Origin: Amphiura filiformis
Lineage: Eukaryota; Echinodermata; Ophiuroidea; Amphilepidida; Amphiuridae
Length of the DNA stretch: 64,000 bases
Direction: 5' to 3'
Assembly (NCBI RefSeq): GCF_039555335.1
Contig: NC_092628.1
Location: forward strand, 37,408,965 to 37,472,964
Made by a program: the position numbers and the translations under genes
Notes under the pieces: model-generated
Told to the model about the DNA's origin: nothing
Databases searched by the model: none
The model's input: the letters and a program-made list of their open reading frames with translations, nothing else
In this document: positions 1 to 64,000 of the stretch, in pieces
Numbering within the stretch: the first letter of the stretch is position 1
Layout of the letters: every line of letters starts with the position of its first letter

Positions 1-180
1 TCAATTCGATTCCAATTCAATTTTTCAATTTCAAAATCATTTCATTTCAATTCCAATCCAATGCAGTGAAATTAACAGCTAATCAATTTCAATTCAATTC
101 TGAGCATTCATTTCAATTCCAATTCAATTCCAATTGCAATACAGTTGCAGTTTGTTTTAATTGACCAAATGCACACTGCA
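1..180. repeat. CAATT-rich low-complexity repeat
   Basis: Runs of TTTCAATTCCAATTCAATTC; the same motif recurs at 1360-1620 on the far side of the family A foldback. Confidence 0.7.
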
Positions 181-497
181 ACTGCAATGCGAGTGATCCT
201 TGACCTCTGGGTCCTATTTTATGAAAATTTGGAACTTCTTAGTTCTTAGGTGACTGACTTCCTAACATTTGTCTTAACTTCTTGTCCACCATTCACATTA
301 GGCCTATTTACTAAACTTAAGGTGTGTGGTACGATCGATAATGGGACCCTGTCCTCACACTGACCTCAAAGATGTCAACATTTAAGGTTTTGATACTATT
401 AGATACCCCTACTTGTCGCCTGCTCTTAAGATTTTACACCCAAAATCCTTGTACTTTTGAAAAAGTGTGAAAAAAGCTGTCAAAGATAAGCATTTTC

Positions 498-1151
498 TTA
501 AGGGATGGGGTATGAACGTTTGTACAGTATTTATTGTGGGACATTAGAGCACATCAGACATATCGAATTGCTTTCTGAATACGAAGAAAGACCTTCTGAT
601 ATCAAATAATTTTTTGAAATTCGCAATGTAATTAATACACATTTTATGGCAAATGATTGAAAATTGATATTTTTGATATTTAACAGTACTCGGAGTAAAC
701 TTTATAAATCTGATGATTTATACTTAAAGTGTATGTAGTTGGATGAAAAGCCGACGATCAATTGAACATTTTGACCTTTCGTATTGAAGATATGGATTTT
801 TCCCCAAAACACCAAAAAATTAGGTCTTTTGGGGGAAAAATCCTTATCTTCAATATGAAAGGTCAAAATTTTCAATTGATCCCAGCTACATACACTTTAA
901 GAATATATCATTAGATTTATAAAATTTACCTCGACATGCTCGAGGACTGTTATATCAAAATGTGAAAAATATCAAATTTTAATAATTTGTCATAAAATTT
1001 GTATTATATCGTGAATTTCAAAAATGAAAATTATTTGACATGAGAAAGACATTCTTCGTATTCAGAATGCAATTCGATATGTCTGATGTGCTCTCATGTA
1101 CCACAAAAAATACTGTCGAAACGCTCAAAACGCTCATTCCAGATCCCTGAA
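498..1151. mobile_element. TTAA-flanked foldback MITE, family A, copy 1
   Basis: TTAAGGGAT...ATCCCTGAA; the two halves are nearly complementary along about 300 bp each. The outer part includes GTGGGACATTAGAGCACATC and the inner part AAGCCGACGATCAATTG with its complement. The 3' TTAA is mutated to TGAA. Confidence 0.7.
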
Positions 1152-1359
1152 TGGTTTTCTTATAATTTGTTCAAATGTACAATGACTTTTGAACATGAAA
1201 ATTAGGAGCTTGAGAAAAATAGGGCTTTATGATTAATGCCAAAAGTTTTTAATGTATGTCTCTTGTGTGAATAGACCTGGAAGTGCATGTATCAGAATTC
1301 AGAACAAAGAAGGGCACTTTTTACAGGTGGAATGATCTGGAATCACAGACATCTGTTTG

Positions 1360-1620
1360 TGAATTGAAATGCTGAATTGAAATCAAAGCTGATTATTTCA
1401 TTTCAATTCCACTTCATTGTCCATTACTCAACATGATTTCAATTCCAATCCAGTTCAATTCTTCATTGCTCGCGATGATTTCAATTCCAATCCAATTCAA
1501 TTCATGCCCAAGCCCACTCATTTCGATTCCAATTCAATTCCAATGCATTGAAATGAAAATCGCCCAAAATTCATTTCAATTCAATTCGATTTCAATGCAT
1601 TGAATTAACATTAAATTTCC
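1360..1620. repeat. CAATT-rich low-complexity repeat, second block
   Basis: ATTTCAATTCCAATCCAATT repeated; probably the other side of one satellite-like stretch opened by insertions at 180-1360. Confidence 0.65.
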
Positions 1621-3979
1621 ATCTATGTATATTGTAAGACCAATCAATTGTATTAGCTTGTATTGACATTTGTACAGGAAGGAAAGCTAGATGAGCTGTG
1701 ATCTTCATTATTGCTCTTCACGTATAATACAGATTATTTTGGAGAAGCCAGGCGGATGGGGGCCATGACATGATAGAGCATGTAGAGAGAGACGGCAAAA
1801 CTGCTCAGCCGTATGGCACTTTCCACACGATCGGAACACGGAAAATCGGGACTGAATTTCGCAGCTGCCGTGATCACTGTTACGCCCCATTCAATTTGCA
1901 CACTGTGTGATCGGAGCCTAACCAACACGGCGAATTTAAAACCGTCACAGCGACTCTCACCCAGTAGGATAATAATCAAATTATTCTGTATTTAAAGGAA
2001 GGTGACTTGATATATTTGAAAAATCGAATTCTTTAAAACTTTCACGCATATAAAGAACATGTAGGCCCCCTATATAAATGTTCCTTGCAAATGTGACTAA
2101 TTCCTTATGGAATTACTGACATTTTATAGGCCTACAGCGTGATTTTGGTAGTCTACAGTGTGTTTTTATTAATGATAATCATCATGATCATGTAATAAAT
2201 TGATATCAAATGAAACATCCTATTTTTCTCATTAACATATTTCTGAAGATATGATCAAAAAACTGTTGAATTAGTTTAAAATATGGTATACCACATTTGA
2301 GACTAATTCGACAGTTTTTGATGATTTCTCGAAATATACCAATTTGGAACGCATTTAATTTCATCATGTTAATGAGAAAAAATATGAGCTCTCACCTGAT
2401 ACCAAAATCACTGAGCATTTTGATGGGGGTAAAGTGAAGGGATGAGCCCGGGGGCCGAGGATGAGGTTGTCAATCATCAGGTTACCCACCTTTAATTCAT
2501 TTGAAGGTTAGTTTTGTGGGGTTCATTATCGAACCCCAACGGTTTTAGCTTGTATTAATATTATCTATTAACATAGGCCTACTTTTAAGCGATATTTTAA
2601 GCGTTTTTAAATTTCAAAATAATCCCATTCAATTACACGGCTGATAAAGGAAATTTACTGAATTTAGAGAATGCATGGCGTTCACCACCTGGTTTCCGCT
2701 ATACTTTACGAATATTCCAGGGAATATTCATACTTTACACGTACGCCAACAGTTTAAAAAGACATAGGCTATTATTAGAACCAATTAATTAATAAAATAT
2801 CCTTGTAAATATCTTAATCAAATATTATGATGATTACGATTTTACCTATAATTATCATAAGCCCAATTATGGATTAGGCCCAACTACGCATTTCTAAGTA
2901 GAACTTTCGAGTAGTTTTTGTCTATAAAACCCATAAAACCTAATTTTAGAAATAAAACCTAATCTAAAAACACTGGCTCAACCATGTCAACAACATGTTA
3001 TTTTTCTTTATAAAAATTGCACTATATATATTCTTAGTTAAAATTTTGCAGAACTGGCATTTTTTACATATTTTTGAAACTTTTGTACCTAATATAATAT
3101 GAATTAAATGGTTCATAAACTGTAAATATTTGAAGTAAATTTTTACAAAATTTGAATACTCATGTATGAGGATAAATTGGGTCAAAGGTCACAAATAGGA
3201 TTTTGTCGAAGTGAGAAACTACATGTAATGTTGAATGACGTCTCTATTTTCATGGCTCAAAAACATGGTAAGGGTTGATCGATTTGGGAAAATGTAGATT
3301 AACTATAAGTTGTTTAATGTAATGTAGCTAAAGTATTAATTTAAACTGCAGTACCCATTTGCTTTGATGAATACACGAGTGCTTTCGTCGTAGTGTACGT
3401 ACTAGTAGTTATTTTTTACTACTAGTACTACTGAAATTTTGTTTTCATCATGTCGAGTGAGCTGAGTCTAGACTCGCTGAGTCTCATGGACGCCGTTCCT
3501 ATGTCCATCAGACTCGTATTTCCCATTTTGGATGTCAATGGGAAATACACACTTAACGCTTATACCGGTTAAAAACTTGGAAAAAATCTTTAAAATTTTA
3601 TCAATGTATATAAAAGTGGTACCAACCGTATTGTGCTTGCTAATTTAAGACTCGGTTGAAACAAAATTAAGGATCGAAAGCATTTAAGTGTCCAAAAGGC
3701 AAAATTATCGTCAAAGTTCTGCCGAAATAGGCACCCTTGCGAAGGGTTCAGAATTCAATCGGGAACGAAAATATCCGATCTTTGCGATCAAAAACACAAA
3801 ATTACAACTTTAAACATACTATTGGCAAAAGACATTATTACCAAACAATACAGAATAGAAAATTTGACATCTTTTTCTCAAAATATTGAAAAATTTGCTC
3901 ACTAGACATCGAAAAAGTAGGCAATCCAATTCCCGTTCAAACGCGTGGGAAACTGAAAGTGCGATAATCGTGACTAGCT
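1621..3979. other. Left-hand flank without recognised genes
   Basis: AT-rich DNA with one imperfect palindrome (2195-2400); small open frames only. I see no exon that fits a known family. Confidence 0.5.
2195..2400. repeat. Imperfect palindrome
   Basis: TTTTTCTCATTAACATATTT and AACTGTTGAATTAG on the left against complements CTAATTCGACAGTT and ATGTTAATGAGAAAAA on the right, about 200 bp in all. Confidence 0.5.
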
Positions 3980-4500
3980 GAGTCAGTCATGTCACCGGCC
4001 CCCAAACTCAACACAAAAGTTTGGCAACCATGAAAGTTACCAAATCTTTTAAAGACCCCCTTTGCAATGATTTTTCATCAAATTTACCCCCCTTTTTCAT
4101 GCAAAATCGAGGACAAACATTGGTCAAAAACAACCCCTTCAGGCTTTTTTGTGGTTTTCAATAGAATTTCCAACGCCCCTTTTCAATGACTAGAATTTCA
4201 AACACCCCTTTTCAGTGACAGTAAATATTGACATAAAATTACCGGATTTTCCCAAGTACCCCTTTTATCCAAATTTTGCGGACCGCCGGACAGTGTTAAT
4301 TACATACCCCCTATTTTGCTGATTTCATGGTCAAATTTCGCGGACTGTCCAAACTAAATACCCCCTATTTTCCCAATTTTGCGGCCCTCGCTACTGGCAA
4401 AAAAATTACCCCTTTTCAGCGCTATTTGGTAACTCTCATGGTTGTCAATTTATGTGTTGAGTTGGGGGCCAGGATCATGTCACTTTTTGTCATTGACAGT
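3980..4500. repeat. Foldback element with GGCCCCCAAACTCAACAC ends
   Basis: 3990-4050 (GGCCCCCAAACTCAACAC, then CAACCATGAAAGTTACCAAA) is complementary to 4425-4485. The inside holds several ACCCCTTTTCA-like repeats. Confidence 0.6.
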
Positions 4501-4620
4501 CAATTCGCTGCAGCCTTGTGACAAGAGCATTGAAATCAATGAAATGATCAGGAAGTGTTACAAACTAAAATTTCTTCTGTGGTTTAGGTATGAGCTAGTG
4601 ATCGGCGATATACCCTGTGT

Positions 4621-4650
4621 GGGCAAGTCATATTTCAGTATGACTTGCCC
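4621..4650. repeat. Perfect 12-bp-stem hairpin
   Basis: GGGCAAGTCATA, six-base loop, TATGACTTGCCC, upstream of USP12/46. No function assigned. Confidence 0.5.
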
Positions 4651-4984
4651 TGAACGTCCATATATGTTTGGAAGAGACGGATACATTGCATGAGAGCCTG
4701 CCAATTTAAGCTTCCTATAATATCAATTGCAAATAACATACGAAGTCACAAACTTACAAACTTCAATATGCACTTCAAATACAGCAGACCAGCTGTTAAT
4801 TATTACCGATCCTGTAGAATAACTTACATAATCGTCCATTTCATGGAATCCCGTTGCTCAGAATTGCCCATTTCATTTTTATCTGTCAAATGCGCTGTGG
4901 ATGTGCTCCATTAAATCACAGGTGTGAAACTGACTTTATACCACTCGCTCGCTTTCGCAGAAAAGCCAGCCTCGTGGCACTAGG

Positions 4985-5300
4985 GCATGACGTCATCGTG
5001 GACGTATGCAAAATTTCCGACGGGCGTCATATAACCCGTATTGTGATTGGTTGCAAAAGCCATTCTCTGAAATCGTAAGCCAATCAATGAACGCGACGGC
5101 CTTTTACGGTATTAATTAATGTGACTCGCCAGTAAAGTACGTCTAACCTGTCCTGATTGGTTTACAAAACTACTTTGATAATTGCTAAGCCAGTCAGCGT
5201 GCTCGATGCAACAACCTCGTAGAGGTTTTCGAGAGGCGAATTCACGTGGTGATCCAGCGATCGAGTACTATAAATTCAGGTTGACAACTGCTCTCGCGCG
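4985..5300 (+). promoter_or_regulatory. Putative USP12/46 promoter: CRE, CCAAT boxes, TATA-like box
   Basis: Directly seen: TGACGTCA at 4988-4995; ATTGG boxes near 5046 and 5156; a CCAATCA near 5091; and TATAAA at 5269-5274, 102 bases before the candidate ATG. Two segments around 5043-5095 and 5152-5198 look like a diverged duplication (GATTGGTT ... TAAGCCA[A/G]TCA). CpG density is higher than in flanking DNA. Promoter function is inferred. Confidence 0.4.
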
Positions 5301-5375
5301 AGATCGCAGGTGCAATAACAATACATGGACACAGTCAGTGACATTTACACAATGGAATAATGAATTATTTATGAC

Positions 5376-5402
5376 ATGCATCGGCTGGATTTTACGATCG
5401 AG
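5376..5402 (+). CDS. USP12/USP46: USP12/46 candidate coding exon 1 (residues 1-9)
   Basis: ATG at 5376 with G at -3 opens the frame MHRLDFTIE and runs into a strong donor GAG|GTAAGG in phase 0, exactly the phase needed by exon 2, whose first residues are GANASALEK. An in-frame TGA lies 15 bases upstream, so this is the only Met in this exon frame. The nonamer does not resemble the vertebrate N-termini, which are themselves variable upstream of this junction. A TATA-like box 100 bases upstream and CCAAT boxes support a 5' end here. An unseen upstream exon remains possible. Confidence 0.5.
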
Positions 5403-8400
5403 GTAAGGTTTTTGGCCTGTCCCTGTTTTCAGCATCAAAGATACTTGCGATGACCATTTTTTTGCAGACACTTTGATAACAGGTAACTTTTATAGGTCAT
5501 AGGGTAGAAACTATAGTTGTACAATTTGTACGAAATATACATTTTGTTATAGGCCTAAAATGTTTACAAAAATATATTGGTCCGTAGGCCTACATTGTGC
5601 TTTAATTCAGTTGTTCGACGTATAGATCGGCGATAGCATGGCAAGGTCCAGTTGTACTAGTAACTACAAATTTCGTACGTTGTAGAAGGTGCCATAGGGT
5701 GTCTTCAGTGTTAATTGTTTTCATTATAAATGTCGCAAAATATTAATATTGGCAATAATTACCAACCTGTTTGACCTCTCCATATATATATATATATTCA
5801 TGCATTGCTCACCTGTGTTTTCATATCAAATTTTGTGGTGAAAAATGATTTATGTGTAATTTGCAATCATTTTTGGAGCAACGATATCTTTGTACCGACG
5901 CCACGGCTAAGTGTGTATGTGAATGCACATTAAACACACACAAACACATACACAGTACCTGTTGGAACTCCCGGTCGGAGCCGGGAGTTTCAATTATTGA
6001 ACTGGGCAAGGTCCCATACAATGATACATATACCTGTATGAGAGGCAAACGTTGGTTAACACATTTGCTAGTCAGCCAAATTTGCCTAGACCGGGGCCCA
6101 AACACAATACATAATTATTACAAGAAATTTAAAAGAACAGAATAGCAATTCCACATAGAAAAGCTGCTATCAGAAAAAGAAAAAATGGGATTATCTTATA
6201 CATGTATAGAATAAGACGCTCTTTATGGCAACAGTTATTCCTACTTTACCCAAGGTTATAAGATAAGCCAAAGCTTATCGACATCCTTTTGAATAAGTTG
6301 ACAAACTTGCATGTACATGTACATCAGATGGTTACCTAATAGGGGCAGCATAATAATTTAGAGATAATGGAATTCAGTACTTTGATGGAAAAACAGTTTA
6401 TGTCCAAACTTCTTGGAGAAGACTGTCAGACTAATTAATGTCATTTTACAATTTTTACAATTTGAAAACTGTTGGAAACTTGGTATTGCAATTCACAAAA
6501 TGGAATTTGCCTTTAAGGTGGTACTACACACCTTGCAATTCACAAAACGGAATTTGCCTTTAAGGTGGTACTACACCCCTTGATAAATTTGTGACTATTT
6601 TTGTATTTTCTCAAAAATTAACTACACACTGGACACTGGTAACGAAAGTTATGTATATTATAGGGGCAAGGAATCCAATTACTTCACTGAAATTTCGGTG
6701 ATTCCAATTGAGTGAATCCAATTACTTCACTGAAATTTCAGTGATTCAAGACTTGTAAGTGGTACATTCTGGTGGTACCTCTTTTCTTATCATAAATAAC
6801 ATACCGGTTGTTTTTAGTCACTGAAATTCCAGTGTAGTAACTGGATTCCTTGCCCCTATAATATACACAACTTTTGTTGCCAGTGTGTTATTATTTTTGA
6901 GAAAAATGCAAAAATAGTCACAAATTTATCAAGGGGTATAGTACCACCGTAACTGAAAATGTTGGTTTCCTGTTATACGTGTATATCTGAAAATTCAATT
7001 TCTTCTAACCTTACAGGGGGCAAATGCATCGGCCCTGGAGAAGGAGATTGGAGCTGACCAGTTCCCTCCCAATGAACACTACTTTGGGCTTGTCAATGTA
7101 AGTACATCAATGCCATTGTCCATGATGAACCAGGTGTGAAGTTGCAATTTTCAATTTTTAGATTTTGAATTAGTTCTAATGAATACATAAACTAAGCTTT
7201 TTAAAAATGATGTATCACATGTGATTTTGCTTGGTAAATAGTCCAATCAAATAATCAATAATCACCTTGAAATTCCTGTGTCTCCTATTGAATTTTGTTG
7301 AGTTTATTAAGTCATATCTCTAAGGGGTTGTGCAATAATTATGTGTACCCCCTGGGTGGTGAATTCTCAAAGTGGTCTGCCAAAATCGCTTGCCCCCCCA
7401 TGGCAGTGCCAAAAAATCTTTGCCCCCCCCTTTACACAATAAAATTTGGGAGAGCCACAATTTAAAACCTTAAATTGTCTTTTCACATAATGCACGCGTA
7501 GCGAGCAGGAAATTTTGCATATTTGAATGTGTTCCTAATGTTTTTCTACACCTTTTTAGGACGTAATATAGAAACGGTGCCCAAAATATTTGTGCCCAAA
7601 ATTGCTTGCCCCCCTTTCGACCTGCCAAAATTGCTTGACTCCCCCCTTTTAACCTGGCAAAAAATGCTTGCCCCCCTTTTGGTCTGCCAAAAAATCTTTG
7701 CCCCCTATAATTCACCACCCCAGGGGTACACATAATTATTGCACCACCCCTAAATAGGTTCTTGTAACTTTACATGTATGGTTCGTGGTTGACCTTTGGT
7801 TGGATTTGAGGTGCATACATGTATGCTTGCTTCAGAATGTTATTTTTGAATATTAAATGAAAGTTCATACTTGTACTACTAGCTGCCACCCACGGGCATC
7901 TGCAGATATGTGATGATGTTAACCTTTCGTGCATTCACACACTCCACGCAAGAAGCATATATTAGAAAGGCTAGCATCGGGCGACGCACACCGTCGACGT
8001 CCTATACGATAAATATAAATTTGATACTCCGTTGGTGAGCGACGGGCGAGTGGTAGTGAGCGACAGGCGAGTGGTATTTCACTGAACGCAAGAAAAGGAG
8101 TTCTATCTGATATCGATCGCTTAGGTCGCTCAGTAGTCAACTACAAACTCATGCATTCAATTCGATTGAAATCGATTATTCTATTATTGACGAAGATAAA
8201 GAGCGTGATAGTGTGTCAATAATGTACATTGTATTGCACCTGGCTTTACCAGCATTCCTTTATAAAATAATTTTCTCAAAGAGTTGAATATTATCAAAAT
8301 TTTTACCCAGGATTTCAAATTTTTACCCGCAAATTGCAGTTAAACATATCCACAGCAAAATACCGGTCCTCACTAATTAGTACATTTAATTTCCAGTTAG

Positions 8401-11400
8401 TACATTTAAACGAAACCTGTGATTTACGTGACAACAAATAAAATTTTCTTACAATAGAAATATCATTATGGAAGGCCGCAACCGCCACAACGTGGAGCTG
8501 CTACGCGTAGCTGACTTTTTGTTCCGTGGAGCCAAATTGACCAATCATGTTAGAGTTTTTCATTACTCGGAGGTAAAACTGACCAATCAAGTACGACTTA
8601 CTCATTACGTGAAGCGAATTTAGTCATTAAGAATTTGCCAGACGAGCTTCACGTAGTTGCAAGATATCCTCGGTCACGATAGTTATGATTCAAAAAGTAA
8701 TTTATGAAAAGTACGAACCGACTTATTATTAAGATGGACATGCACTCACAAGAAACTCATACAGTATTGTACACAACTATATAGCTAGGCAGAGTGGTGG
8801 TAAACCATGCACACAATTCAGGCTGATTTGTACATCTTGCGCAGCGTGGCCTGCGGAATTCGACCTTCAGCAAACCAGTTCGGATTTACTTTATATACTA
8901 GTAGTAGGCCATACATACTGTAGTTACGGTACTGCCCGTTTTCCTATACACAATACTCAGTGCGCTCACCATTGACGCGTGACCTAGTGTATGTTAGAAG
9001 TATTATGCCATTGCCTATATGACGTCACTGTGTAAAAAATAACCAGTCAATATTTAAAGTATTCTCTGAAATTCTAGAAAATATAGTTTTGTAACATTTC
9101 CTAAATTTTTAGCTAATTTAGGTGTTTGGAAATATTGGTACTTTTGTGTTTTAGGAAGGATATGTAAACGACAGATAACACCAAAAAATATGAACAAATT
9201 ATTTCTAAACCGTGTTAAGTCTGCAAACCATTATGCTTCTCATTTTCAAGAACGCTGGTTAACAATAAGCAGACTATTGTCTCATTTCGTAAACAAAAGC
9301 CCAGACAGTATTGTTACCTTATGTTATTTATAATCATTCACCCAACTGAAACTATAATACCAGCTCATTGTTCATTGCACAGGTAAAACAGACACAAGTG
9401 CAGTGTGTATTTAACCAGAGAAGATCTGATGTAACATAGTTGAGCTGTTTTCATTGAGTGTTATCTTGGTTTAATAGCTTTTAATGGGGTTTAAGTCCTT
9501 CAAAGGTCGTGGTGAATTCTACTGTAGACATGACTGCATCATGATTATTTTAAAGTCAACAACATTCAACAATATGATCACCGTGATAGTATGACAGTAT
9601 CAGTACCGTGGGTGTCAGTGATCCTGGCCTGACACAGTAGACAAACAAACAAACACGCCACACACATGGCACTTGCATGCAAGGTAACATTGACTATACA
9701 CTAATCAAACAATGGTATTGATCCTGTACAACTGTTTGTGGTTTATTTACATTCGATTCATTTAAAATCCACATAGTAAACATTAATTTTGGCAAGAGTT
9801 TTCTCTCTGGAACGATGATGCATCAACTGGCTCCGCGTAATGAAAAGATCTAACATGATTGGTCAATTTAGCTCCGCGAAGCGAAAAGTAAGCTACGCGT
9901 AGCAGCTCCACGTTAATGGCGGTTACGACCAGCCATATACTGATCATGCGAAAATCGTAAAACATAGAATAGAAACAGTGTGGCGGCTCTCAAAATCTCA
10001 AATTGTATGCATAGCCTGAGTCGCATACGGCCTATCTCAAACAAAATAGCTCAAAATCACCATGCGTAGTTGTTGAAAAACGTGAGGATTTATCGTACTA
10101 CCACGGCAATTTTTAACACGAAGATATAGGGATGTCGACGGTGTGCGACGTTGGTACAGATTCAAGTATGAATACAACATCATTCAAGTGTATAATATAT
10201 GAAAGAATGAACAGTTTACCAACCCAAAGTGTTACTAAATAAACATGACAACAAATAAATACAAATCCCGACCGGCACACAGCCCAACTTGGAAAAAAAA
10301 AGTAAGGGAATGTATCAGCATGGGAATGAAACCCACGGCCTTCCGATCTCTAGACGGATGCCTATAGGCTACCAGCTCCCACTGATAAACGGTGGTTAAA
10401 ATTGGGTCTAATGTAAGCAGTCGAGGTATACAATACACAAAAACAAATATTACGCAAGTACACAAGTGAAGGAGATCATTACTGATGCTTAATCGTTTCC
10501 CCAGTATAATATAAGTAAAGTAGGTAAACTAATGGGGATACGCATCCTTCACAAGAACAAATAAACACAATGGGGAACGATTGCTCGCTAGAAGAGGAAA
10601 CTGAATATATTAAATAAGAAAGAATGAACAGTTTACCAACCCATAGTGTTACAATTAAACATGACAACAAAAAATACAAATCCCGACCAGCACACAACCC
10701 AACTTGAAAAAAAATAGGCGGTTCTCGAACCACGCGTTCCCCCTGGCTGGGCGATCAGTAAACTTGTACCTCAGATGACCCCTGAAGCCTTTAAAGCCTG
10801 AAGCCGCAACGAATAATCGAATATCCATGACATCATATTAAGCTTTAAAACTTTCTTTGAAAAAGAAAAGGTGGAGGGAAATCCCATTTTTTACAAAATG
10901 TTATGTAATCTAATACACTTATTCATTATTCATTATACGCCTCTTGTAAACTACAAGGCGTATCGTATCCAATCCGATCTGGTCCAATATCTACCGATCT
11001 GGATCGGATCGGTTCATCACTAATTTGGATCCCTTCCCTGTTGACCATTTAGCTTTATTTGAAGTCATTACATATCTAATATTTAATGTGACTATAAACT
11101 TACATGTACAATTTTGTTCTCTTGTCAGTTTGGCAACACATGTTATTGCAACTCAGTGTTGCAGGCCCTGTACTTTTGCAAACCATTCCGTGACAAAGTA
11201 CTGGCCTACAAAGCCCAACCCAAGAAGAAGGAAACACTACTCACATGTCTAGCTGACTTGTTCAATAGTGTGGCAACGCAGAAGAAGAAAGTCGGAGTGA
11301 TAGCGCCAAAGAAGTTCATTGCAAAACTTCGCAAGGAGAACGGTAAATTGATTTTGGTTTGTTTTTGCAAGACTTGGTTTAGTGTTATATTTATTTAGTT

Positions 11401-14400
11401 AATCAGGGATAAGTTAATTATGATTTAGATCAGTTTAAGGGATCTAAAATGAGCATTTATTGCGTTTCGACAGTATTTTTGTGGGACATGAGAGCACCTC
11501 AGACCTATCGAATTGCATTTTGAATACTGAAGCCTGTCTTTCTGATATCAAATAATTTTCATTTTTTGAAAATCACAATATAATACAAATTTTATGACAA
11601 ATTATACAAATTTGATATTTTTCAATTTTTTGATATATAACAGTCCTCGAAGTAAATTATATAAATCTAATGACATATTCTTAAAGTGTATGTAGCAGGG
11701 AGGAAAAGCCGACGGTCAATTGCAAATTTTGACCTTTCATATTGAAGATATGGATTTTTTTCCCAAAAAGACCTAATTTTTTTTTTGGTGTTTTGGGAAA
11801 AAATCCATATCTTCAATAATTGAAAGGTCAAAATTTTCAATTGATCGTCGGCTTTTCATCCCACCTACATACACTTTAAGTATAAATCATCAGATTTATA
11901 AAGTTTACTTCAAGTACTGTTAAATATCAAAAATATCAATTTTTAATGATTTGTCATAAAATGTGTATTAAATTGCGAATTTCACAAAAATCAAAATTAT
12001 TTGATATCAGAATGACATTCTTCGTATTCAGAATGCATTTCGATATGTCTGATGTGCTCTAATGTCCCACAATAAATACTGTCCAAACGTTCATACCCCA
12101 TCCCTTAATGTAATTGTAGTTTAGTTGTGTGATGAAGATACAGTAGGGCATGAAATATACCATATCCTACACGTACATGTATGATATTTAAACAAAGAAG
12201 TCAGTCATTTTGATAAAGCTCCACCAACTGTCGTCTTGGGGGTAGAATTTTATTTCCTTGCGAGGATCTATTTTAATTCTGGTAACAACATTTTAAGAGA
12301 ATCGTTAGATTCTTTCCCCCATTAAGTGTACTAGTATGGGCTCAAGAAATAGAATCTCTTTAGATTTACACAAATCAGTTGAGGAGAATCTCTCTGAGAA
12401 TGAATTCTCATGAGCACCCTTCTTGATTCCACCTGAAACAATTATACTTTGATCAGCTTGTTATGCTTGTAATCAGTGGGGCCTTATAACATCAGCGGAT
12501 TAATATCAATATATTTTGAGAATTGTTTTGTGACATCTCCCCAGAACATCACATATTATTAATGCAAGCCCAATATGTGGCCTTTCTTTCTTTAACAAAC
12601 ACAACACCAGACAGGTCAACTATAACACTCTTAACTTGGGTCTACTTTTCGGCCTGTAGTGGTAAAAGCCTAACAATTCCCGCCGATTACGAGCTGATCA
12701 AACTATATGTGTCTTTTCTCTTTGCTTCTTTTGTATTACTTTTATCTTTTTCTTTTGTAGAGGTGTTCGATAACTACATGCAACAGGATGCCCATGAGTT
12801 CCTCATATACTTATTAAATACCATTGCAGATTTATTACAAGGTAATTAATGGTCAATACTTCATAATGGTTTTTCCATTTTTTTCTTGTTACCGTATTCA
12901 TTCCAATAAGCGCCTGGGCGCTTAACAAAGTCTTGGGTGGGCGCTTATTTTTTCCCTCGTTTACCTAATTTTTTCGTAAGGGGCATTTATTAGAGACAAA
13001 TTTACGTGTGTTATAAATGGGTTCTGAGACGTTCTAATAGCTTTTCTGACGCAGGAAATGTCTTGCAAGTTTACGCAGGACTTGTAGTCCTGCAGCTATT
13101 TCACTGTATCGACATCTATCTGTCACTTCAACATTAATGGTACCCTTTAGCAAATTGAAAATACCCTGGGTGGGCGCTTATTGGGGCATGGGCGCTTATT
13201 GGAGCGAATACGTGTACATCACTCAGGTTTCTACTAGAAACCAAAATATGTTGAACTGGAATATTTATGAGAAATTCACATGAAACATGTATCAACTGTT
13301 TGTAAAGAAAATGGCACAAAGTATATATGAAAAATTGCCAAGATGTGTTCTTGTGGAAAACAAAGAAGAAAATAAAATTGAAATGTTTGCACCCATAATG
13401 CATATTTTGACCTGTAGCACATCTTATCCAGTCCTTTCAAGTCATGTATAATGTATTTTCATCTTTGTATATTCACTTGAGCAGCAGAAAGACATGCAGA
13501 GAAGCAAGCAGCCAAAGCCAAAGTTGGTACACCAAATGGTTCGCTGATGAATGATAACAATAATAAACCTGAACCCACCTGGATCCATGAAATATTCCAA
13601 GGCACACTCACAAATGAAACAAGGTGTCTGTGTTGTGAAGCGGTGAGTACACTCACAAATGAAACAAAGTGTCTGTGTTGTGAAGGGGGTGAGTACACTC
13701 ACAAATGAAACAAGGTGTCTGTGTTGTGAAGGGTGAGTACACTCACAAATGAAACAAGGTGTCTGTGTTGTGAAGGGTGAGTACACTCACAAATGAAACA
13801 AGGTGTCTGTGTTGTGATGAGGTGAGTACACTCACAAATGAAACAAGGTGTCTGTGTTGTGAAGGGTGAGTACACTCACAAATGAAACAAGGTGTCTGTG
13901 TTGTGATGGGGTGAGTACACTCACAAATGAAACAAGGTGTCTGTGTTGTGAAGGGTGAGTACACTCACAAATGAAACAAGGTGTCTGTGTTGTGAAGGGG
14001 TGAGTACACTCACAAATGAAACAAGGTGTCTGTGTTGTGATGGGGTGAGTACACTCACAAATGAAACAAGGTGTCTGTGTTGTGAAGGGTGAGTACACTC
14101 ACAAATGAAACAAGGTGTCTGTGTTGTGAAGGGGTGAGTACACTCACAAATGAAACAAGGCGTATGTGTTGTGAAGGGTGAGTACACTCACAAATGAAAC
14201 AAGGTGTCTGTTGTGAAGCATGAGTACACTCAAAAATGAAACAAAGCGTATGTGTTGTGAAGGATGAGTACACTAACAAATGAAACAGCGTATGTGTTGT
14301 GAAGGGTGAGTACACTCACAAATGAAACAAAGTGTCTGTGTTGTGAAGGGGTGAGTACACTCACAAATTAAACAAGGTGTCTGTGTTGTGAAGGGGTGAG

Positions 14401-17400
14401 TACAACCACAAATGAAACAAAGCATATGTGTTGTGAAGGATGAGTACACTCAAAAATGAAACAAGGCGTATGTGTTGTGAAGGGTGAGTACACTCAAAAA
14501 TGAAACAAGGTGTCTGTGTTGTGAAGGGGTGAGTACAATCACAAATGAAACAGCGTATGTGTTGTGAAGGGTGAGTACACTCACAAATGAAACAAGGTGT
14601 CTGTGTTGTGATGGGGTGAGTACACTCACAAATGAAACAAGGTGTCTGTGTTGTGATGGGGTGAGTACACTCACAAATGAAACAAGGTGTCGGTGTTGTG
14701 AAGGGTGAGTACATTCACAAATGAAACAAGGTGTCTAAGTTGTGAAGGGGTGAGTACACTCACAAATTAAACAAAGCGTATGTGTTGTGAAGGGGTGAGT
14801 ACACTCACAAATGAAACAAGGTGTCTGTTGTGAAGGATGAGTACACTCACAAATGAAACAGCGTATGTGTTGTGAAGGGTGAGTACACTCACAAATGAAA
14901 CAAGGTGTCTGTGTTGTGAAGGATGAGTACACTCACAAATGAAACAGCGTATGTGTTGTGAAGGGGTGAGTACACTCACAAATGAAACAAGGTGTCTGTG
15001 TTGTGAAGGGGTGAGTACACTCACAAATGAAACAAGGTGTCTGTGTTGTGATGGGGTGAGTACACTCACAAATGAAACAAGGTGTCTGTGTTGTGATGGG
15101 GTGAGTACATTCACAAATGAAACAAGGTGTCTGTGTTGTGAAGGGGTGAGTACACCCACAAATGAAACAAGGTGTCTGTGTTGTGAAGGGTGAGTACACT
15201 CACAAATGAAACAAAGCGTATGTGTTGTGACGGGGTGAGTACACTCACAAATGAAACAAGGTGTCTGTTGTGATGGGGTGAGTACATTCACAAATGAAAC
15301 AAGGTGTCTGTGTTGTGAAGGGGTGAGTACACTCACAAATGAAACAAGGTGTCTGTGTTGTGAAGGGTGAGTACACTCACAAATGAAACAAAGCGTATGT
15401 GTTGTGAAGGGGTGAGTACACTCACAAATGAGTAAGGGGTGAGTACACTCACAAATGGACAAGGCATATTTTATTATGTAAAATGATATTACTATTTCTC
15501 TCTTCAGGTGAGCAGTAAAGATGAAGACTTCCTTGATCTTTCTGTAGACGTAGAACAGAACACATCTATTACACATTGTTTAAGGTATGTTGAATATGTT
15601 CTAAATTTCTGTGCAACAATATGATTGTCTACATGAGAGCACTTGTAAAAATGTAGTGTACAGTTTAACAATTGTTTTGTGAATATTATGTTCTGTTGTG
15701 GAAACACACAGAATCATCCATCATAAGTGAGTTACTGGTCCTTTGCTTTGATCTTGATTCTGTTAAGGGATCTAAAATGAGCGTTTATTGCGTTTCGACA
15801 GTATTTTTTGTGGGACATGAGAGCACCTCAGACCTATCGATTGCATTCTGAATACGAAGCATGTCTTTCTGATATCAAATAATTTTCATTTTTTGAAAAT
15901 CACAATATAATACAAATTTTATGACAAATTATAAAAATTTGATATTTTTCAAATTTTTGATATATAACAGTCCTCGGTAAATTATATAAATCTAATGACA
16001 TATTCTGAAAGTGTATGTAGCAGGGAGGAAAAGCCGACGGTCAATTGAAAATTTTGACCTTTCATATTGAAGATATGGATTTTTTCCCAAAAAAGACCTA
16101 ATTTTTTTTTGTGTTTTGGGGAAAAAATCCATATCTTCAATACGAAAGGTCAAAATTTTCAATTGATCGTCGGCTTTTCATCCCACCTACATACACTTTA
16201 AGTATAAATCATCAGATTTATTAGGTTTACTTCAAGTACTGTTAAATATCAAAAATATCAATTTTTAATGATTTGCCATAAAATGTGTATTAAATTGCGA
16301 ATTTCAAAAATCAAAATTATTTGATATCAGAATGACATTCTTCAGATTCAGAATGCAATTCGATATGTCTGATGTGCTCTAATGTCCCACAATAAATACT
16401 GTCCAAACGCTCATACCCCAGCCCTTAAGGTGTTGTGAAAGCACACAGAATCATCTGTCACAGGTAGGCTACTGACCCTGATCTTGATTTAGAAATATGG
16501 ATTTAAAAGATGTTACTGATGGGAGCTTTAATGACCAGATATCACATAGTACCAATGTTATAATACTTTAGATAGTTGTTTGAGTGAATAGATTTATGTC
16601 CGCGTTCTTGCTGAAAGTGTTGGTATTGTATGATATATATATAAAGTGTTTTTTATAACTGGATTTCAATAATATGTGACGCTAACATACATGTTTGAAA
16701 GTATTGGGTGGAGTATTAGACACCATCAATACACTCCATATATTTTCTAGCCGCTTCAAAGATTGATTGCTATAATAGTGTATGAAATAATATCAGTAAC
16801 TTCCTGCTTACTCATGAAATGCAAGAAAGTATCTATGGACTTGTGTCGTCCGACACAAGTCCAATCCATAGATATTTTCCTATATTTTTGGAGAATATCC
16901 AAGGATAACAATAATTGTATCCTTTAGTGAACTGGAATTTATATCTTTTGACTTCTTGGTCAACTTTGGTGAAGGATTTAAGTTTGATAATCATACTAAA
17001 AAGTCCAATGTTTCCGTTGCTTTTGATAACAGTGCAGCCATTGTGCAGGTGAAATACTTGTGCTTCTAAGAATACCATAACATATGTGACCTGCTGTGAC
17101 GAAACCCGCCATAAGTCGCACTCAGTCATATCGAGATACAGCGAGTCAAAGTTGGGAAAGGGGTGAAAAACCTTGCGAATTTTGTTTTTCAGTTTTTATT
17201 ATTTTTTGATTCCTTAATATGTTTATTTTAACCTACCATTGAAAATAAAATATTCTTTTATGTCTAAAGCACCCAAATCTAGCATTTTCTGAGCCAAACC
17301 AAGTCCTTTAAGATGTCATTTTACAACTTTAAAGCCATTTTTCTTGCATTTGTCTTTTCTTTTTGTGTCGCTTCCCCCCTTCCCATTGAAAGACCGTAGA

Positions 17401-20400
17401 ATAAGGACCACATGTCCCAGAAACATAATTTTGGTATTAAATGAAAGCTGAAGACCTATGCTAAATGATGACATCAAAAACTCAATTTTTCAAAATTAGT
17501 GACTTATGTCAGGATTTGTGGGAACAGGTCACATATAATACATGCGTGTGAAGAATAAGCAGGTAATGCAGATTTTTATCCAAGTGGTGTTTGACCAATG
17601 AGATTGCAAAATAATATAACATCAATTTAGGTTTTAGCTTGTAGAGATGGTGATAGGTTCACTGCTGAGATAAAAATTAAGATATATTTCTATACATGGT
17701 ATTGGTAAATGATGAAACATATTTGTAATCCATTTTGCTCCATCTATCTCTACAGAGGTTTTAGTAACACAGAGACATTGTGTCATGAATACAAGTACTA
17801 TTGTGAAAACTGCTGCAGTAAACAAGAGGCACAGAAAAGGTGAGTAGAAATAAGAAATAAAGAAGAGATACAATCATTTGTCAGCAAATTTTTGACATAT
17901 TTGTTCATAATACTATTACATTGTGTTTAATATTATGTACTACTGACATGTTGAAATAAATCAGCAAACTTTCCTGCATGTTGCTTTTGCATCACACATG
18001 TAGACATTTTATGGTTTGAGGGACTTGACGTGGCCAAGATCTTGATTCCCCAATTGATACTCCCAACCCAACTGCAGCCAAATTGGATATAAAATGACAT
18101 ATAAACTAATTTGAGTGTTTGTGAGTCCACAAATTGGAGAATCAAATGCTCACCTACCCTGCTTTGCACAAACCTAATTTTTGTACATAATAATAAAAGT
18201 ATTCTAATGCTAACATGATCACACATATCTTAGCTAGCCACCTGTCCACCCGTCATTTTGGATGAGCAGTTGACAGATGCTTGTTTGTTTGTTTGTTTTA
18301 TTTCTTCTTTAACCTGGGACACTCAATCAGTTGAAAATACAATTAATCATCTGTTCTTCCTTGAGGCCCAGGGATCAATACAACTTTTACATAATTACTC
18401 AAAAAGGTTTTTAAAATACTACATACATTCAAATACACAATATTAAAATTAAAATAATTAAAATTTAATTACAATGCTTACAAATATTTCAAATTATAAT
18501 GTAACTTTACATCAACATGTATAAAAAATACCATTAATATTACATAGACCTAATGTATTATACTTATACATCAATAAAAAAAAACATTATAAGATAAAAC
18601 AACCTATATACCAGCATAGCTAATAATTAATACCGGAACCAAACAATTTGATTGCACCAAATATCAAACTAAAAATTAATTTAATGTCAAAAATAAATAA
18701 ATTCAATATCAAAACTGATTGCTCAAAAAGTGTGATAAAGCATGATAGCACAGAAAAAATAATCTTGTTTTACAAAAAATAAATTTAAAAAGTCAAAACA
18801 TGAAACCAATTAAAGACTTACAATTTATGAATTATAAAATTATTGAGAGATGTATATTGTTTTGAAAGTTGCTGTGCTAATCGGGAGAGGCAATTTCAGT
18901 TTAGGATCTTAGCCCCTCTGAATAAGAATGAGCGTCTACCAGCTTCAGTTCTGGGTTTGAAATTTAATGCAATATTGCCATGGGCACTACCATGGTTAAG
19001 GTTTTAAAAATGTGCGTCCGTAATGACGCAAGTTTGCTGACGAGGTTGCAAAAACTTGCGTCCAGACAGATTTTGTGCGCCCATCTGAAATTCACGATTA
19101 TGACGATACACACGCATTCTCGGGTCTACACCTCATCAAATGTTGATTGTTAAAAAAAAATAAAAGTGCATTTTCGCCGTGATATTCCATCTCCATTCGC
19201 TATGATAATTTTTCTCATTTCTGTGTCAGTTTTGGTCCGAAACGTGGTCAAAAACAGGTGCAAAAACATGAGCAAAGTCTGTCAATCTTGAGCAATTTTA
19301 GTTCGTACTTTCACTTCCGCGTTTCTATTTTTAAATTAACGTGTTGTTGATGCTACAAAAACTAAAACACGTGCTGCCACAAATAATACGAAAAAGGGTT
19401 ATCATTTGGATTTTGTCTTTAAAATTGCTTTTATTCCTCGTAACAATAATACTAATAAAGGAAACCTAGATTATTTATGAGAAAATAAGCTTAAAATATT
19501 AAAAATTGAATATTGTCAGGTTGTGATAAATAATTAAATAAACACCGCACGTTAGCGGCACGTGCTTGATTGTAAACAAATCAATCGGGACTTCCCCAGG
19601 CCATGTGATCAAACAGCTGTACAGCGATCGTTCGGAAAGCATGCAAAAAGTGCACGATTTCCTGACGTTGCATTAACAAATATTGCAGAATTTACTTCAA
19701 TTCTCAGCAGGTGGGTCAAAATTTTGGGGCTTTTATTATCTTAAAAATATAAAAGAATAAAATTTCTTATTTTTATCATCAATTAATGATAAAATTACGA
19801 AGTTTTGTCTGCGTTCACATCGAAGTGACATGGACACAAAATACTTGATTAGCCATGTGAATTTGCGTCCAAATTTGTAAAATACACGTCTGGACGCAAT
19901 GACGCACACTAACAGGAAGCCTGCTACCACGTGTATTGTGACGATGACTGGTTTGCACAGAACAGAAGTAAAAATTGTTTGCATATACTTATAACAAAAA
20001 ATACATTTATAAGTTAAAAGACATAGTCTTGTCTAAGGTTGCTGAGAGGCTTCCATTTAAGTTTTTCCCTGATTAAAGAAGACTATGTCCTGACTGGAAC
20101 TTAAAGCAAAATGTATTTGAAGCTATCAGTTGGCTGTTGAAGCCTTGTTTAAAATGTTTGCAATGTCCAATTTGGATAAACAATGTGCTATTCCAATTGA
20201 AATCCATACACCCCTATGGAAGACATGACATTAATCTCAAATGGGTTAACATGAACGAGTAACCATTTGAAGTCTATACCTGCTGTGTGGGAGATTAAGG
20301 TTATGTTTTCCATCGGGGTGTATGGATATCAATTGGAATAGCCAATGGGATTCAAATAATGTGCAATTTCTAAGACACAGAATCAAACAGCCAGTAAATG

Positions 20401-23400
20401 AGCACATTGATTTTTTCAAATAAAATTTGGAACCGTAAGAAACCCTGAATAGCCCCGAACAGAAGCCCAGTTATTTAGCACATCAATCATCTACAGCAGG
20501 GTTCTCAATAGGCAGACCTGCAGGTCAGATCCGGCCCGCCGACAAATTGTGGTTGGTCCTTGAACAACTCTGAAATGTACAGTAAACAGAGGAAAATAAG
20601 GTGTATTGGCCATCAAACACATATCCATCTTTGAAATAATTTTGGCCCATGAGCAAATATATTGAGAACCATAGTGGTCAGTGCCGCCGACAAGGGGGTC
20701 TAAAATAAAGAAAACATACCTTAATGGCCCCATAAAAGCAAAGCAAAGAGACCACGGTGGGCCCTAACGTTCATTTTACTCCCGGGCCCGTAATGCTTCC
20801 TGGCGGAATTATGAATAAATGATATAGATCAGGTATATCATTATTCATAATTCCAGAAAAGTAAGCACAAATTGTGTATACCTGTTATTTTAATGTCAAA
20901 AAGAAAGTTCAGCAAACTATAACAAATATAGCAGGTATATCTCAAAATAACAAGTTGACTGTTAACATGTAATTTGGTTTCAGACACAGAATATGTCAAT
21001 ATTTTCCATCAAGTGGTTCCCATGGACACTGGTTAAATAACACAAATAATGTTTATTGTATTGTAATGATCCATTGACCCACATAGGTTAAAGTCCTAAA
21101 ATGAATGGTTCCTTACCAATAGGCTTACGCCTACTTAATTTTGAACAATGAAAATGTACAATGGTAGTTTTATGGTTACTGTGGAATTTTGGTGGCAATC
21201 CAACAGGTCCCATGTGAGGTGGCAATTACTATTTTGTTTATGGTGGGTTTTTTTATTATTTAAAAGCTACAGAATTTAAAAAACACCAGAATATCCATTA
21301 TTTTGGTAGCATCCATTTTGTTTTATGTTTTTTTTAAATATTTTAAAAAAGCTACAGAATTTAAAAAACACCATCATAGATAAAGTGTTGGTCTTTTCTT
21401 ATAGATGGTCAAATTGGGGGGAAAAGCCAACTACTGCAAACATGGCAAATGTTAAAACTAAAATCAGTTTTATAAACACAAAATCTGACATGTACAATGT
21501 ATCATAATGGTTGGACAAAAAAGTATTGCACACACACAGGAAAGAAGAACCACGCATCGCACCCTGGCATAATTTAACATGAAATTACAATGGAAGCATA
21601 ACGTGCATAGGGAGGTAAACAAGAGAAAAAACTGGTTATCTCCCTATGCATGTTATGTTTCCATTGTAATTTCATGTTAAATTGTGACCCGCTCTGACGA
21701 AACCCGCCATAAGTCGCACTCAGCCATTTTGAGATATGGCAAGTCAAAGTTGGGAAAGGGGTGAAAAACCGTGCAGATTTCGCTTTTCAGTTTTTATTAT
21801 TTTTGATTCATTAAGGGGTACTACACCCCTCGATAAATTTGTGTCTATTTTTGCATTTTTCTCAAAAACTAATAACACACTGGTAACAAAAGTTATGTAT
21901 ATTATACGGGCAAGGAATTCAATTACTACACTGGAATTTCAGTGACCCAAGACAAGCGGTTCGTTATTTATAATAAGAAATAAGGTACCGCTACGATGTA
22001 CCTCATTTTCTATCATATATACTGAACCGCCTGTCTTGAGTCACTGAAATTTCAGTGTAGTAATTGGATTCCTTGCCCCATATTATATACATAACTTTTG
22101 TTACCAGTGTCTTATTATTTTAGGAGAAAAATTGAAAAATAATCACAAATTTACCACAGGGGTGTAGTACCCCCTTAATATGTTTACTTTAACCTACCCT
22201 TGAAAACAAAATATTCTTTTATGTTCAAAGCACCCAAATCTAGAATTTTTTGAGCCAAACCAAGTCCTTAACATGTCAATTTACAACATTGAAGCCATTT
22301 TTCTTGCATTTGCCTTTTTTTTAGGTGTTGCTTCCCCCCTTCTCGTTGAAAAACCGTAGAATGAGGACCACATGTCCCAGAAACATAATTTTGGTATCAA
22401 ATGAAAGCTGGAGACCTATACTAAATGATGACATCAAAAACTCAATTTTCAAATTTAGTGACTTATGTCTGGTTTTGTGGGGTTGGTCACAATTGTGCTA
22501 GGGTGTGATGCATGGTTCTTCTTTCTCCTGTGTATTGATATATTAAGAAATACTTTTAAGCATCATTAATTTGATCTTGTGTGCAAGTTGGGAATGTTTG
22601 TATGTTCCAGGGTATGATGTGTAAGCCTCTTCCCTTGTTTGTATGCAGACACTTTGATTTTTTATCACCTTTCTCTGTTGCAGAATGCAAGTCAAGAAAC
22701 TGCCTCAAATATTAGCATTACATCTCAAACGGTTCAAATACATGGAGCAGTTACATCGGTATACCAAATTATCTTACAGAGTTGTGTTTCCATTAGAGTT
22801 AAGACTTATGAATACGGTAAGTTGACTTAATGGGCTATTCCTCTTGAAATCCGTACACCCCCTATTTAAGACTTGACCTTAATATTCCACACAGGGAGTG
22901 TGCATTTCAAATGGGTGTGTTCCATAGAGTGTGTATTGTTTTCAAATGGAATAGCCCAATATGGAATGGGATCAAGCAAAGTGAACTGTTTATCACTAAA
23001 ATCATGTTTATGCTCCAGTTTTTTTTTATATCGTTTTTAGCAATTCAAACAAATCATATCTCAAGGTATCCAGAAACCAAAATTCAATTCTTTAGAGTAA
23101 ATTGTCACTATATTGTTGTCTGTTGATTGGCAAGAATGTGAAATAGGGGACTTGATTTTGAAAACTACTCATTGTGTTTGATTGCTTTACATATCGTACG
23201 TAGCCTGTGCTGAGATTTGGATAAGTCTATTGCATAAGGTCAAAATAGAAAAGATTGTTTGCTTGTCGTCCACCGAACAATCCTAATCTGGAAAAAAGTG
23301 GGTTTTTTTGTTTTACTGTACAAATGAATACCGACCCTAATTTTGGAAATTCCAGAAGAAGTTTATTTCTTTTTTTCAACATTTTTAACATCCTGAAAAG

Positions 23401-26400
23401 ATTTTTTTACAGTTTTTCCTCACTTCTAAACTGTTTTAAAAACATTAATGAAGTGGTAAACAGTAGAGAAATATCCCAATTCACCTATTTGGGCTATTTA
23501 TTAAGCTAATAAAAGGCACACAACCATGTTTTGGCTATGACCTTTAAAAAGCATTAAAAAAAATCTTGACTGACCGACCCAATTCTGGAAAACTTGTGGA
23601 GGACAAGCAAACTATTTTTTTGGGGGGGTCTAAGCCCTGCAGACAGGTGCATTAGACAAACATCAACCTTTAGCATGAGTCAACTGTCTAATTCCTGGAG
23701 CTACAAGTAGTATGCCTTTTTATCCCCCTGGCTTTAGCCATGGAGGGGGATATTGCGATAGTGTATTCCTTCTGTATGTATGTGGGTGTGTAGGGGGGTA
23801 TGTGTATGTGTGTTCCATTTTGGTTAGGTTTTGCCTTCCGCCTATTTTCTCGGAGACTAGGGATCGCACAATTCTCAAACTTGGTGGGTGGGTGCATCTT
23901 GACCCGAGACAGAACTGGTTTGTATTGGTTAGTGGGTCAAGGTCACTGAGGTCATCCAGGGGTCATCTGAGGTCAATAGTAAATACTGTCGTATGGGCAT
24001 GAAACTTGGTGGGTACAGTCAACATTTAAAGCCAAATTTTTTGAAGGTCATTTCGAGGTCACCAGGGGTCATCTGAGCTCAAATTAGTAAAAACTGTTGG
24101 ATGGGCATGAAACTTGGTGGGTACAGTCTACATTTAGAGCCAAATTTTTGGAATATCATTTCGGGGTCACCAGGGGTCATCTGAGGTACAAGTTTACTGA
24201 CCGCCCAGCCAGGGGGGTCGCGTGGTTCGAGAACCGCCTATTTTTTAACCTAATAATACATTACAAAGGAAAAAAATGTTGGAAATTACATGTATAAGAT
24301 ACATGTATAATGCATCCACCTCTCTAATGAAACAATCCAAGACAACTTGCACATATTGGAGGGAAAAAATCTCATACTTTTACCTAAAGTTATAGTGGCT
24401 GTGTGAAATTTAATATCTACGTCATTGACTTAACTGTACTGTACCCATGAAGATAGCATAAATTTAAATTAATTTATTTTATTTCCAGCTGTGTTTGAAA
24501 GTAGTACCACTTTATTTGTCAGTATTTTTGATCATATTTTCTTTGGCAGTCTGATGATGCAACATGTCCTGATAAACTCTATGATTTGGTGTCTGTAGTT
24601 ATTCATTGTGGAAGGTAAGAACAGGCTGGCGACAGCTCGTTATAAAAGTAATTCAAGTATGGAAGCCGCCATTACCCTGCCATCGCGTAGAGCCTGGAAC
24701 ACTACCGCGATTTCTACCGCTATATCGCGTCCGTGCTCTGCGTTCAAGTCATGAAAAATCGCGGCTTGCTGCATCCACGGTTAGACTTTTTCAAGTCTGC
24801 TACAGTGCATTTTTTTCAAATGTTGAACAGGTTTTTGAATACTTTTAATTATATTTTTAGCGCATCCATGAACTTAATTTATCAAATGCATTAAATCAAC
24901 CAACAATCCCGCTATCCGGCCAAGATTTATACAAGAAAAATACTGTTTCAATCACGAAAATTAACCTAAATTTCGCGCATACACGTAAGACTTGGCGATA
25001 GTCTATTCAGATATTGTTGTCAAGCTCGAGGTGATTGACCCTAATGATTGACAGTTGGGAACGCGTACTGCTATGCGCGATGCTGAACGCGTAGTCGTGG
25101 TAGCCGGGTTCTAAAGTGGGTGCTAAAACCTCAAATGGCGACCTCCATGCGTGTACCGGGGGTGCTAAAGTGGAACCAAAACAACAGCGGGAATCGTGTG
25201 TTAAATCGACATAGAAAAGAACAGGAGGGATCAGCGAAATTTACTGTCAGCCCTCTGGTAAGAACATTTCATTTAGGGATTCAATCATGTTTCACCGTTG
25301 TTCATCACCGATGCGTCCACGTTGCCTGCGTGGTTTACTTCATGAGGGCAGCTTTAGCTGCCCGAGCCCTTTCAACAACGAAAACAAGCTAAATATCGTC
25401 TAATTCTCATGGTGCCTCCATTCGGAATATCCGTTTGTTATTGCCACTCAACCTTAATCTCGGTGGTTTCTATGTTGATAGCCTATCAGCAATAAAACAA
25501 AAGAATGAAATGGTAATGTTTAGCTGCTACTTAAATAACATTAAAAAAGTGATTACGCATAAGTTCCAGTCATGACAAATTTTACGCTACTCACGCCAGT
25601 AATGCATATCTTTATTGTATCCGTGCATTCGCATATACGCTACTGGAAAAGTGTGGATACATCACGGATTAACAACGCTTGGCTCCTGTACAAAGGAATA
25701 GGAAGAGTTGTTGAAAGGTGTATTTTACCTGTGCATAAATGAGTACATACATAGTTATTGATCAATCAATAAAATCTACCATTCAGTCAATCAATCAATC
25801 ATTCAGTCAATCAACCAATCATTCAGTCAGTCAATCAATCAACCAATCAATCATTCACAAATTTGCTCTTGTAATATTGTTATCAGTGACTGTTTACATG
25901 ATTGTAATGATATTATTATAACAGTAAATATTATGACATGTGTATTTTGCATTCATATTCATGTGAGTGTAAGGCATTCATTATATCTTTGTCAGTGCAA
26001 GGCGTTTATTATGTCTTTGTCAGTTCCAGGCTTTCATTGTGTCTTTGTGTTGGGGTTTTTGTGACGCACAGGTTTGAATATGTCATTTACTGTAAGTTAG
26101 AGATCATGCAATGTTACTCTGGAATCAAGAAACTGAATGTGTATTTGCCCATAGCCTGTCTAACATGCACTCAATGCCATTGATTAACATATTTCATGAG
26201 ACTAAGTTCTAATACAACACAATTATGCCTGTACAATTTCTTGCTGGTAGGTAAGGTGCAGCATCACAGCCATAAATTTGCTGTACCATATACCATATTT
26301 GGTGAAGCGGAAATGATTCTGATATATCTTAATGGCAGGGGAATAATTGTTGAAATGTGCTGGTACATAGGTGTAGCACATGTTAAATTGCAGACATTTA

Positions 26401-28213
26401 TTTGTCCTATTTAGTGCCTGTGCACTTAGTGAAATTTTTCATGGAAAACATTGTTGTAATTCTGATATATCCTGATGGCAGCATAATAACTTTTGAAGTG
26501 TGCTGGTACTTAGGTGTAGTGCATGTTAAATCGCCAACATTGTCCTATATATTTTGTGCCTGAGCACTTATTGAATATTTTTCATGGAAAATGTTGTAAT
26601 TTAGGATATTAGAAGTAGGAACAGTAGTATCCATACTTTGATCAGCTCATAATTGGGGGGAATTGTTAGGCTGTTACCACTACGCCGAAAAGTTGACCCA
26701 CGTTAATAGTGATATAGTTGACTTGTCGTGTCTCTATTGTGTGAGTTAAATAAAAGTAGATCGTATCAAAATAGAGATTTTAGCATCCGAAGAAAGCTGA
26801 TATTTTGCTCATAATTTCAGTGACAATTTTAGGCCTAAAATGTGTTCTGTTTAGATGTTATGAATGAAAAAGTGATAGCCTCATGGTGGTAAACCACACT
26901 GATCTATGTGCCATAGTGAAACATGTGTTTGCTTCTAATATCAAAACCACTAGTGCAATTTCGGAATCACAATATTTTGGTACCAACCTCAATGTGAGGT
27001 ACAAAATGCCTCAATCTGACCATCAACCTTTAACAGGTGTAAGAAAGTCAACATGTGCCCTTATAAAGGAAATAGTGTTATGATTAGGTTGAACAGTAAA
27101 CAAGTGATTACTCACTGAAAGTTCATTTTGTTTTGCATTTTTCAGTGGTCCAAACAGAGGTCATTATATCACAATAGTAAAAAGTCATGGTTTCTGGTTA
27201 CTATTTGATGATGACTTAGTAGAGGTAAGTAATATTATTTCTATTCCTAGAATTTATAGATTTCATATTTTCCCTATATTTTTGAACTCTTCCTATATTT
27301 TCCTATATTTTTACAAAATGTCATATAATTCCTCTATTTTTTCCGAATTTAGGAAATTACATGTTTTCTTTTCACTTGCACTAGTGAATTTAATACTCTG
27401 CATGCTAGCCATAGGCTTCAACATAAGAAGTCCCAAGTTTTGAGATATTTTCTCAAAATACCAAGAGCTATCTCAAGAACCACTGAACCAATACTAGGCT
27501 TGTTTGTACCTATTTTAATGCATTTTTCATGCTGATTCCAAATATGGTCATGAAAATTCACATTTCTGACATTTTTGACTTAAAAAAAAAAATTGAAACT
27601 TGTCGTGTGCAGTCGACACCCGCGTGAAGAGAGTTAATATGTAAAATTTAAAAAAATCATAGTGCAAAGTTGTCATAAATTATCAGCAGATCAGGCATTA
27701 CCAGCTTGTATTATTTGCCCAGTATATTCTTTAGCTACATCACACCAGTTAACCAGTCAAAATGATGCTCAAATTAAAGTACATCTTTGGGACTTTTCCC
27801 TCTTAACAAAAGTTACTGGTGTTTGATACCCACTGTATTTGACTTCCGCTGTTCCATATTTTCATTCAAAATGTTCCTATATTTTTGAAGCTCTGTATAG
27901 TGATCTCACTGTATATTTAGGTTGATAGGGTCAGATGCTCGTGGGCTTCTCAATCAAGACGTTGACTTTGCAATAGAGAATCTGAAAATAACAACTAAGC
28001 ATAATGCAATATGAGAAACTTGATAAGAAAGTTCAATGACCATTTCAATTGTTGATGTTTGAATTGTGATGTCTTTTTATCTCCCTCTCTCCTCTATTAT
28101 CTCAGAAAATTGATGTTTCCAACATAGAGGAATTCTATGGGTTAGCAACAGAAGTGCAGAAGACATCAGATTCAGGCTACATCCTCTTCTATCAAGCCAG
28201 GGACTTACCATAG
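5376..28213 (+). CDS. USP12/USP46: USP12/USP46-type ubiquitin carboxyl-terminal hydrolase, 11-exon gene
   Basis: Joined coding exons: 5376-5402, 7017-7097, 11129-11342, 12761-12841, 13488-13642, 15508-15584, 17756-17839, 22684-22816, 24550-24614, 27146-27224, 28106-28213; 1104 nt, 367 residues plus stop, close to the length of vertebrate USP46/USP12. All junctions are GT-AG and phases agree. The protein is a C19 cysteine protease: the Cys box [13 protein letters not shown] puts the catalytic Cys near residue 41, the His box [12 protein letters not shown] puts His near 312, and the Asp lies in WLLFDDD near 327-329. Zinc-finger pairs are RCLCCE (181/184) and YCENCC (228/231). In known relatives this enzyme removes ubiquitin in the cytosol and nucleus and is switched on by the WD40 proteins UAF1/WDR48 and WDR20 (family knowledge). 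Residues match USP12 at some sites and USP46 at others, as expected of a single pre-duplication orthologue. Introns are large and repeat-laden; intron 5 is almost wholly a minisatellite. Exon 1 is the only uncertain part. Confidence 0.93.
6513..6952. mobile_element. TTAA foldback MITE, family B, copy 1, with 47-bp duplication at its left edge
   Basis: TTAAGGTGGTACTACACCCC...GTACCACCGTAA. Arms include ATTTGTGACTATTTTTG and GTTATGTATATTATAGGGGC with complements. The left flank plus element start (about 6487-6533) is duplicated in tandem at about 6534-6580. Confidence 0.7.
7017..7097 (+). CDS. USP12/USP46: USP12/46 exon 2 (residues 10-36)
   Basis: Acceptor CTTACAG precedes GGGGCA and donor AAT|GTAAGT follows. 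The 27 codons include [12 protein letters not shown] and [12 protein letters not shown], the highly conserved lead into the Cys box. Phase 0 at both ends. Confidence 0.95.
7324..7750. mobile_element. GGGGTTGTGCAATAATTATG-ended MITE, family E
   Basis: Terminal inverted repeats GGGGTTGTGCAATAATTATG and complement; inside are many CTTGCCCCCC/CTGCCAAAA blocks. It lies in USP12/46 intron 2. Confidence 0.7.
7975..10155. repeat. Diverged 2.2-kb inverted-repeat structure in USP12/46 intron 2
   Basis: 7979-8006 (CGACGCACACCGTCGACGTC) is inverted at 10128-10148, and 8476-8560 (ACGTGGAGCTGCTACGCGTA, GACCAATCATGTTAGA) is inverted at 9850-9925. It may be an old transposon with degraded ends; the middle is not recognised. 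Confidence 0.45.
10202..10718. repeat. Pair of about 100-bp direct repeats
   Basis: GAAAGAATGAACAGTTTACC...CAACTTG(G)AAAAAAA occurs at 10202-10308 and again at 10619-10718 with few differences, probably two copies of one interspersed element in USP12/46 intron 2. Confidence 0.6.
10318..10395 (-). mobile_element. tRNA-derived SINE head
   Basis: On the - strand GAGCTGGTAGCCTATAGGC resembles a pol III A box and GGGTTTCATTCCC about 35 bases on resembles a B box. It sits between two direct repeats. Confidence 0.4.
10717..10800 (-). repeat. End fragment of the GGCATGAAACTTGGTGGG repeat family
   Basis: GGCGGTTCTCGAACCACGCG...GTACCTCAGATGACCCCT is the complement of the right end of the element at 23719-24245. 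Confidence 0.6.
11129..11342 (+). CDS. USP12/USP46: USP12/46 exon 3, catalytic Cys box (residues 37-107)
   Basis: Acceptor CTCTTGTCAG, donor AACG|GTAAAT. It encodes [16 protein letters not shown] with the nucleophilic Cys, then the LLTCLADLF and [14 protein letters not shown] blocks typical of this subfamily. It ends in phase 1, splitting a Glu codon with exon 4. Confidence 0.97.
11435..12108. mobile_element. TTAA-flanked foldback MITE, family A, copy 2
   Basis: 674 bp from TTAAGGGATC to ATCCCTTAA, intact TTAA on both sides, in USP12/46 intron 3. Same arms as copy 1. Confidence 0.75.
12447..12706. mobile_element. MITE family F, copy 1
   Basis: Ends TTTGATCAGCTTGT and GAGCTGATCAAACTATA; inside CTCTTAACTTGGGTCTACTT. 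It lies just before USP12/46 exon 4. Confidence 0.65.
12761..12841 (+). CDS. USP12/USP46: USP12/46 exon 4 (residues 108-134)
   Basis: A long pyrimidine tract and TTTTGTAG precede the exon; donor CAAG|GTAATT. It encodes [20 protein letters not shown], the USP QQDAHEF box. A MITE copy (12447-12706) ends only about 55 bases upstream of the acceptor. Confidence 0.97.
12891..13213. mobile_element. AAGCGCC-ended foldback MITE
   Basis: ACCGTATTCATTCCAATAAG...CGCTTATTGGAGCGAATACG inverted ends, with more GGGCGCTTATT inside; it occupies half of intron 4. A related piece lies at about 31795-31860. Confidence 0.6.
13488..13642 (+). CDS. USP12/USP46: USP12/46 exon 5, first zinc CxxC (residues 135-186)
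   Basis: Tandem acceptor GAGCAGCAG: using the second AG gives LLQE at the junction, the better match to the family, while the first AG at 13484 would add one codon in frame. The exon has a variable linker rich in Lys, Ala and Asn, then [20 protein letters not shown], where Cys181 and Cys184 form half of the structural zinc site. The donor GAAGCG|GTGAGT is phase 0. The final 36 or so bases plus donor are the seed of the array that fills intron 5. Confidence 0.96.
13597..15465 (+). repeat. Exon-donor minisatellite filling USP12/46 intron 5
   Basis: About 41 tandem units of 44-45 bp (a few of 42 or 46) follow the authentic exon 5 end. Each unit reads GTGAGTACACTCACAAATGA, then AACAAGGTGTCTGTGTTGTG, then AAGG(G): a copy of the final coding bases of exon 5 ([12 protein letters not shown]) preceded by a copy of the intron-5 donor. 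I count 42 GAGTAC cores including the native one; about 37 keep GTGAGT and about five have ATGAGT. Roughly ten units carry GCGTATGTG or a near variant in place of GTGTCTGTG. Only the last 42 or so bases of the intron, with the pyrimidine tract, lie outside. There are no unique spacers, so it is not CRISPR-like. Long open frames on both strands within it are by-products of the near 3n periodicity. Confidence 0.97.
15508..15584 (+). CDS. USP12/USP46: USP12/46 exon 6 (residues 187-211)
   Basis: Acceptor CTCTCTTCAG comes directly after the minisatellite intron; donor TTAAG|GTATGT. It encodes [20 protein letters not shown] then ITHCL, near-invariant in USP12/46. It ends in phase 2. Confidence 0.97.
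15763..16428. mobile_element. TTAA-flanked foldback MITE, family A, copy 3
   Basis: 666 bp, TTAA on both sides, in USP12/46 intron 6. Confidence 0.75.
16837..16862. repeat. Perfect 12-bp-stem hairpin
   Basis: GGACTTGTGTCG, two bases, CGACACAAGTCC, within a weaker ATCTATGG/CCATAGAT extension. In intron 6; no function seen. Confidence 0.5.
17086..17532. mobile_element. GTGACC...GGTCAC MITE, family C, copy 1
   Basis: 447 bp with ends GTGACCTGCTGTGACG and an imperfect complement; sub-terminal CATAAGTC/GACTTATG; flanks ATAT on both sides. It lies in USP12/46 intron 6. Confidence 0.65.
17756..17839 (+). CDS. USP12/USP46: USP12/46 exon 7, second zinc CxxC (residues 212-239)
   Basis: Acceptor CTCTACAG, donor AAAAG|GTGAGT. 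It encodes [20 protein letters not shown] then SKQEAQKR. Cys228 and Cys231 complete the zinc finger with Cys181/184 of exon 5. Confidence 0.97.
18226..18281. mobile_element. Fragment of the hAT-like MITE family
   Basis: TCTTAGCTAGCCACC...CCGTCATTTT...TGACAGATGC matches the left part of the 42623-42923 element with an internal deletion. Confidence 0.5.
18281..18995 (-). mobile_element. 3' end of a CR1/L2-like LINE
   Basis: On the - strand, 18995-18818 encodes [20 protein letters not shown] then GAKILN, one internal stop, and a Leu/Ser-rich tail ending at a stop (18820-18818). That is the RRSF..RGAK.WN pattern closing the RT ORF of CR1/L2/Jockey-type LINEs. About 500 bp of AT-rich 3' UTR follows, ending in a (CAAA)n-like tail at 18281-18296. 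It is 5'-truncated, in USP12/46 intron 7. Confidence 0.65.
20187..20343. mobile_element. GGCTATTCCA MITE, family D, copy 1
   Basis: 157-bp near-palindrome GCTATTCCAATTGAAATCCA...GGAATAGCC, with inner CACCCCTATGGAAGACATGA. Confidence 0.75.
21684..22490. mobile_element. GTGACC...GGTCAC MITE, family C, copy 2 (middle of the nest)
   Basis: Same sequence as copy 1, split by the family B element; flanked by AATT on both sides. Minus the insert it is about 443 bp. Confidence 0.75.
21811..22178. mobile_element. TTAA foldback MITE, family B, copy 2 (innermost of a three-level nest)
   Basis: TTAA at 21811-21814 and 22175-22178 with 360 bp between. It interrupts a family C element at a TTAA that is still empty in the other family C copy (17214-17217). 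Confidence 0.85.
22684..22816 (+). CDS. USP12/USP46: USP12/46 exon 8 (residues 240-284)
   Basis: Acceptor CTGTTGCAG, donor AATACG|GTAAGT. It encodes [20 protein letters not shown] then [30 protein letters not shown]-type MITE begins only about 15 bases into the following intron. Confidence 0.97.
22832..22958. mobile_element. Family D MITE, copy 2
   Basis: GGGCTATTCC...GGAATAGCCC, starting 15 bases past the exon 8 splice donor of USP12/46; the right half is shortened. Confidence 0.7.
23719..24245 (+). repeat. Interspersed repeat with about 110-bp internal units
   Basis: Starts TATCCCCCTGGCTTTAGCCA and ends GCCCAGCCAGGGGGG...GAACCGCC. Inside are tandem diverged units built on GGGCATGAAACTTGGTGGGT and CACCAGGGGTCATCTGAG. 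In USP12/46 intron 8; no conserved coding frame. Confidence 0.6.
24550..24614 (+). CDS. USP12/USP46: USP12/46 exon 9 (residues 285-305)
   Basis: Acceptor CTTTGGCAG, donor GGAAG|GTAAGA. It encodes [20 protein letters not shown] then G. The start is less conserved than neighbouring exons; [11 protein letters not shown] matches the family. Confidence 0.95.
25755..25862. repeat. (ATCA/GTCA)n microsatellite-like tract
   Basis: Repeated CAATCAATCATTCAGT in intron 9. Confidence 0.7.
26631..26755. mobile_element. MITE family F, partial copy, reverse
   Basis: ACTTTGATCAGCTCATAATT...GCCGAAAAGTTGACCCACGT is the complement of the right part of the other copies. In USP12/46 intron 9. Confidence 0.55.
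27146..27224 (+). CDS. USP12/USP46: USP12/46 exon 10, catalytic His and Asp boxes (residues 306-332)
   Basis: Acceptor GCATTTTTCAG, donor GTAGAG|GTAAGT. It encodes [20 protein letters not shown] then DDDLVE, carrying the catalytic His (about 312) and Asp (about 328). Confidence 0.97.
28106..28213 (+). CDS. USP12/USP46: USP12/46 exon 11, C-terminus and stop
   Basis: Acceptor TTATCTCAG. It encodes [20 protein letters not shown] then [15 protein letters not shown] and TAG at 28211-28213. The ILFYQ-R-D ending is the family signature; LP is a two-residue extension relative to vertebrates. Confidence 0.96.
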
Positions 28214-28854
28214 TCTTTGATTAGCGTAAAAAAACAAGTTTGTTTCCTGTATTTTTTTAATCTTTAAATTTATGGTAACATATGCCTCAAATTGCAAATA
28301 TTAATGTCAAATCAATAAGTAGGTTAGGTATGAAAATTGTAAGTTTTAGGAAAATCATAGATTGATTTTCATAGGATTTATTGATTTCATATTGCTTTCA
28401 TTATACAAGGAAAAATCTTTTGAAAACAAATTAATTTTTATGCTTGAGAATATAACTTTCTGCTTTTCTCAAATCAAATAACAAAATGTGTTAAAATTGC
28501 TCCAAAATGAAATACTAAGGCATGCAGGAAACAAACTTTTTTTAGACTTATATGCATTTTTATTCTGTAGAGTCTAAGAAACTTTGCAATCAGTTCTCAT
28601 AGAAATCAACTTATTGATGATAATTCACAAGTCCCATTCATGTTGGTAGCTTCCACTGATTGTGACCCAACATGAGTAAGTGAGGCTTAAGTTGGGAGCG
28701 GACGTGATCATGAAATTAAAATTACAATACTCGGCATTAATGAAAAATAAAGAACAATTTGATACTGAACCATAATTTTAGTGCATTTTAAAATTTTTGG
28801 GCATTTAAATTGAGTTTTCATTTTAATTGCAAGTCAACCAAAAAACAACAAACT

Positions 28855-29477
28855 TTAAGGGATCTAAAATGAGCGTTTATTGCGTGATCGACAGTATTTT
28901 TGTGGGACATGAGAGCACCTCAGACCTATCGAATTGCATTCTGAATACGAAGCATGTCTTTCTGATATCAAATAATTTTCATTTTTGAAAATCACAATAT
29001 AATAAAATTTTATGACAAATTATAAAATTTGATATTTTGCAAATTTTGATATAATACAGTCCTCGGTAAATTATATAAATCTAATGACATATTCTTAAAG
29101 TGTATGTAGCAGGAGGAAAAGCCGACGGTCAATTGAAAATTTTGACCTTTCATATTGAAGATATGGATTTTTTTCCCAAAAAGACCTTCAATACGAAAGG
29201 TCAAAATTTTCAATTGATCGTCGGCTTTTCATCCCACCTACATACACATTAAGTATAAATCATCAGATTTATAAAGTTTACTTCAAGTACTGTTAAATAT
29301 CAAAATATCAATTTTAATGATTTGCCATAAAATGTGTATTAAATTGCGAATTTCAAAAATCAAAATTATTTGATATCAGAATGACATTCTTCGTATTCAG
29401 AATGCAATTCGATATGTCTGATGTGCTCTAATGTCCCACAATAAATACTGTCCAAACGCTCATACCCCAGCCCTTAA
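28855..29477. mobile_element. TTAA-flanked foldback MITE, family A, copy 4
   Basis: 623 bp, TTAA on both sides; the central loop is shortened by about 35 bp relative to the others. It lies about 640 bases past the USP12/46 stop, perhaps in the 3' UTR. Confidence 0.75.
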
Positions 29478-32175
29478 GAGCCACCTCTACAATGCAAAAT
29501 CCTTTATACGTCGTATATTCTCAAAAAGCCAAATTGCCATTTGGTTAGAGAAGGTATAAAGGGTTCCTTGAGCATATTTTGCAGATGATATAATTCACTT
29601 TTCATACATGCACCTTAATGGTGTGTGATCATTGTTTTTGATGTGCAATCACCAAATGTTGGGAAAAACTGGGTTCATTAATTGAATTGAAGGCATGATA
29701 GTTGTTTATGCCTTTGGCTCCGCCTCAGGTATAAACAATCGATTGTGCCCTCAAATCTTAATGAATCCCTATATAACGACATTGTTGCACATATGTTCCC
29801 ATATAATATATGAGAAATGACATGCATCAACATGAGTCTGAAGCATGTTGAGTCACAATTTTGTACACCTCAGTGTCATTTAATTATAACGCCAAACACT
29901 TTTTAAGTCACTGCTGTAATATTTCATATTTTATGATGCTGAATTTATTCTGTACATGCTGGTACGGTTATTAATTCAACATATATTTTAATTTGTAGTG
30001 ATCACATTTGAGGGTTGAAAATAAATGCATTTTTAAATCAATATTTAAGAGCTTATTTACTCAGTTGATGATAATGTATAGGTTTGGCTCTGGATAGACC
30101 AGTTACAGGTATATTCATCAAACTTAAGCTGAATTTATACTTGATTGTATAGCAATTGTTATGCATTGCATTTGAAAAGCGATGGGTAATTGCCATAAAA
30201 AGCGATGCATCACTCGTGGCTTTTGTATTTGTATTGATAATCATGATTGCTTACAAAACATTCAAAATACCACAAAGTACATCTTTAGGAAATCCATGAT
30301 GTTGATAATTATTGTTTGAAATTAGGGAACAACTCAAAAGTTTGATGATGTCTATAAATGACAGTCCTTTCGTTAGGAGGCTAACCCCGCTTTCTAACGC
30401 AAGTGTGAAATGTGTGGATTCAAATCTACTTATATTAGACCAATATTTTAACTTTTTTTTTTCATTTGTAATCAGACTCTTTGACCTAACAAAAGGACTT
30501 TCATTTATAGGATGTCATGAAACTTTCGGTTTGTTTTCTTAACTTGAAGTTGATTGGTGGGCAATTTAGTTCATGTGACTAGTGACATCATTGGAAGTTG
30601 AAATTTGTTCAACATGCAATTAAGCAAGCAAGTATAGATGAGGTGACTTCTGACGTCAATGCCTGTCAGTATGCGCATGCATCATCACAATATCCATTGT
30701 TTTTTGCCTGGCAGTATACGCGCGCATCATATTTTGTTCGGGGCTCGTGTTTTTAAAACTCCCGCCACATCACAATAAGGCTATTGAACAGTGTAGTGGT
30801 GGCATGGGGTTCACTTAAGCATATCGATATACCAGTCCCTTGCCTTTGTTGATAAACATTGAGGTCAACTCATCTATAAATTCAGCTTTATTTGCAATGT
30901 GATGTGTGTGTACAATATGGTGCTGTACATTGGTGTATCATATCCATATGTAGTATCATGTTGTGCATGTACACTGCACATTTTTAAATAGTTGTGATGA
31001 ACAGCAAGATTACCAATTTTGAAGGATCATGAAAATTATTCTATTTGTGTTTTTTCAAATGTTTCATGATTTTCAATGTTATTTTGTCCCCATATATGTT
31101 GACATTCCTGCCAAAATACTCTTAAACAAAAGTCTTTGACACTTTTTGATTATAAATTTTTATATAAAAATGTTATTCAAAATGAAGTACAACAAGTAAT
31201 CAAATTAATAAAGTATTAACTTATCATTTAATACATTTTGACCAGCAATTTGTGATTGACCTGACAGTTAGTCAGTCACTACTGCAGCACACAACATAAT
31301 TATATAGACATAGTCCATTTGGCTACCTCCAGCTAGTGACGTCAGTAGTGCTCCAGTGTGCATAGTATAAATCATTCAAATTGACTCAAGAACTGGTGTG
31401 TTTACACGCGCGGTCAAAGGTAGTATATCTGTACATGCATGAGGTAACTCTGCCAAAGTACTGAAATCACTCTTGAGGAAGTCAAATGGACTATAGTGTT
31501 TTTAGAAATCTGTTTGGCAATTTGCCTTATATTTGAAGAAAATATAGAACTTCAATCTAATAAATGCCCCTACCCAAATAGGTGCCCCTATGGAAGTGCA
31601 AACTGTCTAAAGCTGCACCGTACCCCCTTTTCAATGCAACTGTACAACTAAATTTCATCAAAAGTCTTAAAAATAAAATTGCCACCATATTAATCTTCCC
31701 CCATAGGATTATGATGATTTTGTCTTCAGATACACTGTATTTTTTAATATTTATGTGTATAAATTCACAATTTCGACTTTTGTTTCATCATTTTAATAAG
31801 CGCCCACCCCACCTCCGTAACTGACTGACTTTTAAGCACTGGGGCGCTAATAAGGTCAAATATAGTTTTATTGTTACCAATCAAACGTCCAGAAAATTTG
31901 AGCATTTGGTTTGATCGTATTTTTTTCTTTTGCTAAACACAATTCCTTCATAGGCCAGTATATAGTTTGACATTCTGTGTGATGTGTGTATTTGCCATTG
32001 CAACAATGATAATAGACATAGTTACTGCTACATCAAAACATCAAGAAGACGGAAGGCTGTGAACAAAACTAATCATTTGAGCCGCAAATTCACAGCGGAG
32101 ATTCAAAATATCGTAGTAGTAAAGGAAAAGCACATGCAAACATGTTGGAATATTGGTACTTATGCAGTCAAATGA

Positions 32176-32358
32176 TATATTCCAGTTGAAATTGATACAC
32201 GCTATGGAAGGCATGAACTTAACTTCCCACACAGGGGGTGAAAATTCAAAATGAAGTTGCCCATTCAGGTAACCCCATTTGAAATTCACACACCCTATGT
32301 GGAATATTAAGGTCATGTCTTCCATAGAGGGTGTACAGATTTCAAGTAGAATAGCTCA
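32176..32358. mobile_element. Family D MITE, copy 3
   Basis: ATATTCCAGTTGAAATTG...AGTAGAATAGCTC with the same internal blocks; in the spacer between the two genes. Confidence 0.7.
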
Positions 32359-33182
32359 ATGCCGCATTTAAGTCATCTTTATTGGCACTTTTAACAATTG
32401 ATTTTGTACAAATAGTTGATTTTTATAGCAATACTTGTTTTATCTATATAATTTGAGCTTTGCCTGTCAAGGTAAATATAGTTCATAGATAATTAGAAAC
32501 CAGTCAATCAATGTTTGCCTGGGGGCACATTTTGCAGGTAAAAACATGAACCCAGCATTTTTGGAAATCAAGGGAACACAAGTGTTTTGAGCAAGCACAA
32601 AGGAGGTTCTAAAAAATTATGAGATCCCCCATTCCCCTAGCATAAATATTGATCATTCCCTTAGTTCATGTACATTCAGGCTAGCTGAGATCTTTCAGGA
32701 TATTATTTTGTAAAGGTCTTGCAAATGTGCAACAGTTTTATACAATATTTGATGGTGGTGGTGGGTATTTCTTTCAAGGAAGCAAGTTGCAAAAGTCAAT
32801 CAGGTCTACTTTGATGAGTTCCAAATAGACAGCCCTTGTTGTATTTTCAATTGAATAAGATTTGCATATGTCATAGTGTTGCTGGTGAGAGGGTGCTGTG
32901 AATAGACACTCGCCTGTTTACATCGGGATGCGTGTTATGGTGTGCACATGGTAAGCTCTAAGTACAGCAAACAGCATTCTTATTCTATTTTCCACATAAT
33001 GAGAATGGAACTAGATTGTTATTGTTAACATCTTGGATGAGAAAGACTGGGAAGAGTTCAGATGTAAAACTGTTTTATCAATTTGTCTCAATTTTAGATA
33101 TTGGCAAATATAAGTAGACAATTTGTAAAGAAAATACTGAAGATCATATTTCAGAAATGTACCAAAAAGTTTGAAAATGGTG

Positions 33183-33545
33183 TTAAGGCGACGGAAAAAA
33201 CCCTGTTCTACGGGCAGATGGACTTAACAACTAGGGTTGGTGGGTGTGTGTTTTTTTAATGACCCTAAAAGATCATTGAAAGCTTGAAAATTTTGCAAAA
33301 ATTGACAAGGCGGTAGACGAAGCACATTCTCCCACTGTTCTCGTTGGATTATAATCTCCCAATCGATCCCGCGGTTGTTGATCAATAATCGTAGTAGTGT
33401 CGCTGCACGGAGCATGTGCTCTATGTGTCCAACGGAGCATGTGCTATGTATCAATGTTTAAAAAAAAGCAAATAAAAATAAATAAATAAACAGACTTTTA
33501 ATACTTTTATTAAAAGAAAGAAAGAAAGCCAAGAAAAAAACCAAA

Positions 33546-33576
<31 letters not shown>

Positions 33577-33719
33577 AAACAAACAGACTTTTAATTACTT
33601 TTATTAAAAGAAAGAAAGAAAGCCAAGAAAAAAAGCCAAATAAAATAAATAAATAAACAAACGGACTTTTAATAACTTTTATTAAAAGAAAGAAAGAAAG
33701 CTAAGAAAAAAAACCCAAA

Positions 33720-33750
<31 letters not shown>

Positions 33751-34462
33751 AAACAAACAGACTTTTAATAACTTTAATTAAAAGAAAGAAAGAAAGCCAA
33801 GAAAAAAAACCAAATAAAAATAAATAAATAAACAAACGGACTTTTAATAACTTTTATTAAAAGAAAGAAAGAAAGCCAAGGAAAAAACAAAACAAATAAA
33901 AAATAAATAAATAAATAAACAAACGGACTTTTAATAACTTTTATTAAAAGAAAGAAAGAAAGCCAAGAAAAAAAAACCAAATAAAAATAAATAAATAAAC
34001 AAACAAACAGACTTTTAATAACTTTTATTAAAATAACTCGAGACTCAATCAGTGATAAAATGTTTTAATAAAGTATTATTAAAATAATATAAAATAATTA
34101 TAAATACACGCATGTCATGATGTGAAGCAACAGCAGCAGGACGGCAGTGTCACTAAGTACATCGATAATTCGATAGGGTGATTGAGTCATAATAATAATC
34201 CCTCTTATTATAGTCAGCGAGAACAGTGGGAGAATGTGCTTCGTCTACCGCCTTGTAAAAATTGAATGATATTATTTGCAAACATATTTTGAAAATGTTC
34301 TGAATTGTTTTCAAAAAATTTCAGTCGAAACCAATAAATTTTGACCCCAAAATGGCTGAATTTTCATTATTTTAGTAAAAAGTGAAAAAAAAACCCCAAA
34401 TTTTCCCAAAGCCCAAAATTGGGCTTGTAAAACCGGGTTTTTTTTTCATCGCCTTATCACGT
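33183..34462. repeat. Foldback element carrying an internal minisatellite
   Basis: Outer arms TTAAGGCGACGGAAAAAACC (33183) and its degraded complement near 34435-34460; inner arms 33300-33345 (CAAGGCGGTAGACGAAGCAC, ATTCTCCCACTGTTCTCG) and 34217-34257. The centre, 33440-34035, is a minisatellite. Intergenic. Confidence 0.65.
33440..34035. repeat. Minisatellite, about six units of 85-110 bp
   Basis: Each unit has (AAAT)n, AACAAACGGACTTTTAATA, ACTTTTATTAAAAG and (GAAA)n GCCAAGAAAA; the CTTTTAAT...ATTAAAAG part is itself a small hairpin. Unit length varies with (AAAT)n. Confidence 0.8.
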
Positions 34463-36124
34463 TTTGCATCTGAACTCTTCATTTGTAATTGTTGTGTGCA
34501 ATAATGTTGTCAAATATATTCTATTCTGTAAAACAAATATTATACTTCTGCCGCGTGTGATATTGTATTAATGTTGCAGGAAGATTACCAAACAAGGTTG
34601 CCAAACCTGCAATTTGTTAGCCCAATTAGGTGACTAGAATAATAATTTGAGCCCTGATTTACTGCAAGTTGTTATAAAAACAATATATCATGAATTTTGG
34701 ATAAGATCACAGAAAAATATACAATTGTAGACAAAAATGGACTCAAAATACCCCCTTAAACAGGAAGCCCCTCTTGGCCAGTTCTCCACAGAAGAACTGA
34801 CAATACACCTGTTACTTTGATGAGCATGATGACAGGCAGAACATAATTTACATGGATAAATTTAACCTTGACTAATTCCCCAAGGAACTTGAACCAAAAG
34901 TGGGGCTTTCACGTTAAGGTTGGTCTTAACCCTGGAATTATGGAAACTTTTGGGCCTCATAACTGCTAAATTGTTGGTGTAAAGTATATAGAAGTATACA
35001 TATTTAGAATGGTCAAATCCAAAAAAACATGTTTTTTGGCCCACTTCTCTTTATCGTTCAACGTAACATTTGTACAATTCTATATGCCATGTCCGTGTAG
35101 TGATACTTGTACCATTTTGGTAATTCCAGTAATCATTTACAAAAGAAACCAAAACTATGTCATAATCAATGTGTACCCACACCTAATCAAGTGTGCACAA
35201 TGGTGATGCATGAAATACATACTACAGTTTGGGTTTCATTTGCAAAGGATTATGGTCCATTATGGCTATTCAATTTTGCATTTAATACATTTTGAAAGAA
35301 GTGCATATAGTGTTTTTGGAGCAGCCATGCAATTTTTTTGTAGATTAAACATTTTGGCCAGCAGGCAGGGAGGGCTGTATCCTGGTACATGTATCTGTCA
35401 GCAGGCCAGGGGTAGGTAACTTTCCCTGTCAGATAAAAGAATGACAAAAAAGTTATCCCCTGATGACCAGTGTTCTGAATAGGGATAAGTTGGGTAGAAA
35501 TTTTTTCTCTCATAGGTACTTTGATATATGGCATCATGCTGCTGCATCATAACAAAACATAAACTATGAACTAATAATAATAAGTTTTAATCCAAAACTA
35601 AGCTATGGCCCTCATGTGTAAAAAAATCAACAAAATGGCTTGTCTTATATTTTGATATAATTAAGGGTTTTCATGCAAAAATCCCTGTATGTGGGCTTAC
35701 ATTTGATAATTAGTTACATGTGACTTGTATCTGACTTGCTTGAATGATGTGATGTGGACAAGTACTTGGTATACATAGTCTGAGGGCTTAGAACCACAGC
35801 TGGTGATGTCCAAAAGTTATGTTTTGAGTTTGAAAGTTTGATTCTTAATCAGAAATCCCAGCAATAACTATGATTCTCCAATCCTCCTGAATATAATTTA
35901 TAACATTGGATAAAACATCTCTGACACCATGTTCAAGTGTATACTCAAATGGTGGACCAAATCTTACTCCCCTGAAGTGGACATAACCAGGTGTGGCTCT
36001 AAGTCCTTAATATGTAATTGTCCCTGTCTCACAATGATTAGTGTTATAACATCGGCTTTTGGCAGGTCATCAGGCAGTTTGATTTGAGTTCTGGTTTGTA
36101 AGCTGATATCCCCAATATATTAAT

Positions 36125-36507
36125 AATAGTATTGCAGATTAGTGAATCAATTGATGCCAAGTTGATACAAGCAATAGAATTGGCATACACACTTCTTGTG
36201 GGTCATATATTAGGAAAAACGAAAACCATTCGCCAACTGGCACCCTTTGTGCAATCCCAGAATCGATCAAAGTTAATACAGGTGTCAAAATTCAAAATAG
36301 CTCAAATTCTGTAAAAATATTCTTCTGGTCAGAAGGATTTGGGAAAATAGTTTATAGCTTAATAGTTTAATAGCTATTTACAACTTGCCATTCTCTACTA
36401 GGTCAAAACAACATTTCCTCCCATTTATATTAAAATGCCAACTATGTAGCTTGTATCACCTTGGGGTCAGTTGTAACCCAAAATTGATTAATCTGCAATA
36501 CTATAAG
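36125..36507. repeat. Foldback element, about 380 bp
   Basis: AGTATTGCAGATTAGTGAATCAATT at the left against AATTGATTAATCTGCAATACT at the right. Intergenic. Confidence 0.5.
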
Positions 36508-36631
36508 AACGAGTTTGTTAGCAACCTAATCGGTGCTTGACTTGGCTACTCTATGAATCACTTGATTATATAAAACTGGTTTATGTCTGTTATTTCCCAA
36601 GAAAACAGCCATAAAGTATCAAGCACCAAAT

Positions 36632-36818
36632 GGGCTAATCCAGTTGAAATCCATACACCCCCTATGGAAGACATGACCTTAATCATCCATACAGGGAGTG
36701 TGAATTTCAAAGGGAGTTACATGAATGACTTGACTCATTTGAAACCTACACTCCCTGTGTGAGAGATTAAGGTCATGTCTTCCATAGGGGGTGTATGGAT
36801 ATCAACTGGAATAGCCCA
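36632..36818. mobile_element. Family D MITE, copy 4
   Basis: GGGCTAATCCAGTTGAAATC...GGAATAGCCC, 187 bp, with both arms well preserved. Confidence 0.75.
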
Positions 36819-38143
36819 ACAGTATGGTCACTAATAATGTAAAGCTTTGTATTATATTGTAAAGAAATTGACTATTCAACTGTATAATATTATACTCAAA
36901 TACAAAATAATTAACCTAAGTCAATGTACTTTAGTGCATTTCTTGTATTTTTGCAGATTTACTTCATATTCAGGTGTATTATAGGGATGAGAAAATATTT
37001 TGATTTAATTTATGCTGATACCTAACATTGTCAATATAACGATGACATACAGTGAATGAGATTTCGTGTACTATGGAAGATTATGAAATTGTGTATTGAA
37101 TAAAAGGTGAAAGAGGTCTATCTGGAGTTAGGAACAACTCCAAATAGACAAGCATACATGGGTGTGGTGACTGCCATTTATTTTGATTTTTGCATCTTTT
37201 GATAATTTCTTCTTAGTATGCAATATGTGGCTCCTACATGTAGGTTTCTCACTTTGTACCAAAATTCCCTCCCGCAAGGTAAGGCCCTTGAAACTTGATT
37301 TCCTGTTTCCTGTCACCCATGCATGTTATGAAATTTTGCCCGCGTTTGTGATCCAAGAATCTGAAAAAAAAACCCATTATTTGGTAGGCCTACAATTGTT
37401 CTTTAGAATATTTTTTCTAAATATTTTGGTGTTCTTTGAAGTGAAAACGGGTTGAAAAATTTCGGAAGCAGGGAATAAACAATTCCGTCTTCAGTGACTG
37501 TGGCATACATATGTATAATGTACATGTATATGTGCCAAAAGGTTAATTTTTGTGCGAAATGGAAAATCGCCAAAATAATTAAAGTTGCCTCATGAGCTGA
37601 AAAAAAAGTGACAGGAAACAGGAAATCGAGTTTCAATGGCTTAATAGGTGTAACATCAGATACAACTCAAAGATTACCCCATCTCCTATGTTATGCAATA
37701 CGCATATTGTATGGTAGGTAGGAATTTCTGTACAAATTGATATCGAAAGGACAAACTCGGGATCCTGGCATTAGCTTAGAAGTGTCATATTATTTGTCAC
37801 AAGCCAGGGGGACAATGGTCTTGGTAGGGTTCCCATGGGATGAGCAGATTTTACAGAATGACAAAAGCATCCAAAATAAAAACCAGTGGCATTATTCCCG
37901 AGGGCAGACAACAATCACCCCTTTTAAAAATTGGGCTCCTCCTACCCCTGCATGCAATTGTAGAGCTTTCTGTATTGTAAAATAATTGACATTTTCCCTT
38001 GTCATTTTATAAGACTAAGTTGGGGTCCTTGTCCCCTTAACATGGACTTGCCCCACCCTCTTGGCATAAAAGCTAGCTATATGCCACTGATTCTATCCTT
38101 TCCAGGACGTTCACAGAAAAGTGTATGCCATTTCTGAGACCTT

Positions 38144-39237
38144 TTTCCAGTTGAAATCCATACACCCCTACGGTAGGTAATGACCTTAATATCTACCAGG
38201 TTTTAATGTGCATCCCCCCCAGGACTCTACCAAACCAACTTTTTTAGCGTCCTTTTATGGTCCTATAACACATTCAAGATGTTAACAAAAATATTTCCCG
38301 GCACTCGGCCATATTCAAGGTTAAAGGTCAACACAGGGGTCAAATTTCAAAGTTGCTCAAATCTGAGTAACAAGCACACTGAATTATTCCTCTCATTGCA
38401 AGGATTCAGAAAAAGTATAGCTTGACCTACCTGCGACATACCGTTCTTGAGTTATAAGCAAAAAGGTCAAATTTTGGGCGGTGGTCAGTTTTTTTGGCCA
38501 CACAGGGGCCAAAATTAAAAATGCTCCAATTTGAACGAAATTGGTCTCAAATTGCTTGTTATGTAAAAATAAGTCAAATAAGGAATAGTTGTAACCATGT
38601 AGGATGTTTCGTTATTTAGGAAACGTCACAACATAGGTTGTGGTCAATAGGCTGTAATGGGGGATTGACCTTTATGGCCAATTTTGTCAATAACGAAGCA
38701 TTTTAGACAGTGCAAACAATTCCTTTTTTGACTTCCTTTTGCATGACGAGCAATTTGAGACCATTTGCGTTGAAATCGGAGCATTTTTAATTTTTGGCCC
38801 CTGTGTGGCAAAAAAACTGACCACCGCTCAAAATTTGACCTTTTTGCTTATAACTCAAGAATGGTAAGTCGCAGGTAGGTCAAACTACACTTTTTCTAAA
38901 TCCTTGCAATAAGAGAAATAATTTGGTGTGCTTGTTAACCAGATTTGAGCAACTTTGAAATTTGACCACTGTGTTGACCTTTAACCTTGAATATGGCCGA
39001 GTGCCGGGAAATATTTTTGTTAACATCTTGAATGTGTTATAGGACCATAAAAGGAAGCTAAAAAAGTTGGTTTGGTAGAGTCCTGTGGGGGATGCACATT
39101 AAAGCCTGGTAGATACCCGACTATAATCTTTCAAATTGACTTACCTGAATGGGCAACTCCATTTGAAATCTACACCCCCTGTGTGGGAGATTAAGGTCAT
39201 GTCTTCCATAGGGTGTGTATGGAATTCAACTGCAATA
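38144..39237. mobile_element. Family D MITE, copy 5, interrupted by a 0.92-kb palindrome
   Basis: Left part 38144-38190 (CCAGTTGAAATCCATACACC) and right part about 39140-39237 (GTCTTCCATAGGGTGTGTAT...CAACTGCAAT) are the two ends of one family D copy, split by the palindrome at 38191-39114. Confidence 0.7.
38191..39114. mobile_element. 0.92-kb palindromic foldback element
   Basis: Ends ATCTACCAGG and CCTGGTAGAT; arms of about 420 bp (38191-38617 and 38688-39114) complementary with few mismatches and a loop of about 70 bp. No coding frame. Confidence 0.8.
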
Positions 39238-39835
39238 TGATTTTGACACCGAAATGAGTTGGTTTGCCACCTCATTCCCCCCCCCCCAAAAAAAAATATT
39301 CCAACCAATTTTGTGGCTACACTTGATGAATAATTACTCTGACGAAAGTTATTGTCTGGAAAGCTGTATCTGATGTCCCCAATTTGTATTTATTACATGA
39401 TAGGGGGTATTATCCATTTACGTTGGACCCAGGCCTCGGACGATCACTCTCAATATAAAAATTACGCAAAACAAGAGAAGACTATTTGTGAAAATGATAC
39501 AAATTCACCACATTTATTGTTACAAAATTGATACAATAACATACTATCAGAGCAAGAAAATAGTAATAATTTACCAATAATTGTACCAATGCACTTACAC
39601 AAGACAAAAAACAAGAGGAAAAATATGTAACTTAAAAACACCCAGAAATTTGAGAGCATTCTGACATCAAAATAAGAATTGAGAATGAATGCATAGCATC
39701 AATTGACACTCAATCAAAGGACGGTCCCATTTCATTACATGCTATTTGATTTCACTTTGTTTGAATGACCCAAAACGCCTACTCCCGTACTGTCATGTCG
39801 GTATCTCAATTCATCTTTTCAACAAATCACAAACC

Positions 39836-39970
39836 TTTGCATTTGGACCCCTGATGTTGCCACACTGATGCGCACATCATTACTGCACACTTGAAATGCG
39901 CAGCAACAATGTCCACTAATGATGTGCCCATGGGTGTGTCATATGTAGGGGTCCAAATGCATTTTGGAAC
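39836..39970. repeat. Short foldback
   Basis: TTTGCATTTGGACCCCT and its complement AGGGGTCCAAATGCA bound a 130-bp imperfect palindrome. Confidence 0.5.
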
Positions 39971-40254
39971 CTCATTTGTTTTCCATAGCAAAACCATTGT
40001 AATGATGATGATACTTTACTTGAAGATGTAGATCTAAAACATAAATGTTGCCAAATGTGTCTTGTTGAATAAGTTAGACTGCAACCTTTGAATCTACATT
40101 TCTTTCTTCAAAGGATTGATGCAGAGTGTATTTAAAAAATATCTGTGTATTACATACATGCAACACATAACACCGCTGCATTTGAAAATATGATACAGAA
40201 AGATTGGAGTTGTAGTCTTACAAAAAAGGATGTTACCTTTTGTGTCATGCACTT

Positions 40255-40440
40255 ATGCAGGCCTGGAAAAACATGAGCAATTTGACAATCTCCTTCCCGG
40301 GAAATTTGGTCATTTGGAGGGAAATTGGTCATTTGGAGGGAAATTTTGCTTTTCTGGATAAAGAAATACATAAGAAAGTTCTAGAGGGAAAATTATCTCT
40401 CTTGCCGGGAAATAAACATTTTTTTCCAGGTCTGGACTGT
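40255..40440. repeat. CAGGCCTGGAAAAA-ended small MITE
   Basis: GCAGGCCTGGAAAAACATG and TTTTTTTCCAGGTCTGG ends; an 18-bp GTCATTTGGAGGGAAATT unit is repeated inside. Confidence 0.5.
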
Positions 40441-41137
40441 CATGTTTAAAATTAAACACAAATCAATTCCCTAATGATCAATTTATCTGGCTTCTAAGTT
40501 TAAAAGAAGTTTCTAATGAACCTTATGACCTATGTATGGAACTGAGTGTGCAATATCCTTTTAATTTAAACCACTCAAATAAGTTACATCATTTACATTT
40601 ATTTCATTTTGACTCTTAGCATCACCATAAACTACACAATTTTATATCCCACATTTACCTACCTCTAAATCTAAACTATTAAAAGTAAACCCTATTACCC
40701 TTGTAGCAATGAAAGTAGTGATAAAAAATGTACACCAGTTTGACTAGTGCAAGTTACAACAATAGAGCCTCACTAAACCCAAGTTGAGCCACTTTTTATT
40801 TCTTATTCAAAATGCCATTGCTCCATGACTTTGTGGAGTGAAATGGATTTAAAAGGCTGGAAAGCAATATTGTGGTTCAGTGATGTTTTTGAATACCTGA
40901 ATTACATGGTCAATTTACTTCAAAAGTAGCCCCAATAAGTATTTTGAAGCCTGCCTGTTGTTTACATATTCATGCCTTAAAAATATACCTTAAAGAAACC
41001 AGACTCCACAAGCCTGTCTCTCCAGAACTATGTAACAAGCACAAACCATAGGATTTTACCACATATGTTACAAATGTTTAAATCAACACTAGCCATCAGT
41101 TATTGAACAAAAATTAGTTTTCATTCAAATTCACTAT

Positions 41138-41389
41138 AGTTTGATCAGCTTGTAATGGGCGGGCCTTATATCATCGTGGATTAATTTAATATCAATATAT
41201 ATTATTTCGAGAATTGTCTTGTGACATCTCGCCGGAAGTATCACAAATTATTAATTCAAGTTCTATACTTTATTTAACACACACAATATAGACCTGATAG
41301 ATCAACTATATCACTCTTAACGTGGGTCTACTTTTCGGCATAGTGGTAAAGCCTAATAATTCCCGCTGATTACGAGCTAATCAAACTAT
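41138..41389. mobile_element. MITE family F, copy 2
   Basis: ATAGTTTGATCAGCTTGTAA...TTACGAGCTAATCAAACTAT, with internal CTCTTAACGTGGGTCTACTT. Located past the SPCS3 stop. Confidence 0.7.
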
Positions 41390-42191
41390 GGGTTCAAGAA
41401 CCTTCACTAAGTGAATGTAAGTTACAACAATGAAATATAAATAAAAAAATTACGTCTTGACAGACAATTGCTATTTTGTGCATTTATGATTTGTTACAGT
41501 GAAAAGTACTTGATATCATCAGCTATGACAAGAGGCATCATTCTCAATACAGCTATTCACTAACCAGTCATAACAGGTGCTGGTCAGTATGCTACCCAAG
41601 TCAACAAATGTTATTTGCAACAACAGGTTTATTTTTCAAAACACCACCCCAACAGTGTGATCAAGGCAACCAATACACCACTTTAAAAGTAAGAAAAAAA
41701 TGCATACAAACAAAGAAACAGAAAACTGATATTGTGCAGGAAACCAATTTGTGTTGTTTGATCACGTTACATTTTGGTCACATAAGATTTTACCCTTGAT
41801 GAGAAACAAATACACAGTAAAATTTAACTTTAATACCCTTCTGAGTGTGCTGAACAGAAAGATATATTATTATAGTTTTGAAAAGTTGATGAATTTTTCT
41901 CATACATAGCTAGATTTTGTAACATCAATTTACACATTTCACATGTTAAAGGAATTCTTAAGTCTTGCAGTACTTCAGTGTTCCTTTTAAGTCATGATTC
42001 AATAACCATTAGCCAATGTAACTGATTCGAAAAATAATTAAAGAAAAAAACAAAAAACACACAAGTGTTTTCGTTTGAATTCATGCGTGTGAGATGCATA
42101 AACTAACTGCTTCAAAAAGAACTTTTGAGAAAAGTGCACATAACCTGTCAAAACATCCAATCCACCTGTTAAACACACCCTGAACGTAGTT

Positions 42192-42321
42192 CTATAACTT
42201 TTGTGTTGTATATTCATCTGGAAAGCCAAACATAGTACTGCCATCGCCATAAACCATTGGTAGCATGCCAGCATTGGGGACTACATTCCATGAAAGCGTC
42301 AGTGTGATATTCTTATTGCCC
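42192..42321 (-). CDS. SPCS3: SPCS3 exon 4, C-terminus and stop
   Basis: Acceptor TTCGTACAG. It encodes [20 protein letters not shown], then a variable tail with [10 protein letters not shown], and TAG at 42194-42192. The NIT sequon lies here. The C-terminus diverges from vertebrate SPCS3 but keeps FPD-Y-T-K. Confidence 0.95.
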
Positions 42322-45300
42322 CTGTACGAAAAAATACACACAGAAATCAATGGTGTTAGCAAATACACTGTACATTCTCAAAACACATATAAAATAATTA
42401 ATATTCAGTTATACTGATCTCTTCTGGATGGATATCTCTGTTATCATGGCTGAATAATCTTCAAAAGAAAACATGCTTGTTATGTCTTTGCACACGTTCA
42501 TTAGGAAGGTTGACCTTAGCTGTAACTTTTGTTCATTTTGAACAATTCCTACAAAAAACGAAGGTGTTTTTCGTTTTAGTGACATTTTACCACTGCACTA
42601 GTAACTTCATCAGACTGGCAACCAGGGTCTTAGCTAGCCACCCGTCTGGCCGTCATTTTAGACGGCCAGTTTGCTCCTGGGACGGGCAAAATTAATGCCT
42701 TTGACAGATGCTATATTATAAATTGTATGTGTTGAGAAGCTAATTGACCTTTTTAGTAGACCCAATTTGTAGAACAAGGCCATATCAGCACATATTTGAA
42801 GTCTTTGAACCCCCCCCCCCCCCAATGGGCTATAGATGTCTGGTAAATGTTTTAAAGGTCAAATTAGGACAGGCAATTTTTATTCAAATGACGGGCAACC
42901 CTCAATTTCTAGCTAAGAACCTGCTGGCAACTCATCACGTCTGACTGTTTCCTTTTATGGGAGGACTCTAAAGTCATTGATTGTGAAGTTGATATGACTA
43001 CCAGGTGGCTCAAAGAAGCCATTTGGATCCGCAGAAAAAGACATGACACTCTAAACAAGGATGAGGGGCCTACACACAGTACACACTCAACAACATCCAG
43101 ACGATGGTGGCCGACATCATTTTAATGCGGCAACAGCCAATATCGTAAGCAAAACAGTTAATATGACGGCAACACTGCCTGGATGTTGTTCCCCGAGCCA
43201 AGATGCTTTTTTCTTTAGCTCTATTGGCTCTGTTACAGAAAAAAAGTGCACAAAATATATTTCCCAGTGCAATGTATACATTTTCACATGAAAATAAATA
43301 ATTTTGGATTCTAAATGAATGTGAAAAAAAAACTGCCTGTGCCGAGAATGTGGATTATCATAACATATCGTGCGTTATTCATACAAAAAATTTAAAAAAA
43401 CAGTACTTATAATGAGGTGCACTGTCGAACCTCAATGAATTTATACTGATAAAATATTGCTTGATAACAAACGTACACTTTTGGAATTATTTGAGACATT
43501 TGTGTGTTTTAGTGTTTTACCAATGACAACGTCAAAATTCAGTCAATCATGGCCGCTCGCCCACCGCCCCCGACGACATCTTTGACCAACTCTTCACACC
43601 CTCTACGGTGCCTCCTGTTACCCATAAAAGGAAACAGTCAGATATGTGATGAGTTGCCACTAGTGTAGTGGTGAGACGTCACTAAAACGTGAGTTAAACA
43701 CCTTTGTTTTTTATAGGAATTGTTCAAAATGAACAAAAGCTACCATGTTTGTCATGTTTTATTCCTTTTACATGCCGGTTCTGACAAAAATAATGTTCAG
43801 CTTGCCAATACACACTCCCTGATTAATGGAGCATGGTCCAATATTTTCATATCCGTTTTCTATTTTACATTGAGGCCTACCACTAAGTTTCTGAATGTTG
43901 AGTTGTATTGCTCAAGCAGTATTGATATGAAGCAGATACACCTTCGGTGTGGTTAGTGCAATTCACCACATTTTTGATTACCCCATCTAAACAAAACATA
44001 TCTCAGGCATTAAATTTTACTGATGCAATGAGAAAAATATGAGCTTTCTTTTTTGATGAAGAAAAATGAGGAATGAGGCCATCAATTGGGTCAAGGCCCG
44101 AGGTGCTACAATGTAGGTGGGGCGCACACACAGCCACACAATCTACCCAAAGTACACAAACAATTAAATATAACAATGTAATACACATACCTTAACCCAT
44201 TGCCATTATCAAAAAATGTGTACTTAGTTGATAAACTTTTGTAGTCCAACTTTGCTTTGTTTCCTCTCTTGATGATTTTGTCCCATAAAACAACTTGATT
44301 TAGTTTCTGCGAATGTAGAGAAGAGAAACAAATATGGTAATTGGTAATGTAATTTAGCATTTTGTTTCTTCATATTAAATGATAACCAAACATAACATAT
44401 AATCACCTGTATGTACGCCTACCCAACCCACTGAGGCATATAATTATTACCAACTCAGTTCTAGCCAATCTCAATCTAAACTCCTCAACAAAAGTTTGGA
44501 AATTTTTTTGAAGCATCTATATCTCAGATTATTTGTGACATGTTCATATCGTGTTGCACATCAATGGATAGCTACTATATTCCCCTTTACAATGACACCA
44601 CATTTGAAACAATCATCTTTTTCACGCCTGAGTACATGTCTTGTGAATGTAGTGGGGTCTCAAACAGAATGTCCCAAATTGACCATTATTCTGTGCAGCA
44701 AGCTGCAATCCAATATCTTCAATCTGGGACCTCATGCAATCCTCCAAGATGACAACGCTCGCCCCCACAGAGTCAGGGTAGTCAACCGCTACCTGCAGAA
44801 TAAGTCTAGAATATGGGAGTAGAATGGAATGGCCTCCCATCAGCCCAGACCTCAAACTTGTGTGACCAGCTTGGTCGTGTTGAGAGTACCAGAGTAGCCA
44901 ATGCAACCACATTGAATGACTTGCGACAAATCCTGGTTAAAGAATGGAATGCCATCCCATAGCAACGTGTGACCAGGCTGGTGAGCAGCATAAGGATGTG
45001 CCTGGCTGTTGTGGCTCTGTATGGTTTTTCCACCCGCTATTGAGGTTCAGTGACTAGTGTTGTTTGAGCACAGAATAATGGCCAATTTGGCACATTCTGT
45101 TTGAGACCTCACTACATTCACAAATCGTGTACCCAGCCGTAAAAAGGCTGATTGTGTCAAATGTGGTGTCATTGTAAAGGGGAATAAAGTAGCTATCCAC
45201 AGATATGCATCACGATATGAACATGACACAAATAATTTGAGATATAGATGCTTGAAAAAACTTTCCAAACTTTATTACACATGAAATTCTTACATTATTT

Positions 45301-48300
45301 CTGGTTTCATATTCTGCAGTTAGATACAGAAAGAGTTGCTTTGTGTTCCAGTTGAATAAAGGATTGAGGTCAACATTCAGGTCAAAGTAGAAATGACCAC
45401 GGTCTGATTTCTCTCCATGTGGCGTGTAGGTACTTTTCCTGAAAAATACAAACACAAATTGAAGACTGTAAAGAAGTAGTTCTAACTCATATGATATAGT
45501 ACAGAGAATTTTCTTTTTAAAATCCCAATTTTACCCCCCCCCTTAAGTTGCACATGCCAAATTTTTGGGAACCCAATTTGCAAACCTTAAATGGCCTAGA
45601 TATAAATTGTAAGTGCAGCGAGACTAGCGAGTAGGAAAATTCGCATATTTTAAAAGCTTAAATTCCGTCCTTTTTAGAGCATTTTATTTAAAAGTCGGCC
45701 CATGAATATATAAGATACCGGTAGGTCAAGGAAACCTATAAATCATTGTAAATATGTTGTCTGTATTTCACCTGACCCAAATATATGATTTATTTTTGTG
45801 ATGAGAGATACGCTGTACGCACATGGAATTAAGAGGGATTTTGATAGAAAAGCTGCTCTATCAGCATCATTGAAATTTACCAATTCTTGAAATTTACCAA
45901 CAAAACGCAAAGGAACACCACTTCATGACACACAGCCATATCTATCGTAATAATAAAATGACGGTTCCTCCGGTTTATTCAAAATCTCAGATTTTGACAA
46001 AACTACACTACAGCACCTAAAGTCTTGATCTTTGTTTACTAAAGTACATTACAATCGTGTAAAAAAGGTGAATTAAAATTTTTTGAGGGCGTTCTCCTCA
46101 GCAAATGTTATAATATGGCTTTAACAGAATAAATAACCTTTGGTGCAAAAAATTGCACCGCTGTCTAACCGAAAAACGATAGCAAAGCACTCTAGCATGG
46201 CCATCGAGTACATATAAGTCAATCTTGACCACTGTCCATCATGTCTATGTTGACAAGATGTAACTTTGTTACGAGCCTACGGAAAGCGCTAAATGACAAA
46301 ACGGTTTTCAGTTTTGGCTTCCTTCCTTCCTTGTACGTGCTTACCTCAACAGTTTGAGTATCAACACACGGGCTTTACATGCACAGTTTTTGTTTACCTA
46401 TGCACGATCCTGGAACCTGGTCGAGCACCCTCACAGACCCGAACATAGTGAGGGTGCTTGGTATATCCGCCATGTTTCAAATACATGGATGGCCAGCATA
46501 ATGGCCTGCAAATTTAAGCTTTATGAGAAGCCTATTTTAGTTGCAAAATGAGAACACAGAGTGGCTTATCTTTAACCCACATTCTCAATCTCTCATGCCA
46601 GAGGTTAAAATAAAACGATCCCTAACTAATTATCAAAAGATTGTGTTACGTTGAACTTTAGATATGTTTTGAATTTAATTTATATCTTTTAAAATACGCG
46701 CGAGCATGCCTTATACCCGTTGGTTTCATACCGTGAATAATCATTAATTTGGCCTTACGCCCTCAATTTCACGAGTATGTCACATGACTCTCATTTCTAT
46801 TCATAATTCCCGCTATACATTTTATATTGCGCAGTTCAATTCAATTGTTCACTTGCGACTTAACATCTTTACGATATCAACGTGAAAAACACCAGCGCCG
46901 CTTTTACATGGCCTTATGAGAAGCTTATGGGTTGTAAGCATAAAGCCGATAATTTAAAAGATGGGGGAAGCCTATGAAATATAATAGGCCCATCAACGTT
47001 TTTAAAGAAAAGTGGCGTCAAGAAGTTTTTTTAATCGTATCATCTGAGATGATTTTTATGACACAATTTTATGTGATGTGTGATTGTGTGTAAAACATGG
47101 GCCGATGGAAGAAGTCAAGCATCATCTGTTGAAACCTAAGATCTTAAGCCGAAAGACTTGATTGGAAAATGTAAGTTCCATAATTTTTCTTTGTGCAATA
47201 ATGATTTTCGGAAATGCTTAGAAATGTGAAATTATTCATTTGACAAAGCCAGTATTTGCAAAATGAATGACATGTAAATAATACCAGTGTTTGGGTTAGG
47301 CCATAATTTCATTTTTTCTAATGTATGTGATATCAGGCGGAGACCTTGATCTCCTCAAATTGTCGGAAAAAGACAATCCCGAGATATCGTGTCTTGTAAA
47401 TTTATTGTTATCCAAATCTTTAGTTTATTGTGAAAATTTGGGACTGTCAAAATTCTTGTGGTTGTCAAACATTTTAATGTTTATTATCAAATATAATTTT
47501 CACGTAAATTATTTTCATATTTTCTTTTATGTGAAATAGTTCCGGCATGGTAAAACAGTAGGTTTTCCATATCATTGTAATTAACGGCGGAAATATGTAA
47601 ATGTAACTTTTGATGTATTTATATTTTATAATATGAATTATGTGAAAGAAACAAATTCCAATGGCGTAAAATTAACAATGACCTATTGTGAAGTGATGTA
47701 ACATTATCATGATTATGCAAATTAATAATGTTGTTTTGGTCTTAGCCATTCGAATGTGTTTTATGTTTATTACAAAAAGTAATGATTGGTTCTTTCAATT
47801 AAAAATCATGCAGAAGTTATTTAAAATATTTTGTTGGATATGTTTAACATTATCAGATGTAAAACCCTAAAAGTATTATTTATTATTTGCAAGTTTGTTA
47901 TCAATTTTATTTATTGCAGCGTTTCTGGGCTGACTATAAATGACCATGAATGAATGTGAATAACTATAAACTGCTGCAAATGGACACTTATGGTCGCATG
48001 TCATAAGTTGGGTACAATTTCCATTACATGGTCAAAAATGACAAAAAATGTATTTTTTAATATGTTGTATATATTGACAACCTCTAATAATTAACACCAT
48101 TTTTAACCTTAACACATGCTTAATTTTTGAGATAATGCTTAATTACTAGTTAATTAATACACAGGCGTCTATGTAAATCTCAATTTTCAAATGCGTTTTT
48201 CTCAAATCGGACCTCAATTACAAAAATTACTGTAATTTGTTTATTTTATGCAAGAATGTCATCAGATTTGGAGGATATGTTCTCAATACATTAACGCTTC

Positions 48301-51300
48301 AAATGAACTATTTAAAATAATTGTACGTATATTAATTACATTGTGAAGGTCAATGACCTTTTTACGAGTAATTAGCGAGATGGTTATTCTATTATTGAGG
48401 AAATAAATATCAAGAAGAGAAATGTACATTATCATATTGCTAAAATACTGAAATTCAACTAGGATTTCATTAAAAATGAAAAAAAAAATGGAACATATAA
48501 CCCTTTAAGGTGGTACTACACACCTTGATAAATTTGTGACTATTTTTGCATTTTTCTCAAAAAATAATATCACACTGGTAACAAAAGTTATGTATATTAT
48601 AGGGGTAAGGAATCCAGTTACTACACTTGAATTTCAGTGACTCAAGATAAGCGGTTAGGTACATTAAGATCAGAAAACAGGTACCGATAGAATGTACCTC
48701 ATTTCGTTAAAACATATATAATGAACCCCTTGTCTTGAATCACTGAAATGTTAGTGAAGTAATTGGATTACTTGCCCCTATAATATACATATAACTTTTG
48801 TTACCAGTGTGTAGTTACTACCTTAAATAGTCAGTAATTGTTTTATTTGTACAAATTCAACATTCAAAGCGGTCAATACATCATACCCTCCCTAGACTTG
48901 AAAAAGTAACCAGTAGTTTTGACATGGTGACATGTGAATTTTCACATAGGCCCTATTGCACACTCCCGCATCCGCCTGCTCCACATCCGCCTGCTCCTCC
49001 ACCCCTGGCATTTTTCATTTCAACTGATGTGATTTTTTTACTGAATAATGTATAATTATATGCTTCAGTAGACTGAAAGAGTATAATATTAGGCCAATGA
49101 AAGTCAATTCCGAGTTTATCGTCCCTTTTTTTCCCCATGTTGGTGAGGTGACTTTTTCATTTTTCATTATTTCATCAGATTTCATTATTGACCTAAAATG
49201 CATGTTGATTTAAAGCCAAACTCATACGTGTGAGTTATAAACATGTTTTTATATGGACAGGGACTAGAAAAGTTAGAAAAGAGCCTGGTTTTGCTTCCAA
49301 GTTATGAATTTATATGTTTTACAAACAAAAATATATGTTTCCAATTGCTAAAACTGGTGAAAACACTGATAATTTGAAAATAATGAATTATTTTGGCAGT
49401 TTTGAAAATTGGACGCGGGTATTTTTGGTTTCCAAAAAGTGACGCGGGCGGGGGACGATAAACTCGGAATCGACTTTCATGCGCCTTAGGCTTAAAATGA
49501 GGTATCAACCACTGCTGTAGGATATGGGGTTACGGAAAGCCAATCAAATTTGTATCGCAATTTTCAGAAAAGTGTAATCCCTCCACCCTTTTAGCATACC
49601 CAACTTATGACATGTGACCTTATGTAACATCATCAGAATGAATGGGAATTAACTGGTATACAACTTCATTAACTACGCATCGTTATACTAATTGGACTAC
49701 TTCGACTTTTTAAGGTTGTTAAATTTTTAAATATAATCATCATCATCATCTTGAAAATAAAAAATGGAGAAATTGGTTCATCGATTGGAATATATGGACT
49801 GGACTTTCATACTATGTTAAATCATCATTCTACAATCAATCATCAATCTATCAATATTCTTGCTATCATTTTAAAGCCTGAAAGCATCAATACTAAAGAT
49901 AGGCTATCAGTCGCTTGTGCAGATATATGTTAGGCCGAGTAAAATAAAAAACATGTTTCACGTCCGGGTTTTTGAAAAAAAAGGAGGAAGAGGGGACTTT
50001 GTATTTTTTATTTATTATCGCAAAATACCCATAATTAGAGCTGTTTTATTAGTGTTTTAGTATAATACAATAATGCCTGGAAAAAGGAGGAGGCCTCTTT
50101 TTATTTGTTGTTCTGAGAGATACATGTAGGTCCCCTCTAACTATCACAAAACCTTATAAAAGTGTTTCTTGTATTTTAGCAAGGCTATAGAAAGCATCTC
50201 TACTTCCTAGACATATTTTTGGAAAGTTATAACTGAATTTCAAAAAATAAAAATAAAATTGAAGAAACCTCAAAAGAGGAAGCGGGAGGGGACGTGAAAC
50301 ATGTTTATTTTTTTATTTGGCCTTAACATTGGATTCCATTTCTTGTTTATTGTTCACTGTATGGAAAAGCCTGTTCGGTTGTATCTTGTATTGGTTGTAT
50401 TTCCCACGCATAGTCGTTCTTTAACGTGCACACTACATTATTAATGATGTAATGTGAGAAAATATTCATGTACACAGGACCGACAGCTTAAAGTGCCCTC
50501 CGAAGCACTAAGCAAGTAGAGTGAAGTGCCTTGCTCAAGGTCAAGGAGGACAAAGAGCCAGACGAGCTCGGGCGGCCCTGGGATTCGAACCCTTGGCCTT
50601 GACTTGTTCCACTTGTGATGTGCCCTGAGTAATTTGATTTAATTTAATTATTTAACTTTGTTTACAAGCTGAAAGTATTTCATGAGATGGGAAACCCCCT
50701 TGTACGTGCAAGATAATGGTGTGGAAAGTCGTTTTGGAATTCCCCAAATTATTGTAAACAAAGTCAGAGCTATGTTTGGAACTTGGAAAGCCCCAGTTCA
50801 TTATTGCACCATCAGGAAAACCCCCCAGGAAGTGATGTAATGTGAAAGGTGAATGTGTATAATTAATATTGGGAAATCCCAAGATTGCAGCAATGTTGTA
50901 AAAATGTGATTGAGGTAATGGTTTATTAATAGATGATGGGATTTTTTGCATGAGTACTGATATAAAAAGCTGGAGGCTTTTGTTGGGACTTGACAGAATG
51001 TCATGTGAGATTGAAAACTCCACATGTGTGTGATGGTCTTCGTGCTTCAAAAAAAGAAGTACATTTTAACCAGTTTATATAGCCAATAATTGAGCTAATT
51101 TTAATACAGCAACGAAGAAGACAGCGAGCACACAAAAGTGCTCTTCCTCATCAAAGGATTAAAAGTTCTTCTGTCAAATTGCTGGAGTTTGCTGGGTTTG
51201 TGAAGGCCACGCATCTGTCAAGAAACAGTGGAGCTGTGTTAAAGAAACCGGTTCCCTGGAAAAAGAGTGATTGGTGAAAGAAACACCATTTTTGGAGAAA

Positions 51301-54300
51301 GCAGCGCAAGGAGATATATTTGAGGAGAAAGCAGCGGAGATATATTTGTGGAGAAAGCAAGGAGATATATTTGAGGAGAAAGCAGCGCAAGGAGATATAT
51401 TTGTGGAGATAACAGCGCAAAGGAGATTGGAGAAAGCATATAAGCGCAAGGATTTATAAGCGCAAGTGTACACTGGACTTCGCAGGACAAGCGAATAAGG
51501 ATATATTACATCAGTCGTCCAGAACATTGCAAGAACTCTAGGATCACCAACAAGAAGACAGCTGGTTAAGTAGTCATAGAGTAAAACTGTCATTGTGTGA
51601 TTTTATTGTATATGCGATAGTGTTATTATATGTACCAATCATACTCTGTTTTCAATTAAAGACTTAGATTTTGTTAGCTTAAATAAACAGTGTATTTGTG
51701 TTGTGCATTCGTGTGAGTTCGGGTAAAAGGTGATTTTGGCCTTGAGTCAAGTACGACTCGTAACAAAAATTGGGGGGCTCGTCGTCCGGGGAAATACACT
51801 GTAAAAAAAGTTAACATTAATTTACTGAGTCTTAAAAGTGAAAGTACAGTATGGCAGAGTTCAAAGCAGAAGAGTTTCTTGAAACTATAAATTGGGAGAA
51901 GTTTGATGAGTTGAAGAAGCCTGATTTATTAGCATTTGCTAAACATTATGACTTGAAAGTAAAGCAAGCTACAAGAAAGCAAATAATCAAAAATGCCTTG
52001 ATTGATGTTTTGGTCGGGAAGATATTTTTGATGATTCCTATTTGGAAGAGAAACGTGCAGTAGAAACTGAAATTGAGGGGATTCGCATTTAAATTGAAAG
52101 AGCTGGAAATTCAATTAGAAATGAAGAAAATGGAAATGGACCAAAAGAAAATAGAAATGGACCAAAAAGAAAAACTGGAAATGATCAAGTTAGAGAATGA
52201 AAATAAAGAAAAACAACAGAAACTAGAAATGGAAGAAAAAGCACGCCAAAAAAAGATGGCGCTTGAGCACCACAAATTAGAAACAGAAGAAAAGGAAAAA
52301 GTAGCAAAATTAGAACTTGAAAAACAAAAATTGGATATGGAAGAAAAGGAAAAACTAGCTAAGATTCAAATGGAAGCACATTTGAAAGAAAAAGAAATTG
52401 AGTTTGAACAAGAGAAGTTAGCAAAACTAGGTGACAAGTACTCATCAAGTTTCTCCTCAAAGTCAAAGTCAGGTTTTGATGTTACAAAGTATGTAAAGCT
52501 TGTGCCTAAATTCAAAGAAAAAGAAGTTGACGAGTACTTTCAACATTTTGAAAAGGTAGCTACAAATTTGAAATGGCCTCCAGAGCATTGGACCCTACTG
52601 TTACAAAGTAGTTTTGTGGGGAAGGCCAGGAAACTTACTCAGCTCTACCAATAGAGAAGTGTAATGATTATGAAGAAGTCAAACAGGCAGTCCTTAAGGC
52701 CTATGAACTGGTGCCTGAAGCATACAGACAAAAGTTCAGAGATTCAAGAAAGCAAGCAGATCAAACCCATGTAGAATTTGCTAGAGTGAAAGAACAAATG
52801 TTTGACAGGTGGCTTGGTTCAAAAGAAGTCAAAGATGATGTCGGCCAACTTAAGCAATTAGTTCTTATAGAAGAGTTCAAGAAATGTGTCCACGTTGACA
52901 TTAAAACCCATTTGGATGAAAGCGCTAGCAAAATTAAGACGCTAAACGAAAGCGGCGACAATGGCGACTTACTATGGCTTAACTCACAAATTGAATGGGA
53001 GTAGATTTAGTCATAACAGAAGTTATTCAAACAGGTTCAGCCATAATCAACCTAGAGCAAATCAGGGTGGTACACAAGAAGTGAAACCTCAGTCTAATTC
53101 ACAGCATAGTGCTGGTGGTAGAGGGACCCCAGGGAGTTCAGGTAACAGAGCAAAATTTGGGACTGAATTTAAAGCCAAAGTAACTTGTACTCATTGTAAG
53201 AGACCAGGGCATACGATGACCCAGTGTTATTTCTTAAAAGGCAGACAAGACGCACAAAAACAGCAGCAAACTGCTAGTAATACTGTAGGATGTGCAGTGT
53301 CACTTGTGTCAAAGAAACAAGTCAGTCAAATCAAGAAACAAGAATTCCCACAAAAGGGAAGTGAGACAGACAAGGTGTGTGAAGAATTTGAACCATTTGT
53401 GTTAGAGGGAGTGGTATCACTTGGTGATAATGGTAGTCCAAAGCCCATCAAGATTGTGCGAGATATGTGTTGTGCACGGTCTATGATTCTGGAAGGAACT
53501 TTGCCCTTTAATGAGGCTAGTTCAGCAGGTAATGCTTTGATCCAGGGTATTGGGATGGAAATGATTAGTGTACCTCTCCACAAAATTAACTTGACATCTG
53601 ACTTGGTTTCTGGTCCTGTAACCATAGGAGTTAGACATGAATTGCCAGTCAAGGGAGTGTCCATGTTGCTAGGAAATGATCTGGCAGGGGGGAAGGTTTT
53701 TCCTGACCCAATAGTCACAGATAAGCCCTGTATACAGGATGATAATAGTGAGGAAGAGGAGATATTTCCTGCATGTGCAGTGACACGGGCAATGAGTAAG
53801 AAGGCCTCATTAGAAACAATTGAGGACAACCAAATTGACGACTTAGGCTACAATTTGGAAGACACATTTGTGTCAAAGTTGAATGAGAAAGAAGATAAAC
53901 TTCCTTCTCCTGGGGATAAAAATACCCCTAAAGATGACACAGCCTCTGAGCATGAACAAATTGGGGAAACCATGAAAGACCCATTAAGTCATGACAAGCT
54001 GATTCTGGAGCAACAAAATGACCCAGAACTCAAAGAGATCAATCAAAGGGCATTGACCCTAGAAGAAGCAGAACAAAATTCTGTCTGTTTTTACAAACAA
54101 GATGGTGTGCTAATGAGAAAATGGCGCCCTCTTGATGTTCCTGCCGATGAAGAGTGGAAGGTAGTGCACCAAATTGTGGTACCAAAAGTATACCACACTG
54201 AAGTAATTAACATAGCACATGATAGTCCCATGGCAGGGCATTTGGGTGTTAAGAAAACTCATGAAAGAATTCTGAGACATTTCTGGTGGCCCACTCTCAG

Positions 54301-57300
54301 AAAAGATGTTTCTGAATATTGCAAAACATGTCACATATGCCAAGTAGTAGGGAAGCCAAATCAGAAAATACCTCCTGCTCCATTAAAGCCAATTCCAGCC
54401 TTTGATGAACCATTTAGTAGGGTTATTATTGATTGTGTAGGCCCCTACCAAAGACTAAGTCAGGTAATCAATACCTTCTGACAATTATGTGTGGCCAACA
54501 CGCTTTCCTGAAGCCATACCCTTGAGAAATATTAAAGCAGTGACTATAGTGAAAGCTTTAACCAAGTTCTTCACATTTGTGGGGCTCCCCAAGTCCATAC
54601 AGTCAGACCAAGGATCAAACTTTACTTCTGGAGTATTTCAGCAGGTCATGTATCAATTAGGTATAGAACAGTATACCTCAAGTGCTTACCATCCAGAATC
54701 ACAAGGTGCACTAGAAAGGTTCCACCAAACATTGAAAAACATGATCAGGACATACTGTTTGGAATTTCAGAGGGACTGGGATGAGGGAGTACACTTGTTG
54801 TTGTTTGCTGCTAGGGAAGCTGTTCAGGAAACTTTAGGATTTAGTCCTTTTGAGTTAGTGTTTGGACACACAGTGCGCGGGCCCTTAAAGTTGTTGAAAG
54901 AAAAGTGGCTCAATGAGAAATCAGATATCAATTTATTGGATTATGTCTCCAATTTTAAGCATAGGCTTAACAGAGTAACTGATATTGCCAAAGAAAACTT
55001 GAAACAGGGTCAGGCCAAAATGAAACAATGGTATGATAAACATGCCAAAGAGAGAGTGTTCAAACCAGGTGACAAAGTTCTAGTACTGTTTCCAATTCCA
55101 GGACACCCATTACAAGCCAGATATCATGGCCCATGTGAAGTAGAGTCAAAAGTGGGTGAAGTAGATTATATTATCAAGACTCCTGGTAGACGCAAGAGCA
55201 GGCAGTTATGCCACATAAATATGCTAAAAGAGTATGTTGAAAGAAGTGACAGTGGCATTTCAAAACCTGTGTGTACAGTAAAACATGCTGATAATGTAGA
55301 CAAACATGCCGATGTAGACAGAATCGCCAATGTAGACAAGAGTAAAGATGACAATTCTGATGTCACATATGACCAGGATAAAGAACTAGAGCACAAAGAG
55401 TATAATGTAAAATTGAACAATTCTGATGTGCTCACTAATTTGGACTCAAAGTTAGGTCATCTTTCTCAAGATCAACAAAGTCAAATTGCAAATTTGATTC
55501 ACAAATTTGACAATATATTTCCTGATACGCCAAGTAGAACAAATGCTGCATTTCATGATGTAGATGTTGGTGATACAAAACCAATCAAGCAGCATCCTTA
55601 TAGAGTCAATCCATTGAAAATGGAACATCTCAAAAATGAGATCAATTACATGCTAGACAATGATATCATAGAACCAAGTAGTAGTGAATGGAGTTCACCG
55701 TGTATACTTGTTCCCAAGCCTGATGGTTCATACCGATTGGTCGCAGACATGAGAGCTGCAAATGTTCATTCAAAGACAGACTCGTACTCCAATTCCAAGA
55801 ATTGATGATTGCATAGACAAAATTGGGAATGCAAAATTTGTTAGCAAATTTGATCTTTTGAAAGGGTACTGGCAGGTTCCACTCACAGACCGTGCCAAAG
55901 AGATTTCTGCTTTTTGTACACCGCTTGGTCTTTACCAATACAAAGTCATGCCATTTGGGTTGAAAATGCACCCGCAACCTTTCAGAGAATGGTAAATCAA
56001 ATTGTGGCAGACATAGAGGGATGTGAAGCGTATGTAGATGATTTGATTGTTTACAGTCAAACTTGGGAACAACACATGGAACAACTCCATCAATTGTTTG
56101 AGAAGCTGTCTGAAGTACAGTTGACAGTCAATCTGGTAAAAGTGAGTTTTGCCATGCCACAGTCACATACTTAGGATATGTTGTAGGTCAAGGTCAGGTG
56201 AAACCTATCAAAGCCAAAGTTGAAGCAATTGAGCAATACCCCACACCTGTGAACAAGAAGGCACTCATGAGATTTCTAGGAATGGTTGGCTATTATAGAA
56301 AGTTCTGTCCAAACTTTTCAGAGATAGCAAGTCCTTTGACTGATTTGTTGAAGAAAGATGCAAAATTCATTTGGTCAGAACAGTGTGAAAATGCTTTTCA
56401 CAAAGTCAAGTCAATACTCATGAGTTCACCAGTGCTTACTGCACCTGATTTTCAGAAGCAGTTCAAGTTGACTGTTGATGCCAGTGACATAGGCTGTGGA
56501 GGTGTTGTGATGCAAGAGGGTGAAGATCAAATAGATCACCCCATTTGTTACTTTTCAAGGAAATTCAACAAGCACCAGAGAAATTACTCCACAATTGAGA
56601 AGGAGTGTCTAGCATTGCTATTAGCATTGCTACATTTTGATGTGTATTTGGGTACCACAGTATACCCTGTGCTTGTTTTCACAGATCACAATCCCTCACC
56701 TTCATCAACAGGATGAAGAACAAAAACCAAAGACTGGTGAGGTGGAGTTTGACCTTGCAAGAGTACAATCTGGACATCAAACATATTAAGGGAAAAGACA
56801 ATGTAATGGCTGATGCCCTGTCCAGAATTGCATAAAAAGGGCTGATAAACACAAATTTCCTTTAAAAGGGAAGTTGTGTGTGACAAGTAGTCACTGTGTA
56901 TGATGAGTTAAATACTCAAAGTTGATAATATGTTGAAGTTGATGTAAAAGAAGAAAACATTTAAGAAAGTTTTCATTACATTCAACTTTCTTCTTTTAAG
57001 GGGAGGGTGTGATGTGCCCTGAGTAATTTGATTTAATTTAATTATTTAACTTTGTTTACAAGCTGAAAGTATTTCATGAGATGGGAAACCCCTTATGCGT
57101 GCAAGATAATGGTGTGGAAAGTCGTTTGGAATTCCCCCAAATTATTGTAAACAAAGTCAGAGCTATGTTTGGAACTTGGAAAGCCCCAGTTCATTATTGC
57201 ACCATCAGGAAAACCCCCCAGGAAGTGATGTAATGTGAAAGGTGAATGTGTATAATTAATATTGGGAAATCCCAAGATTGCAGCAATGTTGTAAAAATGT

Positions 57301-59479
57301 GATTGAGGTAATGGTTTATTAATAGATGATGGGATTTTTTGCATGAGTACTGATATAAAAAGCTGGAGGCTTTTGTTGGGACTTGACAGAATGTCATGTG
57401 AGATTGAAAACTCCACATGTGTGTGATGGTCCTCGTGCTGCAAAAAAGAAGTACATTTTAACCAGTTTATATAGCCAATAATTGAGCTAATTTTAATACA
57501 GCAACGAAGAAGACAGCGAGCACACAAAAGTGCTCTTCCTCATCAAAGGATTAAAAGTTCTTCTGTCAAATTGCTGGAGTTTGCTGGGTTTGTGAAGGCC
57601 ACGCATCTGTCAAGAAACAGTGGAGCTGTGTTAAAGAAACCGGTTCCCTGGAAAAAGAGTGATTGGTGAAAGAAACACCATTTTTGGAGAAAGCAGCGCA
57701 AGGAGATATATTTGAGGAGAAAGCAGCGCAAGGAGATATATTTGAGGAGAAAGCAGCGCAAGGAGATATATTTGTGGAGATAACAGCGCAAAGGAGATTG
57801 GAGAAAGCATCATTTTCGTATGAGGATTTTATACGCAAGGATTTATAAGCGCAAGTGTACACTGGACTTCGCAGGACAAGCGAATAAGGATATATTACAT
57901 CAGTCGTCCAGAACATTGCAAGAACTCTAGGATCACCAACAAGAAGACAGCTGGTTAAGTAGTCATAGAGTAAAACTGTCATTGTGTGATTTTATTGTAT
58001 ATGCGATAGTGTTATTATATGTACCAATCATACTCTGTTTTCAATTAAAGACTTAGATTTTGTTAGCTTAAATAAACAGTGTATTTGTGTTGTGCATTCG
58101 TGTGAGTTCGGGTAAAAGGTGATTTTGGCCTTGAGTCAAGTACGACTCGTAACACACTGTTGTGCAGAACTATCTCATTTTGGAAAATGGATCTCATTTT
58201 GAAAATCATCTCAAATTGAATAGAATTGAGACCCAATTTGAGAATGAATTTGAGTACCAATATGAGATCCATAATCACCCAATTGGTGCTTAATACATTG
58301 GTGCTACCAAATGTTTGTCATTTCATGGTCAAAGAAGCTGGGGATCATCAAAATTGTATTTTTTACAGAGCAAGGCCTAATTACTCCAATTTAATAGCTG
58401 AAGTAGTATTGGGAATTTTTTGCTTGCAGATCAGGTTTCTCTGCCAAGAAGACAAGGTCAATTATACTATGAAACATATCTTATTATTGATACTGAATGA
58501 TACATACTTCAGATGTACATATCCCACTTTAAATATCAGGGTTTTGCTTCAGTTTTCACTGCATGAATTATTTCCACATTATAGCTGTTTTTCTTTTAAT
58601 TTTTTGTAGCAAGCAACCTGAAACCAACTATCCTCCTGGCATTTATAAGTCCTTTGTTACTGATTGAGTTTGCAATTTTCCAAGCGATTTTATGAGTATT
58701 CAGATTTTAAGTTTGTGAGATATTCTGATGTTTTGAATAATTTGAAAAACATTCTCTTAATTTCTTTTTGCTTTCGAAAGGAACAAGAAAAACATTTTTA
58801 GATCAACTTTACCATATGGTCACCTTGTTTATAAATACTCAAAAGACCATGAACAGCAATTAAACCCATACTTGACCATGAGAAGTCTAGAGGCTGGTTC
58901 CATACAGTACCATACTTCATCTACTATAATAATAGCAACTTAACACCCAATAAAACCTAATTGGGTGGATTATATCTCAATTTGTCACTCAAATTGGATC
59001 TCATATTGGATCTCAAATTGCTTCTCAAATCTATTCAATTTGAGACGATTACAAATATGAGATCCATTTTCCAAAATGAGATACTTTTGAATATCAGTGT
59101 ACTTCGACCCGGCCTTGGGCTTGGCTTAGCCTTGCCCTTGGGATTCACAATGACACAGCTCACAGTCCAACGCCTTAACCGCTAGGCCACGCTCTCCCCT
59201 CCCACACTTTCTTTACTCAAGGGCTTTAATTTGATATATGATATGATGCGGTTTGAATTCACCTTTCAGATACATGTCATGATGCATGGATGTAGATCTA
59301 CAAATTTCTGACATTTTTAATTTTAAGCTTACTTACACCAGATGTTTGCTTGTGTCGATGTGCACATTTGTTATATTGTCCTTGAATGCAGTCGTCAAGA
59401 AACAACCAAATGTTAGAACTGCAAGTACGCTCAATGTAAAAGCGAATATTGTATTCGCTCGAGATAAAACAGTATTCAT
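42192..59479 (-). CDS. SPCS3: SPCS3, signal peptidase complex subunit 3 (SPC22/23), 4-exon gene
   Basis: Joined exons on the - strand: 59479-59337, 45438-45294, 44306-44191, 42321-42192; 534 nt, 177 residues plus stop (human is 180). All junctions are GT-AG with consistent phases. The protein is a type II ER membrane protein: a short cytosolic N-terminus [10 protein letters not shown], one membrane span at about residues 11-32 ([19 protein letters not shown]), then a luminal domain with [42 protein letters not shown] and [14 protein letters not shown]. An N-glycosylation sequon NIT at residue 139 corresponds to the known glycosylated site. It is a non-catalytic, essential subunit of the complex that removes signal peptides in the ER (family knowledge). 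It is convergent with USP12/46. Intron 1 (13.9 kb) hosts the Gmr1-like retrotransposon, intron 2 a Tc1-like relic, intron 3 a foldback and a hAT-like element. Confidence 0.95.
42475..43745. repeat. Foldback element in SPCS3 intron 3
   Basis: Inverted arms: near 42527-42600 (GTTCATTTTGAACAATTCCT) plus 42927-42960 on the left, against 43610-43740 on the right. The left arm is split by the hAT-like MITE. The loop (about 42960-43610) is not recognised. Confidence 0.6.
42623..42923. mobile_element. hAT-like MITE, 301 bp, 8-bp target duplication
   Basis: Ends CAGGGTCTTAGCTAG and its near complement (CAGGTTCTTAGCTAG); flanked on both sides by CTGGCAAC (42615-42622 and 42924-42931). Eight-base duplications with CAGG-type ends suit hAT elements. 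A run of about 15 C lies inside. It interrupts one arm of a larger foldback in SPCS3 intron 3. Confidence 0.75.
44191..44306 (-). CDS. SPCS3: SPCS3 exon 3 (residues 97-134)
   Basis: Acceptor ACATTCGCAG, donor TTAAG|GTATGT. It encodes [20 protein letters not shown] then [13 protein letters not shown]. Phase 0 in, phase 2 out. Confidence 0.96.
44491..45273 (+). mobile_element. Tc1/mariner-type relic with long inverted repeats
   Basis: Terminal inverted repeats of about 210 bp (44491-44700 and 45055-45273; outer ends AAAGTTTGGAAA and its complement). Between them about 350 bp encodes the decayed C-terminal part of a Tc1-like transposase, best seen as [15 protein letters not shown] with a relic of the WPPISPDL block and the terminal helix region, interrupted by stops. 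It fills most of SPCS3 intron 2. Non-autonomous. Confidence 0.8.
45294..45438 (-). CDS. SPCS3: SPCS3 exon 2 (residues 48-96)
   Basis: Acceptor TATTTTTCAG, donor AATAAT|GTAAGA. It encodes [20 protein letters not shown] then [20 protein letters not shown], matching the luminal core of the family. The end of a Tc1-like element lies 20 bases past the donor. Confidence 0.95.
45530..45715. repeat. Family E MITE fragment
   Basis: CACATGCCAAATTTTTGGGA...TTTTTAGAGCATTTTATTTAAAA matches 62215-62350 and the middle of 7324-7750. Confidence 0.55.
47992..49620. repeat. Large foldback in SPCS3 intron 1, with nested insertions
   Basis: GGTCGCATGTCATAAGTTGG at 47992 is complementary to CCAACTTATGACATGTGACC at about 49601. 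Family B copy 3 and a second inverted pair (about 49092-49125 with 49452-49484) lie inside. Confidence 0.5.
48505..48826. mobile_element. TTAA foldback MITE, family B, copy 3
   Basis: TTAAGGTGGTACTACA...TAGTTACTACCTTAA, 322 bp, TTAA both sides, in SPCS3 intron 1. Confidence 0.75.
49930..50330. repeat. Foldback with GGCC...CATGTTTCACGTCC ends
   Basis: ACATGTTTCACGTCC near 49951 and GGACGTGAAACATGT near 50290, each with AT-rich flank to GGCC. About 400 bp; SPCS3 intron 1. Confidence 0.6.
50480..50613. mobile_element. L2/SINE-like 3' tail remnant
   Basis: Contains AAGTGCCTTGCTCAAGGTCA and GGGATTCGAACCCTTGGCC, a tail shared by many L2-type LINEs and tRNA-like SINEs. The Gmr1-like element inserted at its 3' edge. 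Confidence 0.4.
50614..51765 (+). repeat. 5' LTR of the Gmr1-like element
   Basis: 1152 bp, TGTGATG...CGTAACA. It contains AATAAA at 51682-51687, a TATAA-like stretch near 51440-51458, and an internal array of about 30-bp units (core GCGCAAGGAGATATATTT) at about 51294-51410, in which two units are shortened. Confidence 0.93.
51770..51796 (+). other. Putative primer-binding site
   Basis: Just after the 5' LTR and a few A/T bases lies TGGGGGGCTCGTCGTCCGGG. It resembles the tRNA-Pro-type site (TGGGGGCTCGTCCGGG) but has an extra G and an extra GTC-like triplet. Primer identity is an inference. Confidence 0.45.
51851..53004 (+). pseudogene. gag of the Gmr1-like element (coiled coil and SCAN-like capsid), frameshifted
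   Basis: Starts at ATG 51851 ([20 protein letters not shown]), about 85 bases after the LTR. The stretch from about 52073 to 52430 is a long Glu/Lys-rich coiled coil (repeated EMDQK and KLE heptads). The capsid part includes [20 protein letters not shown] and, at 52711-52920, [14 protein letters not shown] with a following block rich in Leu and Phe, close to the SCAN-domain pattern. Frame changes occur near 52016-52090 (a compensated pair), near 52640, and near 52955-53000. It would form the particle shell in an intact element. Frameshifts could be real decay or sequencing indels. Confidence 0.85.
52961..54481 (+). pseudogene. Zinc knuckle, protease relic and integrase N-terminus of the Gmr1-like element
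   Basis: A single open frame. The CCHC knuckle [14 protein letters not shown] is at 53186-53227. The retropepsin-like region follows at about 53430-53700, ending in the conserved block [11 protein letters not shown]; where the catalytic D-T/S-G triad is expected, the sequence is RDMCCARSM, so the Thr-Gly are missing. The integrase HHCC zinc domain lies at about 54218-54340 ([12 protein letters not shown], then CKTCHIC), followed by the first catalytic Asp in VIIDCVGP. The frame ends at 54481 and continues in another frame. Confidence 0.88.
54489..55805 (+). pseudogene. Integrase core and reverse transcriptase N-terminus of the Gmr1-like element
   Basis: An open frame whose first part holds the rest of the DDE integrase core: second Asp in IQSDQGSNF (about 54598) and Glu in [11 protein letters not shown] (about 54690). 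The C-terminal chromatin/DNA-binding type region with GDKVLVLFP follows, then an acidic Asp/Lys/Val-rich linker (about 55240-55440). The RT fingers begin at about 55595 ([36 protein letters not shown]). Integrase thus precedes RT in one reading frame, which fixes the unusual domain order. The frame breaks near 55765-55800. Confidence 0.9.
55762..56835 (+). pseudogene. Reverse transcriptase palm and RNase H of the Gmr1-like element, frameshifted
   Basis: Pieces in successive frames: 55762-55995 ([20 protein letters not shown]), 55914-56174 (catalytic box YVDDLIVYS at about 56030), about 56150-56716 (thumb [20 protein letters not shown]; RNase H with [23 protein letters not shown]), and a tail ending ADALSRIA with stop at 56833-56835. 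Breaks lie near 55975, 56155 and 56690. Each motif is well conserved, so decay is recent or the indels are sequencing errors. Confidence 0.88.
56996..57007 (+). other. Polypurine tract
   Basis: TTAAGGGGAGGG immediately precedes the 3' LTR (57008), the normal plus-strand primer position of an LTR element. Confidence 0.75.
57008..58154 (+). repeat. 3' LTR of the Gmr1-like element
   Basis: 1147 bp, collinear with the 5' LTR with few substitutions. Differences are mostly homopolymer lengths, the number and length of the 30-bp internal units (about 57686-57780), and a short segment near 57808-57835. Confidence 0.93.
58157..59101. repeat. TATCTCATTTTGGAAAATGG foldback
   Basis: Arms at 58157-58290 and about 58955-59101, rich in GGATCTCA/TGAGATCC blocks, are mutually complementary. 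The Gmr1-like element inserted at its left end. SPCS3 intron 1. Confidence 0.6.
59105..59203 (-). mobile_element. tRNA-derived SINE fragment
   Basis: On the - strand from 59200 it reads GGAGAGCGTGGCCTAGCGGT then TAAGGCGTTGGACTGTGAGC, a tRNA-like A-box segment of Leu/Ser type, followed by a weak B box. It lies 135 bases past SPCS3 exon 1 in intron 1. Confidence 0.5.
59337..59479 (-). CDS. SPCS3: SPCS3 exon 1 (residues 1-47)
   Basis: ATG at 59479-59477 opens [10 protein letters not shown], nearly identical to the vertebrate start, and covers the membrane span and TTAFKD. Donor CTGGT|GTAAGT at 59336; ends in phase 2, splitting a Val codon. Confidence 0.95.
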
Positions 59480-59585
59480 TTTGATGATAAACAGCTACAT
59501 AAATTTCATGTACAAATTGAATACCTACAAATTCAATCAGCGCATTGTCGCTTGATGTTAATATTCCAGTAAAATATTTCCTAAA

Positions 59586-59680
59586 TGAATATTAATCAAT
59601 GACGTCATTTACATTCGGACGGATCAGGCTGTAAGCAGGCAAAGTGCATATGAATATTAATGTTGACGTCATATTGTTGA
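59586..59680 (-). promoter_or_regulatory. SPCS3 upstream region with duplicated CRE-like block
   Basis: Two perfect palindromes TGACGTCA at 59600-59607 and 59664-59671, 64 bases apart, each preceded by TGAATATTAAT on the + strand (59586 and 59651). They lie about 120-190 bases upstream of the SPCS3 ATG. TGACGTCA is the CREB/ATF site; use by a stress or secretory regulator is inference. Confidence 0.45.
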
Positions 59681-60039
59681 TTTTCATCAAATGTTTCAAT
59701 CATTTGGAATATAAGCATCATTTGAGAAGAAAACACACGTTTCATTAGCTTTCATGAACTCGTCCCCTACGAAAATCGCCCCAAACAAAAGTTGTCTCTT
59801 GTTTTACCATGTCTGGTGGCCGAGGTGGTGGGAGGAGGGGCGCACTTCAATATGAAATTCATTGAAATACCTGATTGAAATCACAATGCTCCTTCGCTTT
59901 AGTACGGTATCATTGATAATTTAGGAGCCCGGGGATGGGGCAGGGGCCACAAGGAACTGAGAGGGGGGACGTGGGAGGGGGTGTTGAAGCTCAATAGGGG
60001 CCTATATAAAATGAGCCATGCAGCTGTGGGGGAACAGGG

Positions 60040-61086
60040 TAGGGGAAGGTGGGGCATAACGGACCCCCGGGGCAAAACGGACCCAACGGAAAAATAGGCC
60101 TTGGCAATACTGCCGTCTATGCAAATTATATTGAGGAACACAAGTATGGCCACACAGATTTACAACAAAAATTTGATCTGAAACAATCTACTGACATCCG
60201 AGCAAGATCGAGTCAAAAATTACAACCTGTCTGACGTAAGATATGTAGATGTTTAATGCGCGGAAATTTTACTTCATTAATATCGGATTCCCAAATAATT
60301 GTGTATATTGTAAACACTAAGGTACTAGCTTTGAGCTGTATGAACTGCATGGCCTATATGCTACAATGTATTATGCATGCAACCTATTCCTAAAAAATCA
60401 GGTATGGGGCAAAAAGGAACCCTAGTGTGGGGCATAACGGAACAGGGTTCCGTTTTGCCCCAGGCGTTTTGCCCCACAGATGGGTTCCGTTTTGCCCCAA
60501 TTGGACATAATACGTATTCACTCAAGGAAATGTAGGCGTTATCTAGGGGCCTACTCGAGCATGGTAAACACTTCGCTGAAACATAGGCATATTAAACTAG
60601 GCCTACAGATAGAATTAATGATTAAAAGTTAACTTACTCCACAGAGATGGGTAGGCCTACTTAATATTTCTTTCTAATCAAATATTGGTCATACATATTA
60701 TAGGCCTACTAGGTCTATAAGAAGTTAACCACTCACTCCACAGAGATGGTAGGCCCACTTAATATTGTAACTGAATATAGGCCTACATATAACTAGGCCT
60801 AGGGCCTACCGATGGAACTACTGATATAAGTTTACACCCAGGGTGCCGTTTTGCCCCATAGGGGGTTTCCGTTTTGCCCCGATAGTGGGGCAAAACGGAT
60901 TTATTTTTTTTAAAATTTTTCTTCATTTTTCTAAAAATTGTAAGGTTCAAGTTATATTGGTTAATGGTATATTAAAGGTAAATACAAACTTCAACTGAAC
61001 ATATACTTTTTACAGTCATATTACTTATGGTGACGTCACAGAGCATCCTCGAAGTTAAGTGTTCCGTTATGCCCCACCTTCCCCTA
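60040..61086. mobile_element. Non-autonomous DNA transposon with perfect 24-bp TIRs
   Basis: 60040-60063 and 61063-61086 are exact complements, reading TAGGGGAAGGTGGGGCATAA inward for the first 20 bases. Around ten copies of TGGGGCAWAACGGA occur inside in both orientations. No transposase frame; TA at both ends may be the target site. Confidence 0.75.
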
Positions 61087-61679
61087 ATTGAAATGGTGCC
61101 AAATGGGGGTCACAGTTTTTGGTTGGTCAAAAGCACGGTGGCGCGCGCCGATTGTGAATTTCAAGGGGGGCAAAATTGGCAAATTGTACGCAAAAAGTGG
61201 AAATTTATGCGATTTTGGGGTTTTTTGCCTCAAAAGTGGGGGCAAGAAAAATATTTGGGGGAGGCAAATGCCCCCCTTGCCCCCCTCCCAGCCCCCCCGT
61301 AGCGCCGCCACTGGTCAAAAGGAGGTGGGGGCAATTTTTGGCTTTTAGGCCTAGGCCCTACATGGCACATTATTTAGTGGTGGTGCAAATAAGGCCCCGG
61401 GGAGGTGAATTACCCGGGGGGGTTCTTCTTGGTTGAAGGTATACGGGGATGTGCCACGGTTTTGGGGTACCTTTTCAGCAATTTTGGTATATCGATGGGT
61501 GGGTTATCAGCGGAGACCAATGCGCCCAATTGGGCGCATTTTGGAAAAATTGCACTTAAAGCGCCCAATTATGGCAAATTTGGGTGCTTTTTCTTGAAAA
61601 TTGGTATACTGATGGGTAGCAAAAACAGCAAAAAGTAGGTATAGAGAAAGTCAGCATCCGAAAGTCTGCGTGGCACACC

Positions 61680-62055
61680 CCCGTACAAAATTTTTCGAAG
61701 AACCCCCCCCGGGTGAATTATAGGGGCAAAGATTTTTTTTTTGCAGGCCAAAAATGGGGCAAGCATTTTTTGGTAGGTCAAAAAGAGGGTCAATTGATTT
61801 TTGGCAGGCGATTTTTTGGCACAGATATTTTGGGCACCGTTTCTATTATGCCCTAAAAGGTGTAGGAAATTAGGAACACATTTAAATATGCAAAATTCCC
61901 TACTCGCTGCGCTCACATTATGTGATAAGACAATTTAAGGTTTTAAATTGGGGTTCCCCTAATTCTTAGTGTGTAAAGGGGGGGGGGCAAAATTTTTTTG
62001 GCACATCAAAAAGGGAGGGGGGGCAAATGTTTTTGGCACGTCAAAAAGGGGGCGG
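61680..62055. repeat. Family E MITE copy, partial, reverse orientation
   Basis: GGGTGAATTATAGGGGCAAA, then repeated GGTCAAAAAGGG blocks, CCCTACTCGCTGCGCTCAC and AATTTAAGGTTTTAAATTG, all found in opposite orientation in 7324-7750. Confidence 0.6.
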
Positions 62056-62154
62056 CAAAGATTTTTGGCAAATAACTTGACTCCAGGAACTTAACACTAC
62101 AATAGGAAAACCGGGGTGGGGATATCCATATCACGGGGATACAGGGTTGTTCAC

Positions 62155-62760
62155 AAAGCAAGGAAATCTTTCAACCTCCTATGCCCGCCAAAACATCTTT
62201 GCCTCCCCCTTGCACATGCTAAATTTTTGGGATCCCAATTTGCAAACCTTTTAATAGTCTAGATATATGTTGAAAGAAAATGTACATATTAAAAGCGTTT
62301 CCGTACTGTTTTCATAAGCCTTTTTTAGAGCATTTTATTTAAAAGGCGCCCCATGAATGTGTACCAAAAATCACTCCCCACGGCTGGCCAAAATTGCCCC
62401 CCCCTTCGGCTTGCCAAAAATTATTGCCCCCCCATTTCACCCTCCCACAAAGGCTCATAATTATTGCACAGCCCCTTACATATTTGCAAATTTTGGCGAA
62501 CCCAAATCTTATCATAATGCGAGGACAGCAAGCCGCAAATTTTGCATATTTGAGCATGTTCCTAACGTTTTCCTACACCTTTTTAGGCATAATTATATAT
62601 AAAAAAAGCTGCCCAAAACATATGTGCCAAAAATCGCTTCCGCCTGCGCCTCCCCTTTTCCGGTTGATAAAAATGCTTTTTATCTTGCCAAAAAATCTTG
62701 CCCCCCTCCCCATAATTCAGCACCCCTTAGGCTTCATCACTTTTCCAAAGTGACCCATAT
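62155..62760. repeat. Family E MITE copies, partial, in tandem
   Basis: Two segments with TTTGCCTCCCCCTTGCACAT and GCATATTTGAGCATGTTCCT plus CCTACACCTTTTTAGGC resemble the left and right parts of family E; probably two overlapping insertions. Confidence 0.5.
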
Positions 62761-64000
62761 TTAGGCACTCCTGGGAGGGGGTTCTCACCTGTGGAGATGT
62801 GTGGATGGGACTCTAAAAAGTTTTGATGACTGAAAACAGACCCAAAATTATACAACTTTTTGTACTGAAAAACTTGGTACTTTTTTGAAAAAAATTATGA
62901 AAAATACCCTTTCTTAAACCAAATTTTCATGAAATTGAGAGCCATCAATAAACCAAAATGACTGAAATATATACACCCAGTCTAAAAAGTAAATGGCTGA
63001 AAACGTACCCTGAATCTGCCGCATATCCCCGCACACTCATTTCTACTAAGAACCCTACGTGCAATCCTCCATGTACTAAACCTTTTGAGATCAGTGCTAT
63101 ATTGAAAGGCATGGAGTCAGCAAGCCATGGGGGAATATAATCATCCTGCTGACCCACTATTAAAATGACTTCGCAAGACAAATGTGCGAGCGAAAAATGT
63201 GCAATTTTAATGCTAAAATGGACCACTACGAACAACTGTGCACGAATAGTTGGGGCAAACAAAGATGCACCACTTAGCTATGCCACTTATTGGGAGGATA
63301 GAGGTTGGTGTAAATTCTGTGAAGAGTGCCTGAAAACGTACATGAGAGTTCTATTAAGTCTTATTAGTTTCTCCTGCAATTTGCTGGTTTAGTAAAATGT
63401 ATGGTTTACAGAAAAAAATCCTATTTTATCAAATTACCCATTAACTCTTTATGTGACCCTATTTTATCAGGCAAAAGTCAGAAATTTTTTTAATTGAGTG
63501 AACTACCATTATCAACTTGCTCAGTACCTACACTTACCGACATTGAATCCCCAGGTCTCTTGAATACCGGTACTTGGTTTTATGTCCATTTTCTGATGTT
63601 TTTATTAGGTTTTTTTACTCCTCTCACTTTTTGCCTATATCTCAGTTTTATTATTGCTGACTTAAGCCTGATTGGATCAGATCTGGTCACACTATACAGC
63701 TCAACTGATCGTACTTTTCCTACATTCGACCTTGCATGATTTTTGAGTTGACACAGTCATGAAAATAACTATAGATACTTGACAGACCATTAGTAGCCCA
63801 GTTCTGAACCTTTTCATTGATCATTCATAATAGGTATCTGATGGATCAGTGAAGATAAGAAGGGATTATAATATATCCGTAACCTTGATATTATAGTACA
63901 TCTCGAGGAAAAAGTGCAATGGACATGTTTTCATTTTATGTTTCAAATATCCCGCAAGATGAAAATTGAGTATTTAACCCAAAATGGAAAATGGAACAAT

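Follow-up and report, generated by a model that had tools for sequence, protein, structure and literature searches.

A USP12/46 intron of Amphiura filiformis made almost wholly of tandem copies of its own exon end and 5' splice site

The window analysed here, 64,000 nucleotides of the Amphiura filiformis genome, carries on its plus strand the coding exons of a USP12/46 gene. In our orthologue-based gene model these span 7017..28210, the first five lying at 7017-7097, 11129-11342, 12761-12841, 13485-13642 and 15508-15584, and the last five at 17756-17839, 22684-22816, 24550-24614, 27146-27224 and 28106-28210, after which comes a TAG. No convincing exon was found upstream of 7017-7097, and the start codon falls outside the model. 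The exon limits agree with those of USP12/46 orthologues, and the identity of the gene is given by a Pfam UCH match (E 1.8e-65) and by a protein identity of 97-98% to P0122, a protein of another species, and of 90-91% to the Lytechinus and Patiria proteins. In the tree the gene sides with Lytechinus, Patiria and Apostichopus, a 98/95 branch separating Branchiostoma; judged by its protein sequence, it groups with the echinoderms. The coding exons measure 65-214 nt and the introns 643-4844 nt, which points to an exon-definition layout.

Exon 5 (13485..13642, plus strand, 158 nt, placed by gene model and protein alignment) ends in phase 0 with TGT GAA GCG, and exon 6 (15508..15584, plus strand) starts with GTGAGC AGT (V S S). 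Between them intron 5 occupies 13643..15507 of the plus strand, 1865 bp in the gene model, and in the assembled sequence, which represents one haplotype, nearly all of it is a minisatellite of about 45 bp. TRF reports a single array at 13604-15431, with period 45, 41.3 copies, 91% matches and a score of 2982, and the repeat unit consists of the final 39 bases of exon 5 followed by the donor GTGAGT. Split at the unit start, the array yields 42 units that all end in (G/A)TGAGT. The first of these (13604..13648, plus strand) is the native exon end with its 5' splice site, GCG/GTGAGT, at 13643..13648. The 41 further units fill 13649..15444 of the plus strand (40 of 42-46 bp and one remnant of 27 bp) and bring with them 36 intact GTGAGT decoys and five unit ends reading ATGAGT (units 13, 14, 18, 27 and 29), a sixth ATGAGT lying inside the truncated unit. 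With the native unit included, 41 of the 42 are thus 42-46 bp long and 37 of the 42 keep GTGAGT. The 43rd unit start passes into the unique intron end: 15445..15507 of the plus strand holds a last decaying unit, whose similarity to the repeat extends to about 15466, then the unique sequence with its pyrimidine tract and the acceptor CTCTCTTCAG, and from 15467 onwards the similarity to the unit is not above that of shuffles. The initial annotation had described this layout, namely about 41 copies of a unit made of the exon 5 end and GTGAGT, the motif kept in 37 of 42 cores, an intron of 1865 bp with about 42 unique bases at its end, and a native donor followed by near-identical decoys; TRF, unit cutting and the gene model bear all of this out, and move the array start from the 13597 given there to 13604. 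Its further statement that each decoy sits in its native exonic context holds only in part: a decoy brings roughly the final 36-40 nt of exon 5, and neither the entire exon nor the 3' splice site of that exon; over the first 36 nt of the native unit, 10 of 40 further units are exact. Positions +2 to +6 of the donor show no variation in 41 of 41 units, a constancy that is not required of a neutral array, although longer stretches outside the donor do not vary either.

Counting the native site, 13604-15507 contains GTGAGT 37 times. The remainder of the window has 10 on its plus strand, and other 1865-nt stretches (taken at a step of 50 nt) hold at most 2. A chance origin of this density was dropped, since in 2000 draws from a first-order Markov model of that remainder, 1865 nt held 0.36 copies on average and never more than 4. 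We also dropped the idea that boundary repetition is a general habit of the gene: each of 19 other queries (one of them placed where the coding sequence stops in the final exon, which is not a splice boundary) found a single match, itself, against 42 for the exon-5 donor. Elsewhere in the window, the unit gives only two 11-nt matches. Minisatellites are often mis-sized, which counts for an assembly artefact or a wrong copy number, as does one amphioxus repeat of this type that, according to the globin paper, seemed to be misassembled in the draft sequence (PMC3087553). However, 28 of the first 41 units here, native included, are distinct and the longest exact repeat within the array lies between 150 and 177 nt, with none of at least 178 nt, so that the array is not a copy-paste of one block; its flanks, moreover, form a continuous gene. 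We hold an artefact to be very unlikely.

A peptide repeat encoded by the array, on one strand or the other, is hardly credible. The 45-nt unit does equal 15 codons, and stop-free stretches of 88 aa (plus strand) and 270 aa (minus strand) are present, but the units vary from 42 to 46 bp and a reading frame that runs on out of exon 5 is stopped at intron codon 22. A search with the plus-strand peptide (1 candidate) returned 0 matches, and of the three Pfam scores obtained for the minus frame none reached its curated cut-off, as might be expected from a 45-nt periodicity. The variable unit length, together with changes that break the frame or alter residues, indicates an absence of coding constraint on the array.

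Intron 5 itself appears to be old. In other proteins, gaps or inserts are bounded exactly at the exon 5-6 junction residue in four cases (P0051, P0097, P0120 and P0095, of which two are from sturgeons and one is from Mya) and lie at most one residue from it in two more (P0040 and P0080); this argues indirectly for an old intron, and on these grounds we rejected an intron newly gained by tandem duplication. Such a gain by tandem genomic duplication is reportedly the subject of a study of potato RdRp. There, as in USP12/46, an intragenic tandem duplication has a bearing on splicing, but the intron is reported as new in potato and is old here. P0122 (363 aa, 98% identical, from a 1710-nt contig) reads CCEA/VSSK across the junction. 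It seems to keep the same exon 5-6 junction, which fits use of the native donor but is no proof of it, the contig being assumed to be a transcript solely on account of its short length and lack of introns.

The initial annotation knew of no described gene organised in this way, but there is precedent. Minisatellite-like tandem duplications of exon-intron boundaries are described in amphioxus globin genes, in a paper that refers to earlier such repeats in Adh3, termed 'mirages' (PMC3087553), and another paper adds lancelet PGBD5 as a further case and cites Adh and troponin C (PMC3902484). Like the USP12/46 array, the BflGb6 and BflGb9 mirages are tandem duplications across an exon-intron boundary with many copies that hold splice signals, and BflGb9 repeats the 3' boundary of the exon, the side repeated in USP12/46. 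However, in the globin genes the units measure 150-160 bp (157 in BflGb9) against about 45 bp in USP12/46, the BflGb6 haplotypes hold 6 and 3 repeat units against 41 further copies, and BflGb6 repeats the acceptor side, whereas here it is the donor side that is repeated, over almost the whole intron (PMC3087553). For amphioxus Adh3, boundary-spanning units of 10-72 bp, instability and regular splicing are reported (PMC3087553). Imperfect repeats of 60 bp and 108 bp in PGBD5 overlap exons 3 and 4 and abut splice sites, with 2 or 7 and 3 or 6 copies depending on the assembly and with splice sites that are mostly predicted ones (PMC3902484). The USP12/46 unit lies across an exon-intron boundary, its length accords with those of known mirages (10-72 bp in Adh3, 150-160 bp in the globins) and its repeats hold 36 further intact GTGAGT splice signals; the array belongs to this known kind. 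The hosts of the globin and Adh3 mirages are cephalochordates, whereas the present host falls on the echinoderm side of the tree, and we do not take the host taxon as defining the repeat. No echinoderm mirage was found in the open-licence literature, in which echinoderm-specific searching was limited and absence is no proof. Cryptic donors in echinoderms and others are said to be the topic of one study.

What is new lies in the relation between the native donor and its copies. Scored with a human donor matrix and U1 end, native GCG/GTGAGT reaches 10.42 bits and -10.8 kcal/mol with U1, and the 36 intact decoys 10.63-11.87 bits and -11.5 to -12.2 kcal/mol, which makes the native donor the lowest of 37, by 0.2-1.5 bits. 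It ranks fourth among the nine placed donors of USP12/46 and is therefore not weak as such. Since every intact decoy outscores it, donor strength was dropped as the selector. Local RNA structure was dropped likewise: the predicted accessibility of the native site is 0.012 (rank 27 of 37) and the decoy median is 0.015, and a hairpin GUGAG-UACA-CUCAC (-4.3 kcal/mol alone) can form at most unit junctions just as it can at the native donor. Shuffling the downstream sequence (100 times) lowered the openness of the native site from 0.012 to a median of 0.002, so that site is not buried by the array. Among the 43 (G/A)TGAGT sites the native one alone is open and in frame. All 36 intact decoys lead to a stop after 196 or 199 of the 359 modelled residues, and retention of intron 5 to a stop after 199; a working gene thus needs the first donor. 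An exon of at most 300 nt results from 4 of the 37 donors, native included (204, 248 and 292 nt through decoys 1-3), and one above 300 nt from 33 of the 36 intact decoys.

We consider it probable that the array is a mirage-type neutral passenger, grown by slippage in an old intron and tolerated because position, that of the first donor closing a short exon, decides donor choice. The array would have begun as a tandem duplication of 45 bp spanning the junction of exon 5 with intron 5, then expanded by replication slippage or unequal exchange, replacing nearly the whole intron and presumably having no function of its own. In Amphiura filiformis the native donor would be the one used, since it is transcribed first and the exon that it closes is 158 nt long and has a 3' splice site of its own. 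Where libraries designed with tandem 5' splice sites offered two consensus donors, splicing predominantly took the first (PMC6783452), which leaves the choice less open than the initial annotation had it, unless strengths differ. When they do, the stronger donor dominates (PMC6783452), and this counts against position, the native donor scoring lowest. Tandem donors compete in both systems, but the library design sets two donors in a reporter with a variable region of about 150 nt against 37 donors over 1.9 kb of a gene here (PMC6783452).

The same dominance of stronger donors, the higher scores of all 36 intact decoys and the sizes of the exons through decoys 1-3 would favour a leaky choice, with decoys used appreciably, their products removed by nonsense-mediated decay and the array imposing a mild load. 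Yet the score gaps are small, the native donor stands fourth of nine in its gene, amphioxus mirages are reported to leave splicing undisturbed (PMC3087553, PMC3902484), and the persistence of the array in a conserved gene would argue against a heavy cost. We regard leaky choice as rather unlikely.

A functional array, in which dozens of U1-binding sites in cis would protect from premature polyadenylation, promote retention or act as a poison-donor rheostat through repeat number, seems to us very improbable. The 37 intact donor motifs in 1.9 kb, the convergence of decoy use and retention on truncation after residue 196 or 199 and the invariant +2 to +6 bases speak for it. On the other side, the +1 base is lost at 5 of 42 unit ends and alignment columns 9-12, 14-18 and 29-35, outside the donor, are equally invariant, so that the donor is not clearly favoured; in 7000-28300 there are 0 Rfam matches at gathering score, and a known RNA family was dropped on that account.

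It is also quite improbable, in our estimate, that the array is a poison-donor rheostat tuned by repeat number and in addition predates the split from the species of P0122. As to age, the codon that is GCG in exon 5, for an Ala shared with P0122, is GGG (Gly) in 22 of the 36 intact decoys, and 4 of 4 compared proteins of named echinoderms have Gly at that site; the array may on these grounds be older than that split. The open plus-strand peptide found no match to the array in relatives, a weak result since short-read contigs may collapse arrays. If the rheostat were true, nearly each added unit would add a donor stronger than the native one and nearly the same truncated frame, and array length would set the surviving USP12/46 mRNA, possibly varying between individuals or tissues. 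Array variation of that sort is reported for amphioxus Adh3 (PMC3087553).

The relevance to 5' splice-site competition that had been proposed for this intron is supported. One real donor in a conserved gene faces 36 higher-scoring intact donors downstream, which makes a clean natural test of splice-site choice with a built-in readout, any intact decoy used leading to a stop after 196 or 199 residues; donor use here would gauge transcript order against donor strength and number. The finding takes mirages beyond amphioxus, into what appears to be a different phylum, and raises the question of whether minisatellites of this boundary type are widespread among marine deuterostomes and contribute to the growth of introns.

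The USP12/46 gene lies on the plus strand of the window, where ten coding exons of 65-214 nt, separated by introns of 643-4844 nt, were placed from 7017 to 28210 on the basis of splice signals and of tblastn alignments to three orthologues. Joined, they encode 359 residues, in a model without a start codon, carrying a UCH domain (Pfam, E 1.8e-65), and a 179-residue query covering exons 3-6 aligns over residues 2-179 to the USP12 chain 5k1a of the PDB. Exons 5 (13485-13642, +) and 6 (15508-15584, +) flank the 1865 bp of intron 5, in which the last 39 nt of exon 5 and the donor GTGAGT are tandemly repeated (13604-15431; TRF: period 45, 41.3 copies, 91% matches). When split at its start motif, this array falls into 42 units: one formed by the native exon end and its donor, then 41 more (40 units of 42-46 bp and one 27-bp remnant), while a 43rd unit start passes into the unique end of the intron. 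The units end in GTGAGT in 37 of 42 cases and in ATGAGT in five. The repeat-like part stops near 15466, and the final ~40 bases, which hold the acceptor, show a similarity to the unit that is not above that of shuffled sequences. The first 41 units include 28 distinct ones, and the longest exact repeat inside the array is 150 to 177 nt. The array is real and not a chance occurrence; the Markov control gave a mean of 0.36 GTGAGT per 1865 nt, with a maximum of 4 over 2000 draws, and when 19 further boundaries of the gene were used as queries (among them the last exon's coding end), each matched only itself.

How is the native donor (13643-13648) chosen? We scored the donors with a human matrix and the U1 5′ end. 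The native GCG|GTGAGT obtains 10.42 bits and -10.8 kcal/mol with U1, and ranks fourth of the gene's nine placed donors, which range from 5.7 to 12.0 bits. The 36 intact decoys obtain 10.63 (22 sites), 10.80 (13 sites) or 11.87 bits (one site) and -11.5 to -12.2 kcal/mol, and the six ATGAGT sites 0.13 bits or less. In predicted local accessibility the native donor, at 0.012, comes 27th of the 37; values for the eight other donors of the gene lie between 0.004 and 0.165. Thus, neither strength nor predicted local structure singles out the native donor from the decoys. The reading frame does so in retrospect: splicing from the native donor keeps the frame open for 359 residues, all 36 intact decoys lead to a stop (after 199 residues in 35, after 196 in one), and retention of the intron leads to a stop after 199 residues. 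A layout of short exons and long introns suggests exon definition; four of the 37 donors, the native one among them, would make an exon no longer than 300 nt. In a study of designed libraries, splicing went predominantly to the first of two consensus donors, but the stronger one dominated when strengths were unequal (PMC6783452). From this first-donor preference, together with the short exons and long introns, we infer that the native donor would win over the decoys through its order and the length of the exon it defines.

Exon 6 itself opens with a donor-like CAG|GTGAGC (15498-15513), so that the spliced exon 5-6 junction would re-form GCG|GTGAGC. A donor regenerated at a spliced junction is a trait of recursive splice sites.

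Donor bases +2 to +6 are unvarying in 41 of 41 units and +1 differs in five; columns 9-12, 14-18 and 29-35 of the unit alignment, outside the donor, are likewise invariant. The decoys show no clear sign of selection, either for or against, and the invariant TGAGT could be read in other ways. Where units join, a near-palindrome is formed (GTGAGTACACTCAC), which might promote slippage.

A protein search returned 2920 matches, and identities were taken from the best 120. The highest is that of P0122, a 363-aa protein from a 1710-nt contig (97% among the matches listed, 98% in the alignment). The corresponding values are 90% and 90% for Lytechinus, 90% and 91% for Patiria, 87% and 89% for hemichordates, 84% and 85% for Branchiostoma lanceolatum, and 78% in both for Apostichopus; the first of the matches listed by E-value is a quail protein (82%). 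In a tree of 15 proteins the window gene groups with P0122, Lytechinus and Patiria (support 83/94, drawn open), and a 98/95 branch separates all echinoderm rows from the other nine. We take this placement to indicate an echinoderm host. P0122 has two extra residues (NT-VS-SDD) right at the exon 8/9 junction, exon 8 ending at 22816 in the window. They may represent a GTNAGN donor that is read as coding sequence, and its species perhaps has a 6-nt tandem donor there.

The position of intron 5 looks old and the array later, judging by where other proteins break relative to residue 178, at the junction of exons 5 and 6. Four of 240 fetched proteins break exactly there: deletions begin at this residue in two sturgeon proteins (P0051 and P0097), another finishes at it in a Mya protein (P0120), and P0095 carries a 16-residue insert at this point; two more (P0040 and P0080) break one residue off. 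The last exon-5 codon is Ala in the window (GCG) and in P0122. In the 208 fetched proteins whose motif could be read, this residue is Thr in 115, Ala in 82, Ser in 7 and Gly in 4, the last being exactly Lytechinus, Patiria and two Apostichopus. GCG is found in none of the 40 further units, and among the 36 intact decoys, 22 read GGG|GTGAGT and 13 AGG|GTGAGT. Should the animal belong among those echinoderms, the array would most simply have arisen while exon 5 still ended in GGG, ahead of the divergence from the species of P0122. However, Ala is common outside echinoderms and also present in Saccoglossus, so this argument would lapse if the animal were basal, and a single change in the founding unit could serve equally well as an explanation.

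Other repeats are found in the window. An LTR retrotransposon (50614-58154) is bounded by direct repeats that are 96% identical (50614-51765 and 57008-58154), each containing a short 30-bp tandem array. Its coding part is split among several frames. The integrase domains (in 52949-55802) come before that of RNase H (in 56117-56713), the order of Gmr1-like Ty3/gypsy elements. A fold-back family of ~620-675 bp has four copies (497-1151, 11435-12108, 15763-16428 and 28855-29478), 84-98% similar by piece when compared in matching orientation, each matching its own reverse complement at 78-83% over most of its length; two lie within USP12/46 introns, after exons 3 and 6. We also noted a 926-bp palindrome (38190-39115, 88% match to its reverse complement) and 3.4 copies of a 174-bp unit with nested A-rich simple repeats (33460-34033).

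Minisatellites repeating an exon-intron boundary are described as 'mirages' in amphioxus globin genes, with Adh3 and other loci reported earlier (PMC3087553); PGBD5 was added as a further case, with Adh and troponin C cited (PMC3902484). The authors of the globin study consider that Adh3 data and their own RT-PCR suggest that regular splicing is unaffected, and they report length instability and, in the case of Adh3, somatic instability (PMC3087553). The intron-5 array shows the anatomical features of amphioxus mirages, but in an echinoderm host; its copy number exceeds the figures given for the globin and PGBD5 cases and, as a further difference, it occupies nearly the whole intron. It is most likely a neutral minisatellite of the mirage type. 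With these amphioxus cases in print, the initial annotation's claim that no described gene is so organised falls. The array's value as a natural experiment on splice-site choice still holds, and it gives an unusually sharp prediction on donor choice.
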